In this document: positions 1-64,000 of the stretch, piece by piece
Numbering within the stretch: the stretch's first letter is position 1
Layout of the letters: each line of letters opens with the position of its first letter
Origin: Solwaraspora sp. WMMD791
Lineage (GTDB): Bacteria > Actinomycetota > Actinomycetes > Mycobacteriales > Micromonosporaceae
Direction: 5' to 3'
DNA length: 64,000 nucleotides
Assembly (NCBI RefSeq): GCF_029581195.1
Contig: NZ_CP120737.1
Span: 2,767,001 to 2,831,000, forward strand
Notes under the pieces: model-generated
Told to the model about the DNA's origin: nothing
The model's database searches: none
What the model saw: only the letters and a program-made list of their open reading frames with translations
Position numbers and translations under genes: made by a program

Positions 1-2
1 CC

Positions 3-692
3 GACGGGTGGGCACGGTTGCTGCCGGACGGGGTACTGGTGTCCAACGCGCGGGGGGCGCACGGACCGCCCACTGCCGAGCTGGCCGTCGCGCTGCTGCT
101 GGCCGTCTACCGGGACCTGCCCGGCTTCCGCGACGACCAGGCTGCCGGCCGATGGCGGCGACGGACCACGGACACCCTGTCCGGCAAGCGGGTCCTCGTC
201 CTCGGTGCCGGCGACCTCGGCGGCAGCCTGCGCCGGCTGCTGGTCGCCTTCGACACGACGGTCACCCTGGTCGGGCGGCGGCCGCGGCCCGAGGTACGGA
301 CGTTGACGGACCTGCCCGAGCTGCTACCCGACCACGATGCCACGGTGGTGATGCTGCCGTACACTCCGGACACTCATCGGCTGGTGGACCAGCGGTTCCT
401 GGCCCTGATGCCGGACGACGGGGTGCTCGTCAACGTGGCCCGTGGTGGCATCGTCGACACCGACGCCCTGCTGGCCGAGCTCACCACCGGCCGGCTCCGG
501 GCAGCTCTGGACGTGACCGAACCCGAACCGCTGCCGGCCGGACATCCGCTCTGGACAGCACCCGGAGTGCTCATCACCCCGCACGTCGGCGGCTACGTAC
601 ACGATTTCCGCGAACGCGGCTGGCAGGTGGTTGCCGCCCAGATTGCCCAGTTCGCCGCCACCGGCCGGACGGACAACCTGGTCACGCGGTGA
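3..692 (+). CDS. D-isomer-specific 2-hydroxyacid dehydrogenase, 5' end cut by window
   Basis: The protein is an NAD(P)-dependent oxidoreductase of the D-2-hydroxyacid dehydrogenase family, acting on an unknown 2-hydroxy or 2-keto acid in the cytoplasm. The frame is open to the window edge, so the N-terminal part of the catalytic domain is missing. The visible part shows a Rossmann segment (VLVLGAGDLGGSLRRLL), the VNVARGGIVDTDALL stretch that carries the family arginine, a DVTEPEPLPAGHPLW glutamate region and ITPHVGG with the catalytic histidine. It ends at a TGA at 690-692 and overlaps the convergent gene by 11 bases. Substrate cannot be told from sequence. Confidence 0.9.
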   Translation, partial: DGWARLLPDGVLVSNARGAHGPPTAELAVALLLAVYRDLPGFRDDQAAGRWRRRTTDTLSGKRVLVLGAGDLGGSLRRLLVAFDTTVTLVGRRPRPEVRTLTDLPELLPDHDATVVMLPYTPDTHRLVDQRFLALMPDDGVLVNVARGGIVDTDALLAELTTGRLRAALDVTEPEPLPAGHPLWTAPGVLITPHVGGYVHDFRERGWQVVAAQIAQFAATGRTDNLVTR

Positions 693-1128
693 CCCGACGC
701 CGCAGCGGTGTCACGGCGGCGACCATCGCGTCGACCTCGCGCAGCAACGCGTCGTAGCCGGCCGGGCTGGGCTGCTCGTCGCTGACCAGGGCGACGGTCA
801 GCAGCGTCTGTACGGAGACGTTCTCGGCGGTGGCCGGCAGCGTGTCGTGCCCGCCGAGCGCCGCGAGGAGCAGATTCTCCGCAACCGTCGGGTCGACCAG
901 GGTGCGCTCGGGGTCGAACCGCTCCCGGACGCTGGCCACGAACCGGATCACCGCCGCTGGGTCGTCACGGCGGAACCGCCGGTCGACGCAGAGCACGAAC
1001 AGCCCGCTGAGCAGGTCAAGATAGTGCTGCCGCTCGGCGTCGGTGAACCGCTGGACCCGCCGGTCGTGGGCACCCACCTGCCCGGCCATCAGGTACGTCA
1101 GCGCCGCCACCGGCTGGCTGGCCGTCAC
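682..1128 (-). CDS. hypothetical protein, 148 aa
   Basis: I do not recognise this protein. It is a soluble-looking, mostly helical 148-residue product with no membrane segment or catalytic motif that I can name. The chosen GTG start at 1128 overlaps the TGA of the upstream minus-strand gene in a GTGA arrangement, which argues for translational coupling and against the longer in-frame extension to 1158. It forms a two-gene unit with the 1125-1421 gene and converges on the dehydrogenase at 3-692. Confidence 0.6.
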   Translation of the reverse strand: MTASQPVAALTYLMAGQVGAHDRRVQRFTDAERQHYLDLLSGLFVLCVDRRFRRDDPAAVIRFVASVRERFDPERTLVDPTVAENLLLAALGGHDTLPATAENVSVQTLLTVALVSDEQPSPAGYDALLREVDAMVAAVTPLRRRVTA

Positions 1129-1421
1129 CGCCCCATCTCCCGCTTCACGTTGCCCCACAGTTCCTGGCGCGCCAGCTGCCAGCGGGTGCGGAACCGCAGG
1201 TGCCGCCGGTGCGCGGCGACCACCGTCGCCGCCATCCGGGTGCCGACGACGACGGCGTCACCGTTCGGCCCGGTCATCGGCCGCACCGCCGCCAGCCGGG
1301 CGGTCCGCGCGGCCGGCGGATCGGCACCGGTGTCGAGGGCGTCAACGTAGCGGTCGAGGGCACCGCTGCCGAGATCGAGGCTGATCTCGACGTCACCCAG
1401 CCGGCCCAGTGCGGCGGTCAA
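1125..1421 (-). CDS. hypothetical protein, probably 5'-truncated
   Basis: This frame gives a 98-residue protein of unknown function, translationally coupled (4-base overlap) to the next gene. Its only start near the 5' end is a TTG at 1421, directly preceded by an in-frame stop, and there is no clear ribosome site. The 5' end abuts the fragment of a GntR regulator on the other strand at 1418-1531. I infer that a rearrangement removed the original beginning of the gene. It could still be translated from an internal start. Confidence 0.4.
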   Translation of the reverse strand: MTAALGRLGDVEISLDLGSGALDRYVDALDTGADPPAARTARLAAVRPMTGPNGDAVVVGTRMAATVVAAHRRHLRFRTRWQLARQELWGNVKREMGR

Positions 1422-1531
1422 CTACAGTGGTCCGCCAAGCCGTGCTCGTCCTACAGACGCAGGGCATCGTGCAGGGCGTACACGGGCTTGGGGTGTTCGT
1501 CGCCGACCGCGACGAGGCCGCCGGGTCGTAG
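1418..1531 (+). pseudogene. GntR-type winged-helix fragment
   Basis: The plus strand here reads as the second half of a GntR winged helix: STTVVRQAVLVLQTQG followed by VHGLGVFVAD and a TAG stop at 1529-1531. It aligns closely with SVIRQAVLALQAEG and VPGVGVRVAD of the intact gene just downstream. There is no start codon and no first half of the domain, so this is a decayed or truncated paralogue. It overlaps the start of the opposite-strand gene by four bases. Confidence 0.6.
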
Positions 1532-1583
1532 GTGGCGCTGGCGCATCAGGCGTACCGTCGGCGGGCCGCCCACGGGAGGGTCA

Positions 1584-1835
1584 ATGACGGTTGCGCCTCA
1601 GTGGGAGCAGGTCGCGGACGACATCCGCGCGCAGATCGAGTCCGGTGAGCTCCGTCCCGGCGATCGACTGCCGCCCATCGACCAGCTGCGGGAACGTCAT
1701 CGGGTCGCCGCCTCGGTCATCCGCCAAGCCGTCCTCGCCCTGCAGGCGGAGGGCGCGGTCCGGGGCGTACCCGGGGTGGGTGTCCGCGTTGCCGACCACG
1801 AGGGAACCGTCATTGTTCTTAAACCGCCGGTTTGA
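1584..1835 (+). CDS. GntR-family DNA-binding protein, winged helix only
   Basis: This 83-residue protein is essentially a lone GntR winged-helix domain. WEQVADDIRAQIESGELRPGDRLP, read in two parts (WEQVADDIRAQ and SGELRPGDRLP), is followed by LRERHRVAASVIRQAV as the recognition helix and a short wing. It lacks the C-terminal effector domain normally found in GntR regulators, which is common in short actinobacterial versions. The ATG at 1584 has a GGGAGGG ribosome site nine bases upstream. A long hairpin starts inside its last codons. Target genes are unknown; autoregulation is the default guess. Confidence 0.8.
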   Translation: MTVAPQWEQVADDIRAQIESGELRPGDRLPPIDQLRERHRVAASVIRQAVLALQAEGAVRGVPGVGVRVADHEGTVIVLKPPV

Positions 1836-1855
1836 CGACAATGGCGGTTCCCTCG
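1799..1855. terminator. long imperfect hairpin at GntR gene end
   Basis: Two arms, 1799-1817 and 1837-1855, match at 17 of 19 positions when folded (CGAGGGAACCG...). The loop itself contains a smaller AAACCG/CGGTTT hairpin. The left arm lies in the last codons of the GntR gene and the right arm beyond its stop, so it may end transcription. There is no T-tract, and a degenerate mobile-element origin is possible. Confidence 0.5.
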
Positions 1856-1887
1856 ATGCCGTCGACGCCCGATTCGGCAGCCGGCGA

Positions 1888-1893
1888 TAGGCT
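1888..1893 (+). promoter_or_regulatory. -10 element TAGGCT for a leaderless GNAT transcript
   Basis: TAGGCT fits the actinobacterial TANNNT -10 consensus and ends six bases before the ATG at 1900. No Shine-Dalgarno sequence precedes that start. The spacing is what is expected if transcription begins at the start codon. Confidence 0.5.
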
Positions 1894-1899
1894 GCGCTG

Positions 1900-2451
1900 A
1901 TGCAAGATCCCACGCGACCGCCAGTGCAACTGCCGGCGCAACCGCAGGTGCGACGCGCGACTGTCCCCGACGCACCCGCCCTGGTACGACTCCGGGTCGT
2001 CATGCTGCAGGACATGGGCGCGCCGGTCGGCGACGAATCGGCAACCTGGCGCTCGGCGGCCCTCGACTGGTTCACCCGGTCACTCGGCGACCCGGGGATG
2101 TTCGCGGCGTTCGTGGTCGACGACCCGCAGCACGGCATCGTCAGCGGCGCCGTCGGCCTGTGCGACCGGCACGCCCCCTCCCCCGGCAACCCGGGCGGAC
2201 TGCGCGGGCACCTGTTCAACGTGTGCACCGAGCCGGACCATCGAGGCCGCGGCTACGCGCGCGACTGCGTACGGGCGCTGCTGGACTGGTTCGCCACCGA
2301 GACCAGTGTCAGTGTCGTCGACCTGAACGCCACCGCCGGCAGCGGCAACCTGTACCAGTCGATGGGTTTCGCCCCGTCCCGCCACCCGGCGCTGCAGCTA
2401 CGCCGCGACCAGATGAACGCTCACGCTGGCCCGCCGCACACGACCGCCTGA
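1900..2451 (+). CDS. GNAT-family N-acetyltransferase
   Basis: This 183-residue protein has the GNAT fold and should transfer an acetyl group from acetyl-CoA to an unknown amine. Visible features are an N-terminal RRATVPDAPALVRLR strand-helix, the acetyl-CoA-binding segment TEPDHRGRGYARDCVRALL (the R/Q-x-x-G-x-G/A loop in the form RGRGYA), and a C-terminal LNATAGSGNLYQSMGF segment typical of motif B. The start looks leaderless. Its 3' end overlaps the opposite-strand regulator gene by about 54 bases, which may reflect the broken end of that gene. Confidence 0.85.
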   Translation: MQDPTRPPVQLPAQPQVRRATVPDAPALVRLRVVMLQDMGAPVGDESATWRSAALDWFTRSLGDPGMFAAFVVDDPQHGIVSGAVGLCDRHAPSPGNPGGLRGHLFNVCTEPDHRGRGYARDCVRALLDWFATETSVSVVDLNATAGSGNLYQSMGFAPSRHPALQLRRDQMNAHAGPPHTTA

Positions 2452-3231
2452 CCACCGCCCGCCCCTCAGCATCCGCCCCACCAGCGTCACTGTGTCGTGG
2501 TGCCCTTCAACAGGTCGAAAATTCGACGTCGCCATCCCGGCGCACCCAATCGCCTCCTGCAGATAGCGGCGCGACTCGGCACGCCGCTCCGCGTCCAGCG
2601 CGAGCCAGCCGATCCAGGCTTCCAGGTCGCCGAGGTTGCTCTGCAGCGCGTCGCCGACCTGCCGTGGGTAGGTGGCCTCCCGCTCCCAGCGGGTCAGCCG
2701 GCGGTGCATGGCGATGGCGACGTCGCAGAGTTTGCCGCCGCCGGCCGCCGCGTCGGCCCGCTCAAGGCTCGCGATGGTGGCCGACACCTGCTGCAGGTGC
2801 TCCATGCTCAGGTGCTGCGGCACGTCCGGGGCGGTGATCCAGTCCCGCAGCGGGCTGGCGATGCCCAGACCCGCCAGAACGGCATTGATCGTGAACGCAC
2901 GCCGGTCCGTAAGATCACCTCCATTGTCGTCCCCCGATGTAACGGTACCGCCCCAATCGTCGATGTCCAGAGATCGATTTTCTGGCTCCCCGGCGAGCAG
3001 GGCATCGAGTTGATCGACCGAGGTGCCGAGCGCTTCCGCGAGTCGCGCCCGAGTGAGCGGGTGTGGCTCAGCCTTACCCTGGTCCCACCGGGCGACGGTG
3101 GTCCGGTCGACCTGCAGGCGCTCGGCCAGCCCTTCCTGACTGAAGCCGGCCGCCCTGCGCCTCCTGATGAAACTGTCCCGCCGTTCGGTCGACTGGACGC
3201 CCTCCCGTCGCGGCCCGTGTCCAGGGTGCAC
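2398..3231 (-). CDS. XRE-family regulator, C-terminal part apparently lost
   Basis: The N-terminal third contains a clear Cro/XRE helix-turn-helix (SFIRRRRAAGFSQEGLAERL then DRTTVARWDQGKAEPHP). A helical region follows, of the kind found before TPR-like repeats in actinobacterial XRE regulators. After YLQEAIGCAG the sequence stops resembling that family and runs as low-complexity arginine and valine-rich residues to the stop, overlapping the acetyltransferase gene. Relatives I recall are around 400 residues, so this 277-residue product looks truncated at the 3' end. The GTG at 3231 is the best start but lacks a good ribosome site. Confidence 0.55.
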   Translation of the reverse strand: MHPGHGPRREGVQSTERRDSFIRRRRAAGFSQEGLAERLQVDRTTVARWDQGKAEPHPLTRARLAEALGTSVDQLDALLAGEPENRSLDIDDWGGTVTSGDDNGGDLTDRRAFTINAVLAGLGIASPLRDWITAPDVPQHLSMEHLQQVSATIASLERADAAAGGGKLCDVAIAMHRRLTRWEREATYPRQVGDALQSNLGDLEAWIGWLALDAERRAESRRYLQEAIGCAGMATSNFRPVEGHHDTVTLVGRMLRGGRWSGGRVRRASVSVHLVAA

Positions 3232-3379
3232 ACAAGTAACGCAGATCGGAGAGATCAATTCTACGGGCTGTGGACAACTCGCACTCGCCACCTTCGTGGA
3301 ATTTCCACGGCCCTCAGCTGACGAATAGCATCCAGCGCTTCGGGAACTCCGTACCGGATAGCTCTTTACCTGCGGCACC

Positions 3380-3934
3380 ATGCCATGCATGGACGACATG
3401 AGCATCGACGGACTGGCACCGGTCACGGTGATACGCAACGGTGAGATACGTGCAGCGGGACGGCGGCTCGACGACGTCATCGTCTACGACTGGGGCTTCC
3501 AACTCAACGGACGGCACCACGAGCAGCGCAGCTACGTCCTGCTCGATGACGGATTCCAGATCAACCAGCCGGTGATCTTTCCACCGGCACAGCAAGGGTG
3601 GTGGTACTGCGACCTGGTCCGGGTGTCAGGCACCGACACCGAGATCGTCGTCGACGACCTCTGGATCGACGTCATCGTCGGACCACCCGACCATCCCTAC
3701 CGGGTGCTCGACCTCGACGAGTACGCCGCAGCGGCCCAGGATGGCGCGTTGACGCCGGCCGAGGCGGCCGACGGGCTCGTCCGTACTCAACGTTTTCTCG
3801 ACCGCCGGCTGAACCGACGTCACGAGACCCTGCGCACCTGGCCCGACTTCCCGCCGGAAACCGTCACCACGCTCGCCGCCCTGCGTTTCGAACGTCGCTG
3901 GACCCGTCTCACCGGACTACCCGAGTGGGCTTGA
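3380..3934 (+). CDS. DUF402 family protein
   Basis: The 184-residue product belongs to the DUF402 family. Characterised relatives such as FomD hydrolyse nucleoside di- or cytidylyl-phosphate substrates with divalent metal. The core reads GWWYCDLVRV and LWIDVIVGPPDHPYRVLDLDE, matching the conserved tryptophan-tyrosine and acidic metal-binding stretches. Three in-frame ATGs (3380, 3389, 3398) are possible starts; none has a strong ribosome site. It is divergent from the XRE regulator. The physiological substrate is unknown. Confidence 0.8.
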   Translation: MPCMDDMSIDGLAPVTVIRNGEIRAAGRRLDDVIVYDWGFQLNGRHHEQRSYVLLDDGFQINQPVIFPPAQQGWWYCDLVRVSGTDTEIVVDDLWIDVIVGPPDHPYRVLDLDEYAAAAQDGALTPAEAADGLVRTQRFLDRRLNRRHETLRTWPDFPPETVTTLAALRFERRWTRLTGLPEWA

Positions 3935-4045
3935 CCCGTAAGCCCGTTCGCCCTGTCGGCTCGTTCAGCCCATGAGACCAGTGACCCCCCTGGAACCTGC
4001 GGACAAAAATCGTGGGTGGCGAGCCAACAGCGTCAGGAGGCACAA

Positions 4046-4361
4046 GTGAGCGGAACGGGCAGCGGTTGGCAGGCGTACTCGGGGGCCGTCGACGACCACG
4101 TGGACCTGCCTCCGGTCGGGCCTGGCCGCGTCGTCGGCGTCGGCGCCATCTGCGACCTCCGACCGCATCCGGCCGATGAGGCGGACACACAGAGCTTCTC
4201 CGTAGGCGAGTGACGATGAGACCGCCGAGGCGCATCCCTGGTCGTGGCTGGCTGACCTCGCACGCTCCCGTGGTCTGGACGTGGTCGCCGACGACCTGCG
4301 GGCTCTACCGTACGAGGTGGTCCTCACCGACGACGTGACCCACTGGCTCGCACGCGGGTGA
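4046..4361 (+). pseudogene. small hypothetical gene interrupted by a frameshift
   Basis: A GTG at 4046 sits behind a perfect AGGAGG at 4035-4040 and opens a frame that stops at 4213 after about 55 codons. Immediately after that stop, another frame reads as sensible protein (DDETAEAHPWSWLADLARSR, then ALPYEVVLTDDVTHWLARG) to a TGA at 4359-4361. Removing one base near 4211 would join the two into a protein of about 104 residues. I do not recognise the family. Either the gene is broken or there is a sequencing error. Confidence 0.5.
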
Positions 4362-4444
4362 CGCTCGACGGCGGCCCGTATCCGGGACCCGGGATCCGCC
4401 GCGTTCCGGCCGGTCGGACCAGGTGGGGTGTCGACCGGCTCGGC

Positions 4445-4450
4445 TAGGGT
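4445..4450 (+). promoter_or_regulatory. -10 element TAGGGT before the assembly-line gene
   Basis: TAGGGT ends six bases before the GTG at 4457 and there is no Shine-Dalgarno sequence. This is the arrangement of a leaderless actinobacterial promoter, and it supports 4457 as the true start of the giant gene. Confidence 0.5.
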
Positions 4451-4456
4451 CTGGCC

Positions 4457-7400
4457 GTGCTGATCACGGACGGGCCCAACGGCGAGAAACACCTGCTCGA
4501 TGTGCTGATCGCAGCCGCCGACACCGCCCCCGATCAGACGATCACGCACGTACGCGGAGACGGGGCCGAACGCGTCGTCACGCACCGACAGCTGCGCGAC
4601 GAGGCGCTGAAGGTCGCCGGTGGGCTGCACGAGGCAGGGATTGCGGCCGGCACACCGGTGATCCTGCTGGCCGATGCCGGCGACGACTTCCAGCCGATGT
4701 TCTGGGGCGCGCTGGCGGCCGGGCTGGTGCCCGTACCGCTGCCGGCGGAACCGACCCGGGTGGCCGGCGTGCGTGACCTGCTCGGCGGCGTACCGGTGAT
4801 CGTCGACGACGCCTGCGCCCCGGTCGCGCAAGCAGCCGACGCGCCGGCGCTGCACCTCGCCACCCTACGGGCCGACGGGCGGACGCCGCGTCGGCTGCCG
4901 GCACCCGACCCTGACGAACCCGCGTTCCTGCAGTTCTCCTCCGGCAGCACCGGCACCCCGCGGGGCGTCGAACTGCGGCACCGCAACGTGCTGGCCAACC
5001 TGCGGCAGATCGGCCAGGCCGCCGCACTGACCGCCGACGACGTCTCGGTGAGCTGGATGCCGTACTTCCACGACATGGGGTTGATCGGCACCCACCTGGC
5101 GCCGCTGGCCGCCCGGCTGCGGCAGGTCCGGATCGGCCCGCTGACGTTCGCGAAACGGCCGCTGCTGTGGTTCAGCGTCGCGCACCGGCACCGGGCCACG
5201 CTGCTGTCGGCCGCCAACTTCGCCCTCGCCCTGGCCGTCCGGCGGGTGCCGGCCGAGGCTCTGGCCGGGCTGGACCTGAGCGCCGTACGGCTGATGATGG
5301 TCGGCGCGGAGCCGATCTCGCCGGTGGTGTGGCGGGCGTTCGTCGAACGGACCCGGCCCGCCGGGCTCGACCCGGCCGCACTGCAACCGGTGTACGGGCT
5401 GGCCGAGGCGACCCTTGCCGTCACCGTCCCGCCGCTGGGCGAAACCGCCGTACCGGTGCGGGTGGACCGGGCGGCGCTCGCCGCCGGCACGGTGCAGCCG
5501 GCCGGCGAGGGCGACCCGGGCGCGGTGGGGTTCATGGACGTCGGGCTGCCGGTGCCCGGCTGCCAGGTACGCATCGTCGACGACGCCGGCAACGTCGTCG
5601 GAGGCGACGGAGCCAGCCAGCTCGTCGGAGCCGACGAGGCCGGCCGGGACCTCGGTGACAGCCGGGTCGGCCGGATCGAGGTACGCGGCCCGAATGTGGC
5701 AGCCGGCTATCACGGTGATCCGGCGGCGACCGCCGAGGTGTTCGTGGACGGTTGGCTGCGTACCGGTGATCTGGGTTTTTTGCGCGACGGCCGGCTCTGC
5801 GTGACCGGCCGGTCGAAGGACGTGGTCTTCGTCAACGGGCGCACCTTCCACGCCGCCGACCTGGAGGAGGTCGTCGCCGGCACGGCCGGGCTGCCGTCGG
5901 GGCGGGTCGCGGTGCTCGGCTGCACCGACCATGCAAGTGGCGCCGAGCGGATCGTGGTGTTCGTGCAGTGGGCCGGCACCATGGCGCCCTCAGCCGACGT
6001 CGCCGCGGTGTTGGCGCAGGTGGCGGCCCGGATAGTGGCGGCCACCGGGCACGACCAGGTACGGGTGCTGCCGGTGCCGCCCGGGGCGTTCCCGCGTACC
6101 ACCAGCGGCAAGCTGCGCCGTCCTCTGCTGCGCCAGCGGTACGCCGCCGGTGACTTCGCCGCCGTCGAGCAACGCTGGGCACCCTCTCCGCTGCCGCCAT
6201 CACCCGCTCAAGATCCCGACGATCTTGCACTTATCGTTGAACAATCCGGACAAAAGTTCGCGATAACTGCAAGATCGTCGGGGAGGTGGGGGGCGGCGAG
6301 GAGCCGCGACGAGGTGGAGCAGGTCGTGCGGGCAGTGTGGGCGAAGGTGCTGCGCCGACCCGCCGACGAGATCGGGTTGCACGACCGGTTCACCACGCTG
6401 GGCGGTTCGTCACTGCAGGCGATGGAGGTGCTGGCCGGGCTTGAGGACGCCTTCGGCCGCGAACTCGACCCGGCCGAGCTGCGGGAACGGGCGACAGTGG
6501 CGGCGCTGGTCGACCATCTGCTCACCCCGGGGGACGACGCGAACGGCAGGACGAGGCACCCGGCGGGCGGCGCGGCTCAGGGGGTGGCGGACGGCGCAGC
6601 CGCCGAGGTCCCTACCCGGTCGGGAGATGAGGTGGCGGTCGTCGGGTTGGCCTGCCGGTTCCCCGGTGCGGACAGCCCCGACGAGTTCTGGCGGCAACTG
6701 CTCGACGGGCGCGACAGCGTGAGCGAGATCCCGGCGCAGCGCTGGCAGCAGGACATCGGCACCGCCCGCTGGGGGGCGTTCCTCGACGACCCGGCCGGCT
6801 TCGACGCCGACTTCTTCGGCATGTCCGACACCGACGCCGACCACACCGACCCGCACGCCCGGATCTTCCTGGAGCTGGCACACGAGGCGTTGGAACGCGC
6901 CGGGTACGCCGGGCCGCGCCGGCACGGCCGCCGGGTCGGGGTGTTCGCGGCGGTCGGCGAGAGCGGCTACGCCGAACTGCTGCGCGCGCAACCGGAGAGT
7001 GCCACCCACCCGGCCGCGCTGGTCGGCAACCTGCGCAACCTGATCCCGGCGCGCGTCGCGCAGGCCCTCGACCTGACCGGGCCGGCGATCGCGGTCGACA
7101 CCGCCTGTTCGTCGGCGCTGGTCGCGCTGCATCTGGCGGTCCGCAGCCTGCGCGACGGCGAATGCGATCTGGCCGTGGTCGGCGGGGTCAACCTCAACCT
7201 GACGCCGACCGGGCACCGGCTGCTCGCCGCCGCCGGGGCGCTGTCGGCCACCGGCCGGTGCCGGGTCTTCGACGCCGCCGCCGACGGGTTCGTGCCCGGC
7301 GAGGGCGGGGCCGCGCTGGTCCTGGCCCGCGCCGCCGACGCCCGCGCCGCCGGGGACGAACTTCTTGCCCTGGTACGCGGGACCGCCGTCAACAACGACG

Positions 7401-10400
7401 GCCGCTCGCTGAGTCTGCTGGCCCCGAACCCGTTGCGCCAAGGGGAAGTGATCACCGACGCGTACCGGGACAACGGCGTCGACCCGACCATGGTGTCCTA
7501 CATAGAGGCACACGGGACGGGTACGGAGCTGGGCGACCCGGTCGAGGTACGGTCGTTGGCGTACGCCTTCCCGCCGCGCCCCGACGGCCGGCCCCGGCTA
7601 CTCGGCTCGGTCAAGTCGAACCTCGGCCATCTGCTCAACGCCGCCGGGATGCCGGCCCTGGTCAAGGTGATCCTGGCGCTGCGGCACCGGCAACTGCCGC
7701 CGTCGCTGCACGTCGAGACTCCGTCGCCCCGGCTCGACCTGGCCGGCGCCGGATTCGAGGTGGTGACCGGCGCACGGGACTGGGTCGGCGACGGTCCGTT
7801 GACCGCCGGGGTGAACGCGTTCGGGTTCGGCGGCACCAACGCGCACGCGATCCTGCAGGAAGCCGATCCGGCACCAGCACCCCAGCAGGCCGGTCCGGCA
7901 CCGCAGCAGGCTGCCGGGGCGGCCAGTGCCGGGCCGTACCTGGTGACCTGCTCGGCGGCGACCGAGGCCGCGTTACGGCAGTCGCTGCGGGACCTCGCCG
8001 CCCACCTCGACGCGCATCCGCAGCTGGATCCCGGCGGTGTCTGCGCCACCGTGAACACCGCCCGCGGCGACCGGCCGCACCGGGTCGCCGTCGTCGCCGA
8101 CAGCACCGCCGGGCTCGCCGCCGCGTTGGCCGCCGCCGCGTCCGGCCCGGTCACCGAGGTGGTACGCCGGCCGCGTACCGCCGTGGTGTCGCTCGACGAC
8201 ACGGCCGACGGCGAGACCGGTCCGGCGGCGGTCTGCCGGCGGCTCGCCGACTGGGGCGTGGTGCCCGACGCCGTCGTCGGTGGCGGTGCCGACCAACTGC
8301 GGGCACTGCTCGACCAGGGTTACGACGTGCTGCTCGGCGTCGACGCGCACCGGCTGACCCTGGCCGTACGCGAGGCGTCGCCGGAGTCGGCCGACCGGGT
8401 CGAGGTGCTGTCGGTGCCGCCGCCCGACGACGACGGCGGGCTGACCGGGCTGGTCGGGGCGTTGTGGCAGCGCGGGGTCGCCGTCGACCGGGTCCGGACG
8501 TCCGGTGGTCGGCGGCGGATCGCCGTACCGACGTACCCGTTCCAGCGGCGCCGACACTGGCTACCGGAGACCACCCGCGACGAGCTGGTCCATCAGGTGC
8601 GCTGGTCGCCACTGCCACTGCCACTGCCAGCGCCGGCCGGCCGCTCCCCCGCCTCGGTGCACCTGACCGGGCTGGACAGGGCGCTCGGCGGCCCGCTGGC
8701 GGCCGGACTTCGCGACCGGCTGGCCGCCGACGGGGTCGAGATTGCCACCGGGACCGGTGACGCCGAGGTCGTCGTGTACCTGGCCAGCGGCGACCCGTTC
8801 GACGTCGACGACGGCGTGGCCGGGCTGGACGCGGCCGTCGACGCCACGCTGCACGGTGTGACGGGGCTGGTCGCCGCGCTGCCCGAGCACGGTTTCCGGC
8901 TGCTGGTGATCACCCACGACGCGGTCTGCACCGGGGTGACCGGTGAACGACCGGATCCGGTGCAGAGCCTGGTCACCGGGCTGTCGGCGGCGCTCGCCGA
9001 CGAACACCCCGACAGTGTGGTGTCCGGGATGGACCTGTCGAGCGCCGATGACCTACCGACCCGGATCGATGCGCTGGCCGCCGAGCTGGCGACCATGGAG
9101 GCATCACCAGACCCGGCAGCGGTGGAGTCGCGGCTGGTGGCGTGGCGGGCCGGCCAGCGGCTGGGCCGCCGACTCGTCCCCGCCGCGCCGATCAGCGGCG
9201 AGTCCGCCGCCGGCAATCCGAGCGGCGAGGAGCCGACGGACCCGGTCGACGCCGACGGCGTACAGCTGATCGTCGGAGGCGCCGGTGGCGTCGGCGCCGC
9301 GCTCGCCGCGGACCTGGCCGCACGCGGACACCGCCGGATCGTGCTCGCCGGCCGCGCCACCGCCGCACCGGACGGGCTGGTCGACCGGCTGCGGGCCCTC
9401 GGCGCGCGGGTCGACTACCGCCGCTGCGACATCACCGACGCCGCCGACGTCGACGCGCTGATCGCCGGACTGCCCGACCTCGCCGGGGTGTTCCACGCCG
9501 CCGGCGTGGTCCGGCCGGGCCCGCTGCGGTCGAGGTCCGTGGCGCAGCTGCAGGCCGTGCTGGCGCCGAAGGTACGCGGCGGCCATCTGCTGGTCCAGGC
9601 GCTGCGCCGGTACGGTCGACGCCCGGCGACCGTGGTGGCGTTCACCTCGGTCAGCGCGCTGCTGCCCGGACTCGCCGGGGCGGTCGGCGACTACGCCGCC
9701 GCCAACGCCTTCCTGGACACGTACGCCACTGTCGAGCAGGCTGCTGGCCGGCCGCTGCGTACCGTCGGGTTCTCGGCCCTGGCCGACGCGGGGATGGCGG
9801 CTCATCCGGCGCTCGCGGCGCGGTTGGCCGCCCGGGGCCTGCCGGCGTTGCCGTTCTACGACGCCCTGCCGGCGCTGCGGTCGGCGCTGCGCCGACCCGC
9901 CGACGCCCACCTGGTCGTCGCCCGGCTGACCGCCGCGAACGCGACTGCGCCCGTCGCCGCGGTGACCGCCGGGCCGCAGGCGGTGCCGAGCGGTGACGCA
10001 GGTCGGCAGGTCCACACTCCGGGCGAGATCAGGGACATGCTGCGGCGGCTGCTAGCCGACGCGCTGGACTGCGATCCGGCGCGGATCGACGACGACACGC
10101 CGTTTCTCTCCCTCGGCCTGGACTCGCTCACCGCCATCGACCTGGTCAAGACCCTCGAAGGCGAACTCGGCCGGCCGTTGCCGACCATGCTGCTGTTCGA
10201 GCACGGCACCATCGCCGCGCTCGTCGACCGGCTCGCCGATCCGCCACCGCAGCCGTCTGCGGTTACCCCGCCGGCCGACGGCGGCGCGGAACCGTTCGCG
10301 TTGTCCGGGGTGCAGCGGGCATTCCACACACTGCACCGGCTCTACCCGCACGTGGCCGCGTACGGGTTCGTCCGGCACGCCGTCACCGGGCCGCTCGACG

Positions 10401-13400
10401 CCGACCTGCTCGGGCAGGCCCTCGACCAGCTGCCGCACCGGCACCCGATGCTGCGGATGCGGTGGGTCGACGGCGACGGCGACGCGACGCCCCGCCAGCT
10501 GATCGGCCCGCCGACACCACTGACCGACTGGTACGCCGTCCACGACGCCGGCCAAGCTGGCGGTGACGGTGACGTCGACGCGCTGACCGAACGGCTGTGC
10601 AACGAGCCGATCGACCTGACCTGCCGGCCGCCGCTGCGGGCCGTGCTGATCCGTACCGGTCCCGCCGACGCCCAACTGCTGCTGGTGCTGCACCACGCCG
10701 CCGGCGACGGCGCCAGCCTGAGTGTGCTCAGCGAGGAGCTGTGGCAGGTGTACGGGGCGCTGGCCGCCGGCCGCGTACCGCAGTTGCCGCCGGTGCCGAC
10801 GACGTTTCGCGACCACTTGGCCGCTGCCGCCCCGGCGTCTGCGGAGGACCTGGCCTTCTGGCGGGAGACCCTGGCTGCGTGGCCGGCCGGGCTGCGGCTG
10901 CCGTGGCGTGACCCGGCCGCACCGCCCGCGCCGCCGTACGCGGCCCATCGGGTCAGCGTCGATCCGCCGACGGTGGCCGCGTTGACCCGGGTGGCCGCCG
11001 CCGCGCGGGTGTCGCTGTTCCACCTGCTGCTCGCCGGGTACGCCCGGTGCCTGGCCCGCGCCACCGGGCAGCGCATCGTCACCGTGTCGGTGGCGCGGGC
11101 CGGCCGCGACGCCCGCCTGCCCGGCGTCGACCGGGTCGTCGGACCGTTCGCCGACACCCTGCCGCTGACGGTCGACGTCGACCCGGCCGAGCCGGCGGTC
11201 GACCTCGCCCACCGGGTCCTGGCCGCCTGGCTGGTCGCGCAGCGGCACGGCACGGTGGACGCGGTCGACCTGGCGCGGGCGACGCCGCGACCTGACGACC
11301 CCGCTGGTGGCGGCGTTGGCGGCCGGCCGGTCACCGCGAGCCCGGCCAGTTTCAGCTTCGCCCGTTTCCCGGTCGTGTCCGACGCCGACCTTCCGGTACG
11401 GGTGTCGCCGGTCGCCGCCGGCACCGCGTCGGCCGGCACCCGGCTGGGGCTGCTCTGCTGGCAGGACGGTGAACGACTGCGGTTCGCCTGGAACCATCCG
11501 GTGGCGTCGCTGGACCGGGCAACGGTGGCCGGGCTGGCCGCCGAGTTCCTCGCCGAGCTGGCTGACCTGGCCAAGCTGGCTGAATCGACGTCTGCGGAGT
11601 CCGTTGAGGGCGCGTCGCCGTCGGTGGTGGAGCGGATCGGGCAGGTGTGCCGCCGGCACGCCGACGCGGTCGCCGTCGAGTCCGGCCCGGTACGGATGAC
11701 GTACCGGCAGTTGGACGGCGCCGCCGACCGGGTCGCCGCCGCGCTGCGCCGCACCGGGGTCCGCGCCGGTGACCTGGTCGGGCTGCTCGCCGCGCGCGGC
11801 CCGGCCGCCGTCGCCGCCGTCGTCGGGGTGCTGCGCGCCGGGGCCGGCTGGGTGCCGCTGGACCTCGCCCACCCGCCGGCCCGCCACCGCGACCAGCTGC
11901 GGCGTGCCGGCGTACGGGTGCTGCTGCATGACGCGGCGTCCACCGTGCTGGCCGACGCGCTGGACGATGCGCAGGCCGGGCTGAGGGCGGTCGACATCGA
12001 CACGATCATCGCCAACGAGACCACTGTCGAGCCGGTGGCAGACGGCGCGGCCGCCGCCGACCCGGACGGTACGGCGTACGTCATCTTCACCTCCGGATCG
12101 ACCGGCCGGCCGAAGGGTGTGCCGGTCAGCCACCGGTCGATGGCGAACTACCTGCGGTGGGCGGTCGACACGTTCGGCTACCACAGCGGTGACCGGCTGG
12201 CGCAGACGTCGTCGTGGTGCTTCGACGCCTCGGTCCGGCAACTGCTGGCACCGCTGCTGGTCGGGGCGACGGTCGTCGTCCTGGATCAGCGGCTGCTGCG
12301 CGACCCCGATGAGGTGCTGCGCCGCGTCGAACACGACCGGATCACGGTCTGGAGTTCGGTGCCGACCCTGTGGAGCCAGCTGCTGGCGGCGGCGCGGCGG
12401 CGTACCGCCTCGGGCGGGCGACCGGACCTGTCGGCGCTGCGCTGGATCCACGTCGGCGGCGAGGCACTGCCTCCCGGGCAGGTACGCGGCTGGTTCGACC
12501 TGTTCGGCCCCGGGCACCGGATCACCAACCTGTACGGGCCGACCGAGGCGACCATCAACGCCGCCTGGTTCCTGATCGACCGGCGGCCCGCCGACGGCCT
12601 GCGGCGGGTGCCGATCGGCCGGCCGGTGGCCGGTGCGACCCTCGCCGTCGTCGACGCCGACGGGCGGGCCTGCCCGCCAGGAGCCGCCGGCGAGCTGCAG
12701 ATCGCCGGCCCCGGGTTGACCAGCGGCTATCTGGACGATCCGGAGCAGACTCAGGCGGCGTTCGTCCACCGCGACGGCCGGCGCTGGTACCGCAGCGGCG
12801 ACCGGGCCCGCGTCGGCCCCACCGGTGACCTGGAGTTCCTCGGTCGGCTCGACGACCAGGTGAAGCTGCACGGCCACCGGATCGAGCCGGGTGAGATCGA
12901 AGCGGCGCTGAGCGACCATCCGGCGGTCAGCGGCGCGGCGGTGCTGCACCAGGCGACGCCGTACTCCCGGCTCATCGCGTTCGTGCAACTGGCCGGCGAC
13001 GTCGCCGACGACCCGACGCCGGTGACGGCCGGCGACCCGACGATCGCCGCCGCGCTGCGCCGGCATCTCGCGGACCGGCTGCCGCCGCAGTGGGTGCCGG
13101 CCCGGATCCGACCGGTACGGGCACTGCCGCTGACCGCCACCGGCAAGGTGGACCGGCACCTGCTGGCCGGGCTGCTCGACGACGAGCCGGACCCGGTCGC
13201 CGGCGGAGCGCCGTCGCCCGACGACGGGCAGGTGCCGGGCGCTGGCGACGAGCCGCTGCCGAAGGCTGGTGCGGGGCCGCGTACCAGCACCGAACGGCAG
13301 GTGGCGCAGGTGTGGCAGGCGGTGCTCGGGGTGCCGACCGTGCACCGCGACGACGACTTCTTCGCTCTCGGCGGTGACTCGATCGTGGCGATCGAGGTCT

Positions 13401-16060
13401 TCGCCCGGTTGCGGGAGCGGTTCCCGGCCGCGCCCGGCCCGGCCGTCATCTACGACCACCGGACCCTGGCCGGACTGGCCGCCGCGATCGACACGGCCAC
13501 ATCGGGATCCGAGACGGCACCGGACGCGGCACCGGAACCGGAACCGGCACCGGCGGTCGACGCGTACGATCCGCGGCCGTTTCCGCTGTCTGCGGCACAG
13601 CGGGGGTTCCTGCTCGCCGAGGCCGCCGCGCCGGGCAGCAGTTCGACCTGGCTGGCCCGGCTGCGGCTGGCCGGTCGGCTGGACCGGCGACGGTTCCAAC
13701 GGGCCGTCGACAGCGTCGTGGCCCGGCATCCGATGCTGCGGACGGTGTTCCCCGCCGGGGCACGGCCGCCGGTGCAGCAGGAGCTGCCGGCGACGCTGCG
13801 GCTACCGGTGCGGTTCGAGCGCGTCGAGTCGGCCGCGCGGGTCGCGGACCTGGTGGCGCGGGAACGGCAGCGGCCGGTGGAGCCGTGGTCCTGGCCGTTG
13901 CTGCGGCTGCTGGTGCTGACGCTCACCCCGGACGAGCATGTCCTGGTGGTGCACGCGCACCACCTGATCGGCGACGGCTACAGCGCCGCGCTGCTCGGTC
14001 AGGAACTGCTGGCCCGGTACGACGATCCGGCCACCGGCGCGGCGGCACCACCCCGGACCACGTTCCGCGACTACGTCGACTGGCTGCACCGCCAGGTGCC
14101 CGATCCGGTGGCGCTGCGCTGGTGGCGGGAGCGGTTCGCCTCGCCGTACCGGCCGCCGACGCTGCGTGCGTCCACCGCCGACGGTGGCGCGCGGGCCCGC
14201 ACCGGCGGGTTCACCCTGGACGGTACGGTCGCCGCCGGGCTGCGCCGGCTGGCCGCAGCGGCGGGCACCACCGGGTACGCGCCGGTGCTCACCGCGTACC
14301 ACCGGGGGTTGGTCCGGCTGACCGGCCAGGGTGACCTGGTGGTCGGGCTGACCGTGACCGGCCGCGACCACCCGCTGCCGGACCTGCACCGGCTGTTCGG
14401 CCCGTGCGCGGTGCTGCTACCGCTGCGGCTCACCGACACTGCCCGGTCGGGTGACGCCGGGCCAGGTGACGGCAGGTCGGGTGACGGCGGGTTCGGCGCC
14501 GACCTGGCGCGGGTGGCCGCCGAGGTGGCCGCCGGCCGCCGGCACGGGCCCGACAGTGTCCCGGCCAGCGTCGACGGCGGCCCGTCCGCGCTGCTCGGGG
14601 CCCAGTTCATCTTCAGCTCGTTGGACTTCACCGGGCTCGGACCGACGGCCGCCGGAGGGTTGACCGTCGAGCCGGACGACACCGACAGTGAGCTGGAGCC
14701 ACCGCCGGTCGGCACCGACGTCCTGCTGACGGTCCGGCCGGTCGGCGACGGGCTGCGGGTCTTCGTACGGGCCGCGTCGGCGGCGATGGACGCCGACCGC
14801 CTCGCCGGCTTCGTCGCCGCGATCGAAGCCGACCTGATCAGCGCCGCCGTGGGCACCGACCGGGCCGACACCGACCGGGCCGCCGGCACGACCGGCCCCG
14901 ACCGGGTGACCAGCGTCGGCACCGCGTTGGACGCGGCGATCGTCGGCTACCTGCCGGCACCGGCGCAGCTGGCCGCGCTGGCCGGGATGTCAGCGGTCGA
15001 GCTGCCCCGCGAGCGGATCCGGGAGCTGCTGTTCCCGACCGGGGCACCCCGGCTGCTGGAGGAGCTGGTCACCCCGTTCGGCCGGTCCGGGTTCGTCTGC
15101 CTGCCGGTGTTCGCCGACGAGCTCGGCCCGGATCTGGCACCGGTGACCGCCGACGCGGTCCGGCTCGCGGCGCGGGCGGGTGCCCGGTGCGTGTCGATGG
15201 CCGGCATGCTGCCGTCGGTCACCGGCTACGGCTTCGACGTGGTCCGGCAGGTCGGCTCGGCGGTCCGGGTGACGACCGGACACGCGGCCACCGCCACCTC
15301 GGTGGTGCTGACCACGCTCGCCGCGCTGGCGGCTGCCGGCCGTGACCTGACCGCCGGCCCGTTGGCCGTCGTCGGCCTGGGTTCGATCGGCCGGTCGGCG
15401 GTGGAGCTGCTGCTGCGCCACGGCGGGCCACACCCGCCCCGGATCGTGCTGGCGGACCTGCCGGCGAGCCGGCAGCGGCTGGCCGACTACCCGGACCGGC
15501 TGCGCCGGCTGGGGTTCCGTGGCGAGCTGGTCTGGGCCGACTCGACCCCGGCCGTCGCGCCGGCCGTGTACGCGGCGGCGACGATCGTGGCGGCGGTGAG
15601 CAGTCCGGCCGAGATCGTCGACGTCGACCTGCTGCGGCCGGGTACGGTGCTGGTCGACGACTCGTTCCCGTACTGCGTCGACCCGGGCGCGGCGCTGGAC
15701 CGGATGCGCCGCGACGGCGACGTGCTGGTGGTCGGTGGTGGCCTGCTCACCTGCGGTACGGTGCGGCGGCTGCTGCCCGCCGGGTTGCCGCCCGTCGCGG
15801 TGGCCGGGTACGCCGCCCGGGGCGCCTTGCCGGACGCGGTGGCGTCCTGCCAGGTGGAGTCGCTGCTACAGGCGGCACGGCCGGAGCTGCCACTGGTACA
15901 CGGTCTGGTGCGGGCGGAGTTGGCGGCGGCGTACTGGTCGGCGGCCCGGGCGGTGGGGATCACGGCGGCACCGTTGCATCTGGCGGGCACACCGGTCGCC
16001 GACCTCGTCGCCGGCCGGTTGGGGCGTCGGCGGGCGTTGGGGCAAGGAGGACGGACATGA
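4457..16060 (+). CDS. FAAL-PKS-NRPS hybrid megasynthase with AAR-like terminal reductase
   Basis: This 3867-residue protein should build a lipopeptide-like product. Domains by residue: fatty acyl-AMP ligase 1-573 (FSSGSTGTPRG, WMPYFHDMGLIG, TSGKLRR); carrier 615-693 (S652); ketosynthase 725-1135 (C884, H1019, H1058); a decayed acyltransferase remnant 1135-1368; ketoreductase about 1380-1830 (GGAGGVGAA, Ser/Tyr/Asn in the GDYAAAN region); carrier 1856-1930 (S1890); condensation 1942-2394 (H2080, D2084); adenylation 2395-2906; carrier 2945-3011 (S2975); second condensation 3034-3480 (H3169, D3173); and a Rossmann reductase 3493-3867. The last domain resembles acyl-ACP reductase. No thioesterase is present. 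Stachelhaus positions read roughly D-A-R-S-I-V-L-I-N, which I cannot assign. The missing AT implies malonyl loading in trans. Confidence 0.9.
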   Translation: MLITDGPNGEKHLLDVLIAAADTAPDQTITHVRGDGAERVVTHRQLRDEALKVAGGLHEAGIAAGTPVILLADAGDDFQPMFWGALAAGLVPVPLPAEPTRVAGVRDLLGGVPVIVDDACAPVAQAADAPALHLATLRADGRTPRRLPAPDPDEPAFLQFSSGSTGTPRGVELRHRNVLANLRQIGQAAALTADDVSVSWMPYFHDMGLIGTHLAPLAARLRQVRIGPLTFAKRPLLWFSVAHRHRATLLSAANFALALAVRRVPAEALAGLDLSAVRLMMVGAEPISPVVWRAFVERTRPAGLDPAALQPVYGLAEATLAVTVPPLGETAVPVRVDRAALAAGTVQPAGEGDPGAVGFMDVGLPVPGCQVRIVDDAGNVVGGDGASQLVGADEAGRDLGDSRVGRIEVRGPNVAAGYHGDPAATAEVFVDGWLRTGDLGFLRDGRLCVTGRSKDVVFVNGRTFHAADLEEVVAGTAGLPSGRVAVLGCTDHASGAERIVVFVQWAGTMAPSADVAAVLAQVAARIVAATGHDQVRVLPVPPGAFPRTTSGKLRRPLLRQRYAAGDFAAVEQRWAPSPLPPSPAQDPDDLALIVEQSGQKFAITARSSGRWGAARSRDEVEQVVRAVWAKVLRRPADEIGLHDRFTTLGGSSLQAMEVLAGLEDAFGRELDPAELRERATVAALVDHLLTPGDDANGRTRHPAGGAAQGVADGAAAEVPTRSGDEVAVVGLACRFPGADSPDEFWRQLLDGRDSVSEIPAQRWQQDIGTARWGAFLDDPAGFDADFFGMSDTDADHTDPHARIFLELAHEALERAGYAGPRRHGRRVGVFAAVGESGYAELLRAQPESATHPAALVGNLRNLIPARVAQALDLTGPAIAVDTACSSALVALHLAVRSLRDGECDLAVVGGVNLNLTPTGHRLLAAAGALSATGRCRVFDAAADGFVPGEGGAALVLARAADARAAGDELLALVRGTAVNNDGRSLSLLAPNPLRQGEVITDAYRDNGVDPTMVSYIEAHGTGTELGDPVEVRSLAYAFPPRPDGRPRLLGSVKSNLGHLLNAAGMPALVKVILALRHRQLPPSLHVETPSPRLDLAGAGFEVVTGARDWVGDGPLTAGVNAFGFGGTNAHAILQEADPAPAPQQAGPAPQQAAGAASAGPYLVTCSAATEAALRQSLRDLAAHLDAHPQLDPGGVCATVNTARGDRPHRVAVVADSTAGLAAALAAAASGPVTEVVRRPRTAVVSLDDTADGETGPAAVCRRLADWGVVPDAVVGGGADQLRALLDQGYDVLLGVDAHRLTLAVREASPESADRVEVLSVPPPDDDGGLTGLVGALWQRGVAVDRVRTSGGRRRIAVPTYPFQRRRHWLPETTRDELVHQVRWSPLPLPLPAPAGRSPASVHLTGLDRALGGPLAAGLRDRLAADGVEIATGTGDAEVVVYLASGDPFDVDDGVAGLDAAVDATLHGVTGLVAALPEHGFRLLVITHDAVCTGVTGERPDPVQSLVTGLSAALADEHPDSVVSGMDLSSADDLPTRIDALAAELATMEASPDPAAVESRLVAWRAGQRLGRRLVPAAPISGESAAGNPSGEEPTDPVDADGVQLIVGGAGGVGAALAADLAARGHRRIVLAGRATAAPDGLVDRLRALGARVDYRRCDITDAADVDALIAGLPDLAGVFHAAGVVRPGPLRSRSVAQLQAVLAPKVRGGHLLVQALRRYGRRPATVVAFTSVSALLPGLAGAVGDYAAANAFLDTYATVEQAAGRPLRTVGFSALADAGMAAHPALAARLAARGLPALPFYDALPALRSALRRPADAHLVVARLTAANATAPVAAVTAGPQAVPSGDAGRQVHTPGEIRDMLRRLLADALDCDPARIDDDTPFLSLGLDSLTAIDLVKTLEGELGRPLPTMLLFEHGTIAALVDRLADPPPQPSAVTPPADGGAEPFALSGVQRAFHTLHRLYPHVAAYGFVRHAVTGPLDADLLGQALDQLPHRHPMLRMRWVDGDGDATPRQLIGPPTPLTDWYAVHDAGQAGGDGDVDALTERLCNEPIDLTCRPPLRAVLIRTGPADAQLLLVLHHAAGDGASLSVLSEELWQVYGALAAGRVPQLPPVPTTFRDHLAAAAPASAEDLAFWRETLAAWPAGLRLPWRDPAAPPAPPYAAHRVSVDPPTVAALTRVAAAARVSLFHLLLAGYARCLARATGQRIVTVSVARAGRDARLPGVDRVVGPFADTLPLTVDVDPAEPAVDLAHRVLAAWLVAQRHGTVDAVDLARATPRPDDPAGGGVGGRPVTASPASFSFARFPVVSDADLPVRVSPVAAGTASAGTRLGLLCWQDGERLRFAWNHPVASLDRATVAGLAAEFLAELADLAKLAESTSAESVEGASPSVVERIGQVCRRHADAVAVESGPVRMTYRQLDGAADRVAAALRRTGVRAGDLVGLLAARGPAAVAAVVGVLRAGAGWVPLDLAHPPARHRDQLRRAGVRVLLHDAASTVLADALDDAQAGLRAVDIDTIIANETTVEPVADGAAAADPDGTAYVIFTSGSTGRPKGVPVSHRSMANYLRWAVDTFGYHSGDRLAQTSSWCFDASVRQLLAPLLVGATVVVLDQRLLRDPDEVLRRVEHDRITVWSSVPTLWSQLLAAARRRTASGGRPDLSALRWIHVGGEALPPGQVRGWFDLFGPGHRITNLYGPTEATINAAWFLIDRRPADGLRRVPIGRPVAGATLAVVDADGRACPPGAAGELQIAGPGLTSGYLDDPEQTQAAFVHRDGRRWYRSGDRARVGPTGDLEFLGRLDDQVKLHGHRIEPGEIEAALSDHPAVSGAAVLHQATPYSRLIAFVQLAGDVADDPTPVTAGDPTIAAALRRHLADRLPPQWVPARIRPVRALPLTATGKVDRHLLAGLLDDEPDPVAGGAPSPDDGQVPGAGDEPLPKAGAGPRTSTERQVAQVWQAVLGVPTVHRDDDFFALGGDSIVAIEVFARLRERFPAAPGPAVIYDHRTLAGLAAAIDTATSGSETAPDAAPEPEPAPAVDAYDPRPFPLSAAQRGFLLAEAAAPGSSSTWLARLRLAGRLDRRRFQRAVDSVVARHPMLRTVFPAGARPPVQQELPATLRLPVRFERVESAARVADLVARERQRPVEPWSWPLLRLLVLTLTPDEHVLVVHAHHLIGDGYSAALLGQELLARYDDPATGAAAPPRTTFRDYVDWLHRQVPDPVALRWWRERFASPYRPPTLRASTADGGARARTGGFTLDGTVAAGLRRLAAAAGTTGYAPVLTAYHRGLVRLTGQGDLVVGLTVTGRDHPLPDLHRLFGPCAVLLPLRLTDTARSGDAGPGDGRSGDGGFGADLARVAAEVAAGRRHGPDSVPASVDGGPSALLGAQFIFSSLDFTGLGPTAAGGLTVEPDDTDSELEPPPVGTDVLLTVRPVGDGLRVFVRAASAAMDADRLAGFVAAIEADLISAAVGTDRADTDRAAGTTGPDRVTSVGTALDAAIVGYLPAPAQLAALAGMSAVELPRERIRELLFPTGAPRLLEELVTPFGRSGFVCLPVFADELGPDLAPVTADAVRLAARAGARCVSMAGMLPSVTGYGFDVVRQVGSAVRVTTGHAATATSVVLTTLAALAAAGRDLTAGPLAVVGLGSIGRSAVELLLRHGGPHPPRIVLADLPASRQRLADYPDRLRRLGFRGELVWADSTPAVAPAVYAAATIVAAVSSPAEIVDVDLLRPGTVLVDDSFPYCVDPGAALDRMRRDGDVLVVGGGLLTCGTVRRLLPAGLPPVAVAGYAARGALPDAVASCQVESLLQAARPELPLVHGLVRAELAAAYWSAARAVGITAAPLHLAGTPVADLVAGRLGRRRALGQGGRT
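6215..6282. repeat. inverted-repeat element inserted in frame between FAAL and ACP
   Basis: Arms at 6215-6236 and 6261-6282 are inverted repeats matching at 21 of 22 positions (core GACGATCTTGCA). The 24-base centre is clearly richer in A and T than the surrounding gene. The whole element is read through in frame as linker residues about 587-609. It looks like a short palindromic or MITE-like repeat that landed in the inter-domain linker without breaking the gene. Confidence 0.75.
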
Positions 16061-16073
16061 TCACGGAGGAACC

Positions 16074-16550
16074 ATGGTGACCTCGGAATCCGGCACCCCG
16101 GAACCCGGCACCCCGGAACCCGGCATCGACCGGCTGCTGGACAAGGTCCGCGGCCGCCTCGACCGGGTCGACGCCCGGACCGCCTACCAGGCCCAGCAGG
16201 ACGGCGAAGCGGTGCTGGTCGACATCCGTCCGGCCGCTCAACGCGCGGCGCACGGCGAGATCCCCGGGGCGTACGTGATCGAACGCAACGTGCTGGAGTG
16301 GCGGCTCGACCCGCACAGCGCGGCACGGCTCGACGTCGCCGACAGCCCTCGGCTGTGGCCGATCGTCGTCTGCCAGGAGGGGTACGCGTCGTCGCTGGCC
16401 GCCGCGTCGCTTCAGGACACCGGCCTGCCGCTGGCCACCGATCTGGACGGTGGCTTCGCAGCCTGGCGGGCCTCCGGGCTGCCGGTGATCGAGCCGTCCG
16501 GCGCGGCCGTCGATGACGGCGATCATCCGGAGCGGGGCGACGCCCGTTGA
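16074..16550 (+). CDS. rhodanese-like domain protein
   Basis: The 158-residue protein is a single rhodanese-fold domain. It begins 13 bases after the megasynthase stop with a GGAGG ribosome site, so it is probably cotranscribed and related to that pathway. AVLVDIRPAAQRAAHGEIPGA matches the family's first half (read as LVDIRPAAQR and GEIPGA), and IVVCQEGYASSLAAASL is the active-site loop. The cysteine is kept, but the usual arginine at the end of the loop is replaced by serine or alanine, so sulfur transfer is uncertain. The N-terminus has a GTPEP repeat. A release, sulfur-delivery or non-enzymatic binding role is possible. Confidence 0.8.
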   Translation: MVTSESGTPEPGTPEPGIDRLLDKVRGRLDRVDARTAYQAQQDGEAVLVDIRPAAQRAAHGEIPGAYVIERNVLEWRLDPHSAARLDVADSPRLWPIVVCQEGYASSLAAASLQDTGLPLATDLDGGFAAWRASGLPVIEPSGAAVDDGDHPERGDAR

Positions 16551-16555
16551 TCGTC

Positions 16556-16589
16556 GGGCCGGCGGCTGGTCGAATGTAACCGCCGGCCC
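16556..16589 (+). terminator. hairpin after the rhodanese gene
   Basis: A perfect 10-base stem (GGGCCGGCGG at 16556-16565 with its complement at 16580-16589) with a 14-base loop begins five bases after the rhodanese stop. There is no T-tract, as is usual in actinomycetes. It probably separates the biosynthetic unit from the transporter genes. Confidence 0.5.
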
Positions 16590-16619
16590 GGCGCATCCAC
16601 CGGACATCGAGGAGCGGTC

Positions 16620-17495
16620 ATGCTCAGCTCACATCGGACGAACGGCCTGCTCGGCGTACTCACCGCCGGCGCGGTGGCGGTCGCACTCGCCGGCTGTTCG
16701 CCGCAGACGGAGGACCCACCGGTGGATCCGCCGACGGCGGACGCCTGCGACCCGCAGCGGCTGGACACCGTCGTGCCCGGGACGTTGACCGTCGGCACCG
16801 ACCAGCCGGCGTACCCGCCGTGGTTCGTCGACGACGCCCCGGAGAACGGCTCCGGGTTCGAGGGGGCGGTGGCGTACGCGGTCGCCAACCAGCTGGGCTA
16901 CGAGCCGGACAAGGTGACCTGGGTACGGGTGCCGTTCGCCACCGCGATCGCTCCCGGCCCCAAGGAGTTCGACATCGACATCAACCAGTTCTCCATCACC
17001 GAGGAGCGGCGGGCGGCGGTCGACTTCTCCAGCCCGTACTACGACGTCACCCAGGCGGTGATCGCGCTGGAGGGTACGCCGGCGGCCACCGCGACGACCC
17101 TGGCCGAGTTGCGCGAGGTCAGACTCGGCGCGCAGGTCGGCACGACCAGCTACCGGGCGATCACCGAGGTGGTCGCGCCGGGCACCGAGCCGGCGGTGTT
17201 CAACAACAACGACGACGCCAAGGCGGCGCTGCGCAACGGCAGCATCGACGCGCTGGTGCTGGACCTGCCGACCGCGTTCTACGTCACCGCCGCCGAGATC
17301 GACGACGCCACCATCGTCGGGCAGCTCGCGCAGCCGTCCGGCCAGCCGGAACAGTTCGGCCTGGTGCTCGACAAGGGATCGCCGTTGACGGCCTGCGTCA
17401 GCGCCGCCGTCGACGAGCTGCGCGACAACGGCACCCTGGACAGCTTGCAGGCCGAGTGGCTGGCCGACGTGGCCGGCGCGCCGGTCCTGTCCTGA
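16620..17495 (+). CDS. amino-acid ABC transporter substrate-binding lipoprotein
   Basis: This is the extracellular solute receptor of a polar amino-acid type ABC importer. The N-terminus is a lipoprotein signal ending in the lipobox VALAGC, so the mature protein should be anchored at Cys25 or nearby. The body is a periplasmic-binding-protein type 2 fold: GTLTVGTDQPAYPPWF at the start, FDIDINQFSITEERRAAVDF in the middle (read as DIDINQFSITEERR), and VDELRDNGTLDSLQAEW at the end. ABC permease and ATPase genes follow at once. The ligand cannot be predicted; a cystine, histidine or glutamine-type amino acid is usual. Confidence 0.9.
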   Translation: MLSSHRTNGLLGVLTAGAVAVALAGCSPQTEDPPVDPPTADACDPQRLDTVVPGTLTVGTDQPAYPPWFVDDAPENGSGFEGAVAYAVANQLGYEPDKVTWVRVPFATAIAPGPKEFDIDINQFSITEERRAAVDFSSPYYDVTQAVIALEGTPAATATTLAELREVRLGAQVGTTSYRAITEVVAPGTEPAVFNNNDDAKAALRNGSIDALVLDLPTAFYVTAAEIDDATIVGQLAQPSGQPEQFGLVLDKGSPLTACVSAAVDELRDNGTLDSLQAEWLADVAGAPVLS

Positions 17496-17498
17496 CCG

Positions 17499-18386
17499 GT
17501 GCACGGGTTCACGGCACCGACCGGCAGCGCTCCGCAGGTCGGCGGCTATCAGCCCAGTGAGCTGCAGCAGCGGCGGGACGCGTACCGCCGCCGGCAGAGC
17601 GTCCGGTCGGTGCTGATCGCCGCCGCCTCCACGGCCGTGCTCGGCGCCCTGCTGGTGGTGGCGGTGCGCAACTCCCCTGGCTGGCCCCGGGTCCAGCAGT
17701 CCTTCTTCGACCCGGCCGTGGCGGCCGACGCGCTGCCGGCGGTGCTGCGTGGACTCTGGCTCAACGTACGGCTGCTGGTGTTCTGCGCCGCCGGGGCGTT
17801 GGCGCTGGGGTTGGCGGTCGCGCTGGCCCGGACCCTGCGTCCGGCGGTGTTCTTTCCGCTACGGGCCGCCGCGACCTCCTACACGTACGTGTTCCGGGGC
17901 GCACCGCTGATCATCGTGCTGTACCTGTTCACCTTCGGGGTGCCGGGGCTGCGGCTGGCCGGCACCCCGTCGGTGCTGGTCCTCGGCGGCTGCGCGCTGG
18001 TCGTCACGTACGGCGCCTACCTGGCGGAGGTGTTCCGGGCCGGCATCGAGTCGGTGCACCCGGCGCAGCGGGCCGCCGCCCGGTCGCTGGGGCTCAGCCA
18101 CGCGCAGACGATGCGGTACGTGGTGCTGCCGCAGGCGGTCCGGCGGGTCGCGCCACCACTGCTCAACGACCTCGTGGCGCTGCAGAAGGACGTCGGCCTG
18201 ATCTCGTTGGCCGGGCCGATCGACGCGATCCGCGCCGCTCAGATCGAGACCGCGACCAGCTACAACTTCACCCCGTACGTGGTGGCCGGGGTGCTGTTCA
18301 TCCTGCTGGCGATCCCGCTGGTGGCGGTGGCCGACCAGGTGACCATGCGGGCCGCCCGGCGGCAGACCTGGGCCGGTACGGCATGA
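17499..18386 (+). CDS. amino-acid ABC transporter permease
   Basis: This 295-residue inner-membrane protein belongs to the HisM/GlnP family of permeases. It has about five membrane segments after a cytoplasmic N-terminus of roughly 40 residues. The EAA loop that contacts the ATPase is visible as AARSLGLSHAQTMRYVVLPQ. The GTG start lies three bases after the stop of the binding-protein gene, and its end overlaps the ATPase start by four bases, so the three are one operon. Confidence 0.92.
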   Translation: MHGFTAPTGSAPQVGGYQPSELQQRRDAYRRRQSVRSVLIAAASTAVLGALLVVAVRNSPGWPRVQQSFFDPAVAADALPAVLRGLWLNVRLLVFCAAGALALGLAVALARTLRPAVFFPLRAAATSYTYVFRGAPLIIVLYLFTFGVPGLRLAGTPSVLVLGGCALVVTYGAYLAEVFRAGIESVHPAQRAAARSLGLSHAQTMRYVVLPQAVRRVAPPLLNDLVALQKDVGLISLAGPIDAIRAAQIETATSYNFTPYVVAGVLFILLAIPLVAVADQVTMRAARRQTWAGTA

Positions 18387-19300
18387 CGCCGGCGGCGGAC
18401 GCGGGGCGGGGCGGTGGGCCGCCGGTGCTGGTCTGCACCGGGGTCCGCAAGGTCTTCGGCGAGCGGGTCGTGCTGCGTGATCTGAGCCTGGAGGTGGCCG
18501 AGCACGAGGTGGTCGCGCTGATCGGCGGCAGCGGCTCCGGCAAGTCGACCCTGCTGCGCTGCGTCAACCTGCTGGAAACCGTCGACGACGGCACGATCCA
18601 TCTGGACGGCCGGGACATCACCGACCCACGGGTCGACCCGGATCGGGTACGCCAACGGATCGGGTTGGTGTTCCAGTCGTACAACCTGTTTCCGCACCTG
18701 ACCGTGCTGGACAACGTCACGCTGGCGCCGCGCCGGGTGCACCGGGTCGGGCGGGTCCAGGCGCAGCGGCGGGCGATGGAGCTGCTGGACCGGGTCGGGC
18801 TGGCCGATCAGGCGAAGCAGTACCCGGACCGGCTCTCCGGCGGCCAGCAGCAGCGGGCGGCGATCGCCCGGACCCTGATCAACGCGCCCCGGCTGCTGCT
18901 GCTCGACGAGGTCACCTCGGCGTTGGACCCGGAACTGGTCGGCGAGGTGCTGGCGTTGATCCGGGAGCTCAGGGCCGACGGGATGACCATGCTGATCGCC
19001 ACCCACGAGATGGGGTTCGCCCGCGAGGTGGCCGACCGGGTCTGCTTCCTCGCTGACGGGGCGATCTACGAACAGGGACCGCCGCAGCGGGTGCTCGACG
19101 CCCCCGAGCACCCGCGCACCCGGCAGTTCCTGCGCCGGCTCACCGGCACGCAGGGGGACCGACCGTCACCGGCGGCGGGACAGGCTGATCGCGAACCGGC
19201 CGACCGGGTCGGTCCACCAGTGGGTCAGCTCGAATCCGGCGGCGGCCAGCTCGGCGGTCACGCCGGCCCGGCGGAACTTCGCCGACACCTCGGTCCGTAG
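18383..19300 (+). CDS. amino-acid ABC transporter ATP-binding protein
   Basis: This is the ATPase that powers the preceding permease. It carries Walker A (GGSGSGKSTLLR), the Q-loop (LVFQSYNLFP), the signature LSGGQQQRAAIAR, Walker B (LLLLDEVTSALD) and the switch histidine (LIATHEMGF), in the order of GlnQ/HisP proteins. The last 50 or so residues after FLRRLTG are low-complexity and lie opposite the 3' end of egtD, giving a 135-base convergent overlap. The functional protein probably ends its fold before that tail. Confidence 0.93.
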   Translation: MTPAADAGRGGGPPVLVCTGVRKVFGERVVLRDLSLEVAEHEVVALIGGSGSGKSTLLRCVNLLETVDDGTIHLDGRDITDPRVDPDRVRQRIGLVFQSYNLFPHLTVLDNVTLAPRRVHRVGRVQAQRRAMELLDRVGLADQAKQYPDRLSGGQQQRAAIARTLINAPRLLLLDEVTSALDPELVGEVLALIRELRADGMTMLIATHEMGFAREVADRVCFLADGAIYEQGPPQRVLDAPEHPRTRQFLRRLTGTQGDRPSPAAGQADREPADRVGPPVGQLESGGGQLGGHAGPAELRRHLGP

Positions 19301-20128
19301 TTCCTCCCCGGCGGCGAACGGCACCGTCAGGTCCAGGTCGGCGATGTCGACCGTCATGGCCCGCTCGGCCCGCAACCGCATCTCGATCCACTCGTGCTCG
19401 GCGTCCCAGCGGGCGACGTGCCGGAACGCCGCCGGGTCGAAGTCGGCGCCGAGTTGCCGGTTGACCACGTTCAGCACGTTGCGGTTGAACTCGGCGGTCA
19501 CTCCCTGGGCGTCGTCGTAGGCGGCGACCAGGGTCGGCTCCGCCTTGACCAGGTCGGTGCCGAGCAGCAGGCATTCACCGGGTCGCAGGGCCCGGCGCAG
19601 CGTGGCCAGGAACTCGGCCCGTTCGGCCGGCACCAGGTTGCCGATGGTGCCGCCGAGGAAGGCGACCAGCCGGTGGTCACCGGCCGGGATCCGGTCAAGG
19701 TGCCGGGTGAAGTCACCGACGATCGCGTGGACCGACAGCTGCGGGTAGTCGCGGTGCAGCGCGGTGGCGGCGTCGCGCAGCGCCGACTCGGAGACGTCCA
19801 GCGCCACGAAGCGGTCCAGGGTGCCGACCCGGCACAGCGCGTCGAGCAACAGCCGGGTCTTCTCCGACGATCCGCTGCCCAGCTCCACCAGGGTGGCGGC
19901 CCGGGTGGCGGTGGCGATGTCGGCGGCGTGCGCGGTCAGCGCGGCGCGTTCGGCCCGGGTCGGGTAGTACTCGGCCAGGGTGGTGATGCGGTCGAACAGT
20001 TCGCTGCCGTACTTGTCGTAGAACCACTTCGGGGGCAGCCATTTCGGGTCGGCGGTGAGCCCCGCCCGGACGTCGGCGCGCAACGCCTGCAGCTGATCGG
20101 CCTCGGTCAGTGCGATGTCGATCCGCAC
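19166..20128 (-). CDS. egtD: L-histidine N-alpha-methyltransferase EgtD
   Basis: EgtD trimethylates histidine to hercynine with S-adenosylmethionine, the first committed step of ergothioneine synthesis. The 320-residue length fits the family. It shows KWFYDKYGSELFDRIT, EYYPTRAE, the SAM-binding VELGSGSSEKTRLLLDAL and FLGGTIGNL. The GTG at 20128 has a GAGGAAC ribosome site and overlaps the end of egtC by 22 bases. It is the last gene of the egtA-B-C-D operon. Confidence 0.95.
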   Translation of the reverse strand: MRIDIALTEADQLQALRADVRAGLTADPKWLPPKWFYDKYGSELFDRITTLAEYYPTRAERAALTAHAADIATATRAATLVELGSGSSEKTRLLLDALCRVGTLDRFVALDVSESALRDAATALHRDYPQLSVHAIVGDFTRHLDRIPAGDHRLVAFLGGTIGNLVPAERAEFLATLRRALRPGECLLLGTDLVKAEPTLVAAYDDAQGVTAEFNRNVLNVVNRQLGADFDPAAFRHVARWDAEHEWIEMRLRAERAMTVDIADLDLTVPFAAGEELRTEVSAKFRRAGVTAELAAAGFELTHWWTDPVGRFAISLSRRR

Positions 20129-20883
20129 AGTTCCTCCACGGTGTAGGTGGTCGGGGTCGCGACGACAAGTCGGCGGTCCGGTACGGCGGTCCAACCCGGA
20201 TCGTCGTCGGTCGGTTCGGAGGCGACGACGATCCGGTCCGGGTCGGCCCGGACGGCCAGGGTGTGGCCGACGGTGCTGGCCCAGCCCTGTGCGCCGTCGG
20301 TGAGCAGCAGGTTGAGCCGGGACGCCGGGGCCACCGCGAGCACACCGGTGACGGTGTCGGCGATCGCCGCGGCGGGTGGCGTGCCGGCCCGCAGCCGGTG
20401 GCGCACCAGCGCCCACAGCAGCGCGGCGTCGGTGGGCGCGTCGAGGGTGAGCAGGTCGGTCACCGGCAGGGTGGCGGCAAGGTCGGCGACGCTGGCCGGC
20501 CAGCCGGCCACCACCCCGTTGTGGCTGAACAACCACCGGCCCTCGGTGAACGGGGCGCAGGCCGTCTCGACCACCGGCATCCCGGGGGTGGCCGAGCGGA
20601 CGGCGGCGAGCAGCGCGCCGGTGACGGTGGCCCGGGCCAGCTCGGGCAGGCTCTGGTCGGCCCAGATCGGTACGGCCCGGCGGTACCGGACCGGGTTGGC
20701 CCGGATGCCGGCGTCGGATCCGGTGCCGGCGTACCAGCCGATGCCGAACCCGTCGGCGTTGACCGTGCCACCGCCACGCATCTGCCGGGGTGCCCAGGAC
20801 TGGCGGTAGAGGCTGTGCGCCGGGTCGATCAGCAGCGTCGCCAGGCTCGCGGGTGGGCCCAGGTAGAGCTGGTGGCGGCACAC
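20107..20883 (-). CDS. egtC: gamma-glutamyl-hercynylcysteine sulfoxide hydrolase EgtC
   Basis: EgtC is a class-II glutamine amidotransferase-fold hydrolase that removes the gamma-glutamyl group from the EgtB product. With the GTG at 20883 the protein begins MCRHQLYLGPP, placing the nucleophilic cysteine at position 2 as required for an Ntn hydrolase. NADGFGIGWYAG and LFSHNGVVAGW are typical of the fold. Length is 258 residues. The start overlaps the TAG of egtB by one base. Longer in-frame extensions would bury Cys2 and were not used. Confidence 0.95.
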   Translation of the reverse strand: MCRHQLYLGPPASLATLLIDPAHSLYRQSWAPRQMRGGGTVNADGFGIGWYAGTGSDAGIRANPVRYRRAVPIWADQSLPELARATVTGALLAAVRSATPGMPVVETACAPFTEGRWLFSHNGVVAGWPASVADLAATLPVTDLLTLDAPTDAALLWALVRHRLRAGTPPAAAIADTVTGVLAVAPASRLNLLLTDGAQGWASTVGHTLAVRADPDRIVVASEPTDDDPGWTAVPDRRLVVATPTTYTVEELCGSTSH

Positions 20884-22187
20884 TAGGCGACCTCGCCGGG
20901 CAGCGGGTCCCGGGCGGTCCGGAAGCCACTGAAGATCTGCCGCCGGATCGGATAGTCCCAGTTGCGGAAGGTGCCCCGGCAGGCGGACCGGTCGGTGCCG
21001 AACGAGCCGCCACGCAGCACCCGGTAGTCGCGGCCGAAGAAGACCTGCGAATACTCCCGGTACGGGAAGGCGGTGAAACCGGGGTAACCGTCGAACCAGG
21101 TGTCGGTCCACTCCCACACGTCACCGATCAGCTGGTGCACCCCGGCCGGTGAGGCACCGGCCGGGTAGGCACCCACCGGGGCCGGGGACAGATGCCGCTG
21201 GCCCAGGTTGGCGTGCTCGGGGCGCGGATCGTCGTCGCCCCACGGGTAGCGGCGGGACCGGCCGGTGGACGGGTCGTACCGGGCGGCCTTCTCCCATTCG
21301 GCCTCGGTAGGCAACCGACGACCGGCCCAGTTCGCGTACGCCTGGGCCTCGTACCAGCTGACGTGCACCACCGGCTCGTCAGGCACGATCGCCGACCGTC
21401 GGCCGAACCGGGTGCAGCTGCCGTCGCCGTGCCAGTGCGCCGGCCCGGCGAGCGCGGCCCGCAGCCGGTGGGCCCAACCCTGCGGGCTCCACCATCGCTC
21501 GTCGTGGTAGCCGCCGTCGTCGATGAACCGCTGGTAGCGGGCATTGGTCACCGGTGCACGGTCGATGAAGAACGCCGGTACGTCGACCGGGTGCCCGGGG
21601 CGTTCGTTGTCCAGCGCCCACGGCTCGGTGGAGGTGCCCATGGTGAACGGCCCGGCGGGGACGAGTGCCTCGCCGTCGACCGGCCCGGCCGACGGCGGGG
21701 TGGGCGCGGCGGGGAGCACCGGCGGCCCGACCCGCAACTGGTGGGTGGCGAGCATCGTCTCGTCGTGCTGCTGCTCGTGCTGAACGATCATCCCGAAGGC
21801 GAAGCCCTGCTCGACCAGCGGCCGGCCGTCGAACGCCACCGTGTCGAGCAGGTCGAGGACCTTGTCCCGGACGGTACGGGTGTAGGCGCGCGCCTCGGTC
21901 GGATCCAGCAGCGGCAGCGCGGGGCGGTCGGCGCGGGCGTGTTTGAACGCGTCGTACAGGTGGTCGATGTCGGCGCGGACCGGATCCCGGCCGCCGACGT
22001 CGCGGACCAGCCAGAGCTCCTCCTGGTTGCCGATGTGAGCCAGATCCCAGACCAGCGGCGACATCAGTCGCGAATGCTGGCGGACCAGGTCGGCGTCGTC
22101 GACGGCGTCGGTGAGGGCGTTGCTGCGTCGCCGGGCGCGATCGAGGTCGTCGGCGAGTACGGCGCGTAGGTCGGTCGGTCCGGTCAC
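20883..22187 (-). CDS. egtB: hercynine oxygenase (sulfoxide synthase) EgtB
   Basis: EgtB is a non-haem iron enzyme that couples gamma-glutamylcysteine to hercynine with oxygen. The N-terminal DinB-like half contains the iron-binding HEQQHDETM motif, together with an upstream histidine in LVWDLAHIGNQEELWLVRD (read as WDLAHIGNQEELW). The C-terminal half is a formylglycine-generating-enzyme fold (PTEAEWEKAARYD, DVWEWT, RVLRGGSFGTD). Length is 434 residues. The GTG at 22187 overlaps the egtA stop in a GTGA arrangement. Confidence 0.95.
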   Translation of the reverse strand: MTGPTDLRAVLADDLDRARRRSNALTDAVDDADLVRQHSRLMSPLVWDLAHIGNQEELWLVRDVGGRDPVRADIDHLYDAFKHARADRPALPLLDPTEARAYTRTVRDKVLDLLDTVAFDGRPLVEQGFAFGMIVQHEQQHDETMLATHQLRVGPPVLPAAPTPPSAGPVDGEALVPAGPFTMGTSTEPWALDNERPGHPVDVPAFFIDRAPVTNARYQRFIDDGGYHDERWWSPQGWAHRLRAALAGPAHWHGDGSCTRFGRRSAIVPDEPVVHVSWYEAQAYANWAGRRLPTEAEWEKAARYDPSTGRSRRYPWGDDDPRPEHANLGQRHLSPAPVGAYPAGASPAGVHQLIGDVWEWTDTWFDGYPGFTAFPYREYSQVFFGRDYRVLRGGSFGTDRSACRGTFRNWDYPIRRQIFSGFRTARDPLPGEVA

Positions 22188-23455
22188 AGGTCCTCCTTCG
22201 GCAGCCGGCGACGCAGCGAGTGCCGGATCGTGGTGATGGTCGTGGCCGGCAGACCGGTGTCGACCAGGTGGTCGCAGGCGAGTGCGACGACGGCTCGGGC
22301 GGCGGTGGCCAGCGCCGGGTCGGCCAGACCGACGCGGGCGGCGTCGGCCCACCGGTCGGCGACCGGGGCGGCGTGGCGCCATGCGGCGCGCAGCGTCTCG
22401 TCGCGGGCGAACAGGCTGGCCAGTACGGCGACCGGCGCCAGCCAGTCGCCGGCCGGCTGGGCGTCGAGGTAGCGGATCTCCAGGTAGCCCTGCGGGCGTA
22501 CCGGTGGGAAGAGCGTGCTCAGGTGCAGCGACAGGTCGGCGTAGGTGGGCGGGCGGGGCAGGCCGCTGCGGATCCAGTCGCCGAACCCGACCCCGGCCGA
22601 TCGGGACCAGCCGGACCGCCCGTCGGCGATGAACAGCGGCGGGGTGTCCAGGACGCGACGGGTCCAGTCGGCCACCGGGTCCGCCGGCGGCTGTCCCGGT
22701 GCGACGGCGGCGGGCGGGGTGGTGCGGGCCGGGTCGAGGGTGAGCCAGGTCCGCATCCGGTGGGACACCCAGCCGGTGTCCCGGTCGGCGTACCGTGCGG
22801 AGTTGGCGAAGGTCGCCAGCAGCACCGGCCCGAGTGCGTGCGCGGCCGCCCAGCGCAGCGGCAGTTGGGCGGGGGTTCCGGCGTCGAGGCACACCTGCAG
22901 GCCGGCGGTGGCGCACATCATGGTCGCTCCGGCTGCGCCGTACCGGCCGAAGGCGTCGGCCATCGCGGTGTACCGGCGGTTGTGCAGGATGCGCCGGGGC
23001 GGCCGGTGGGGGTCGCAGCCGTGGGAGCCGAGCCGCAGGCCGGCCCGGGCTAGCCGGGCGTCGAGGGCGGCGGTGTCGGCGACGGCGTGCCGGTGCAGGT
23101 CGGCGACGGAGTCGACCGGCAGGCTGGAGATCTCCACCTGGCCGCCGGGCTCGACGGTGACCTGTCCGCCGTACGGCAGGGGCCGGTGCGGGCTGTCGCG
23201 TCGCAGGGTGGGTGGGGCGTGTTCGCCGAGCGCCCGGCCGAGGATCTCCGGGTCGAGTGGACGGGCGGGGTCGTCCACGTGGTGCACGGTCCATTCGAGT
23301 TCGACACCGACCCGCCGTGGTGGTCCGGTCTTGAAGCAGATCCGCCCGATGTGGCCGACGGCAGCGGACACGTCGGCGATGACTTCGTCGCCGTCGGCCG
23401 GCCGCACGGCGTCGGACAGGTGCAGGTGCTGCACTCCCACCCCTCCAATTGTCAC
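22184..23455 (-). CDS. egtA: glutamate-cysteine ligase EgtA
   Basis: EgtA is an ATP-dependent ligase of the GCS2 type that makes gamma-glutamylcysteine, the sulfur donor used by EgtB. The 423-residue protein shows GVELEWTVHHVDDP near the N-terminus, PYGGQVTVEPGGQVEISSLP in the ATP/glutamate region (read as VTVEPGGQVEISS) and RWAAAHALGPVLLATFANS. It is the first gene of the operon. egtE, the final C-S lyase, is not in the window, so another lyase must serve or the gene lies elsewhere. Confidence 0.93.
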   Translation of the reverse strand: MTIGGVGVQHLHLSDAVRPADGDEVIADVSAAVGHIGRICFKTGPPRRVGVELEWTVHHVDDPARPLDPEILGRALGEHAPPTLRRDSPHRPLPYGGQVTVEPGGQVEISSLPVDSVADLHRHAVADTAALDARLARAGLRLGSHGCDPHRPPRRILHNRRYTAMADAFGRYGAAGATMMCATAGLQVCLDAGTPAQLPLRWAAAHALGPVLLATFANSARYADRDTGWVSHRMRTWLTLDPARTTPPAAVAPGQPPADPVADWTRRVLDTPPLFIADGRSGWSRSAGVGFGDWIRSGLPRPPTYADLSLHLSTLFPPVRPQGYLEIRYLDAQPAGDWLAPVAVLASLFARDETLRAAWRHAAPVADRWADAARVGLADPALATAARAVVALACDHLVDTGLPATTITTIRHSLRRRLPKEDL

Positions 23456-23618
23456 CGTATGTGACGTTGTGACAACAGTTCATCCCACCCTAGCGGCAGG
23501 GTCCGACAATCGGCGCCCCGGCGACCGGACAGCACCGCTATCCAGCCCCGTGACCAGCACACCTCGGCAATATGGAAGTTCCCTCAGGAGTCCAGCGGTC
23601 GGCATTCTGATGAACATG

Positions 23619-23637
23619 CGATCACCTTCAGTGATCG
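23619..23637. promoter_or_regulatory. palindrome in the egtA / enediyne intergenic region
   Basis: CGATCAC at 23619-23625 and GTGATCG at 23631-23637 form a perfect 7-base inverted repeat around CTTCA, 62 bases before the start at 23699. The position suits an operator for the enediyne-side operon. No regulator can be matched to it by eye. The rest of the 243-base gap holds no gene. Confidence 0.4.
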
Positions 23638-23698
23638 GACTGACACTGCGCCAGCCGTACGCCGCAACATCCGATCGCCGCACCATGAGGGAGCCAGG

Positions 23699-24874
23699 AT
23701 GGTCATCCGACGGGTCGTCGCGTCGGTCGCCCAACGCCAGGTGCGACACGTCCGTCCGGTGTCCGAGCAGTCGGCGCTCGGCACGGTCGCGACCGTGTAC
23801 GCCCAGTGCACCGAGGAGATGCGGCTGGTCATCCCACCGGTCCTGCTCCACTCGCCGGCACCGGAGACACTCAGCGCCTTCTGGATGCTGATGCGCGAAC
23901 CGCTGCTGGTGGTGGGCACGGTGGACCGCGTCGCCAAGGAGGCGGTCGCCGCCGGGGTGTCGGTCGCCAACATCTGCCCGTACTGCGTCGACATGCACAG
24001 CACCGGGCTGTACCCGCAGGCCGGGGAGCACGACGCCGAAGCGGTCGTCGCCGACCGGCCACAGGCGATGACGGACCCGCGGCTGCGGGCGCTGGTCGAG
24101 TGGGCCCGTAGCGCCCATCTGCCGGACGCCCCGACGCCGGTGCCGTTCACCGAAGCGCAACGGCCGGAGCTGGTCGGTGTCGTCGTCGCCTTCCACTACC
24201 TGACCCGGATGGTCAACGTCTTCCTCACCAGCTTCCTGCTGCCGCCCGGACTCACCCCGGCGGCGCGGCGACGGTTCAAGCACGTCGTCGGCCGGCAGCT
24301 CGACCCGACGCTGCGGGCGGCACCCGTACCAGGGCGGTCGCTGTCGCTGCTGCCGGCGGCGGCGCTGCCGGCCGACGCCGGCTGGGCGGCCGGCGACCCG
24401 ACGGTCGCCCAGGCGGCGGCCCGGTCGTACGCGGCGCTGGCCGCCGCCGGCGAACGGTGCCTGTCCGCGCCGGTCCGGCACCTGGTCGAGGAGCGGCTGA
24501 CGAGTTGGCGCGGCGAGGAGACCGGGCTGTCCCGGCAGTGGTGTGAGGACCTCATCGCCCCGTTGTCCCCGCCGGACCAGGCCGCCGCACGGTTGGCCCT
24601 GCTCACCGCCCTGGCGTCGTACCAGGTGGACAACGAGACGGTCGCGGAGTTCCGCCGGCACCACCCGGGCGACCGGACGCTGATCGAGGCCGCGGCCTGG
24701 GCCAGCTTCACGGCGGCCCGGCGGGTCGGCGCCTGGCACGTCCCGACCGACCCGGCCCTGCCCGGCGCACCGTCACCGGCTCCGCCCGGAGCACCGTCGT
24801 CGGCTCGGCCCGGCGCACCGTCATCAGCTCGGCCCGGCGCACCGTCGTCGGGCCGGCACGCCCGGACCGGATAG
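23699..24874 (+). CDS. AhpD-like / carboxymuconolactone decarboxylase-fold protein
   Basis: The 391-residue protein has one AhpD-type core with the redox-like CPYCVDMHS motif at about residue 98, where a CxxC and a following histidine act in peroxidase-linked relatives. HYLTRMVNVFLTSFLLPPG and ALLTALASYQVDNETV lie further on. A related protein with CPYCVEVHS is encoded at 43012-44091. It opens the plus-strand gene run that contains the enediyne core, suggesting a pathway or protective role; the reaction is unknown. The C-terminal tail is made of tandem PGAPSSAR-like repeats. Confidence 0.8.
   Translation: MVIRRVVASVAQRQVRHVRPVSEQSALGTVATVYAQCTEEMRLVIPPVLLHSPAPETLSAFWMLMREPLLVVGTVDRVAKEAVAAGVSVANICPYCVDMHSTGLYPQAGEHDAEAVVADRPQAMTDPRLRALVEWARSAHLPDAPTPVPFTEAQRPELVGVVVAFHYLTRMVNVFLTSFLLPPGLTPAARRRFKHVVGRQLDPTLRAAPVPGRSLSLLPAAALPADAGWAAGDPTVAQAAARSYAALAAAGERCLSAPVRHLVEERLTSWRGEETGLSRQWCEDLIAPLSPPDQAAARLALLTALASYQVDNETVAEFRRHHPGDRTLIEAAAWASFTAARRVGAWHVPTDPALPGAPSPAPPGAPSSARPGAPSSARPGAPSSGRHARTG
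24761..24856 (+). repeat. four tandem 24-base repeats
   Basis: Four consecutive 24-base copies starting CCCGGNGCACCGTC encode the 8-residue unit PGAPSSAR with small changes. They form the disordered C-terminal tail of the CMD-fold protein. Copy number may vary between strains. Confidence 0.8.
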
Positions 24875-24949
24875 CCGACTCAAGGGGTACCGGCCGCCGC
24901 GCCGGGGGTGCCGGCACCTGTCGGCACCCGTACCGGAATGGAGAAACTC

Positions 24950-25972
24950 ATGGCAGGCGTCATCGGCGCCGTTCGGCGGTTGGCTCTGGCGCCACCGCTG
25001 ACCGAGGTCACCTTCGCGCGCCGGGGCTTTCCCGGCGCGTCGGCACCGGCCGCCCGCCGGTTGGAGGCGGTCCCCCAGGCGGTGATCTGCGGCTTCGAAT
25101 GGGCCATCGACAGCACCGACCAGTGGGAGCTGGAACGTCGGCTGGAGCTGGTCGAGCAGGAGCTGCGGGGCTTCGCCTACGAAGGGGCGACGATGGCACT
25201 CACCGTACGGGACGTCACCGGCGCCCGGCGCGGCCGGCGCACCCGCGACCTGCTCACCGGCGGCGGCCGGCCGCACCTGCTGCTGGCGTACATCGGGATC
25301 GGGTTCGCGATGGCCAGGCTGCCCCGGCCGCTGTGGCGCAAGGTGCTGCCCGACCTGACCGGGCTGCCCTACCACCCGACCATGTCCTGGCTGGCGGTCG
25401 ACGGGCTCGGCTTCGACCGGGCGTACTTCCACACCCGACGCTGGGTCGTCGAGCAGCGCCAGCCCGCGCCCTACCCGTGGCTCGGCCGGCCCGACTACTT
25501 CGGCCGCGCCTTCGACCAGGGCATCGGCCGGGCACTGTGGTTCATCCACGGCGGTCAGCCGCAGGCGGTCGCCGCCGCCGTCGAGGAGTTCGCGCCGCCC
25601 CGGCGGGCGGATCTGTTCAGTGGTGTCGGGCTGGCGGCGACCTTCGCCGGCGGCGATCTCGACCTGCTACCGGAGCTGGCCGGCCCGTACCGCGCGGAGC
25701 TCGCCCAGGGCGCCGTGTTCGCCGCCAAGGCCCGCGCCGAGTCCGGCTTCGTGCCGGCCCACGTGGAGACCGCGACCCGGGTACTGACCGGGACGTCTGC
25801 CGCTGCCGCCGCCACGCTCGCCGACGAGGTCGCGGTGGCGGACACCGACGGTACGGGCGCCGACGGCACCCACTCGGGCGGTGCCCGGCCGGACGGCCCG
25901 CCGGCCTACGAGACATGGCGGCGACGCATACGGGAAAGATTTGCCCCTGGCCTGCGTTCGACCCACTACTGA
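24950..25972 (+). CDS. DUF1702 enediyne protein (UnbL type), copy 1
   Basis: This 340-residue protein belongs to DUF1702, the UnbL family found beside enediyne polyketide synthases. Its role in building the enediyne core from the polyene precursor is not established. Hallmarks are LRGFAYEGATM, LAYIGIGFAMARLPR, GLGFDRAYFHTRRWV, FDQGIGRALWFIHGG and RADLFSGVGLAATFAGG. I chose the ATG at 24950, which has GGAG seven bases upstream and gives the usual N-terminus; an ATG at 24938 and a GTG at 24908 are alternatives. A second copy follows. Confidence 0.88.
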   Translation: MAGVIGAVRRLALAPPLTEVTFARRGFPGASAPAARRLEAVPQAVICGFEWAIDSTDQWELERRLELVEQELRGFAYEGATMALTVRDVTGARRGRRTRDLLTGGGRPHLLLAYIGIGFAMARLPRPLWRKVLPDLTGLPYHPTMSWLAVDGLGFDRAYFHTRRWVVEQRQPAPYPWLGRPDYFGRAFDQGIGRALWFIHGGQPQAVAAAVEEFAPPRRADLFSGVGLAATFAGGDLDLLPELAGPYRAELAQGAVFAAKARAESGFVPAHVETATRVLTGTSAAAAATLADEVAVADTDGTGADGTHSGGARPDGPPAYETWRRRIRERFAPGLRSTHY

Positions 25973-26100
25973 ACAACAGGATCGGAGCAACACCAAGATA
26001 ACGGCTGTCACCGTCGACGGCCGGCTCACGCATGCCTATTTCGCATTGCCGAGCAATATCGGAGAAATTCCCCAACGGCGCATTTCCAAAGAAGGAATTC

Positions 26101-26132
26101 CGTCGCCCCGCTGGCCATGATACGGGGCGACG
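26101..26132 (+). terminator. hairpin between the two DUF1702 genes
   Basis: A perfect 10-base stem (CGTCGCCCCG at 26101-26110 with its complement at 26123-26132) encloses a 12-base loop. It lies in a 194-base gap that is locally AT-richer than its surroundings and holds no gene. It may attenuate or partly end transcription between the paralogues, or mark an operon boundary. Confidence 0.45.
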
Positions 26133-26166
26133 ACTGCCGTTCACCGAGGACAAGTGAGGGAGAGAG

Positions 26167-27141
26167 TTGGCTACGTACTGGCGTAAGACGAGACGCGCGC
26201 TCCTGACGCCGAAGCTTTCCGAGACGACCTTGGAAGTCCGCGGCTTCCATGCCAAGAACTCCACCTCACGCGACGTCCTGGAGACCGTTGGGCGATCGTT
26301 CATCGCCGGGTACGCGGCGGCCATGGAGGCGGCCACACCGGCGGAGGTCGCCGTGCCCCTAGCCGAACTACCGGTGCGCTACCAGGGTTTCGCCTACGAG
26401 GGCGCGGCCATGGGTTTCGCCATTCTCGACGGGCTGCCGTTCGGTCGTTCCGACCATGTCTCCCGTTTCCTGGCCGGGCCGGGCGACGCGCACGTCTACA
26501 TGGCCTATGTCGGCATCGGGTGGGCGATGGCCCGGTTGCCGAGATTCCGGTGGCGGACGCTGACCGCGCCGGACCCGCTGCTGCGCTGGCTGGCCCTGGA
26601 CGGGTACGGGTTCCACCAGGCGTACTTCCACACCGACCGGTACGTCCATCAGCGCCACGAGGAGACCGACTTTCCGTGGCCGATCAGCGGCCCACGCTGG
26701 TACGCCAGACGCGCGATCGACCAGGGCGTCGGCCGGGCCAGCTGGTTCGTCGGCGGCACCGACCCGCAGCGGGTCGCCGCGCTGATCGACGCCTTCGCCC
26801 CCCACCGGCGCGCCGACCTGTACAGCGGTGCCGCGCTGGCGGCGACGTACGCCGGCGGCGCCGACGCCGACGAGCTCCGGACGTTGTGGGACCGCGCCGG
26901 TGACGCCCGGCCGCAGGTCGCCCAGGCCAGCGCCTTCGCCGCCGAGGCACGGGCGCGGGCCGGCCTGGTGGTGGCGCACAACGAGCTCGCCACCGAGATC
27001 TTCTGCGGAATGTCCGTGTCCGACGCGGCGACGGTCAGCCGACAGACCCGGCCCGACCCCGCGACCACCGGCCCGGTGCCGGCCTACGAGGTGTGGCGGG
27101 AGCGCACCGCCAACCAGTTCGTCTCTCTTGGGAGGTGCTAG
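26167..27141 (+). CDS. DUF1702 enediyne protein (UnbL type), copy 2
   Basis: This is the second DUF1702/UnbL protein, 324 residues, aligning along its length with copy 1: YQGFAYEGAAMGFAILD, MAYVGIGWAMARLPR, DGYGFHQAYFHTDRYV, IDQGVGRASWFVGG and RADLYSGAALAATYAGG. The only sensible start is a TTG at 26167 behind the purine-rich GAGGGAGAGAG site, because the frame is closed just upstream. It lies three bases before unbV, so it is probably the copy in the core cassette. Whether both copies are needed is unknown. Confidence 0.88.
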   Translation: MATYWRKTRRALLTPKLSETTLEVRGFHAKNSTSRDVLETVGRSFIAGYAAAMEAATPAEVAVPLAELPVRYQGFAYEGAAMGFAILDGLPFGRSDHVSRFLAGPGDAHVYMAYVGIGWAMARLPRFRWRTLTAPDPLLRWLALDGYGFHQAYFHTDRYVHQRHEETDFPWPISGPRWYARRAIDQGVGRASWFVGGTDPQRVAALIDAFAPHRRADLYSGAALAATYAGGADADELRTLWDRAGDARPQVAQASAFAAEARARAGLVVAHNELATEIFCGMSVSDAATVSRQTRPDPATTGPVPAYEVWRERTANQFVSLGRC

Positions 27142-27144
27142 CCC

Positions 27145-29091
27145 GTGTCGTCCACAGTTGGCTTGCTTCGCCGGCAACTCGCCGGGGTCATCGCGGTCCT
27201 GCTGGTGGTGAGCCTGTTCGTTCTCGCCCGCCAGCCCGGCTACGCCGCTGACACCCGTGCGGGCCTGGCCGCCGGCTACTCGTTCACGCCGATGTCGATC
27301 GCGATGCCGGGCGGCTTCACCCAGCAGTCGATCCGCAAGGTCAACCAGGAGTACGAACACATCGACGCCTGGATCTCCTCGGTCGGTGCCGCGATCGCCA
27401 TGAACGACCTCGACGGCGACGGCCTGGCCAACGACCTGTGCGTCACCGATCCCCGGATCGACCAGGTCGTGGTGAGCCCGACGCCGGACAGTCCGGCCCG
27501 GTACGCACCGTTCGCGCTCGACCCGGACCCGCTGCCCATGCACTTCGCGATGGCGCCGATGGGCTGCGCACCGGGTGACTTCAACGCCGACGGCCGGATG
27601 GACCTGCTGGTCTACCTGTGGGGCCGCACCCCGATCATCTACCTGGCCAGGGCCGACGTCGACGAGCTCGGCCCGGACAGCTACCGGCCGACCGAGTTGA
27701 TGCCGGGTCCGTCCGGAACGGGCTACACCGGCCCGGACTGGAACACCAACACGGTCACCGTCGCCGACTTCGACGGCGACGGCTACGAGGACATCCACGT
27801 CGGCAACTACTTCCCGCACAGCCCGGTGCTCGACCACACGGTCTACGGCGGGGTGGAGATGAACCACTCGATGTCCCACGGGCTCAACGGCGGCCCGGAC
27901 TACATCTTCCGGTGGACCGGGGCGACCAGCGGCGCCGAGCCGACGGTGCGCTACGAACGCGTCGACGACGCCATCCCCGCCGACGCCTCGACCGGCTGGG
28001 CGCTGGCTTCGGGCGCGATCGACCTCGACGGCGATCTGCTGCCGGAGCTGTACCTGGCGCACGACTTCGGCCCCGACCGGCTGCTGCACAACCGGTCCAC
28101 CCCGGGCACCATCGACTTCGCCATCGTCGAGGCGGTCCGCAAGGGCACCGTGCCGAAGTCCAAGCAGCTCGGCGTGGACTCGTTCAAGGGCATGGGCGTC
28201 GACTTCGGCGACCTCGACGGGGACGGCAACTACGACCTGTTCGTCAGCAACATCACCACGTCGTTCGGCATCGTGGAGAGCAACTACGCCTTCATCAACG
28301 ACGCCGCGGACACCGAGGAGATGCGCCGCCGGCTCGCCGCCGGTGAAGCGCCCTTCACCGACCGCAGCGCGCCGATGGGCCTGGCCTGGTCCGGTTGGGG
28401 CTGGGACACCAAACTGGCCGATTTCAACAACAGCGGCCAGACCGTGGTCACCCAGGCGCTCGGGTTCGTCAAGGGCGAGGTCAACCGGTGGCCGCAGCTG
28501 CAGGAGCTGGCGACCGCGAACGACCTGCTGCTGTCCAATCCGGCCTGGTGGCCCAACGTGCGCGCCGGCGACGACGTCGCCGGTGGGCAGACCCTGCGGT
28601 TCTTCGTACCCGACGAGACCGGACGCTACGTCGACGTGGCCGCCGAACTCGGTCTGGCGGTGCCGGTGCCGACCCGTGGCATCGCCACCGGCGACGCCGA
28701 CGGCGACGGGCTGCTCGACTGGGCGGTCGCCCGGCAGTGGGCCGAACCGGTCTACTACCACAACGACAGCCCGTCGCCCGGCGCCTTCCTCGGCCTGCAC
28801 CTGACCCACCCGCACGACACCGTCCCCAGGCAGGCCGGTTCGCCGGCGACCGGTGCCCAGGTCGTCGCCACCACCGCCGACGGACGGGTCTTCCTGTCCC
28901 GGGTCGACGGCGGCAGCGGCCACTCCGGCCACCGCAGCCACGAGGTGCACATCGGACTCGGTGAGGTGACCGGGCCGGTGCAGGTGCAGATCAGCTGGCG
29001 GGACCGCACCGGCCAGGCACACGAACAGACCCTTGAGATGACCCCCGGCTGGCACTCCGTACAGCTCGGGTCCGAGGCCACGGTGAGGTGA
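27145..29091 (+). CDS. enediyne protein UnbV (ASPIC/FG-GAP, CRTAC1 family)
   Basis: UnbV-type proteins accompany enediyne PKS genes; their function is unproven. The 648-residue product has an N-terminal membrane or signal segment (AVLLVVSLFVLA), then repeated calcium-type loops of a beta-propeller (DLDGDGLANDL, DFDGDGYEDIHVGNYF, DLDGDGNYDLFVSN) and a C-terminal ASPIC/UnbV region ending VQISWRDRTGQ. It is probably exported or membrane-attached. It starts with GTG after a GGGAGGTG site and overlaps the UnbU gene by four bases. Confidence 0.9.
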   Translation: MSSTVGLLRRQLAGVIAVLLVVSLFVLARQPGYAADTRAGLAAGYSFTPMSIAMPGGFTQQSIRKVNQEYEHIDAWISSVGAAIAMNDLDGDGLANDLCVTDPRIDQVVVSPTPDSPARYAPFALDPDPLPMHFAMAPMGCAPGDFNADGRMDLLVYLWGRTPIIYLARADVDELGPDSYRPTELMPGPSGTGYTGPDWNTNTVTVADFDGDGYEDIHVGNYFPHSPVLDHTVYGGVEMNHSMSHGLNGGPDYIFRWTGATSGAEPTVRYERVDDAIPADASTGWALASGAIDLDGDLLPELYLAHDFGPDRLLHNRSTPGTIDFAIVEAVRKGTVPKSKQLGVDSFKGMGVDFGDLDGDGNYDLFVSNITTSFGIVESNYAFINDAADTEEMRRRLAAGEAPFTDRSAPMGLAWSGWGWDTKLADFNNSGQTVVTQALGFVKGEVNRWPQLQELATANDLLLSNPAWWPNVRAGDDVAGGQTLRFFVPDETGRYVDVAAELGLAVPVPTRGIATGDADGDGLLDWAVARQWAEPVYYHNDSPSPGAFLGLHLTHPHDTVPRQAGSPATGAQVVATTADGRVFLSRVDGGSGHSGHRSHEVHIGLGEVTGPVQVQISWRDRTGQAHEQTLEMTPGWHSVQLGSEATVR

Positions 29092-30104
29092 ACCTGATGA
29101 CCACGACCACCCCGCAGACCGCCCGTCCCGCCCCCCGGCACGACCCCAAAGTCGTCACCGCGCTCCGCCGGTTCGCCATCTCGATCTCGGTGTTCAACAT
29201 CCTGGGCTACACCGTGCTCGGCTTCGAGCAACCGTGGCTGTGGCCGTTCGTCGCGCTCGCCACGGCGTACACGATCGAGATCGGCCTGGAGATCATCGGT
29301 GCCCGGGCCGAAGGTCGCCCGCCCCGGTTCCTCGGCGACGGGGTACGCGGACTCGCCGAGTTCCTGTACCCGGCGCACATCACCGCGCTGGCGGTGAACA
29401 TGCTGACCTACGTCAACGACCAGATCCTGGCGATGATGTTCGGTGTCGCGGTGGCGATCGGCGCCAAGTGGGTGCTGCGGGCACCGGTACGGGGCCGACT
29501 GCGGCACTACATGAACCCGTCGAACTTCGGGATCATGATGATCCTCGTCGTCTTCCCGTGGGCCAGCATCGCGCCGCCGTACCACTTCACCGAGAACGTG
29601 GACGGTTTCGTCGACTGGTTCCTGCCGCTGGCCATCATCGGCCTGGGCACGATGCTCAACGCCAAGCTGACCGGCCGGATGTGGCTGATCGGTGCCTGGC
29701 TCGGGGTCTTCGCGCTGCAGTCGGTCGTGCGCGGCATCCTGCTGGACACCTCGATCCTGGGCGGGCTGGCCACCATGACCGGCGTGGCGTTCGTCCTGTT
29801 CACCAACTACATGATCACCGACCCGGGGACCAGCCCGTCCAAACCGGCCTCGCAGATCGCCTTCGGCGGCGGCGTGGCGCTGGTCTACGGCATGCTCACC
29901 GGCGCCGGCATCGCGTACGGGCTGTTCTTCGCCACGGCGGCGGTGTGCGCCATCCGGGGCGTGTTCCTCTGGTCGGTGCACATCGTCAACAAGGTCCGTG
30001 AGGCCAACGAGGCCCAGGCCCGCGCCGCAGCCGCGGCCGCCGGTGACCCGACCGCCGCACCGCTGACCACACCGTCGAACACGAAGGAGGTGGTGGTGGC
30101 GTGA
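29088..30104 (+). CDS. enediyne membrane protein UnbU
   Basis: UnbU is a polytopic membrane protein of the conserved enediyne cassette, distantly like NqrB/RnfD electron-transfer subunits. I see about eight hydrophobic segments, including LWPFVALATAYTIEIGLEI (partly), IGAKWVLRAP and YGLFFATAAVCAIRGVFLWSV. LRHYMNPSNFGIMMIL and PGTSPSKPASQIAFGGGVAL match the NqrB/RnfD-like family. A role in electron transfer or transport is inference. The GTG at 29088 overlaps unbV; an ATG at 29097 is an alternative. Its stop overlaps the PKS start (GTGA). Confidence 0.9.
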   Translation: MNLMTTTTPQTARPAPRHDPKVVTALRRFAISISVFNILGYTVLGFEQPWLWPFVALATAYTIEIGLEIIGARAEGRPPRFLGDGVRGLAEFLYPAHITALAVNMLTYVNDQILAMMFGVAVAIGAKWVLRAPVRGRLRHYMNPSNFGIMMILVVFPWASIAPPYHFTENVDGFVDWFLPLAIIGLGTMLNAKLTGRMWLIGAWLGVFALQSVVRGILLDTSILGGLATMTGVAFVLFTNYMITDPGTSPSKPASQIAFGGGVALVYGMLTGAGIAYGLFFATAAVCAIRGVFLWSVHIVNKVREANEAQARAAAAAAGDPTAAPLTTPSNTKEVVVA

Positions 30105-33100
30105 CCAGGATCTCCATCGTCGGCATGGCCTGCCGCTACCCGGACGCCACATCGCCGCGGGAGCTGTGGGACAACGCTCTCGCCGGCCGGCGGGCGTTCC
30201 GGCGGCTGCCGGACGTACGGATGCGGCTGGCCGACTACTGGGACGCCGACCCGGCCGCCCCGGACCGGTTCTACGCCCGCAACGCCGCCGTCATCGAGGG
30301 GTACGAGTTCGACCGGATCGCGTACAAGATCGCCGGAAGCACCTACCGGTCGACGGACCTGACCCACTGGCTGGCCCTGGACGTCGCCGCGACGGCGCTG
30401 GCCGACGCCGGGTTCCCGATGGCCGAAGGGCTGCCCCGCGAACGGACCAGCGTGGTCGTCGGCAACAGCCTCACCGGCGAGTTCTCCCGGGCGAACCTGA
30501 TGCGGCTGCGCTGGCCGTACGTACGCCGGATGGTCGCCGCCGCGCTCAAGGAGCAGGACTGGGACGACGAGCAGCTCGCCACGTTCCTGGCCGATCTGGA
30601 GACCAGCTACAAGGCGCCCTTCCCGGCGATCGACGAGGACACCCTCGCCGGCGGTCTGTCCAACACCATCGCCGGGCGGATCTGCAACCACTTCGATCTC
30701 AAGGGTGGCGGCTACACCGTGGACGGCGCCTGCTCGTCGTCGCTGCTGTCGGTGGCGACCGCCTGCAAGTCGCTGCTCGACGGCGAGGTCGACGTCGCCA
30801 TCGCCGGCGGGGTCGACCTGTCGATCGACCCGTTCGAGATCATCGGTTTCGCCAAGACCGGGGCCCTCGCCCGGGGCGAGATGCGGGTGTACGACAAGGG
30901 CTCCAACGGGTTCTGGCCCGGTGAGGGCTGCGGGATGATCGTGCTGATGCGCGAGCCGGACGCCACGGCGGCCGGGCACCGCAGCTACGCCACCATCGCC
31001 GGCTGGGGCATCTCCTCCGACGGCAAGGGCGGCATCACCCGGCCCGAGGTCAGCGGCTACCAGTTGGCGCTGCACCGGGCGTACGAGCGGGCCGGTTTCG
31101 GCATCGACACGGTCGGCCTGTTCGAGGGACACGGCACCGGTACGGCGGTCGGCGACAGCACCGAACTGAAGGCGCTCACCCTGGCCCGGCAGGCGGCCGA
31201 TCCCGACGGGCGACCGGCGGTGATCGGCTCGATCAAGGGCATGATCGGGCACACCAAGGCGGCAGCCGGGGTGGCCGGCCTGATCAAGGCGGCGATGGCG
31301 GTGCATCACGAGGTGCTGCCCCCGGCGATCGGCTGCGTCGATCCGCACGACGAGCTGACCCGCCCGGACGCCGCGCTGCGGGTGCTGCGGCAGGCCGAGC
31401 CGTGGTCCGCCGACGTGCCGGTACGGGCCAGTGTGACCGCGATGGGCTTCGGTGGGATCAACACCCACGTGGTGCTGGAGAAGCGCGACGCCCGGCGGCG
31501 CAGCCGGCTGGACAGCCGGACCTTCTCGCTGGCGACCTCGGTGCAGGACGCCGAACTGCTCGCCGTCGACGCGCTGTCCCGCGACGAGCTGCGCGAGCGG
31601 CTGCACAAGCTGGTCGAGTTCGTGCCGACGGTGGCGTACGCGCAGTTGGCCGACCTGGCCGCCACGTTGCACCGGGAGTTGCGCGACCTGCCGTACCGGG
31701 CGGCGGTGGTGGTGACCTCGCCGGAGGACGCGGTACGGCAACTGCAACGGGTCCTCGACGTGCTCGACACCGACCAGACCCGCCTGGTCACCGAGGACGG
31801 CCGGGCCTTCCTCGGCTACGCCAGCGGGCCCGGCCGGATCGGCTACCTGTTCCCCGGCCAGGGTTCCGGGCGGGGCACCAGCGGCGGCGCGCTGCGGCGC
31901 CGGTTCGCCGAGGCGGACCAGGTGTACCGCCGGTCGGCCCTGCCGGAGTCGGCCGACGGCGTCGCCACCTCCGTCGCCCAGCCCCGGATCGTGACCGGAT
32001 CGCTGGCCGGTCTCACCGTGCTGGCGAATCTGGGACTGGAGGCGACCGTCGCGGTCGGCCACAGTCTCGGCGAGATCTCGGCGCTGCACTGGGCCGGCGC
32101 CATCGACGAGGAGACGCTGCTGCGGGTCGCGCGGGTGCGGGGCCAGACGATGGCCGCGCACAGCGCGTCCGGCACGATGGCCGGTGTCGGCGCCGACCCG
32201 GACACCGTGCAGGAGCTGCTCACCGGCACCGACGTGGTGATCGCCGGCTACAACGGGCCGCAGCAGACCGTCGTCGCCGGCCCGGTCGACCAGGTCGAGC
32301 GGGTCTGCCACGCGGCCCGGGAGGTTGCGCTGGCGGCGACCCCGCTGGCGGTGTCCCACGCGTTCCACTCGCCGCTGGTCGCACCCGCCGCCGGGGCCTT
32401 CGCCGATCAGCTGACCGGAGAGCGGTTCCAGCGGCTGCACCGTACGGTCGTGTCGACGGTGACCGGCGAGGTCCTGCCGGCGGAGACCGACGTGCCGGCC
32501 CTGCTGCACCGGCAGATCGTCGACCCGGTGCTGTTCGCGCCGGCGGCGGCCGCCGCCGCCAAGGACGTCGACCTGCTCGTCGAGGTCGGACCGGGCCGGG
32601 TGCTCAGCGGCCTGGCCGCCGCCATCACCGACGTGCCCGCGCTGGCGTTGGACACCGACAGCCAGTCCCTGGTGGGGCTGCTGCGGGTGGTGGCGGGCGC
32701 GTTCGTGGTCGGCGCGGCGGGCATCCACTCCGGGCTGTTCCACGGCCGGTTGACCCGCAGCCTGGCCGTCGGGGCCGAGTTCACGTTCTTCGCCAGCCCC
32801 TGTGAGACGGCACCGACCGTCACGATCGCCACGACGGCGACCGTGGCCCCGGCGACCCCGGCGACGCCAGCGGCCGAGGCGACCCCGGTCGACGACGCCG
32901 AGTCGACCGTGGACCTGCTGCGGCGGATGGCCGCCGAGCGGGCCGAACTTCCGATGGAGATGGTCCGTGACGACAGTCGACTCCTCGACGACCTGCACCT
33001 GAGCTCCATCACCGTGGGACAGCTGGTCAACCAGGCGGCCGCCCGGCGCGGCATCGCGGCCAGTGCCACCCCGACGAACTTCGCCACCGCCACCGTCGGT

Positions 33101-35884
33101 CAGCTCGCCGACGCCCTCGACCAGCTCAGCGCGACGGCGACCGACGGCGACGCGCACGCGCCGACCGTGGTCGACGGTGCCGCACCCTGGTCGAGGGCCT
33201 TCCGGATCGACCTCGACCCGGCCGGTCCGCCGGCACCGGTGGTCGCCGCCCCCGGCGCGCCGGCCGGCGGGGGCTGGCAGGTGTACGCCCGCGACGACCA
33301 TCCGCTCGCCGAACCGTTGCGGCTGGCCCTGGACCGGGCCGGGCTCGGCGGCGGAGTACTGGTCTGCCTCTCCCCGCAGTGCCCCGCGGACGAGGTGGAG
33401 CTCGCGCTGCGGGCCGCCCGGGCGGTGCTCGCCGGCGGCGGCGACCGCTTCGTCCTGGTCCAGTCCGACCGGGGCGCGGCCGGGCTGGCGAAGACGCTCC
33501 GGCTGGAGGCACCGCAGCTGAAGGTGACCGTGGTGCACGTGCCGCTGATCCGCGAGGCGCTGCCGTGGGTGTGCGCCGAGGTCGCCGCGACCGACGGGTT
33601 CCTCGAGTCCTACTACGAACCTGACGGCAGCCGGCGGGTGCCGGTGCTGCGGGCACTGCCGGTACGGGCCGAACGCACCGCGCAGGTTCTCGGCGGTGAC
33701 GACGTCCTGCTGGTCACCGGCGGCGGCAAGGGCATCACCGCCGAGTGCGCCCTGGCGCTGGCCGCCGACAGCGGTGCCCGGCTCGCCGTACTGGGTCGCT
33801 CCGACCCGGCCGACGACCCGGACCTGGCCGCGAACCTGCGGCGGATGACCGACGCCGGGATCACCGTCCACTACGGCCGCGCCGACGTCACCGACGCCGA
33901 CCAGGTCCAGCGGGCGGTGGCGCAGGTCACCGCCGCGCTCGGCCCGGTCACCGCGGTCCTGCACGGCGCCGGACGCAACGAGCCGACGGCGTTGACCAAC
34001 CTCGACATGGCGCAGGTCCGGCAGACGTTCGCCCCGAAGGTCGACGGACTGGACGCGGTGCTGGCCGCGGTCGACCCCGACCGGCTGCGGCTGCTGGTCA
34101 CCTTCGGCAGCATCATCGGCCGGGCCGGTCTGCGCGGCGAGGCGCACTACGCGACCGCCAACGAATGGCTCGCCGAGCGGACCGTCCGGTTCCAGCGGGA
34201 GCATCCGCAGTGCCGGGCCGTCTGCATGGAGTGGTCGGTCTGGTCCGGGGTGGGCATGGGCGAGCGGTTGTCTGTCGTCGAGTCGCTGCAGCGTGAAGGA
34301 GTGATCCCGATCTCCCTCGACGACGGGGTGACGCTGATGCGTCGGCTCGTCGGCGATCCCGACGTCCCACCGGTGGTGGTGGTCAGCGGACGGACCACGG
34401 GCATCGACACGGTCGCGCACGACCTGCCTGACCTGCCGCTGTTGCGCTTCGTCGACAAGCCGCTGGTGCGGTACCACGGCGTGGAACTCGTCTGCGAGAC
34501 CGTCCTGCACCCGGGCAGCGACCTCTATCTCGACGATCACCGGTTGGACGGCAACCTGCTCTTCCCGGCGGTGTTCGGCATGGAGGCGATGGCCCAGGTG
34601 GCGACCGCGGTGACCGGGGCGTCGACGGTGCCCCGCATCGAGCAGGCCGAGTTCCTACGGCCGATCGTGGTGCCACCGGACGGCAGCACCACGATCCGGA
34701 TCGCCGCGACCGTCGTCGACGACGCGGCGGTGGACGTGACCATCCGCAGTGCGGAGACCGCCTTCGCCGCCGAGCATTTCCGGGCCAGGCTGCGCTTCGA
34801 CACCGACCCGGCCCCGGACGGGCCGCCGGACCAGGTCGACGACGGGCTGCCGCCGGTGGCCCTCGACCCGGCCCGGGACCTGTACGTGGACACCATGTTC
34901 CAGGGGGCCCGGTTCCAGCGGGTACGCCGCTACCACCGGGCCGCCGCGCGGCACATCGACACCGATGTCGCGGCCGACCCGCAGACCGCGTGGTTCGCCC
35001 CGTACCTGCCGGGCGACCTGCTGCTCGGCGACCCGGGGCTACGGGACGCGCTGATGCACGCCAACCAGGTGTGCGTACCGGACGCGACGTTGCTGCCGCA
35101 GGGCATCGACCGGGTCCACCCCGGCGGGGCCGACCTGGTCGGTCCGGGCGACTTCCGGTTCTGCGCCGTCGAACGCAGCCGCGACGGCGACACCTACCGC
35201 TACGACATCGCGGTACGCGACCGCGACGGCAGAGTCGTCGAACGGTGGGAAGGGCTGCGGCTGCGTGCGGTCCGCAAGAAGGGCGGTGCCGGCCCGTGGG
35301 TCGCCCCACTGCTCGGGCCGTACCTGGAGCGCACCGTGCAGGACCTGCTGGGCAGCGACACGGCGGTGGTCGTCGAGCCGGTGCTGCCGGACGAGGACGA
35401 GGCCACGACCCGGCGCGAGCGCACCGGGCGGGCCGCCGGTCGGGCACTCGGCCGGCCGGTGTCGGTCACCCACCGCCCGGACGGTCGGCCAGAACTGCCC
35501 GGTACGGCGGTCTCGGCCGCGCACGGCGCCGGGGTGACCCTCTGCGTCACCGGCACCGGCGACCTCGGCTGCGACGTCGAACCGGTGGCCAGCCGCTCCG
35601 TCGACGAGTGGCGTGACCTGCTCGGCAACCACCTGCCGCTGGCGCAACTACTGGCCCGCGACCTCGCCGAGCCGCTCGACGTCGCCGCGACCCGGGTGTG
35701 GAGCGCGGTGGAGTGTCTGCAGAAGGTCGGCCGTCCGCAGCCGACGCCACTGTCCCAGCTCACCGGCGGGCCGGCGGGCTGGGTGGTGCTGGCCAGCGGG
35801 AGCCAGCGGATCGCCACGATGGCAACCACGCTGCGCGACCACCCGGGCCCGGTCGTCGTCGCCGTCCTGGCGCAGGGGCGGTGA
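30101..35884 (+). CDS. pksE: iterative enediyne polyketide synthase PksE
   Basis: This 1927-residue enzyme makes the linear polyene from which enediyne warheads are formed. Domains by residue: KS about 1-460 (C211 in DGACSSSLLS, H344, H384); AT about 575-880 (YLFPGQGSG, S655 in GHSLGE); ACP about 930-1010 (LHLSSI, S969); KR about 1200-1430 (VTGGGKGIT, HYATANEW); DH about 1447-1724 (DDHRLDGNLLFPAV); C-terminal integrated phosphopantetheinyl transferase about 1757-1927 (GDLGCDVEPV, WSAVECLQKVG). This KS-AT-ACP-KR-DH-PPTase order and length are those of CalE8 and SgcE. The gene follows UnbU with a 4-base overlap and precedes its thioesterase. I cannot tell a nine- from a ten-membered system by eye. 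Confidence 0.96.
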   Translation: MTRISIVGMACRYPDATSPRELWDNALAGRRAFRRLPDVRMRLADYWDADPAAPDRFYARNAAVIEGYEFDRIAYKIAGSTYRSTDLTHWLALDVAATALADAGFPMAEGLPRERTSVVVGNSLTGEFSRANLMRLRWPYVRRMVAAALKEQDWDDEQLATFLADLETSYKAPFPAIDEDTLAGGLSNTIAGRICNHFDLKGGGYTVDGACSSSLLSVATACKSLLDGEVDVAIAGGVDLSIDPFEIIGFAKTGALARGEMRVYDKGSNGFWPGEGCGMIVLMREPDATAAGHRSYATIAGWGISSDGKGGITRPEVSGYQLALHRAYERAGFGIDTVGLFEGHGTGTAVGDSTELKALTLARQAADPDGRPAVIGSIKGMIGHTKAAAGVAGLIKAAMAVHHEVLPPAIGCVDPHDELTRPDAALRVLRQAEPWSADVPVRASVTAMGFGGINTHVVLEKRDARRRSRLDSRTFSLATSVQDAELLAVDALSRDELRERLHKLVEFVPTVAYAQLADLAATLHRELRDLPYRAAVVVTSPEDAVRQLQRVLDVLDTDQTRLVTEDGRAFLGYASGPGRIGYLFPGQGSGRGTSGGALRRRFAEADQVYRRSALPESADGVATSVAQPRIVTGSLAGLTVLANLGLEATVAVGHSLGEISALHWAGAIDEETLLRVARVRGQTMAAHSASGTMAGVGADPDTVQELLTGTDVVIAGYNGPQQTVVAGPVDQVERVCHAAREVALAATPLAVSHAFHSPLVAPAAGAFADQLTGERFQRLHRTVVSTVTGEVLPAETDVPALLHRQIVDPVLFAPAAAAAAKDVDLLVEVGPGRVLSGLAAAITDVPALALDTDSQSLVGLLRVVAGAFVVGAAGIHSGLFHGRLTRSLAVGAEFTFFASPCETAPTVTIATTATVAPATPATPAAEATPVDDAESTVDLLRRMAAERAELPMEMVRDDSRLLDDLHLSSITVGQLVNQAAARRGIAASATPTNFATATVGQLADALDQLSATATDGDAHAPTVVDGAAPWSRAFRIDLDPAGPPAPVVAAPGAPAGGGWQVYARDDHPLAEPLRLALDRAGLGGGVLVCLSPQCPADEVELALRAARAVLAGGGDRFVLVQSDRGAAGLAKTLRLEAPQLKVTVVHVPLIREALPWVCAEVAATDGFLESYYEPDGSRRVPVLRALPVRAERTAQVLGGDDVLLVTGGGKGITAECALALAADSGARLAVLGRSDPADDPDLAANLRRMTDAGITVHYGRADVTDADQVQRAVAQVTAALGPVTAVLHGAGRNEPTALTNLDMAQVRQTFAPKVDGLDAVLAAVDPDRLRLLVTFGSIIGRAGLRGEAHYATANEWLAERTVRFQREHPQCRAVCMEWSVWSGVGMGERLSVVESLQREGVIPISLDDGVTLMRRLVGDPDVPPVVVVSGRTTGIDTVAHDLPDLPLLRFVDKPLVRYHGVELVCETVLHPGSDLYLDDHRLDGNLLFPAVFGMEAMAQVATAVTGASTVPRIEQAEFLRPIVVPPDGSTTIRIAATVVDDAAVDVTIRSAETAFAAEHFRARLRFDTDPAPDGPPDQVDDGLPPVALDPARDLYVDTMFQGARFQRVRRYHRAAARHIDTDVAADPQTAWFAPYLPGDLLLGDPGLRDALMHANQVCVPDATLLPQGIDRVHPGGADLVGPGDFRFCAVERSRDGDTYRYDIAVRDRDGRVVERWEGLRLRAVRKKGGAGPWVAPLLGPYLERTVQDLLGSDTAVVVEPVLPDEDEATTRRERTGRAAGRALGRPVSVTHRPDGRPELPGTAVSAAHGAGVTLCVTGTGDLGCDVEPVASRSVDEWRDLLGNHLPLAQLLARDLAEPLDVAATRVWSAVECLQKVGRPQPTPLSQLTGGPAGWVVLASGSQRIATMATTLRDHPGPVVVAVLAQGR

Positions 35885-35889
35885 GCCGG

Positions 35890-36327
35890 ATGTCGGACTA
35901 CTACGAGTACCGCCACACCGTGGGCTTCGAGGAGACCAACGTGGTGGGCAACGTCTACTACGTCAACTACCTGCGCTGGCAGGGGCGGTGCCGGGAGATG
36001 TTCCTCAAGGAACGGGCGCCGAGCGTACTCGCCGAGGTGCAGGCCGACCTCAAGTTGTTCACCCTCCGGGTGGACTGCGAGTTCTTCGCCGAGATCACCG
36101 CCTTCGACGACCTCGCCATCCGGATGCGGCTGGTGGACCTGGCGCAGACCCAGTTGGAGTTCAGTTTCGACTACATCCGGCTGGGTGCCGACGGCGAGTT
36201 GCCGGTGGCCCGGGGCCGGCAACGGGTGGCCTGCATGCGCGGACCGAACACCCGGACCGTTCCGACCCGGGTTCCCGAGGCGCTGGTACGGGCGTTGGCG
36301 CCGTACTCCGCGCTGGCGCGCGCCTGA
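35890..36327 (+). CDS. enediyne hotdog-fold thioesterase (TEBC / E10 type)
   Basis: This 145-residue acyl-ACP thioesterase releases the polyene from PksE. It has the family N-terminus YYEYRHTVGFEETNVVGNVY and NYLRWQGRCREMFL, in which the glutamate and asparagine of the 4-HBT-like active site lie, and LKLFTLRVDCEFFAEI. The ATG at 35890 gives the usual start; an upstream GTG at 35881 overlaps the PKS stop and is possible. The gene is at its usual place right after the PKS. Confidence 0.95.
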   Translation: MSDYYEYRHTVGFEETNVVGNVYYVNYLRWQGRCREMFLKERAPSVLAEVQADLKLFTLRVDCEFFAEITAFDDLAIRMRLVDLAQTQLEFSFDYIRLGADGELPVARGRQRVACMRGPNTRTVPTRVPEALVRALAPYSALARA

Positions 36328-36348
36328 GCACGGAAGGAGGAGGACGAG

Positions 36349-36885
36349 ATGAACGTCGACCATCCACCGCCCGGGGAGGTACTCGACCCGGGCGCCCTAC
36401 GCCAGGTATTCGGGACCTTCGCCACCGGCGTCACCGTGGTGACCGTCGGCGGCGGCCAACCGCACGGGATGACCGCCAACTCCTTCGCCTCGGTGTCCCT
36501 GGATCCACCGCTGGTGCTGGTCTGCGTGGACCGGCAGGCGGTCATGCACGACTGTCTGGTGACCGCCGGCGCGTTCGCGGTGTCGGTGCTCGCCGCCGAC
36601 CAGGAGGCGGTGGCCCGCCACTTCGCCGACCGGTGGCGGCCACTGGGCCAGGCCCAGTTCGACGCGGTCGCCTGGCTGCCAGGGCCGGCCAGCGGGGCGC
36701 CGCTGATCGACGGGGCGCTGGCCCATCTGGAATGCGGGCTGTGGCGCGCCTACGACGGCGGTGACCACACCATCTTCACGGGTCGGCTGCTGTCGGCGAG
36801 GCGCCACGGCGACGACGAGCCGGTGCTGTTCCTGCGGGGACGGTTCCGCCAGCTCGACCCGCGACGCGACGAGGTGCCGACGTGA
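36349..36885 (+). CDS. flavin reductase-like protein
   Basis: This 178-residue protein belongs to the flavin reductase domain family (FMN-binding split barrel), supplying reduced flavin to a monooxygenase or oxidising on its own. It shows VFGTFATGVTVVTVGGG, GMTANSFASVSLDPPLVLVC, FAVSVLAADQEAVARHFA and the GDHTIFTGRLL histidine. It resembles the E6-type reductases of enediyne clusters. A strong AAGGAGGAGG site precedes the ATG, and its end overlaps the P450 start by four bases. Confidence 0.9.
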   Translation: MNVDHPPPGEVLDPGALRQVFGTFATGVTVVTVGGGQPHGMTANSFASVSLDPPLVLVCVDRQAVMHDCLVTAGAFAVSVLAADQEAVARHFADRWRPLGQAQFDAVAWLPGPASGAPLIDGALAHLECGLWRAYDGGDHTIFTGRLLSARRHGDDEPVLFLRGRFRQLDPRRDEVPT

Positions 36886-38246
36886 CGCCGGCCCGGACCG
36901 GCCAGGCCCCACCGGGTCCGACCGGACCGGCGTCGCTGGGTACGTTGTGGAAGTTCGGCCGGGACCGGTTGGGCGTGATGAGCGCTGCGGCACGCCGCCA
37001 TGGCGACGCCGTCCGGTTGGCCACCTGGCCGTGGCCGTTCTATTTCTTCAACCATCCGGACCATGCCAAGTACGTGCTCGCGGAGAACAGCCGCAACTAC
37101 CACAAGGGCATCGGACTGGTGCATGCCCGCCGGGCGCTCGGCGACGGGCTGCTCACCAGCGAGGGTGAGCTGTGGCGGGAGCAGCGCCGGGCGATGCAGC
37201 CGGTGTTCCAGGCCAAGCGGATCGCCGGGCAGGCCGCCGCGGTGGCGCAGGAGGCGGCCGGCCTGGTCGAGCGGCTGCGCGGCCACAGCGGCGGGGCTCC
37301 GGTGGACGTGCTGCACGAGGCGACCGAGCTGACCCTCGGAGTGCTCGGTCGGACCCTGCTGGACACCGATCTGAGCCGGTACCAGTCGATCGGGCACTCG
37401 TTCGAGGTCATGCAGGACCAGGCGATGTTCGAGCTGGCGTCGATGAGCATGGTGCCGATGTGGGTGCCGCTACCGCAGCAGCTGCGGTTCCGGCGGGCCC
37501 GTCGGGACCTTCAGGTCATCGTCGACCGGATGGTGGCCGAACGGATCGCCCGCGACGGCGACGACGCGACCGGCGACGACGCGTTGTCCCGGCTGATCGT
37601 CTCGACCCGGCGTGAGCCGGACCCCCGGCGCGGTCAGCAGCGGATGCGCGACGAGCTGGTCACCCTGCTGCTGGCCGGTCACGAGACCACCGCGAGCACG
37701 TTGGGGTGGAGCTTCTACCTGATCGACCAGCATCCACAGGTCCGCGAGCGGCTCCGGGACGAGGCCGTGGCGGTGCTCGGTGACCGGCTGCCGACCTATG
37801 AGGACCTGCGCAGGCTGACCTACACCTCGATGGTGGTCGAGGAGGTCATGCGGCTGTATCCACCGGTCTGGATGCTCTCGCGGATAGCGCAGGGGCCGGA
37901 CGAGATCGGTGGGTTTCCGGTACCCGCCGGGGCCCATGTGCTGATCTGCCCGTACACCCTGCACCGGCACCCGGGATTCTGGCCCGAACCGGACCGCTTC
38001 GACCCGGAGCGGTTCGACCCGACCCGGCCGGTGAGTCGACCCCGGTACGCGTACGTGCCGTTCGGGGCCGGGCCACGCTTCTGTGTGGGCAACCATCTCG
38101 GGATGATGGAGGCGGTGTTCGTGATCGCCATGGTCAGCCGGGAGCTGCGGCTGGTGAAGCCGGAGTCGTACCGGGTGGTCCCCGAACCGATGCTGTCGCT
38201 GCGGATCCGGGGCGGGCTGCCGATGTCCGTCGAGTCCGCCGCCTGA
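36882..38246 (+). CDS. cytochrome P450
   Basis: This 454-residue haem monooxygenase most likely tailors the enediyne product. The I-helix reads LLLAGHETTASTLGW, the ExxR motif is VVEEVMRLYPP, and the haem loop is FGAGPRFCVGNHLG with the cysteine ligand. KYVLAENSRNYHKG and the general layout match CYP102/CYP4-like bacterial P450s. It may correspond to the P450 found in other enediyne cores. It is the last gene of the plus-strand operon; the following 480 bases hold only a remnant on the other strand. Confidence 0.92.
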   Translation: MTPARTGQAPPGPTGPASLGTLWKFGRDRLGVMSAAARRHGDAVRLATWPWPFYFFNHPDHAKYVLAENSRNYHKGIGLVHARRALGDGLLTSEGELWREQRRAMQPVFQAKRIAGQAAAVAQEAAGLVERLRGHSGGAPVDVLHEATELTLGVLGRTLLDTDLSRYQSIGHSFEVMQDQAMFELASMSMVPMWVPLPQQLRFRRARRDLQVIVDRMVAERIARDGDDATGDDALSRLIVSTRREPDPRRGQQRMRDELVTLLLAGHETTASTLGWSFYLIDQHPQVRERLRDEAVAVLGDRLPTYEDLRRLTYTSMVVEEVMRLYPPVWMLSRIAQGPDEIGGFPVPAGAHVLICPYTLHRHPGFWPEPDRFDPERFDPTRPVSRPRYAYVPFGAGPRFCVGNHLGMMEAVFVIAMVSRELRLVKPESYRVVPEPMLSLRIRGGLPMSVESAA

Positions 38247-38249
38247 CCC

Positions 38250-38686
38250 GCACGGCTCTGGCCGTTGGTCGACCAGCCGGTCGGCCAGCGGCCGGCGTCG
38301 GCTCGGGGACCAGTCCGGCCACCCGGAACCTCCACGGTGTCCCGATCTCGGCGGCGACGTCGCGAAAGAGGGACCGCGGGTCCGGCACCGTGCCATCGTC
38401 GAGATGTCCGGCACCGGAATGGGCCGGGACGTACCGGGGTACGGGAACCACGACCGGTGGTGTCCACGACCGGGTCGCCGTGCACCGTCCTCCGGCTCGC
38501 CGTCGGCGCCCGCTGTACCCCGTACCCCGGTGACCCGCTGCCGGTCGTCCGCGCGGCATGCGCTGACGATGTCCGGACCCGCAGCTCGTCACGTTCGACG
38601 ACGACGACCGTGTCGAATCGCGGCGAGAGAATTCTCGTTGCCAGCAGTCCGGCCACACCTCAGCCCAGTACGACTGCACGATTCAT
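38250..38686 (-). pseudogene. remnant of an FAD-dependent monooxygenase
   Basis: Starting from an ATG at 38686 the minus strand reads MNRAVVLG, then a TGA stop where a glycine-rich loop should continue, then GVAGLLATRILSPRF and DTVVVVERDELRV. That is the N-terminal FAD-binding fold of a PheA/UbiH-type hydroxylase with an in-frame nonsense codon. Further on, VVDTTGRGSRTPV appears in the same frame, and FRDVAAEIGTPWRF appears in another frame, both recalling conserved segments of such enzymes. Large parts are missing. The 38247-38729 gap holds nothing else. Confidence 0.65.
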
Positions 38687-38729
38687 AGGTCTTTTCCGCG
38701 TCCGGCCGACGTCGTCGACGTACGAATGA

Positions 38730-39149
38730 TCAGGCCAGGTTGGCCGGACTGTTCTGGTACGCGGCCACCAACCATTCGCCGTTGCGCTTGACCAGCAGCC
38801 AACTGGCTCGGATCTCCCGTTCCGGGGCGAGCTCGGACTCCCCCGGCGCCAGTACACCGCCCTTGGTCAGCAACAGTACGACGCCGTCGGCGAGCCCGGT
38901 GATCCGGAACGGGGTGCCGATGACCCGGGTGCCCTTGTAGGGCCCGGCGAAGCCGCGCGCTAGGAAGGACTCCACCTCGGCCCGGCCGGCCAGCGAGACA
39001 CCCGGCAGGATCATGGTGCCGTCCTCGACGAACGCCGCCGCGAACGCTGCGGCGTCGTGCTCGGCCCAGGCCGCGGTGATGCGCTGCGGGACAGCCGCAA
39101 CCGCCGCCTGGTCTTCGGCGGTAATGGTGACAGTCGCCTCACTGGTCAT
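38730..39149 (-). CDS. SgcJ/EcaC-like SnoaL-fold protein
   Basis: This 139-residue protein resembles the SgcJ/EcaC group of NTF2/SnoaL-fold proteins, annotated as oxidoreductases without proven chemistry and found in and outside enediyne clusters. It shows AVPQRITAAWAEHDAAAFAA, FVEDGTMILPG, EVESFLARGFAGPYKGTRV and SWLLVKRNGEWLVAAYQNSP. The ATG at 39149 with GAGAGGGA upstream gives the family length. It is transcribed against the core operon and flanked on both sides by enzyme remnants. Confidence 0.85.
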   Translation of the reverse strand: MTSEATVTITAEDQAAVAAVPQRITAAWAEHDAAAFAAAFVEDGTMILPGVSLAGRAEVESFLARGFAGPYKGTRVIGTPFRITGLADGVVLLLTKGGVLAPGESELAPEREIRASWLLVKRNGEWLVAAYQNSPANLA

Positions 39150-39249
39150 GATGTTCCCTCTCGGTACGAATCGATTCTCTCGACGATGTGATCCGCCTGC
39201 AAGAACACGCAGAAAGCGGAGGTCACGCATCTCTGATTCTGCCTCTCGC

Positions 39250-39580
39250 CACGCACGGTAGGCATCTCTGATCGTGCGAGAAAGATGCGAGGCGTGTGCG
39301 GCTCCAGCCCACAGGGAATCCGGCCGTACAGCTCGAGGCTGGTGAAGGGTTCGTGATCGCGTGCAGGTTCAGTATCTGCACATCGCGGAAGATTCGCTGG
39401 ATGGGCAGGTCGTGGTATTGGGAAGATCCGCCGCTGCGGTGTTGCGGATGTCCTCCGCCTCCTTGGCCCGGGCGAGCATCACGCACGTCACCGCCCTCGC
39501 CGACCCACCGATGGTCGCCGCGTTCACCTGCTTCAACGGCTACCTGCCCGAGGTCGCCCACCTCGACGACGGACGAGGTG
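39250..39580 (-). pseudogene. remnant of an acyl-CoA dehydrogenase-type flavin monooxygenase
   Basis: On the minus strand LPIQRIFRDVQILNLHAIT is followed, after a one-base frameshift, by TSLELYGRIPCGLEP. Together these are the C-terminal signature of the acyl-CoA-dehydrogenase-like flavin enzymes. Upstream, NAATIGGSARAVTCVMLARA may be an earlier helix in a third frame. No start or continuous frame remains. It sits just upstream of the SgcJ-like gene. Confidence 0.55.
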
Positions 39581-39652
39581 GGCGGCTCGTCCCGGCTCCG
39601 ACCGCGCAGATGGAGGCGGCTCCGACCGGGCGGCTCGTCCCGGCTCCGACCG
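39580..39652. repeat. 25-base direct repeat
   Basis: The sequence GGGCGGCTCGTCCCGGCTCC plus GACCG occurs at 39580-39604 and again at 39628-39652, separated by 23 bases. The second copy supplies the left arm of the hairpin at 39631-39662. A local duplication is the simplest reading. Confidence 0.7.
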
Positions 39653-39662
39653 GGACGAGCCG
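39631..39662 (-). terminator. 13-base perfect hairpin downstream of the araC-type gene
   Basis: Arms 39631-39643 and 39650-39662 (CGGCTCGTCCCGG and its complement) enclose a 6-base loop. The hairpin begins 30 bases after the stop of the minus-strand AraC-family gene, so it is a likely terminator, though it has no T-tract. Confidence 0.55.
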
Positions 39663-39691
39663 GCCGAGCGCGCGGGCACCTGGCGGGATGG

Positions 39692-40474
39692 TCAGTTCGA
39701 CTGGCCGGCACCGGCCGGAATCCGTCGAAGACCCACAGCGGTCAGCGCGGCCTGCCTGACGTCGAGCAGAGCGAGCAGGACCGGTGGGTCGAGGCTGGTC
39801 ATCGGGGCGAGCGTCACGTCGACGGGAACCGGCGCGTCCGGGTGCACCACGACCGGCCCGCCACTGCCGACCCAGGTGGGGCCCTTGGCACCGGTCTCGT
39901 CGTCGGCCACCCAGTACGCGAGGAGGTACCAGACCCCGGTGGGCACCGGCTCGAGCCGGTAGGGGCCGGGCCGGTCGAGCACAGCGCACTGCGCCGGCCG
40001 CCCCTGTGGGATCCGACCCGGAAACAGTCCGACGAAGACCTTGCCCTGCCGTCCGTGGTCCTCGGTACGAATCTCGCCGAACACCGCACCGGTCGAGCGG
40101 CGGGCCATGATGTACCGATCAGCGGTGGGCACATCGGTGGTGAAGCCACCGAGACGGCGGTAGGCAGTCGGGGACAGCCCGACGCTGCGCGAGAACCTGG
40201 AGCTGAATGTCCCGACGCTGGCATAGCCGACCTGAATGCTGATGTCGGCGACCTTGAGGGAGGTCGACAGGAGTAGATGCTTGGCGCGTTGCAGGCGAAG
40301 CGCGGACAGAAATCTCCCCGGCGAGACACCCGTCACTCGCTGAAACGCCCTCGAGAAGTGGAATTTGCTGAACAGCGCAGCCCGCGCCATGTCATCGACC
40401 GTCAGTTGCTCACCAAGATTCTCCTGCATGTACTCAATTACCCGTTCTGCCGCCTTCTCGATTGCTTCTCCCAC
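39692..40474 (-). CDS. AraC-family transcriptional regulator
   Basis: This 260-residue regulator has its DNA-binding domain at the N-terminus: two helix-turn-helix units, LTVDDMARAALFSKFHFSRA (residues about 25-45) and VADISIQVGYASVGTFSSRF, then the SVGLSPTAYRR signature. The C-terminal half (about residues 120-245, with AQCAVLDRPGPYRLEPVPTG) may be a small-ligand sensing module. The GTG at 40474 has GGGGAG six bases upstream; the longer frame to 40564 lacks such support. Position beside the enediyne genes suggests pathway control. Confidence 0.87.
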   Translation of the reverse strand: MGEAIEKAAERVIEYMQENLGEQLTVDDMARAALFSKFHFSRAFQRVTGVSPGRFLSALRLQRAKHLLLSTSLKVADISIQVGYASVGTFSSRFSRSVGLSPTAYRRLGGFTTDVPTADRYIMARRSTGAVFGEIRTEDHGRQGKVFVGLFPGRIPQGRPAQCAVLDRPGPYRLEPVPTGVWYLLAYWVADDETGAKGPTWVGSGGPVVVHPDAPVPVDVTLAPMTSLDPPVLLALLDVRQAALTAVGLRRIPAGAGQSN

Positions 40475-41276
40475 CGCGACTCCCCATCTGTCCGCGACGA
40501 CAAAATATCCTGAATGACGACCAAGAAGGACGCAGGAAAGATGACCCCAGGCTCGCCCTTCCACGAGAACTTCGGAAACCTGACTGAAGAAACGGGGCTA
40601 ACTGGCGTAATTTCGGCCGCCGGTCATCGCAGCCGAGATTGATGCTAGCCCATCAGCTGCAACGGAGCAACGATTACCCGATCGACCGATCACAACGAGT
40701 AACCATGGAACTAAAGGTCGGCGTCACCAGACGCATTCGCACCCGGGCGCATCTAGCTGGTGGAAATCCCCACTATCCACCGAATGATTGACGGAGCAAA
40801 CAATCGTAATGCACGGTATCGAACCAGTGTTTCATACCGGACCGATCGGACAAAGCGCCTTCTTGTTTGCGCAATGATCGGCGTCGGTCGCCGCCAAAAG
40901 AGCGTGACGGGCACCGATATTTCAAAACGAGGGCCAACGAGCGGAAGGGGTGAGCGGAAGCGGACGGGGTCAGCCACAGCCCGGAAGCGGCCTCGACCAC
41001 TCCCCCGTCTTCACACTCCGCATCGACCTTGAAATCGAGCTTAGATCACCTTTAGTAACCCTAAGTTACACCTAAGGCAATCCTGAAGAAGCTCTTCTCC
41101 TTCCATAGCCGCCATAGCCGACAAAAGCCATTAGAAGCTCGAAAACGCATATAGATATTAAGTCGGATTGGCGCAGTACCTTTCCGGACCCGATCAAGGC
41201 ATGCAACAAGTAGGCCCTTGGTCCGGGCGTATGGGAGACTGACCAATATCACTGCCCCTCTACGCCACGGAGCTCG
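40475..41276. other. 802-base intergenic region, AT-richer, no gene seen
   Basis: This divergent gap between the AraC- and MerR-type regulator genes is noticeably richer in A and T than the rest of the window. I find no convincing coding sequence on either strand; the short frames lack codon bias and ribosome sites. It probably holds the promoters of both regulators and their operators, including the repeat cluster at 41049-41076. A small RNA cannot be excluded. Confidence 0.6.
41049..41076. promoter_or_regulatory. CCTTTAG / CCTAAG / CCTAAG repeats at 10-11 base spacing
   Basis: Three related blocks occur at 41049-41055 (CCTTTAG), 41060-41065 (CCTAAG) and 41071-41076 (CCTAAG). The last two are 11 bases apart, a helical-turn spacing like that of direct-repeat operators. 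They lie 200 bases before the MerR-type gene. Confidence 0.35.
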
Positions 41277-41930
41277 ATGCGCATCTCAGAACTGAGCCGG
41301 CAGAGCGGGCTCCCGGTCGCCACCATCAAGTTCTACCTACGGGAGGGCCTGCTGCCGCCAGGCAAACGAACAGGTCGCAACCAAGCGGACTATGGCAGCG
41401 AACATCTAAGCCGGCTGTACCTCATTTCTACGCTGACGACCGTAGGTCGACTTCCCCTCTCTGCAGTCCGGCAGATCACCGCTGCCGTCGATGACCGGGG
41501 CACCAAACTTGATGGACTGTGTCGTGTCATCAACAACGCTCTCGTTCCACTGGATCAGGAGGACAAGGCCGGCGCGATAGGGACAACAGCGCGCAGGCAA
41601 GTCGACGCCTTTGTCGACGGCCTGGACTGGAGCGTCGAGCCGGGCGCACCAGGTCGGTCCACCCTGACTCAGGTGCTGACCGCGCTGCGCCTGCTCGGCT
41701 GGAACGACGACGTCGACGTGTTCACCCCGTACCAACAGGCCGCCGCACAGATCGCCAGTCAGGAAGTCGACACCATCCCGGTCGACACCGACGACGAGCA
41801 GGCCGCCGTGATGCTGGTCGCCCGGACGGTGCTCTTCGAGGTCGCCTGGTGCACTCTTCGCGGCATGGCACATGAGCACATCATCGCCACTCGACTAAAC
41901 GAATCCAGCAAAACGGATCAATCTACTTGA
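41277..41930 (+). CDS. MerR-family transcriptional regulator
   Basis: This 217-residue regulator begins with a MerR winged helix (MRISELSRQSGLPVATIKFY, LREGLLPPGKRTGRNQADYG), followed by RLYLISTLTTVGRLPLSAV. The C-terminal 140 residues are helical and contain no metal-binding cysteine cluster, so an organic ligand or protein partner is more likely than a metal. The SDR gene starts 30 bases downstream and may be its target and operon partner. Confidence 0.9.
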   Translation: MRISELSRQSGLPVATIKFYLREGLLPPGKRTGRNQADYGSEHLSRLYLISTLTTVGRLPLSAVRQITAAVDDRGTKLDGLCRVINNALVPLDQEDKAGAIGTTARRQVDAFVDGLDWSVEPGAPGRSTLTQVLTALRLLGWNDDVDVFTPYQQAAAQIASQEVDTIPVDTDDEQAAVMLVARTVLFEVAWCTLRGMAHEHIIATRLNESSKTDQST

Positions 41931-41960
41931 ATCTTCGAGCAGCGCAGGGGAGGAGCAGCC

Positions 41961-42989
41961 ATGTTGGTGGTGGTCACCGGCGGCACCGGATACCTCGGCG
42001 CCCACTCGGTCGCGGCTGTCCGAAGAGCCGGCCACCAGGTACGCCTGCTGGTCCGGGACCCGGCCCGGCTGGCGACGGCGCTACAGCCGCTCGGCGTCGA
42101 CCCGGCGGACGTGGAACACCTCACCGGAGACATCTCGGATCCCGACGCCGTACGCCGAGCGGTCACCGGTGCCGACGCGTTACTGCACGCGGCCGGCTCC
42201 TACAGCTTCGACAGCCGGCGGCACGCGACGATGCGGGCCGCCAACGTGACCGGCACCGCCGTCGTCCTCGATGAGGCCCGCAAGGCTGGTCTCAAGCCCA
42301 TCGTCCACGTGTCGACGTTCGGGGCACTGTTGCCTGCGGACTCGGCGACCATCTCCCCGGACGCCCCGGTAGGCCACCCAGGAGAGACCTACCTGCGAAG
42401 CAAGGCCGAGGCGGACGCGATCGCCCGCAGGCACCAGGCGGACGGCGCTCCCGTGATCATCACCTATCCGCTGGCCACCCTCGGCCCGTACGATCCGCAC
42501 GTCGGCGACCAGGTCGCCCGGCTCCGGGCCACGCTGCTCGGCCTGATGCCGATCTGGCCCGACGGCGGGTTCCCGATCGGGGACGTCCGGGACGTCGCCC
42601 GGTTGCACGCCGCCGTACTCACCGCAGACAAGGCACCCCGACGGTTGCTCGCCTCCGGGCGCTACGTGTCCACCCGGGAGTACCGGGCAGCACTTCGCGC
42701 GGTCACCGGTCGGCGCCTACCGTCGATCACCCTGCCGGCAGCTGGCATGCTGCCGGTCGGGCGGTTGGCCACGGCCGCGCAACGGGTGGTCCCCGTGCAC
42801 ATCCCGGCGGAGTACGGGGCGATCTACACCTGCCGGGTCGCCAGCGGCGTCCAGGTCGACAACACGGCCACCGGAAGCCTGCTCGGCGATCCGGGCATCC
42901 CCCTCGACCGTACCCTGACCGACACGGTCCGCTGGCTGCACCGGACCGGCCGGTTGACCGCCCGGCAGGCCGGGCGAGCCGCGGGTTGA
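41961..42989 (+). CDS. extended SDR / NAD-dependent epimerase-like protein
   Basis: This 342-residue Rossmann-fold oxidoreductase has VVTGGTGYLGAHSVAAVRRAG (read as TGGTGYLGAH), VSTFGALLP with the catalytic serine/threonine area and YLRSKAEADAIARRH with the YxxxK motif. It resembles dihydroflavonol reductase-like extended SDRs. A strong GGGGAGGAG site precedes the ATG. Its substrate is unknown; location suggests a tailoring ketone reduction or sugar-like epimerisation, and the family favours the former. Confidence 0.87.
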   Translation: MLVVVTGGTGYLGAHSVAAVRRAGHQVRLLVRDPARLATALQPLGVDPADVEHLTGDISDPDAVRRAVTGADALLHAAGSYSFDSRRHATMRAANVTGTAVVLDEARKAGLKPIVHVSTFGALLPADSATISPDAPVGHPGETYLRSKAEADAIARRHQADGAPVIITYPLATLGPYDPHVGDQVARLRATLLGLMPIWPDGGFPIGDVRDVARLHAAVLTADKAPRRLLASGRYVSTREYRAALRAVTGRRLPSITLPAAGMLPVGRLATAAQRVVPVHIPAEYGAIYTCRVASGVQVDNTATGSLLGDPGIPLDRTLTDTVRWLHRTGRLTARQAGRAAG

Positions 42990-43011
42990 CCCCCGCCCAC
43001 GCGGTGCCGGC

Positions 43012-44091
43012 TCAGACCGCAGCCGGCGGCGGCAGCGAGGTGGCTGCCCAGCTGCCGACCCGACGCGCGGCCTGCAGGCTCGCCCACGACGTGAGCGCGA
43101 TCAGAGCCTCGTCGTCGGCCCCCGAGCTACGGTAGGCCGCTACGACCTCGTCGTCGACCTGGTAGGACGCGAACGCGGCGAGCGCCGCGAGCTGGCCCGC
43201 CGGGCGGTCACCGGCCGGCAGGCCCGCGACGAGGTCCTGGATCCACCTGCGGCTCAGGTCGGGGTGCTGGCCGTGCCAGTCGGACACCCGGGAAACGATC
43301 AGTTCCCGTACGGTGGCCGGCACCGCTCGGCGGCCGGCGTCCTCGATGGCAGCGACGGCACGGGCGAGCGCGTCCGCGATGTCGGCCCGACCCGCCGTCC
43401 AGGCAAGATCCGCCGGCGGCACCGCCGCAGGCAGCAGCATGTCGTCAGCGCCGCCGGGCAGGCGTGCCGCGGCGAGGCGCATGACCTGGCCGAGCCCACG
43501 CCGGATGGCGCGACGCACCATCGGCGGCGCGCCGACGGGCATCGGCGACTCCCGCAGGAAGATGTTGACCATCCGGTTGAGCAGGTGGAAGGTCACCACA
43601 ACCCCGACGTACTCGGCGGCGGCGTCGGCGGGAACCGGGAGCGGGGCCGGCACCGCGCCGGGCCCGGTGGTGTCCCGTGCCCAGCGGGCGAGACGGCGCA
43701 ACCGACCTGGTGGTAACTCGTCGAGCCGACCCTGGCTGATCAACGTGGCGGCCCGGCCACCGCCCAGCCCGCCGAGCACCGAGCTGTGCACCTCGACGCA
43801 GTACGGGCATCGGTTGCCGAGCGAGACGGCGGCGGCCACCGCCTCCTTCTCCGCCCGGGGCGCCGCACCGGGCCGCACGAGGGTGGCCCGGAGCATCGCC
43901 CACGACGCCGCCAGTACGGCGGGGTTCGGCGAGTGCAGCACCAGTGGTGGTGCCAGGATGCCGAACTCCCGGTCGATCTGGCGGTACGTGTCGGCGACCA
44001 GTCCCTGAGCGGCGGTACGGGCGACGGGCGACACGTACCGCACCTCGGTTAGCGACCGCTCGACGCCGCTGCGGATGAGCCAGCCGCGCAT
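43012..44091 (-). CDS. AhpD-like / carboxymuconolactone decarboxylase-fold protein, second copy
   Basis: This 359-residue protein is a paralogue of the product of 23699-24874. It has RCPYCVEVHSSVLGG as the CxxC-histidine motif, TFHLLNRMVNIFLRESPMP, and ALAAFASYQVDDEVVAAY near the C-terminus; it lacks the tandem-repeat tail. The ATG at 44091 follows GAGGAGGGAG and is preferred over the longer frame to 44547, which runs antisense to the HxlR gene. It is divergent from that regulator, a likely controller. Function is unknown. Confidence 0.82.
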   Translation of the reverse strand: MRGWLIRSGVERSLTEVRYVSPVARTAAQGLVADTYRQIDREFGILAPPLVLHSPNPAVLAASWAMLRATLVRPGAAPRAEKEAVAAAVSLGNRCPYCVEVHSSVLGGLGGGRAATLISQGRLDELPPGRLRRLARWARDTTGPGAVPAPLPVPADAAAEYVGVVVTFHLLNRMVNIFLRESPMPVGAPPMVRRAIRRGLGQVMRLAAARLPGGADDMLLPAAVPPADLAWTAGRADIADALARAVAAIEDAGRRAVPATVRELIVSRVSDWHGQHPDLSRRWIQDLVAGLPAGDRPAGQLAALAAFASYQVDDEVVAAYRSSGADDEALIALTSWASLQAARRVGSWAATSLPPPAAV

Positions 44092-44136
44092 GTGCTCCCT
44101 CCTCGTCTCGGCGAACTCCGCCGGGGGCGGCCCTCG

Positions 44137-44142
44137 TACGAT
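44137..44142 (+). promoter_or_regulatory. -10 element TACGAT for a leaderless hxlR-type transcript
   Basis: TACGAT ends six bases before the ATG at 44149, with no Shine-Dalgarno sequence between. The 57-base divergent gap also has to serve the CMD-fold gene at 44091. Confidence 0.45.
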
Positions 44143-44148
44143 CGGCAG

Positions 44149-44607
44149 ATGCTCGGCCGCACGTACGACAACCAGATCTGCCCGGTAGCGAGAGCGCTGG
44201 AAGTCATTGGTGAGCGTTGGACGATCCTGATCGTCCGGGACGCGCTGTTCGGCACGACGCGGTTCGACGACTTCCGGGCCAACCTCGGCGTGGCGCGCAA
44301 CGTGCTGTCGAACCGGTTGCAGACGCTCGTCGACGCGGACGTTCTCGACCGGGTCGCCTATCAGCAACGGCCACCGCGCTACGAGTACCAGTTGACCGAG
44401 CGGGGCCGCGCGCTGGCACCGGTGGTCATGTCGTTGATGGACTGGGGAACGCAGCAGCTCGGTGCGGACGGGCCGGGCCGGGCGCTGACGCACCACGGCT
44501 GCGGCGGCCGGGCCCAGGTGCAGATCAGCTGCAGCCGGTGTGCCCAACGGCTGGACAGTCGACAGATCGACACTCGCCGGGCGAGCCGGCCGGCACCGGA
44601 CCGGTGA
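44149..44607 (+). CDS. HxlR-family transcriptional regulator
   Basis: This 152-residue winged-helix regulator has the HxlR N-terminus (CPVARALEVIGERWTILIVR), the recognition region FRANLGVARNVLSNRLQTLV and the wing PPRYEYQLTERGRAL. The C-terminal end carries four cysteines (HGCGG, ISCSRCAQ), which might bind a metal or sense oxidants; the HxlR family often reacts to electrophiles. It is divergent from the CMD-fold gene. Confidence 0.9.
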   Translation: MLGRTYDNQICPVARALEVIGERWTILIVRDALFGTTRFDDFRANLGVARNVLSNRLQTLVDADVLDRVAYQQRPPRYEYQLTERGRALAPVVMSLMDWGTQQLGADGPGRALTHHGCGGRAQVQISCSRCAQRLDSRQIDTRRASRPAPDR

Positions 44608-44634
44608 CCGGCCGGCCGCGCCGGCCGGGCCGCG

Positions 44635-46287
44635 TCAGGCCCGCCGGGTGCCCACCTGCTGCAGTACGCCGCGTCGACCGGCGGTCTCCCCGCTGGGCGC
44701 CGGTGCCCCGTACGTCACGGACAGGCCCCGCTCCGCAGCTGCGGCGACGATCCCCGGCACGGCCCGCTCGGCGAGCGCGGCGATCGTCATCGCCGGGTTC
44801 ACGGTGAGCGCGCCGGGCACCGCCGATCCGTCGGTGACGAAGATCCCCGGGTGGCCACGCAGTTCGTGACGGTCGTCAAGGGCCGAGGTCGCCGGGTCGT
44901 CGCCGATGCGACAGGACGCCAGCGGGTGGACGGTGTACGCACCCACCAGGTCGTTCGTCCACGGCATCACCCGGGCCAGCCCGTCGCGCTCCAGGATGTC
45001 CCGGATGTCGGCGTCGGCAGCGGCCCAGCCCCGCAGAGTGTTCGCCGTCGGCCGGTAGCGCAGCGGACCGCGGGCGAGCATCTGCTGGGACAGCCGGACC
45101 GCGTTGCCCGACGGCGGCAGCTCGCCGAACACCCCCTCGTTGTCGTCCTCACTCATGATGAAGATGGTCAACCAGGACTGCCACTTGCGGATCAGCTCCT
45201 TCTTCTCCACCCCGAACCAGGTGGGGCCGGTGGCGTCCGGCACCTGGGCCAGGATGGTGCCGAAGCCGGGTGGGAAGTAGAGCTGCTCCAGCGAGTACCG
45301 TTCGTACTCCGGCAGCGCCGGATCCAACCGGTCCCAGCTGGCCACCGCCGGTCCCTTGCCAATCTGGTACGCCTGGTATCCGACGCCGTCGGCCCGCTGC
45401 AGACCGAGCACCTCCCGGACCCGGTCGTCGTTGAGGACGGCGGTGTTCAGCCGCTCCCCGTTGCCGGAGAAGTAGCGCCCGACCGCGTCCGGCATCTGCC
45501 CGAGGTACGGCGCGGAGCGCTGCAGGATCACCGGGGTCGCGCCGGCCCCGGCCGCCACCACGACGATCTTGGCGTCGATCGTCCCGCTCGCCACCTCGAT
45601 CCGGTAGTCGACCTCGTCCATCACGGTGTAGTGCACCCGGTAGCTGCCGTCGGCGTTGCGGGTCAGATGCTGGACCTCGTGCAATGGGCGGATCTCGGCA
45701 CCGTGGCTGATCGCGGCCGGCAGGTAGTTCAGCAGCAGCGAACGTTTGGCGTCGAATCGGCAGCCGGACATCATCCAGTTGCAGTTGGTGCACTTCTCCT
45801 CGTCGATCGCCACCGGAACCGGGTTGGCGGTCCGACCGGCATGGTCACAGGCAGCGGCCCACAAGCCGCCCGCGTACGGCACGTGCCGCCACTGCTGCTG
45901 GGTGACCGGCAGGGCCTCGGCGACCCGGTCGTACCAGGGTTCGAGCGTGTCCCGGGAGACGGCGGCGGGCCACATCCGCCGGCCGATGCTGCCGTGACGT
46001 TCGAAGACGAATCGTGGGGCGCGTGGCATGGCGGCGAAGTAGACGACGCTGCCCCCGCCCACGCAGTTGCCACCCAGCACGCTCATGCCGTCGCCGATGA
46101 CGAAGTCGAACGCCCGGGTGGTCGACGACCCGAACTTGAAGTCCTGGTCGAAGTCGGTGCCGGACAGCCATGGGCCGCGTTCGAGGACGGTCACCCGGGC
46201 ACCACCGGCAGCGAGGTGGTACGCGGTGATGGCACCGCCGAAGCCGCTGCCGATCACCAGGACGTCGGTGCTCTCGATGCTGCTCAT
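44635..46287 (-). CDS. GMC-family oxidoreductase
   Basis: This 550-residue FAD enzyme belongs to the glucose-methanol-choline / cholesterol-oxidase-like group. The N-terminal FAD loop is VIGSGFGGAITAYHLAAGG, and the C-terminal signature includes YTVHPLASCRIGDD and VNPAMTIAALAERA. A cysteine cluster, KCTNCNWMMSGCRFDAKRS, lies at about residue 165-185. It overlaps the DUF5987 gene by four bases (ATGA). I recall a similar GMC enzyme in C-1027-type enediyne clusters (SgcE9), so a role in enediyne oxidation is plausible but not shown. Confidence 0.9.
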   Translation of the reverse strand: MSSIESTDVLVIGSGFGGAITAYHLAAGGARVTVLERGPWLSGTDFDQDFKFGSSTTRAFDFVIGDGMSVLGGNCVGGGSVVYFAAMPRAPRFVFERHGSIGRRMWPAAVSRDTLEPWYDRVAEALPVTQQQWRHVPYAGGLWAAACDHAGRTANPVPVAIDEEKCTNCNWMMSGCRFDAKRSLLLNYLPAAISHGAEIRPLHEVQHLTRNADGSYRVHYTVMDEVDYRIEVASGTIDAKIVVVAAGAGATPVILQRSAPYLGQMPDAVGRYFSGNGERLNTAVLNDDRVREVLGLQRADGVGYQAYQIGKGPAVASWDRLDPALPEYERYSLEQLYFPPGFGTILAQVPDATGPTWFGVEKKELIRKWQSWLTIFIMSEDDNEGVFGELPPSGNAVRLSQQMLARGPLRYRPTANTLRGWAAADADIRDILERDGLARVMPWTNDLVGAYTVHPLASCRIGDDPATSALDDRHELRGHPGIFVTDGSAVPGALTVNPAMTIAALAERAVPGIVAAAAERGLSVTYGAPAPSGETAGRRGVLQQVGTRRA

Positions 46288-46847
46288 GCCGGGCTCCCTG
46301 AGGGGGTCGTGTCGGGATGCGGGCGGGCCAGCGGCCGGCCGTACGAGTAGGCGGGGAACCGCCAGAGCCCGTCGGCGTCCGGCGGGAAGTAGCCGAGTGT
46401 GGCCAGCCCGGGATGGCCGGCCGCGATGGCATCGACGGTGTGCAGGTGAGATCCGGAGTCGAAGGCGATCGTGCTGAACATCGCCAGACTGACCCAGAGC
46501 TCCCGCTCGACGTGGTCGGGCGCGGTGAGTTCCTGGATGAGCGCGACCCGCTCGGGGTAGGCCAGGGCCACGAACGGAGGCAGCGCCCCGGCGAGCGGGT
46601 GGCCACGTTCGTCGGCGAACCGGCGGGCGTGCTCGTTGAGCTGCTCGGCGAGCGTCTCCAGCACGGGTTCCATGCCGCCTTCCGGGCTGCGCAGGACCTC
46701 CAGCGCGCCGGCGGATGCCGCGCCGCCACCCTGCGCGACGCCCGCGACCGCATGGTCCTCTGGCGAACGTTTCTCGCCCGGCAGAATCGTGTCGGCGTAG
46801 GCCTCCAATGTCATGCTCATCTCGTCGTCAGCCGGGGCTGGAATCAC
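46284..46847 (-). CDS. DUF5987 family protein, probable partner of the GMC enzyme
   Basis: The 187-residue product matches what I know as DUF5987: MTLEAYADTILPGEKR, AVAGVAQGGGAASAGALEVL, AYPERVALIQELTAPDH. The layout, a small helical protein encoded just before and overlapping a GMC oxidoreductase, recalls gluconate dehydrogenase gamma subunits, so it may be an accessory or maturation subunit. The GTG at 46847 follows a perfect AGGAGG six bases upstream and is preferred over the longer frame to 46925. Confidence 0.75.
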   Translation of the reverse strand: MIPAPADDEMSMTLEAYADTILPGEKRSPEDHAVAGVAQGGGAASAGALEVLRSPEGGMEPVLETLAEQLNEHARRFADERGHPLAGALPPFVALAYPERVALIQELTAPDHVERELWVSLAMFSTIAFDSGSHLHTVDAIAAGHPGLATLGYFPPDADGLWRFPAYSYGRPLARPHPDTTPSGSPA

Positions 46848-47223
46848 GGAAAGCCTCCTGCAACTGCTGAATGACCGGGCCGAAGAACGCCACATCTCGA
46901 CCTGACCGACAAGGTTCGCCGTCAATTGTCAGGCCGCCCCTGACTCATAATGAAGGCGGCGACCCCGGCGATCATCTTCATGGTTGCTTGAAGCAACTCA
47001 ACTGCTCAACTCCGTTGCCGTGCCCGTACATGGGCACTAAAAGGCCGACCGGCTGGGCGATCGACCAATTCGCGAACAGGTCCGCAATATGCAAGACGCA
47101 ACCGTTACGGCTGCCGCCTAGGCTCGGCTAAAGCCCGCGCCGTCATGGCCGCAGCAGCAATGCGCCGACCACCACGGACGGTCGAGATCGAACAGATCCT
47201 GCGATTACCGGGAAGGAAGCGCC
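46848..47223. promoter_or_regulatory. 376-base divergent promoter region with a 15-base palindrome
   Basis: No gene is visible here. A palindrome GTTGCTT-G-AAGCAAC lies at 46983-46997 and could be an operator for either the DUF5987/GMC pair or the downstream DinB-type gene. An AT-richer patch flanks it. Confidence 0.4.
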
Positions 47224-48024
47224 ATGTCCCAGAAACTGGACGTGATCTCCGCTCTCTCTGCCGACGGCGCGGCCGTCGACCAGATGGTGAGCGGACTCGA
47301 CGCCGGCCAGTGGCGGCTGGAGACACCCGCCGCGGGCTGGACGATCGCTCACCAGATCGCCCACCTGGCCGCGACGTTCCGGATGGCTGCGCTCGCGGCG
47401 GCGGACCCGGCGGGCTTCACCGCGATGGCTGCCCGGCTGAGCCCCGACTTCAACGCGAACGTGGAGCGGGCGCTGGCGGAGTACCTCGCCGACCCGCCTC
47501 AGGTCCTGCTCACCCGGTGGCGGGCGGAGCGGACCGCCGCCGAGAAGGCACTGGCCGCGGTGCCGGCCGACCAGGTCGTGCCCTGGCTGGTGCGGCCGTT
47601 GCCGCCGGCGGTACTCGCCGCGGCCGGCATGATGGAACTGTTCGGCCACGGCCAGGACATCGCCGACACGCTCGGTGTCCGGCCGACGCGCACCGACCGG
47701 ATCGGGTTCCTCGTCGGCTTCGCCGTACGGACGTGGGACTTCGGCTACCTCGCCCGGGACCTGCCGACACCGGAGGTCGAGTTCCGGTTCGAACTGACCG
47801 CCCCGTCCGGCACGGTCTGGGAGTACGGACCGGCGGACTCGTCGCAGCGGATCACCGGGCCGGCCGAGGACTTCTGCCTGCTGGTGACCCGGCGCCGGCA
47901 CCGGGCCGACCTGGCGTTGACCGCCGAAGGCGACGAGGCCGACCGGTGGCTCGACATCGCCCAGGCGTACCGGGGTCCGGCCGGACCCGGACGACGGCCC
48001 GGACAGTTCGCCAACCGGGGCTGA
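47224..48024 (+). CDS. TIGR03084-type metal-binding protein (DinB/maleylpyruvate isomerase fold)
   Basis: The 266-residue protein matches the actinobacterial TIGR03084 group: an N-terminal DinB-like four-helix bundle (GWTIAHQIAHLAATFRMA, MMELFGHGQDIADTLGV, whose histidines would bind metal) and a C-terminal SCP2-like beta region (EFRFELTAPSGTVWEYG, FCLLVTRRRHRADLAL). Relatives act in mycothiol-linked chemistry or are uncharacterised. A GGGAAGGA-type site precedes the ATG. Whether it belongs to the enediyne locus is unclear. Confidence 0.8.
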   Translation: MSQKLDVISALSADGAAVDQMVSGLDAGQWRLETPAAGWTIAHQIAHLAATFRMAALAAADPAGFTAMAARLSPDFNANVERALAEYLADPPQVLLTRWRAERTAAEKALAAVPADQVVPWLVRPLPPAVLAAAGMMELFGHGQDIADTLGVRPTRTDRIGFLVGFAVRTWDFGYLARDLPTPEVEFRFELTAPSGTVWEYGPADSSQRITGPAEDFCLLVTRRRHRADLALTAEGDEADRWLDIAQAYRGPAGPGRRPGQFANRG

Positions 48025-48192
48025 CCGCGACCGCACGTGCCGCCCGGGGCGCCGTCCAGGTCGACCGCGACGACCCGGCCGCCATCGCCACGGCCACCAC
48101 CTAGGGCGGCGCCCGACATCGCCGCGATCAGCGACGCCCCGGACACCTCCGCCGTGCCGGTGGTCCAGCAGCTGTCCCACCTACACGCATGC

Positions 48193-48232
48193 CTGCACCG
48201 GATGTGGGTAGGAGCCCTCACATCCGGTGCAG
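48193..48232 (+). promoter_or_regulatory. 14-base perfect hairpin upstream of a small gene
   Basis: CTGCACCGGATGTG at 48193-48206 is repeated inverted at 48219-48232 with a 12-base loop that contains AGGAG. It lies 27 bases before the GTG at 48259. It could terminate the transcript from 47224-48024 or act in the leader of the small gene. Confidence 0.45.
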
Positions 48233-48258
48233 CTGTGCCGGCGGAGAGGACCAGCGAC

Positions 48259-48528
48259 GTGACTGAACAGGCCATCCCCGACGTCGACCGCGACGCCAGG
48301 ACCGACGACCAGGCGATGCCACGGGCCGTTCGGGCCGCCCGGGCGCACGCCGAGGCGACCGCCCAGACCGCCCGCTACCTCGACCGGACGGGTGCGCTGC
48401 CTGACCCGGCCGACGTCGCCGAGTACGCCAACCTGCTCGCCCGTGAGGAGCTGACCCGCGACGAACGTGCCGACGCGCTGCGCCTGGCCGGGCTGGACGT
48501 CCCCAGCCTCGACGCGGACGAAGGCTGA
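48259..48528 (+). CDS. small hypothetical protein, 89 aa
   Basis: I do not recognise a named family. The product is acidic and helical, with ARAHAEATAQTARYLDRTG and LAREELTRDERADALRLAG. A GGAGAGG site precedes the GTG at 48259, and codon bias is normal for the window. It converges on the VOC dioxygenase gene with 28 bases between stops. The preceding hairpin may control it. Confidence 0.6.
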   Translation: MTEQAIPDVDRDARTDDQAMPRAVRAARAHAEATAQTARYLDRTGALPDPADVAEYANLLAREELTRDERADALRLAGLDVPSLDADEG

Positions 48529-48556
48529 CCAGTCACGCGTGACCGACGACCGCCGG

Positions 48557-49450
48557 TCAGAAACGACCCCAGTCGTCGGCGGCCGGACGCCACACGTCGA
48601 TGTTGCGCGGGTCGACGGCCATCCGCCGGGCCCGGTGCGTGGCGTGCTCCTCCGGGGTGAAGACCCGGTGCCGGTCGCACAGCTCGTAGCGCGGCCCGTG
48701 CTTCGGGTCGTGCATGTAGAACGCGATCGACGTCGACGCCGAGTGGTTGACCAGGTCGGAGGCGATCGGCACCTTCTTGTACTGCGCCCGCGCGCGGCCC
48801 CGCATCACGTGGTCGAAGCTCTTCATCTTGAAGCACAGGTGCGCGACGTAGAACTCCTTGTTGCGCTGCAGCGCCAGGCTGTGGTGGTAGCGGTCCTCGC
48901 AGCGCAGGAAGACGGTGACGTCGCCGACGTAGTCGCTGGGCAGGAAGCCGAGCACGTTGGTGTAGAAGTCGAGCGACTCCTCGTACTTGTCGGTGGCGAG
49001 GAACGGGTGCACCAGGTCCTGTGGGCGCAGCTCGATCAGCGGCGGTTCGGCGTACTCGACGAACTCGGTGAACAGCTCGACGATCAGCCCGTTGGGGTCA
49101 CGTACGGCGAACCCGCGCTGGCACAGGCCCTTCATCCGTTCGTGCAGTTCGAGCACCTCGTGGCCGGCGGCGACGACCCGCTCCCGTAGGTCGTCGAGGA
49201 CGGCGTCGGACTCGACGCTGAACCCGATCGCGGTGGTCCAGCTCTCGGTGCGGTGCGGAGCGGCGATCAGCTCGATGCTGTGGTGCTCGATGTCGGCGCG
49301 CAGGTACGCGTGCTCGTCGTCGTGCTGCTCCAACTGCAGGCCGACGTGGTACTGCAGGAACTCGATGGAGGCGGCCAGATCCGGCACCTCGATCCGGGCG
49401 TACTCCATGCCGTAGGGCCCGCGACGGCGGGTGGCGGCCTCGGTGGACAT
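48557..49450 (-). CDS. VOC-family protein, extradiol dioxygenase-like
   Basis: This 297-residue protein has two vicinal-oxygen-chelate modules (EYARIEVPDLAASIEFLQY at residue 15, PFLATDKYEESLDFYTNVLG at about 148), the layout of catechol 2,3-dioxygenases. Possible metal ligands are in YHHSLALQ and YELCDRHRV. It is the last gene of the Rieske dioxygenase operon, so it probably cleaves the ring diol made there, but cofactor and substrate are inferred. Confidence 0.85.
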   Translation of the reverse strand: MSTEAATRRRGPYGMEYARIEVPDLAASIEFLQYHVGLQLEQHDDEHAYLRADIEHHSIELIAAPHRTESWTTAIGFSVESDAVLDDLRERVVAAGHEVLELHERMKGLCQRGFAVRDPNGLIVELFTEFVEYAEPPLIELRPQDLVHPFLATDKYEESLDFYTNVLGFLPSDYVGDVTVFLRCEDRYHHSLALQRNKEFYVAHLCFKMKSFDHVMRGRARAQYKKVPIASDLVNHSASTSIAFYMHDPKHGPRYELCDRHRVFTPEEHATHRARRMAVDPRNIDVWRPAADDWGRF

Positions 49451-49471
49451 CTGCGACCCCTTCTCGATGAG

Positions 49472-49777
49472 TTACGCGTCCCCGGCGGTGGGGAGGCTGA
49501 CGATGACCTGGCGTTCGACGACTGGACGCCAGCGTTCCCGGACGAACCGCTCGTGCGACTCGCTGTGCAGGTAGTCGAGCAGCTCCTGCTCGGTGGCGAA
49601 CTCCACGACGAAACCGTGCGTCATCGTGGTGTCCCGGGTGCTGACGTTGACCCCGCTGCGCCAGTTGCGCATCGCCGGGTACTTCTGCGGGAACGTGTCC
49701 AGCTCGGCCAGGACCGACTCGGCGACGCCGGCCGGCAGGTCGTCGCGGAACTTGAACGCCAGCATGTGGGTGATCAC
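49472..49777 (-). CDS. Dabb (stress-responsive A/B barrel) family protein
   Basis: The 101-residue product is a single alpha-beta barrel of the Dabb family: MITHMLAFKFRDD, then GVNVSTRDTTMTHGFVVEF and LLDYLHSESHERFVRE. Family members act as small cyclases or binding proteins. It lies between the dioxygenase beta-subunit and VOC genes with short gaps, so it is part of the degradative operon. Confidence 0.85.
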   Translation of the reverse strand: MITHMLAFKFRDDLPAGVAESVLAELDTFPQKYPAMRNWRSGVNVSTRDTTMTHGFVVEFATEQELLDYLHSESHERFVRERWRPVVERQVIVSLPTAGDA

Positions 49778-49787
49778 GGCGGTACCC

Positions 49788-50309
49788 CTAGAGGATGAAG
49801 CTGAGTCGGGCGCCGGGGTCCATCGACTCCATCACCGGGATGGCGCGGCGGACCCGGAAGCGCAGCCCGTCGTCGTCGACCTTGAGCACGTGCTCGTAGC
49901 GGCCCACGTAGGTGTAGGCACCGTTGTCGCGGTAGCGGTGGATCAGGAAGTTGGCGCTGATCCACACCGTCTCCGCGCCGGCCTCCAGCAGGATCACGTT
50001 GGAGACCATCCGGTGGGTCCGCGAGTGCGGGTTCTCGGCGTGCGCCTTGCGGCTCTTCAGCCTCTTCACCCGGGCCCGGATCAGGTCGTAGTCGTCACAG
50101 ACGAAGAACCCGGCGGTGGTGGCGTCCCAGCCGGCCCAGTCGGTGGTCGGCACCTCCATCCGGCCGTCCGGCTCGAACATGGTGAACCACTCGTCGAGGC
50201 GCCACTCGTCGAGCAGCTGCGCCTCCCGGTAGAGGAAGTCCTCCACCTGCGCCCGGGTCACCTCGCGGGCACCCACGTTGAGCACTGCTCCGCTGGTCGT
50301 CGCGGACAT
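49788..50309 (-). CDS. aromatic-ring-hydroxylating dioxygenase beta subunit
   Basis: This 173-residue SnoaL-fold protein is the small subunit of a Rieske ring-hydroxylating dioxygenase. It shows VEDFLYREAQLLDEWRLDEW, WFTMFEPDGRMEVP and YTYVGRYEHVLKV. The ATG at 50309 has an AAGGAG site inside the last codons of the alpha-subunit gene, four bases away, as expected for coupled subunits. Confidence 0.92.
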   Translation of the reverse strand: MSATTSGAVLNVGAREVTRAQVEDFLYREAQLLDEWRLDEWFTMFEPDGRMEVPTTDWAGWDATTAGFFVCDDYDLIRARVKRLKSRKAHAENPHSRTHRMVSNVILLEAGAETVWISANFLIHRYRDNGAYTYVGRYEHVLKVDDDGLRFRVRRAIPVMESMDPGARLSFIL

Positions 50310-50313
50310 CGGG

Positions 50314-51741
50314 TCACTCCTTCCCGCTGGTGGTGGGCGCGGCGGTTCCGTCGGTGGCCGTGGATCCGGTCGCGAAGACGGCGGACGGGCCGGGGGTGCC
50401 CGGGTCGGCCGGCGGGTCACCGGCGACGGCGGTGGCCGCCCCGACCCGGTCGGCCCAGTGCCGCCAGAAGCTGCGCATCGCGCCTTCGTCGATGGAGCGG
50501 CCCTGGTTGCCCTGCTTCTCGTTGGCCATGCCCCGGGACATGTCTGACCAGTCGTGGGCCGGGTCGGCCGCGTCGGCGGTGGCGACGATGCCGCGCTGCA
50601 CCGCCTCGTACGCCTCGATGTCGTCCGGGGTGGCCAGGCCGCCGGGGCCGACGAAGCTGACCATGGTCTTGATCCGCAGCGCGCGGACCGACTCCGGCTC
50701 GCCGGTCTCGACGAACTGCCAGGCCCGCACGTCGGTGCGGTCGGCGGCGACCGGTTCGAGCTGGCGGATGGTCAGTGCCTCCAGGTCGAACAGCAGCAGG
50801 TTCGGGAAGACGAAGAGGATCCGGCTGGCGTCGGCGATCTCGGCGGCGAGGTCCGGCCCGAGCCGGGCGATCATCTCGTTGCGCTTGGCGACGGTACGGG
50901 CCTTCTCCTCGTCGCCGAAGCGCGGCTCCCAGACCATCCCGATCCGACCGTTGTGCCCGGTGAGCACGAGCAGCCCGTGGCCGCCGCCGAGGTCGTAGGC
51001 GTACTGGTCGTCGTCGGTGACGGCGAAGCCGGTCTCCCGCAGGTAGCCGACGAAGGTGTTGTGGGTCGGCGCGAAGTGGTAGCCGTCCATGGCGTTCTCG
51101 ACGGCGAGTTTCCAGTTGCCCTTGACGCTGTAGAGCTGCACGCCGGGCAGGGTCTGCATGCCGTGGGGACCGATCTTGGCGGTCAGCGACATGTAGTGCG
51201 CGGCCGGGCCGAGGTGGGTGAGCAGATCGGGCACGTCGGGGTCGAACGCGATGAAGACGAAGCCCTCGTGGATCTGCAGTCGGGGCACCTGGCGCAGCCG
51301 CATCGACTCGCGGAAGCCGGGGTCGTCGGGGTAGCTCTCGTCGCCGGGCAGCGCGGCGAGGTCACCGGAGTTGCTGAACGCCCAGGCGTGGTAGAAGCAC
51401 TGGAAGAACTTGGTGTTGCCCTCGTTGTGCCGGCACAGGATGGTGCCGCGGTGGGTGCAGGAGTTGAGGAACACCTTCACCTCGCCGGCGGAGTCCCGAC
51501 AGAAGATCAGCGGGCGGCCCCCGAGGGTGCGGGTCTTGAAGTCACCGGCGTTGGGGATCTCGGTCTCGTGGCCGAGGTAGAGCCAGGTGTGACCCCAGAT
51601 CTTGGCGATCTCGTCGCGGAACAGACCCGGGTCGCGGTACGCCGACCGGTGCACCCGGAAGCGCATCGCCTCCCAGTCCTCGTCGATCAGCGCGCCATCG
51701 GCTCCGCCGAGCGGTCGCACCGGCGTCTGCTGCGTCATCAC
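50314..51741 (-). CDS. Rieske aromatic-ring-hydroxylating dioxygenase alpha subunit
   Basis: This 475-residue catalytic subunit adds dioxygen to an aromatic ring. The Rieske [2Fe-2S] site is CTHRGTILCRHNEG followed by FQCFYHAW (C-x-H and C-x2-H). The mononuclear iron site is NAMDGYHFAPTH. It needs electron donors, which are not in this operon; the ferredoxin and reductase at 61283-62577 are candidates. The gene is divergent from the formamidase and preceded by a palindromic motif at 51792-51810. Confidence 0.94.
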   Translation of the reverse strand: MMTQQTPVRPLGGADGALIDEDWEAMRFRVHRSAYRDPGLFRDEIAKIWGHTWLYLGHETEIPNAGDFKTRTLGGRPLIFCRDSAGEVKVFLNSCTHRGTILCRHNEGNTKFFQCFYHAWAFSNSGDLAALPGDESYPDDPGFRESMRLRQVPRLQIHEGFVFIAFDPDVPDLLTHLGPAAHYMSLTAKIGPHGMQTLPGVQLYSVKGNWKLAVENAMDGYHFAPTHNTFVGYLRETGFAVTDDDQYAYDLGGGHGLLVLTGHNGRIGMVWEPRFGDEEKARTVAKRNEMIARLGPDLAAEIADASRILFVFPNLLLFDLEALTIRQLEPVAADRTDVRAWQFVETGEPESVRALRIKTMVSFVGPGGLATPDDIEAYEAVQRGIVATADAADPAHDWSDMSRGMANEKQGNQGRSIDEGAMRSFWRHWADRVGAATAVAGDPPADPGTPGPSAVFATGSTATDGTAAPTTSGKE

Positions 51742-51791
51742 CCACCGCCCTCTTCCTCGTCCGGTCCGCCAACCCTCGGCGGTGCTACGAA

Positions 51792-51810
51792 ATGCGAGAC
51801 AGTATCTCGC
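51792..51810. promoter_or_regulatory. operator candidate ATGCGAGAC-AGT-ATCTCGC
   Basis: GCGAGAC and ATCTCGC form an inverted repeat matching at 6 of 7 positions around AGT, 50 bases before the dioxygenase alpha start. A near copy lies at 62713-62731, upstream of the second catabolic operon. The remaining 51742-52015 gap holds no gene. Confidence 0.55.
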
Positions 51811-52015
51811 CCTCCGATGCTGCTATCAGTGCCGGCCACCTGTCAAGAGCAGGACATCCTCCGTGACCGGGTTACCGACTGTTAACAGAGCAGCAACACA
51901 TCCCGGCGGGTTCGCCGGAAACGATCCGGTCATCCACCCGTCACCCGGCCCGCCAGCGGCACGCACCGCCGCGCGCCCTGCGCCCGCCGGCCGGGTACCC
52001 CTTCCGGAGGAACCG

Positions 52016-53122
52016 ATGCTCCAGCCGCACCAGGGACCGATCGCCGGCACCCACTACCTGCCGACCACCCCTGACACCTGCCTGTGGGGTCGGCTCCCCA
52101 ACCGCAGCCACTCCGAGGTGCTGCGGGTCCGGTCCGGCGAGACCGTGACCATCGACACCCTCAGCCACGAAGGCATCCTCGAGGACCAGGGCCGCGACCC
52201 GGTCGGCTACCTCAAGCAGTACGACGTGCCCGCCGACGGTGTCCTGACCGACGCCCGGGACCTGGCCGCCTCCGACGTCGCCCACGACTACGACGACGAC
52301 GGCCCGCACGTGGTCACCGGCCCGATCACCGTCGACGGCGCACAGCCCGGCGACCTGCTCCGGGTCGACGTGCTCGACCTGGCGATCCGGGCCCCGTACG
52401 GCTTCGTCAGCAGCCGGCACGGCTACGGCGCGCTGCCCGGCGAGTTCCCGCTCACCCCGACCGACACCGGACCGGGCAGCGACCCACGGGAGTACGGCAG
52501 TGTCTGCCACTTCACCGAGGTCGTCGGCAGCGGCGGCCGGCTGTACGGCGTACTGCCGTTCGGCGACGGCCGGGCCGCCCGGTTCCCGCTGGCGCCGTTC
52601 CTCGGCCTGATGGGCGTGGCCGTCGACACCGACGAGATGGTGCACTCGGTGCCGCCCGGCGGGCACGGTGGCAACCTGGACATCAACGAGCTGCAGGTCG
52701 GCTCCAGCCTCTACCTGCCGGTGCAGCTGCCCGGTGCCGGCTTCTACGCCGGAGACCCGCACTACGCCCAGGGCGACGGCGAGGTGGCGTTGACCGCCCT
52801 GGAGGCGCCGCTGCGGGCCACCGTACGGCTGACGGTGATCCCGGCGGCGCAGGCCGCCCCGCTGGTCGGCACCGGCGAGGCCCCGCTGGCCGAGACCGCC
52901 ACCCACTGGATCCCGGTCGGCCTCGACGCCGACCTCAACGAGGCGATGCGCCGGGCGGTCCGGGCCGCGGTCGACTTCCTGGCCCGCACCCAGGGCATGC
53001 CCCGCGACACCGCCCTGGCCTACCTGAGCGCCGCCGCCGACTTCGAGGTCAGCCAGGTCGTCGACGCGGTCAAGGGCGTGCACTGCCTGATCCGCAAGGC
53101 CGACTTCCCGGCCCAGATCTGA
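52016..53122 (+). CDS. acetamidase/formamidase family hydrolase
   Basis: This 368-residue enzyme belongs to the FmdA/AmdA family, which hydrolyses formamide, acetamide or related amides. It shows SGETVTIDTLSHEG, DGAQPGDLLRVDVLDL, SVPPGGHGGNLDINELQVGS and GDGEVALTALE, all family-conserved. The ATG at 52016 has GGAGG five bases upstream. It is divergent from the dioxygenase operon and probably shares its regulator, so it may act on an amide from the same substrate. Confidence 0.9.
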   Translation: MLQPHQGPIAGTHYLPTTPDTCLWGRLPNRSHSEVLRVRSGETVTIDTLSHEGILEDQGRDPVGYLKQYDVPADGVLTDARDLAASDVAHDYDDDGPHVVTGPITVDGAQPGDLLRVDVLDLAIRAPYGFVSSRHGYGALPGEFPLTPTDTGPGSDPREYGSVCHFTEVVGSGGRLYGVLPFGDGRAARFPLAPFLGLMGVAVDTDEMVHSVPPGGHGGNLDINELQVGSSLYLPVQLPGAGFYAGDPHYAQGDGEVALTALEAPLRATVRLTVIPAAQAAPLVGTGEAPLAETATHWIPVGLDADLNEAMRRAVRAAVDFLARTQGMPRDTALAYLSAAADFEVSQVVDAVKGVHCLIRKADFPAQI

Positions 53123-53211
53123 GCTGACCGGGCGGGCCTGGCGGGCCTGGTGAGTCCATACCGCGACGGCGAACGTCCCCGCGCGGGGCGGTCTGCCGGG
53201 TCTGGACCGCG

Positions 53212-53217
53212 TAGGGT
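53212..53217 (+). promoter_or_regulatory. -10 element TAGGGT for a leaderless PHP-gene transcript
   Basis: TAGGGT ends six bases before the ATG at 53224, and no Shine-Dalgarno sequence is present. The arrangement equals that at 4445 and 1888. Confidence 0.45.
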
Positions 53218-53223
53218 GGCACG

Positions 53224-54122
53224 ATGGCCGGCTGGTACCGGGGCGACTGCCACCTGCACTCCGTGCGGTCGACCGGGGGCGAACTGACCCCGGCCCAGCT
53301 CACCGCCGCCGCCCGCGCGGCCGGGCTCGACTTCGTCGCCGTCACCGAGCACAACACCACCGACGGGTACGCCGACTGGGTCGACCACGCCGACGACCTG
53401 CTGGTGATCTGCGGCCAGGAGGTCGTCACCCGTACCGGGCACTGGCTGGCCATCGGTCTGCCACCCGGCCACCTCGTCGACTGGCGGTACGGCAGTGACG
53501 ACAGCGCCGACGCCTGCGCCGACCGGATCGGCCGGCAACTCGACGACGTGCACCGGGCCGGCGGGCTGTGCGTGGTGGCGCACCCGTACGCGCCCTACCC
53601 GTCGGGCACGTTCGAATACCCGTACCAGGGCTTCGACGCCGTCGAGGTCTGGAACGGACAGTGGGCATCGGACCTGCCGTGGAACGCCGACAACGAGGCG
53701 GCGTTGGCCGACTGGACCGCGAGTCTGGCGGCCGACCTCCACAGGGGTGGCTGGCGGCCGGCGATCGGTAACAGCGACACTCATCTCGCCGGCCAGATCG
53801 GCATCCCGCACACCGTCGTCCGCGCTGGTGAGCGCACGGTGGAGGCACTGTTGGCCGGCATCGCCGCCGGTCACAGCTGGATCGCCGGCTCGACACCGGC
53901 GGAGCCACGGTCACCGTCGCGGTCGAGGTCCGTGGCGTGCCGTCGGGCGTGGTCGAGATCCATACCGACCGGGGTACGGCGTACCGGGTGCCGCTGACAG
54001 CCGACGGCGCCGGCAGCCTTCGGTGGCGCACAGATGCCACGGCGTCGGTGTTCGTCCGGGTCGAGGTGCGCCACCTCGATGGGCGGCTGGCTGCCCTGAC
54101 CAACCCGGTCACGCTGGCCTGA
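53224..54122 (+). pseudogene. PHP-domain phosphoesterase with a C-terminal frameshift
   Basis: The first 220 codons encode a PHP-fold metal-dependent phosphoesterase: CHLHSVRSTGGE, AVTEHNTTDGYADWVDHA, VAHPYAPYPSGTFEYPY and AIGNSDTHLAG supply the usual metal ligands. Near 53890 the frame turns into arginine-serine nonsense, while another frame continues sensibly (TVTVAVEVRGVPSGVVEIHT, then VRVEVRHLDGRLAALTNPV) to 54122. The catalytic domain is complete, so the product may still work with an altered tail to 53997; a sequencing error is the alternative. Confidence 0.6.
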
Positions 54123-54179
54123 TCCCGTCCGTGGCGTACGGTCGGGCGTGATCTGTTCCGACGCCGACCGGGGTACGCC

Positions 54180-55358
54180 ATGCGCCGGGGGCTGACCTTC
54201 CTGTTCGCGGTGGCCGCCGGTGCCGCTGTCGCCAACCTCTACTGGGCGCAACCGCTGCTCGACCTCATCGCCGCCGACCTCGACGTCACCACCGCGACGG
54301 CCGGTCTGCTGGTCACCGCCACCCAGATCGGCTACGCCGTCGGGATCCTGTTCCTGGTGCCGCTGGGCGACATTCTCGACCGACGCCGGCTGGTACCGGC
54401 GCTGATGCTCTGCGCGGCGGGCACGCTGGTGGCGTGCGCGCTCGCGCCGTCGTTCGGCGTGCTGCTCGTGGCGATCACCGCGCTCGGGGTGGCCACGGTC
54501 TCCGGGCAGTTGCTGACCCCGCTCGCCAGCGATCTCGCCGACGATGCCCGCCGAGGCAGCGCGGTCGGTACGGTCGTCGCCGGGATCCTGACCGGCATCC
54601 TCGCCTCGCGGACCATCAGCGGGCTGGTCGCCGACGTCGCCGGCTGGCGGGCGATCTTCCTGTTGGCGGCGGTGGTGGCGGTCGGCTTCGCCGTGGTGAT
54701 GTACCGGGCGATCCCGTCGCTGGCGCCGAAGACCCGGCTGGCGTACCCGGCGCTGATCGCGTCCGTCGCCGTGGTGGTCGCCCGCGAACGCGCGGTCCGG
54801 TGGACGTTGGTGCTGTCCGCCATTGGCTTCGCCGCGTTCACCATGTTCTGGACGGCGTTGACGTTCCTGCTCAGTGGCCCGCCGTTCGACTATCCGGTGT
54901 CGGTGATCGGGCTGTTCGGCCTCGCCGGGCTGGCTGGCGCGGTCGCCGCGCAGCGCAGCGGCCTTCTGCACGACCTGGGCTGGTCGCTGCCCGCCACCGG
55001 CGCGGCGTGGGTCCTGGTGCTCGCCTCGTTCGTGGTGGCGTTGTTCGCCGGCCGCAGTGTCCTGCTGGTGATCGTCGTGGTGGTCGTGCTCGACGCCGCG
55101 TTGCAGGCGGCCGGGATCCTCAACCAGTTGCGAGTGCTGGCCGTCTCGCACGAGGCACGCAGCCGACTGAACACGGCGTATGTGACCGCGAACTTCCTCG
55201 GCGGCGCCGCTGGCTCGGCCGCCGCCGCGATGCTCTGGGTGGCCGGCGGCTGGACGGCGGTGTCGCTGGCCGGGGTGGGGCTGAGCTGCTTCGCCCTGGC
55301 CCTGTGGGTGGTGGGCCGTCGGCACGCGCTCGTTCCGGTCGACCCACTGGCCAGATAG
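54180..55358 (+). CDS. MFS transporter
   Basis: This 392-residue protein has about twelve membrane segments and the layout of a drug/sugar proton antiporter: FAVAAGAAVANLYWAQPLLD at the N-terminus and LVPLGDILDRRRLVPA as the loop 2-3 motif A. The next gene is a PadR-type regulator, a pairing typical of inducible exporters. Its substrate is unknown; export of the enediyne is conceivable but it lies among catabolic genes. Confidence 0.9.
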   Translation: MRRGLTFLFAVAAGAAVANLYWAQPLLDLIAADLDVTTATAGLLVTATQIGYAVGILFLVPLGDILDRRRLVPALMLCAAGTLVACALAPSFGVLLVAITALGVATVSGQLLTPLASDLADDARRGSAVGTVVAGILTGILASRTISGLVADVAGWRAIFLLAAVVAVGFAVVMYRAIPSLAPKTRLAYPALIASVAVVVARERAVRWTLVLSAIGFAAFTMFWTALTFLLSGPPFDYPVSVIGLFGLAGLAGAVAAQRSGLLHDLGWSLPATGAAWVLVLASFVVALFAGRSVLLVIVVVVVLDAALQAAGILNQLRVLAVSHEARSRLNTAYVTANFLGGAAGSAAAAMLWVAGGWTAVSLAGVGLSCFALALWVVGRRHALVPVDPLAR

Positions 55359-55367
55359 TCAAATGGT

Positions 55368-55379
55368 TTGTATATTCAA
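55368..55379. promoter_or_regulatory. near-palindrome TTGTATATTCAA before the padR-type gene
   Basis: TTGTATATTCAA matches its own complement at 10 of 12 positions and stands out as AT-rich in this DNA. It lies in the 25 bases between the MFS stop and the regulator start, where a PadR operator or promoter would be expected. Confidence 0.45.
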
Positions 55380-55383
55380 CCAC

Positions 55384-55737
55384 GTGACACGTCCAATGAG
55401 AGAACCGACGTTCTGGATCCTGACCGCGCTGGTCGACCAGCCGCGACACGGATACGGGGTGATTCAGCAGGTCACCAAGCTGTCCGGCGGTGAGACGCGG
55501 CTGCTGGCGGCGACCCTCTACGCCGCGCTGGACCGGCTGGCCGCCGAGGGCCTGGTAGCGGTCGACCGGGAGGAGGCGGTCGACGGACGACTGCGCCGCT
55601 ACTACCGGCTCACCGACTCCGGCGGTGCCGCGCTGGCCGCCGAGACGCAACGGCTGAGCCGCAAGGTGGCGACCGCGTCCCGACTGCTGGACGCGCTGCG
55701 CCCACCGGCCGGGCCGGCCACGGTGGCATTCGGATGA
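55384..55737 (+). CDS. PadR-family transcriptional regulator
   Basis: This winged-helix regulator of about 117 residues has the PadR core: FWILTALVDQPRHGYGVIQQ, GETRLLAATLYAALDRLAAEG and RLRRYYRLTDSGGAAL. The GTG at 55384 or the ATG at 55396 are better starts than the ATG at 55363, which overlaps the putative operator. Its stop overlaps the start of the membrane-protein gene (ATGA), so the two are coupled and the membrane protein is probably under its control. Confidence 0.9.
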   Translation: MTRPMREPTFWILTALVDQPRHGYGVIQQVTKLSGGETRLLAATLYAALDRLAAEGLVAVDREEAVDGRLRRYYRLTDSGGAALAAETQRLSRKVATASRLLDALRPPAGPATVAFG

Positions 55738-56987
55738 GCCCGGCCGCGCCCGCCCGCTTCCGGCGCTACCGCCTGCTCGTCCGCGCCTACCCACCTGGGC
55801 CACGCCGCGCCGAACTGCTCGACACGATGCTGATGGTCGCCGAGGACACCGGCCGCCGCCGGCCGAGCGCCCGCGAGGTCGTCAACGTGCTCCGGCACGC
55901 CCCCCGCGCCCGGCTCGGGCGGCCGGGCAACCGCCTCGTGGTGCTGGTCGCCGTCCTCGTCTCGATCCTCAGCGGCTTCGTCGCCGCGTCGCTGACCGCC
56001 CGTGCCTTGGGCGAGACCGACCGACCGCTGCCCGGTGCAGCGGAGATGGCCACCATCGCCGGCCTGGTCACCCCGGACGTCGAGGTCCCACCGCTGCAAC
56101 GGCACGACGGGGTCTTCGTCAACGGCAACGGCGAGGCACAGTTCGGCCAGGTCCGGTACGAGACCGACCACGCCGCCCCGATACCGGACCTGCGCGCGTA
56201 CGACGCCGAGGTCGCCGACCGGCTGACCGCCGCTGGCTGGCGGCTCGGCCCGACGTCCTACTCGGGCACGGCGGAGACCCTGACCGCCACCAGGGACGGC
56301 TGGCTGCTGACCTTCAGCAACTTCTACTACTCCACGGAGCCGGCGGACGGCGGACGGTTCGAGGTCTCGGTGCGCCGGGTCGAGCCGACATCGATGCCGA
56401 TCGGTTTCGCCGCCGGTGGGCTGCTCGGCATGGTGTTCGGCTGGTTCCTGACCGGGTGGGCCAGCCGCCGGACCGAACACAGCGCCGCGGCCAGTGGCGT
56501 CCTCGCTCTGCTGGCCATCATGGCCGCCGGCAACTCCGCTCTCCTGATCAACTCCGTCGTACGGGACTACCTGACGATCATCGACCAGGGGTTCTCCCTC
56601 CACGAGGGACCGATCTGGTCGTGGACCGTGCCCGGTGACGAAGGCATGTTGCTCCTCTTCCCGACGATCCTCGCCACCATCGTCGCGGGAGTCATCCTCG
56701 CGGTGTCCCGGCGACCGCGCGGCACCACGCCCCACCAGGTCGCCACCAGGTCGACGCCCGCCCGGGTCGGCTGGACCCTGATCCTCGTCACGTTCGGCCT
56801 GGGCGTGCTCAGCGCCTGCACCGGTTTCGGCCTGTTCGGCTTCGACCTGTTGATCGCGGCCCTGCTGATGGCGATCGGGTTGACCGTTCACCGGATACGC
56901 AACCGGCGGGCCGCCCCGACACCGGTCACCCCGGACCCGGGCCCGGACAGCGACGCCGGGCACCACCAACCTGGACTGGCCACCTAG
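55734..56987 (+). CDS. hypothetical multi-pass membrane protein
   Basis: I do not recognise the family. The 417-residue product has a short cytoplasmic start (LLVRAYPPGPRRAELLDTML, common in PadR-linked actinobacterial proteins), one membrane segment near residue 65, an extracytoplasmic region of about 130 residues, then at least five membrane segments. Its 5' end overlaps the PadR gene and its 3' end overlaps the kinase gene on the other strand by four bases. PadR-linked membrane proteins of this kind are often stress- or export-related, but no function is claimed. Confidence 0.75.
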   Translation: MSPAAPARFRRYRLLVRAYPPGPRRAELLDTMLMVAEDTGRRRPSAREVVNVLRHAPRARLGRPGNRLVVLVAVLVSILSGFVAASLTARALGETDRPLPGAAEMATIAGLVTPDVEVPPLQRHDGVFVNGNGEAQFGQVRYETDHAAPIPDLRAYDAEVADRLTAAGWRLGPTSYSGTAETLTATRDGWLLTFSNFYYSTEPADGGRFEVSVRRVEPTSMPIGFAAGGLLGMVFGWFLTGWASRRTEHSAAASGVLALLAIMAAGNSALLINSVVRDYLTIIDQGFSLHEGPIWSWTVPGDEGMLLLFPTILATIVAGVILAVSRRPRGTTPHQVATRSTPARVGWTLILVTFGLGVLSACTGFGLFGFDLLIAALLMAIGLTVHRIRNRRAAPTPVTPDPGPDSDAGHHQPGLAT

Positions 56988-57898
56988 CCGACGGCGAGCA
57001 CCTCGGCCCGGCGTGGGGCACTGGCCATCGCGCCGGGCCGGGTCACCGTCACCGCCGCCGCCCGGCTCGCCCAGCGGGCCGCGTCGGCGATCGCCGCCCC
57101 GTCGAGCAGCGCGTCGGCCAGCGCCGCGCAGAAGGTGTCTCCGGCACCGGTGGCGTCCACCGCATCGACCTGCTCGGCCGGCACCAGGAGCTCCCGGTCG
57201 GCGGTCACCACCAGGGCACCGTCGGCACCGAGGGTCACCACCACCGGCCCCCGGGTGCCCAGCGACCGGGCCAGCGCGGCCAGCGTGGCGGCATCGCCGG
57301 TCCCGCCACCAGCCACCGGCGAGCCGGCACCGGCCAGCGCCGCCAGTTCGCCCCGGTTGGGCACCAACACGTCGACCCTGGCCAGGGTCGCCGCGTCGAT
57401 CGGCCGGGCCGGTGCCGGGTTCACCACGACCAGGCCCCGGGCGGCGGCCACCGCCGCCGCCACCACGGCGGCATCGACCTCCTGCTGCAGCAGTACGGCG
57501 GCAGCGTCACCGATCAGGTCGGCGTACGGCCGCAGGTGCTCGGGGGCGAGCCACATGTTGGCCCCGGAGCTGACCGCGATGGTGCTGTCACCGTCGGCGG
57601 TGACCAGCACGATCGCCTGCCCGGTGGGGCGGGACGCACGCAGCACCGCCGAGGTGTCGACGCCTTCAGCGACCAGCAGCCCGGTCAGCCACTGCCCCTC
57701 AGGGTCGTCGCCGACCGCGCCGACCATCGCCACCGAGCGGCCCAGCCGGGCGGCCGCCACGGCCTGGTTGGCGCCCTTGCCGCCACCGGCCCGGGAATGG
57801 TCGGCGGCGCTGAGCACCGTCTGCCCGGGGTCGGGCAGCCGGTCGAGGGGCACCACCACGTCGACGTTGAGGCTGCCGACCACCACGATGTCGGGCAT
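56984..57898 (-). CDS. PfkB-family sugar kinase, ribokinase-like
   Basis: This 304-residue kinase phosphorylates a sugar or sugar-like alcohol with ATP. It has the PfkB first signature region (AGGGKGANQAVAAARLG) and the second (DATGAGDTFCAALADALLDG) with the catalytic aspartate. VVVGSLNVDVVVPLDRLPDPGQT is ribokinase-like (read as GSLNVDVVV). It is the last gene of a seven-gene minus-strand operon with aldolase, hydrolases and ferredoxin, so its substrate is probably a fragment of that pathway. Confidence 0.9.
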   Translation of the reverse strand: MPDIVVVGSLNVDVVVPLDRLPDPGQTVLSAADHSRAGGGKGANQAVAAARLGRSVAMVGAVGDDPEGQWLTGLLVAEGVDTSAVLRASRPTGQAIVLVTADGDSTIAVSSGANMWLAPEHLRPYADLIGDAAAVLLQQEVDAAVVAAAVAAARGLVVVNPAPARPIDAATLARVDVLVPNRGELAALAGAGSPVAGGGTGDAATLAALARSLGTRGPVVVTLGADGALVVTADRELLVPAEQVDAVDATGAGDTFCAALADALLDGAAIADAARWASRAAAVTVTRPGAMASAPRRAEVLAVG

Positions 57899-57904
57899 CT
57901 CGGC

Positions 57905-58282
57905 TCAGTCCTGCGCGGCGGGACGCCAGGCGTGCGCGAGGAAGTCGGCACGCGGCGGGGCGAACACGTCCAGGTTGATGCACGGTCCCTCGGTCGGCTC
58001 GACGTAGTGCTCGGCGCCACGCGGCACCAGCAGCATCGAGCCCGGACCCATGTCGTGCGGTACGCCGTCGACGTAGTAGTTGCACCGGCCGCCGAGGATC
58101 ATCACCAGCTGGTCGAAGTCGTCGTGGGTGTGCGGGTTGAGGTCCATCCCGACGGCGAGTTCGTGCCAGGCGAGCACCACCTCGTCGGTGGCGTACACCT
58201 TGCGTCGCACACCGGGGCGCACCTGTGTGGCCGGGATGTCGTCCCAGTTGACCGAGGTGCGGTAGAGCTGCGGGTTCAGCAC
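57905..58282 (-). CDS. cupin-domain protein
   Basis: This 125-residue single cupin shows NPHTHDDFDQLVMILGG (the first metal-binding motif, HxH) and PGSMLLVPRGAEHYVEP (the second, with the histidine). It may be a small dioxygenase, isomerase or sugar-binding protein. It lies 6 bases before the kinase and 21 after the aldolase. Confidence 0.88.
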   Translation of the reverse strand: MLNPQLYRTSVNWDDIPATQVRPGVRRKVYATDEVVLAWHELAVGMDLNPHTHDDFDQLVMILGGRCNYYVDGVPHDMGPGSMLLVPRGAEHYVEPTEGPCINLDVFAPPRADFLAHAWRPAAQD

Positions 58283-58303
58283 GTCCGGGCTCCCTTCGAG
58301 GGT

Positions 58304-59104
58304 TCAGCTGTCGGTGGCGAGTTGGCGCAGTCCGGCGCCGAGCAGTTGCAGATCCGAGCCGGCGACCAGGTAGTTGGCGCTGGTCAGCCCGTACCGGCGC
58401 AGGGTGTCGTCGGCGCGGCCCGGCGCCCACCCGCCCAGGGTGACACCGGCGGCGCGGGCAGCGTCGGTGATCTCGCCGACCCGGCGCAGCAGCGGCGCCT
58501 GGTCGTCGGTGGTGGCCAGGCCGAGGCTGACCGCCAGGTCGGTGGTGCCGGCGAAGGCGACGTCGACGCTGGCCGCGCCACGGGCGTTGGTGAGCAGGTC
58601 GGGCAGCGGGTCGTCGGTGTCGGCGGTCTCGATCTGGGCGACCAGCAGCGGCGGATCGGCGGCCTCGGCGGCCAGGTAGGCGTCCAGGCCGGCGGCCCCG
58701 TACCCGGCGGCCGGGTGGGCGAGGCTGATGCTGCGCCGGCCGACCGGCGCGTACCGGACGGCGGCCTGCAGCGCGGCAACCTGCCCGCAGGTGCGTACGG
58801 TGGACAGCTGCACCCCGGCCGCACCGGCCTCCAGCAGCCGGTTGACCTGTGCCGGGTCGACCGCCGCCAGCCGGACCAGGGCCGGCAGACCGAGCAGTGC
58901 GGCGTGCCGCAGCTGCCCGGCGGCGGTCCGCTCATCCAGCCCGGAGTGCTCCAGGTCGACCACGACGAAGTCGAGGCCGGCCTGGGCGGCCAGCTCGACC
59001 GCGTCGGTGCCGGGCAGCTTGAGAAACGTGCCGACCACCCGCCGGCCGCGCCGCAGCCGCTCGCGCAGCGCGGCCCGGCCGGTGTGCACCCCGGTACGCA
59101 TCAC
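58304..59104 (-). CDS. HpcH/HpaI-family aldolase
   Basis: This 266-residue class-II aldolase-like enzyme should cleave or form a 2-keto-3-hydroxy acid, releasing pyruvate. It has GTFLKLPGTDAVELAAQAG, FVVVDLEHSGLDERTAA, PALVRLAAVDPAQVNRLLEAG (in part), and VAQIETADTDD with the metal-binding glutamate. HpaI enzymes end meta-cleavage routes of homoprotocatechuate type, which fits the dioxygenase genes nearby. Confidence 0.9.
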   Translation of the reverse strand: MMRTGVHTGRAALRERLRRGRRVVGTFLKLPGTDAVELAAQAGLDFVVVDLEHSGLDERTAAGQLRHAALLGLPALVRLAAVDPAQVNRLLEAGAAGVQLSTVRTCGQVAALQAAVRYAPVGRRSISLAHPAAGYGAAGLDAYLAAEAADPPLLVAQIETADTDDPLPDLLTNARGAASVDVAFAGTTDLAVSLGLATTDDQAPLLRRVGEITDAARAAGVTLGGWAPGRADDTLRRYGLTSANYLVAGSDLQLLGAGLRQLATDS

Positions 59105-59113
59105 GGTCGGTCC

Positions 59114-60301
59114 TCAGCTGGCCCGGCCGGCGGCACCGGCCTGGTCGGTGGGCAGGCCCCGCCACGGTACGGTCGGCACCCGCTCGCCGGCCAGCAGCAC
59201 CACTTCCGGCTCCAGCCGGGGCGCGGTGATCTGGTTGCCGGCCGCGTCGGGCAGCACCGCCTCGTCGGCGTCGGCGAGCACGGTGACGTGCGCCGGGCCG
59301 CCTTCGACGAGGCTGCCGTAGCCTTCGGCGTCCAGGCCGGTCAGCCGGGCCGGGGCGCTGGTCACCCGGGGCACGATCTGCGCCATGGTCATGCCCAGCG
59401 CACGCAGCTTGGCCATGCTGGTGACCAGGTCGAACACCGGGCCACGCCAGTTGCGGGCGGAGGTGTCCGAGGTGATCACGTCGGGGTAGAAGCCCTGCGC
59501 GATCGCCGGTTCGGCCACCTTGAAGCTGAGGTTGCTCTTGCCGTGCGCCGACTCGAACAGCACGCCGCGCTCACGGGCGGCGTACACCTCGGGCAGTACG
59601 GTGCCGTCAGCCATGATCCCGTACGGCTTGCCGGTGTAGCAGTGCGCGACGACGTCGCCGGGGCGCAGCATCTCCAGCACGGCCGGCAGCGGCTCCGGGG
59701 TCTCCCCGATGTGGATCATCAGCGGCAGGCCGGCGTCGGCGGACAGCTCCAGGGACCGCTTGAGCAGCGGGCGCCAGTCGTGGCCGACGACGTCCTCGGA
59801 GAGCCGGATCTTGAAGCCCCGGACCCGGTGCGGGTTGTCGGCGGCGACCGCCAGGGCGTCCTCGATCACCAGGGTGTCCGGGTTGATCAGCTCGCCGAAC
59901 CGGAAGTCGATCAGCCCGAGGACACTGACGTTGAGGAAGTTGACCAGCCGCATCCGCGCCGGCGCGGCCACGTACCGCTCGAAGGCGGCGAAGGTGGAGG
60001 CGCCGACGGTGCCGGCGTCGCAGGCGGCGACGACACCTCGGTGCAGGTGCGCCTCGTCCGGCGGGGCACCCACCTTGGAGACCTCGGCGAAGATGTGGGT
60101 GTGCCCCTCGACCAGGCCGGGCAGCACGTACCGGCCGGCGCAGTCGATCACTTCGCGGGCGTCGCCGGCCAGGCCGGGAGCGATCCGGGCGATCCGGTCG
60201 CCGGTCACCGCGACGTCGGCCACCTGGCTGGCGCCGGTGGCCGAGTCGAACACCTCGCCGCCGGCCAGCACCAGGTCGTACCGGGGAGCATTCTCAGTCA
60301 T
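59114..60301 (-). CDS. amidohydrolase-superfamily deacetylase/dihydroorotase-like enzyme
   Basis: This 395-residue metal-dependent hydrolase has DLVLAGGEVFDSATG at its start, VLPGLVEGHTHIFAEV with the HxH metal ligands, LMIHIGETPEP, VVAHCYTGKPYG and VITSDTSARNWRG with later histidine and aspartate ligands. It resembles the EF_0837/AHA_3915 type of deacetylase and dihydroorotase-like enzymes. The ATG at 60301 overlaps the FAH gene by 8 bases. It probably opens a ring or amide in this pathway; the substrate is not known. Confidence 0.88.
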   Translation of the reverse strand: MTENAPRYDLVLAGGEVFDSATGASQVADVAVTGDRIARIAPGLAGDAREVIDCAGRYVLPGLVEGHTHIFAEVSKVGAPPDEAHLHRGVVAACDAGTVGASTFAAFERYVAAPARMRLVNFLNVSVLGLIDFRFGELINPDTLVIEDALAVAADNPHRVRGFKIRLSEDVVGHDWRPLLKRSLELSADAGLPLMIHIGETPEPLPAVLEMLRPGDVVAHCYTGKPYGIMADGTVLPEVYAARERGVLFESAHGKSNLSFKVAEPAIAQGFYPDVITSDTSARNWRGPVFDLVTSMAKLRALGMTMAQIVPRVTSAPARLTGLDAEGYGSLVEGGPAHVTVLADADEAVLPDAAGNQITAPRLEPEVVLLAGERVPTVPWRGLPTDQAGAAGRAS

Positions 60302-61286
60302 GGGTCTGCGGCTTTCTGTGCGAAGGAGAGTTTTCGGCGGGATCACCGGCGGGGGTTTCGGCGGGGGTTTCGGCGCAGAACCGGGTACGCAGCGGCAGCA
60401 CCCCGCCGACCGAGACCTCGACCAGGTCGCCGGGGCGCAGGAAGCAGCCCCGGTCCTGGCCGGTGCCGGCCGGGGTGCCGGTGAGCACCACGTCGCCCGG
60501 TTCGAGGATCACGTACCGGGTGATCCAGGCGAGCAGCTGCGGCACCGGGAAGATCAGGTCGGCGCTGGTGGCCTCCTGGCGTACCTCGCCGTTGACGGTG
60601 GTCCGCACTTCGATGGCGTCGCGGTCGGCGACAGCGGCGATGTCGAGCACCGAGGTGCCGAGCGCACCGAAGCCGGGGAAACTCTTGGCCAGGGTCGGGT
60701 TGGCCGAGGCGGCCATCACGTCCCGGGCGGTCAGATCGTTCGCGGCGGTGATGGCGGCAACGTGCGCCCAGGCCTGTTCGGCCGGCGTACGGTGCATCCG
60801 GGCCCCGATGACCAGGGCGATCTCGCCTTCGTAGTCGGGTTGGCTGCTGACCGAGGCGGGCAGTGCCACGGTGGCGTCCGGGCCGGAGCCGGCGCTTGCC
60901 GACTTGAGGTAGAGCACCGGTTCGGTGGGTAGCGCCCGGCCAGCGGCCCGGGCCTTGCAGTGGTAGTTGAGGCCGACGCCCCAGACCGCCCGGGTGCTGC
61001 CCAGCGGGGCGACCAGGTCGGCGGTGAGGGTGTCCAGCGGTAGCCGCTCGCGTGCCGACGCGGTCGCCGCCGGGGCGAGGCCGGCACCGGCCCGCAGCAG
61101 ATCGGCCACGTCACGGTACGGCAGGTCGAGCAGTTCGGCGGTGCCGTCGCCGCAGATGCGGGCCAGCCCGCGCCGGGTGGCGAGCAGCGCAAGCCCGGTC
61201 GGTGCGTCGGTACCGACGGTCTGGCCGGTGGTGGCGGCCGGACCGGTGCCGGGGGTACGCCGCGCGTCGGCGGCCGGGGCGCTCAC
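60294..61286 (-). CDS. fumarylacetoacetate hydrolase-family protein
   Basis: This 330-residue hydrolase/decarboxylase/hydratase of the FAH family shows VWGVGLNYHCKARAAG, PDYEGEIALVIGARM with the metal-binding glutamates, AAITAANDLTARDVM and VLTGTPAGTGQDRGCFLRPG. Such enzymes act late in aromatic ring-cleavage routes. The GTG at 61286 overlaps the stop of the reductase gene (GTGA). Confidence 0.93.
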   Translation of the reverse strand: MSAPAADARRTPGTGPAATTGQTVGTDAPTGLALLATRRGLARICGDGTAELLDLPYRDVADLLRAGAGLAPAATASARERLPLDTLTADLVAPLGSTRAVWGVGLNYHCKARAAGRALPTEPVLYLKSASAGSGPDATVALPASVSSQPDYEGEIALVIGARMHRTPAEQAWAHVAAITAANDLTARDVMAASANPTLAKSFPGFGALGTSVLDIAAVADRDAIEVRTTVNGEVRQEATSADLIFPVPQLLAWITRYVILEPGDVVLTGTPAGTGQDRGCFLRPGDLVEVSVGGVLPLRTRFCAETPAETPAGDPAENSPSHRKPQTHD

Positions 61287-62266
61287 GCGGCGTCCGAGGA
61301 GTGGCCGGGGACGGTGCTCAGTGCCGGGTTGACCAGCGGCGCCAGGTTGTTGACGGCGGCGGCTGCCTCGCCGAAGCCGACCGAGATCAGCCGCACCTTG
61401 CCGGGGTAGTCGGTGACGTCGCCGGCGGCGAAGACCCGGGGCAGGTTGGTGCGCATCGACCGGTCGACGGCGATGTGCCGGTTGGTCATCTCCAGCCCCC
61501 ACTGCCGCATCGGGCCGAGGTCGGCGATGAAGCCGAGGGCGGCCACCACCGCCTGGGCGGGCAACTCCTCGCGCCCGTCGCCACGGACCTCGCTGATGGT
61601 CACCGAGGTCAGCTGCGGGTCGCCGGCGATGCCACTGACCTCGTACGGGGTGACCACCCGCACCGTGGAGGCGTGCAACTGCTCGACGCTGCGTTCGTGG
61701 GCTCGGAACTGGGGCCGGCGGTGCACCAGGGTGACGCTGGTGGCGTACGGCTCCAGGGCCAACGCCCAGTCGACGGCGGAGTCGCCGCCGCCGACGACCA
61801 CCACGTCCTGGCCGGCGAGCTCCTCCAGCCGGGGCACGAAGTAGCGCAGCCCCCGACCGAGGTGGTCGTTGCCGACCGGCAGCTCGCGCGGGGTGAAGGT
61901 GCCGATCCCGGCGGTCAGCAGGACCGCCTTGGCGCGGACCTGGCTGCCGGCGTCGGTGCCGATCCGTACGTGGTCGTCGGCGCTTGTCAGCTCCACGGCG
62001 CTCTCGCCCAACAGGAAGGTGGGTTTGGCGGTGGCGGCCTGGGTGAGCAGGGCGTCGACGAGCTGCTGCCCCTTGATCGCCGGCAGGCCGGCGATGTCGA
62101 AGATCTCCTTCTCCGGGTAGAGGGCGGCGATCTGCCCACCCGGTTCGGGCAGCGAGTCGACGATCGCGACCGTCATCCCCCGGAATCCGGCATAGTAGGC
62201 GGCGTAGAGCCCGGCCGGGCCGGCACCGATGATGGCGAGGTCGACCTCGTGTTCGATGCTGCTCAT
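61283..62266 (-). CDS. ferredoxin-NADP+ reductase, thioredoxin reductase-like type
   Basis: This 327-residue flavoprotein has two nucleotide folds, IIGAGPAGLYAAYYAGFRG for FAD and VVVVGGGDSAVDWALAL for NADPH, and ends with FAAGDVTDYPGKVRLISVGF. It lacks the CxxC of thioredoxin reductase, as in the YumC-type ferredoxin reductases. Its gene overlaps that of the ferredoxin, so the pair should pass electrons to an oxygenase, probably the Rieske enzyme at 50314-51741. Confidence 0.92.
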   Translation of the reverse strand: MSSIEHEVDLAIIGAGPAGLYAAYYAGFRGMTVAIVDSLPEPGGQIAALYPEKEIFDIAGLPAIKGQQLVDALLTQAATAKPTFLLGESAVELTSADDHVRIGTDAGSQVRAKAVLLTAGIGTFTPRELPVGNDHLGRGLRYFVPRLEELAGQDVVVVGGGDSAVDWALALEPYATSVTLVHRRPQFRAHERSVEQLHASTVRVVTPYEVSGIAGDPQLTSVTISEVRGDGREELPAQAVVAALGFIADLGPMRQWGLEMTNRHIAVDRSMRTNLPRVFAAGDVTDYPGKVRLISVGFGEAAAAVNNLAPLVNPALSTVPGHSSDAA

Positions 62267-62577
62267 CAGCTGGCCCCGCCGCTGACCGCCGGATGGTCGT
62301 GGCCGACCCGGCCGATCTTGCGGGCACCGCCCGGGGTGCCGATCTCGGTGAAGAACTCGGCGTTGATCGGGCCGAACCGGGCCTGATCGGCGGGCAGGTC
62401 GTCCAGGTGGAAGATCGAGGTGACCGGGCAGACCGGTTCGCACCGACCGCAGTCGACGCACTCGTCCGGGTTGATGTACATCATCCGGTCGCCCTCGTAG
62501 ATGCAGTCCACGGGGCATTCCTCGACGCACGACCGGTCCTGCACGTCCACACATTCGTCGGTGACCACGTAGGTCAT
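62266..62577 (-). CDS. fdxA: 7Fe-8S ferredoxin
   Basis: This 103-residue ferredoxin has the FdxA pattern: DRSCVEECPVDCIYEG for the [3Fe-4S] site and DECVDCGRCEPVCPVTSIF for the [4Fe-4S] site. The ATG at 62577 has GGAGG upstream, and it is the first gene of the operon. It is preceded by the operator-like motif at 62713-62731. Confidence 0.95.
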   Translation of the reverse strand: MTYVVTDECVDVQDRSCVEECPVDCIYEGDRMMYINPDECVDCGRCEPVCPVTSIFHLDDLPADQARFGPINAEFFTEIGTPGGARKIGRVGHDHPAVSGGAS

Positions 62578-62712
62578 CGGTCCTCCTGCGCCAATGGGGG
62601 GCAGTCGCCGGTCCGGGCGTCCCGGCACCCTCCGCGACCTGCGCTCATCGGGTGGGGCGGCGACCTGGTTGATGTCACGTCACGCTAGAGACACCGCCCC
62701 GGCTATGTCAAC

Positions 62713-62731
62713 ATGCGAGACGTCATCTTGG
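62713..62731. promoter_or_regulatory. operator candidate ATGCGAGAC-GTC-ATCTTGG
   Basis: This block shares ATGCGAGAC, a 3-base spacer and ATCT with the palindrome at 51792-51810 in front of the Rieske dioxygenase operon. It lies between the ferredoxin operon and the divergent M20-like gene. The rest of the 62578-62762 gap holds no gene. Confidence 0.5.
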
Positions 62732-62762
62732 ATAACTGTCACGGCGGTGATGGGATGAGGCG

Positions 62763-64000
62763 ATGAGCGAGGAGCGGATCGTCGAGACGCTGGCGGTGCT
62801 GACCGCCGGACCGACCCCGTACGGTCACGAGCAGGCGACCGCGCGTCGACTCGCCGGCTGGGGCCGGGCCACCTGGCCGCAGCTGGACTGGCGGGTCGAC
62901 CCGCTTCCGGTCAGTGCCGAGGCACCACACAGCGCCAACCTGGTCGTCACCGCGCAACTCGGCCCTCAGGCACCGGAACTGCTCATCTACTCCCACCTCG
63001 ACACGTCCCTGACCGGCGCGGCGGAATTCGACGAACCGGTCACCGGCACCTCCGGTGGTGCCCTCGGCCCGTGTCCGGTCGGCGGCTTCCGCCGGTCCAC
63101 CGGACCGGACGGCACCGTACTGATCAGCGCCTTCGGCCTCGGTGTCGCCCGGGCCGCCGCGGCCAGCGCCCTGGTCGGGTTCACCACCGCCGCCGACGCG
63201 CTGCGGGCCGCCGGCCGGCCGCACCGGCTCACCCTGCTGCTGGCCGCCGCCGGCACCCACCGGTACCACCCGCACGGCGGCACGCCCAGTGGCGTACTGC
63301 ATCACCTGGACCGCCACGCGCCGCCAGCGGCGGCAGTGGTCGCCAAGACCGGCCCGGCCGGCGTGCTCACCGCCGAACCCGGCGCGATGTTCCTGCGGGT
63401 ACGGTTGAGCACCGCGTTCCACCCGGTGCTCGCCCGCGAGACCGCCGTACCACCCGGGGGCCTGCTCGCCCACCTCGGCACCGTGATCGCGGCGCTGGAG
63501 GAGTTCCGGCGCCGGCACCTGGCCGACCGCACCGACCCGACCGCACCGGTCGGCGCCGAGATCGGCATCGGCGCGGTCCGGGCCGGGCAGCCCGGCAAAC
63601 CGGATCTGCTGCCCGGGCGGCTCGACCTGTACCTCTATCTGGTGACCGTGCCCGGCGACGACCCGGCGCGGATCCGGACCGGGCTGCACACCGCGCTGAC
63701 CGCCGCTCTCGCCGACTCCCCACTGGCCGACTGCCGGGTCGCGGTGGACGGGCAGCTGGTGCATCCGGCCGCCGCCACCGGGGCGGACGCGCCCATCGCG
63801 CGGCACGCCGAGGACGCCTGGACGGCGGCCCACGGCACGCCGCCGTCGCCGGTCACCGGGTGGACCGGGTCCACCGACGGGGTCGTGCTGCGGGGTCGCG
63901 GCGTACCCACGGTGCGGCTCGGGCCGCCGTCGCGCGGACCGGACCCGGCCGACCCCCGGCTGGACCGGTACGCCGTCGCCGACCTCGTCCGGTTCGCCGA
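62763..64000 (+). CDS. M20-like metallopeptidase/hydrolase, 3' end cut by window
   Basis: The frame runs open from the ATG at 62763 to the right edge and covers about 412 residues. LLIYSHLDTSLTG matches the first metal-binding HxD region of M20 peptidases, and GWTGSTDGVVLRGRGVPTVR matches their C-terminal active-site strand. The central acidic pair (usually EE) is replaced by AAGTHRYHPHGG, so catalysis may be altered. It is divergent from the ferredoxin operon and could handle an amide or peptide precursor of that pathway. Confidence 0.7.
   Translation, partial: MSEERIVETLAVLTAGPTPYGHEQATARRLAGWGRATWPQLDWRVDPLPVSAEAPHSANLVVTAQLGPQAPELLIYSHLDTSLTGAAEFDEPVTGTSGGALGPCPVGGFRRSTGPDGTVLISAFGLGVARAAAASALVGFTTAADALRAAGRPHRLTLLLAAAGTHRYHPHGGTPSGVLHHLDRHAPPAAAVVAKTGPAGVLTAEPGAMFLRVRLSTAFHPVLARETAVPPGGLLAHLGTVIAALEEFRRRHLADRTDPTAPVGAEIGIGAVRAGQPGKPDLLPGRLDLYLYLVTVPGDDPARIRTGLHTALTAALADSPLADCRVAVDGQLVHPAAATGADAPIARHAEDAWTAAHGTPPSPVTGWTGSTDGVVLRGRGVPTVRLGPPSRGPDPADPRLDRYAVADLVRFA

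Follow-up and report, generated by a model that had tools for sequence, protein, structure and literature searches.

How does a megasynthase release its product when it ends in a domain of a reductase fold that matches none of the usual releasing domains? This question is raised by a gene of Solwaraspora sp. WMMD791, which we analyzed within a window of 64,000 nucleotides (contig NZ_CP120737.1, positions 2,767,001 to 2,831,000). An initial annotation had proposed that a FAAL/PKS/NRPS protein carries at its end an acyl-ACP reductase (AAR)-like domain, apparently without the usual catalytic cysteine, which releases an aldehyde or similar product. We found the terminal AAR-like fusion as described, but the catalytic cysteine is present, and the product is probably a primary carboxamide.

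Domain layout of the megasynthase

The domain order of the protein is FAAL-ACP-KS-(AT remnant)-KR-ACP-C-A-PCP-C-TAD, with the following features upstream of the terminal domain.

4457..16060, + strand: single-gene megasynthase, 3867 aa, GTG start
4529..6166, + strand: FAAL domain, residues about 25-570 (NCBIfam PRK09192, 9.8e-132, residues 30-567)
6299..6526, + strand: first carrier ACP1, residues about 615-690 (PF00550; limits placed by eye)
6626..7717, + strand: ketosynthase (KS), residues 724-1087 (PF00109, 1.2e-78; PF02801)
8129..8554, + strand: acyltransferase (AT) remnant, residues 1225-1366
8594..9781, + strand: ketoreductase (KR) and structural half, residues about 1380-1775 (PF08659, 2.1e-34, at 1601-1775)
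10022..10234, + strand: second carrier ACP2, residues 1856-1926 (PF00550)
10289..11626, + strand: condensation domain C1, residues about 1945-2390 (PF00668 at 1948-2280)
11639..13171, + strand: adenylation (A) domain, residues about 2395-2905 (TIGR01733, 1.8e-156)
13289..13501, + strand: peptidyl carrier PCP, residues about 2945-3015 (PF00550)
13574..14896, + strand: condensation domain C2, residues about 3040-3480 (second PF00668 stretch)

A Pfam search at E up to 0.1 returned 17 families for the megasynthase, with PF00550 in three stretches. We aligned 22 long proteins, the window protein included, and the motifs of KS, KR, ACP2, C1, A, PCP, C2 and the terminal domain aligned in all of them. 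Invariant in the 22 proteins were DTACSS at the KS active site, GLDSL in ACP2, GGDS in PCP (GGDSI in the window protein) and HHxxxDG in both C1 and C2, read here as HHAAGDG and HHLIGDG, respectively. By sequence, the closest solved relatives of the FAAL domain were 6ulx/6ulw, followed by the fatty acyl-adenylate ligase 3pbk. Specificity residues of the A domain were read by eye as D-A-R-S-(I/V)-V-L-I-N; the code region was near-constant in 22 of 22 proteins, with the fourth position unread in 9 of the 22 rows.

The AT has decayed. Its GHSxGE and FHS motifs are gone, the post-AT linker YPFQRRRHW is kept, and the stretch had no Pfam match at E up to 0.001. Some relatives carry an intact AT at this position. 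C2 is intact; it lies between PCP and the terminal domain and is followed by no carrier, as is true of all 22 proteins aligned. By sequence it resembles ordinary C domains, with PvdL as the best match.

The terminal domain has an AAR fold and is kin to carmabin TAD

The last 376 residues form the terminal domain, in which the following sites were of interest.

14930..16057, + strand: terminal TAD-type domain of AAR fold, residues 3492-3867
15281..15283, + strand: His3609 of TTGH
15455..15457, + strand: Asp3667, after the second Rossmann strand
15659..15664, + strand: Asp3735-Ser3736 of the VDDSxP motif
15848..15850, + strand: Cys3798, nucleophile position

Searched alone, the domain gave only a weak match to PF03435. 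Its predicted fold is the overall fold of PDB entry 9e4x and its sister entries. These five entries (9e4s, 9e4u, 9e4x, 9e50 and 9e56, released in 2025) show TAD from the carmabin pathway, so that such domains are known in megasynthases, contrary to what the initial annotation had supposed. We read TAD as terminal amide domain; the PDB titles do not expand the abbreviation. Folds were ranked with VIA-align, which re-ranked Foldseek hits only. None of the best 50 rows was a reductase (R) domain of the SDR type, which alone excludes nothing. Neither PF07993, the family of SDR-type NRPS R domains, nor thioesterases were among the 17 Pfam families. SDR-type R domains share with the terminal domain the NRPS-terminal position and a dinucleotide site, without a match in sequence.

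The fold and the catalytic Cys294 of cyanobacterial AAR (6jzq, 6jzu, 6jzy, 6jzz) both have their equivalents in the terminal domain, at 18-20% identity. AAR differs in having TTGN, a GATGDIG-type NADPH loop and an Ala after the second Rossmann strand, where the window protein has TTGH, GLGSIG and Asp. The AAR model TIGR04058 (cut-off 449.7 bits) found no match in the Solwaraspora genome at E up to 0.001; at the same threshold 4 of 25 members matched, the best at 1.2e-6, and the window protein was not among the matches listed. PigE (4ppm) could be aligned to a large part of the domain, and its Cys falls on the same position. Identity to carmabin TAD was 26-28%. The terminal domains of FAAL-megasynthases form a clade of their own (support 98/97; 97 and 89 in reduced trees).

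The initial annotation had tentatively placed Thr or Val at the catalytic cysteine position. In our alignments Cys3798 occupies this position, corresponding to Cys294 of AAR, Cys296 of PigE and Cys2238 of carmabin TAD. Cys was found there in 38 of 38 aligned rows, i.e., 28 TAD-type and 10 AAR/PigE-type sequences, and was also read in three further long relatives. Residue 3740, a cysteine within the PYC/PHC motif, was rejected as a candidate nucleophile, as it is missing in 3 of the 22 aligned proteins.

Other positions separate the two groups. All 28 TAD-type sequences have His at position 3609, where the 10 AAR/PigE-type sequences have Asn; Asp3667 and Asp3735-Ser3736 are likewise present in 28 of 28 TAD-type and in 0 of 10 AAR-type sequences. 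PigE carries the residues of the AAR group. The combined signature, made up of TTGH, DDS and the Asp that follows the second Rossmann strand, is found in the window protein and in 9e4x and is absent from AAR. We take the Asp3667 site to be an NAD-type position.

Distribution and selection

A search of seven genomes of the genus found the gene in every one, and many relatives have it too. The nearest named kin, from Streptomyces and Ornithinimicrobium, point to an actinobacterial source. No helper gene adjoining the megasynthase was generally conserved. The terminal domain is under purifying selection: its dN/dS was 0.20-0.35, compared with 0.18-0.29 for KS, and was the higher of the two values in 4 of 8 pairs.

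Proposed product release and its alternatives

We favor, with some reserve, that the terminal domain uses the AAR fold to off-load the chain in the manner of carmabin TAD, the acyl-amino acid leaving as a primary carboxamide. FAAL would activate a fatty or other carboxylic acid, KS would extend it once with a malonyl unit from an acyltransferase acting in trans, and KR would reduce the chain. C-A-PCP would then join it to one amino acid, and the resulting acyl-aminoacyl thioester would reach the terminal domain. Here the acyl group would move from the phosphopantetheine arm onto Cys3798, forming a thioester close to bound NAD(H), before release of the carboxamide. Transfer to Cys3798 is suggested by homology to AAR and PigE, and the domain presumably uses NAD(H). 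An amide product would be analogous to carmabin, vatiamide and hectoramide; the nitrogen source and the part played by C2 we infer.

Carmabin TAD belongs to a cyanobacterial NRPS and resembles the terminal domain in fold, in the Cys2238/Cys3798 pair and in the TTGH/Asp/DDS signature. Passages of PMC6164609 and PMC10949194 describe the product of this pathway as ending in a primary amide, and the latter, as of 2024, refers to the mechanism and enzymology of terminal primary amide formation as unstudied. VatR and HcaD, for which terminal-amidation domains have been proposed, belong with carmabin TAD to the closest known systems. The window protein differs from all three in coming from another bacterial group and in uniting FAAL, PKS and NRPS in one gene. 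It has no thioesterase match and ends in TAD, yet a C domain intervenes between PCP and TAD, whereas VatR and HcaD are reported to have a different order. In open-licence PMC literature, searched by titles and the starts of abstracts, the matches listed included neither the paper that describes 9e4x nor one on a megasynthase with a TAD- or AAR-like terminus, although this says little about absence. As identity to carmabin TAD is only 26-28% and the domains form their own clade, the chemistry may have changed. The 4 of 8 pairs in which the domain exceeds KS in dN/dS also count against our reading.

Release of an N-acyl amino aldehyde by NAD(P)H reduction of the Cys3798 acyl-enzyme, as in AAR, PigE and TamH, is the alternative closest to the initial annotation's own proposal, and we now regard it as possible but doubtful. 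PigE, TamH and KecF contain AAR-like reductase domains of natural-product pathways, fused to PLP-dependent (class III) transaminases. Passages of PMC6498172 treat PigE and TamH as studied aldehyde makers and KecF as a prediction; according to passages of PMC9594044, TamH is an NADH-using aldehyde maker of the same fold family. Against aldehyde release stand the residues at 3609, 3667 and 3735-3736, which set all TAD-type rows apart from all AAR/PigE rows (TamH and KecF were outside this count), and the nearest solved relative, which comes from an amide-ending pathway. Moreover, no transaminase family was found in the megasynthase or in two scanned sets of 8 and 10 further proteins of the window, and no AAR partner ADO (PF11266) in the genome, while the Synechococcus elongatus control matched.

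An improbable reading is that the Cys- or PCP-bound chain undergoes a different reaction linked to NAD(H), for example a four-electron reduction yielding an alcohol, or cyclization to an imine after release, while the C domain attaches a second amine. The intact C2 without a following carrier would fit it. So would the two-gene NRPS of relative L062, where a related domain directly follows PCP (order C-A-PCP-TAD) and the fusion as such therefore does not need a C domain. No sequence feature indicates such products, and the likeness of C2 to ordinary C domains also speaks against them. It is very improbable that the terminal domain has lost catalysis and persists as a relic, or that it serves another pathway in trans. 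Relics do occur, as the AT of the same protein illustrates, but the low dN/dS, the invariant cysteine and the presence of the gene in all seven genomes of the genus argue otherwise.

If the carboxamide is the product, it is not obvious what bound NAD(H) would be for, because forming an amide involves no net redox change. One rather unlikely solution would be a redox-neutral cycle on bound NAD(H), by which the AAR-fold terminus of this single-gene line amidates the product itself, in one of two ways. In the first, reduction of the thioester would give an aldehyde, which captures ammonia and is re-oxidized to the amide by the same cofactor. In the second, NAD+ would serve to release ammonia from an amino acid located next to the thioester on Cys3798, and the extra C domain would select the amine. 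A reductase ancestor would then have become an amide synthase via His3609, Asp3667 and Asp3735-Ser3736.

That assembly lines with amide-ending products should terminate in a reductase fold that binds NAD(H) sharpens the question of how terminal primary amides are formed, and not every AAR-like domain should be called aldehyde-releasing. With one gene and no generally conserved helper, the path from acid to product might be testable by expressing this gene together with a trans-acting acyltransferase. The positions at which TAD-type and AAR-type domains differ offer a direct mutational test of a reductase fold turned to amidation.

Domain organization of the megasynthase

Pfam and NCBIfam models assigned the domains of the megasynthase as follows.

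Domains of the megasynthase
4457–16060 (+): megasynthase ORF, 3867 residues
residues 30–567: FAAL
between FAAL and KS: first carrier
residues 724–1087: KS
residues 1601–1775: KR
residues 1862–1926: second carrier
from residue 1948: first C
residues 2397–2897: A
after A: third carrier, then second C

Neither a thioesterase nor an SDR-type reductase was matched in the megasynthase by the Pfam scan. The catalytic motifs read were kept in all 22 long proteins (window and 21 relatives), i.e., the KS cysteine, the KR tyrosine and asparagine, both HHxxxDG motifs and the serines of ACP2 and PCP. Between PCP and the terminal domain lies an intact C domain, which could join a second amine or serve the carrier of a partner subunit.

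The terminal domain is of the carmabin TAD type

With the last 399 residues alone, the sole Pfam match was a weak one to the Rossmann family PF03435 (E 0.013, under its cut-off), and the sole NCBIfam match was the PigE model (9e-10, 37.5 bits vs. a cut-off of 850). Phmmer with the same residues hit two carmabin TAD structures, 9e4x and 9e4s, both labelled "Amino acid adenylation domain protein", at E ~1e-35, and PigE at 0.03. Profile A1, built from four fused domains (that of the window, two from Ornithinimicrobium and one from Streptomyces), matched 9e4x/9e4s at 8e-57, PigE at 8e-6 and AAR at 9e-6; with a 25-row profile (A4) these values were 2e-81, 4.5e-15 and 5.5e-7, respectively. We also built a profile of eight AAR-like proteins from same-phylum genomes (A2; 16 such loci fetched, nine with a readable domain), which found Synechococcus AAR at 3.4e-43 and aligned with A1 over 285 columns (hhalign, 98.9%, E 1.2e-17). 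We conclude that the terminal domain is a recently solved kind of domain, present here in a new host group and a new architecture. The initial annotation had placed the domain correctly, and the motifs that it quoted are all present; the likeness to AAR that it proposed proved a good lead.

Its reading of the cysteine did not hold. AAR is described to form an acyl-enzyme on Cys294 (PMC7089970), and PigE to carry Cys296 at this place (PMC8341465). In the alignment of A2 with AAR, the invariant cysteine of (A/G)CxAE is paired with that of FACFAE, which we equated with Cys294 from the chain numbering; between A1 and A2 it lands on SCQVESLL of the window. This position, Cys3798, is cysteine in 38/38 rows of a joint alignment and in all 22 long proteins, among them L002 and L004, whose N-termini are cut by the locus edge; L003 (partial), L063 (standalone) and L062 (missed by the motif filter) were outside the 22-protein set. 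The catalytic cysteine is conserved; the initial annotation had looked about 30 residues too early, at GGGLLTC, which is not conserved.

Amide or aldehyde release

We built a tree from 38 domains, of which 23 came from FAAL megasynthases, one from the L062 NRPS, three from standalone proteins and one from 9e4x, the other 10 being AAR/PigE-type. It separated the 28 TAD-type rows from the rest with support of 100/99, with a program warning of long branches. Removing AAR, or PigE together with the longest standalone row, left this branch at SH-aLRT 99 and 100; the branch holding only the FAAL class had 98/97 in the full tree and 97 and 89 in the reduced trees. All 38 rows share Cys3798, Gly3608, Thr3612, Asp3734 and Pro3738. 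Other sites separate the groups fully: position 3609 is His in 28/28 TAD-type and Asn in 10/10 AAR/PigE-type rows, Asp3667 after the second Rossmann strand is Asp in 28/28 but Gly, Ala or His in the AAR/PigE-type rows, and Asp3735-Ser3736 occurs in 28/28 vs. 0/10.

If the domain works like its homologues AAR and PigE, the acyl group would move from the carrier to Cys3798. In the carmabin TAD, a pantetheine-like arm seems to extend to Cys2238, as the title of 9e56 names a Cys2238-dephospho-CoA disulfide. Acyl-Cys3798 might then be attacked either by ammonia, yielding an amide, or by hydride, yielding an aldehyde. An aspartate at the end of the second Rossmann strand usually indicates NAD rather than NADP, and Asp3667 agrees with the presence of NAD and NADH entries among the carmabin TAD structures. 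The aldehyde maker TamH is, however, also described as NADH-dependent (PMC9594044), so that this residue is no proof of amidation. Carmabin A is reported with a C-terminal amide (PMC6164609) and is named among terminally amidated products in the paper on hectoramide B, which describes, for HcaD and VatR of the hectoramide and vatiamide pathways, a domain after PCP in place of a thioesterase, proposes off-loading by terminal amidation (ammonolysis), and states that mechanism and enzymology had not yet been studied (PMC10949194). We read TAD as terminal amide domain. Judged by its closest relatives and the invariant TAD residues, the domain would more likely release an amide than an aldehyde. 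The initial interpretation is half right: the AAR fold stands, and the proposed release as an aldehyde is probably wrong.

Distribution

The terminal domain has one match in its own genome (a single 6.93-Mb contig). With A1 (E ≤0.001), matches occurred in 7/7 genomes of the genus and, own genome included, in 30/200 of the family. By our own count, the top match lay in a 3547–4484-residue open frame in 27 of these 30, a number that includes G533 and G579, where a stop interrupts the match; the others were a 1501-residue C-A-PCP-TAD protein (G464), a 431-residue frame (G503) and a weak match (G532). Across the phylum, 61/396 genomes matched at the same threshold, only 4 with the fused kind; the remainder scored lower, with E no better than 1.9e-17, and lay mostly in 360–440-residue frames. 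With A4 (E ≤1e-10), 11/394 genomes of the class matched, own included; the frame had 1935–4491 residues in ten of them and 402 in the eleventh. Among plasmid records there were two matches at E ≤1e-5, a fused Streptomyces protein (L005) and a standalone Pantoea protein (L006), and a weaker third, standalone in Streptomyces (L072); phage records gave none.

Many small same-phylum genomes, among them the 16 of L011–L026 (0.8–2.8 Mb), had matches in short frames; the nine domains read belonged to AAR-like proteins that stand alone and carry TTGN. L062 encodes a second, different NRPS (9173–13675, +), C-A-PCP with a TAD-type C-terminus directly after PCP; its neighbours are a flavin amine oxidoreductase gene and a further C-A-PCP NRPS. 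On Pantoea stewartii plasmid pCN101 (L006), the standalone protein (9566–10855) lies in a row (5291–20783) with KS-AT-ACP, luciferase-like monooxygenase and NRPS genes, the next NRPS gene beginning, by eye, with a FAAL-like stretch; TAD may thus also act in trans. More distant standalone TAD-type proteins are encoded in L072 (14707–15903), where acyl carrier protein and ketosynthase genes follow, and in L085 (9543–10733).

Loss of the AT domain

We compared the AT region in the window, L002, L004, L005, L046–L061, L064 and L065. GHSxGE and FHS follow KS in 10/22 proteins and are gone in 12/22, among which are all seven from the genus of the window; the 12 are internally deleted or motif-less, with 132–249 residues left vs. 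340–400 in the others (window remnant, 8129–8554). PF00698 matched 16/22 proteins at E ≤0.001, the window not among them; the own genome holds six other matches. On the KS tree the AT state changed three times, at least two changes being forced by well-supported branches. As KS, KR and ACP2 are intact despite this loss, we infer that malonyl is loaded in trans. AT decay beside intact KS, KR and carriers is possibly a snapshot of the passage from cis-AT to trans-AT lines.

Gene neighbourhood and selection

Flanking ORFs, chosen by base composition, were compared for the window and 22 relatives; the flanks spanned about 4–9 kb for most loci and were limited to the downstream side in L002–L004. 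The neighbour family shared most widely occurred in 7/23 loci, six of which belong to the window's genus; the second occurred in 5/23, all from that genus. With so few shared neighbours, the megasynthase looks like a whole pathway in a single gene. In eight pairs, dN/dS was 0.20–0.35 for the terminal domain and 0.18–0.29 for KS, KS being the lower in four.

Two further regions of the window were noted.

Other genes of the window
24908–38246 (+): two DUF1702 genes, an ASPIC/UnbV FG-GAP gene, a 338-aa gene, a 1927-aa PKS (KS-AT-KR-DH), a flavin reductase and a P450 within this range
20883–23483 (-): 866-aa protein with DinB and FGE-sulfatase domains and a long extra N-terminal part

The former looks like an enediyne-type PKS cassette, DUF1702 and UnbV being presumably linked to enediynes; no NCBIfam enediyne model matched there. 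The domain pairing of the latter we take to be that of EgtB-like sulfoxide synthases.
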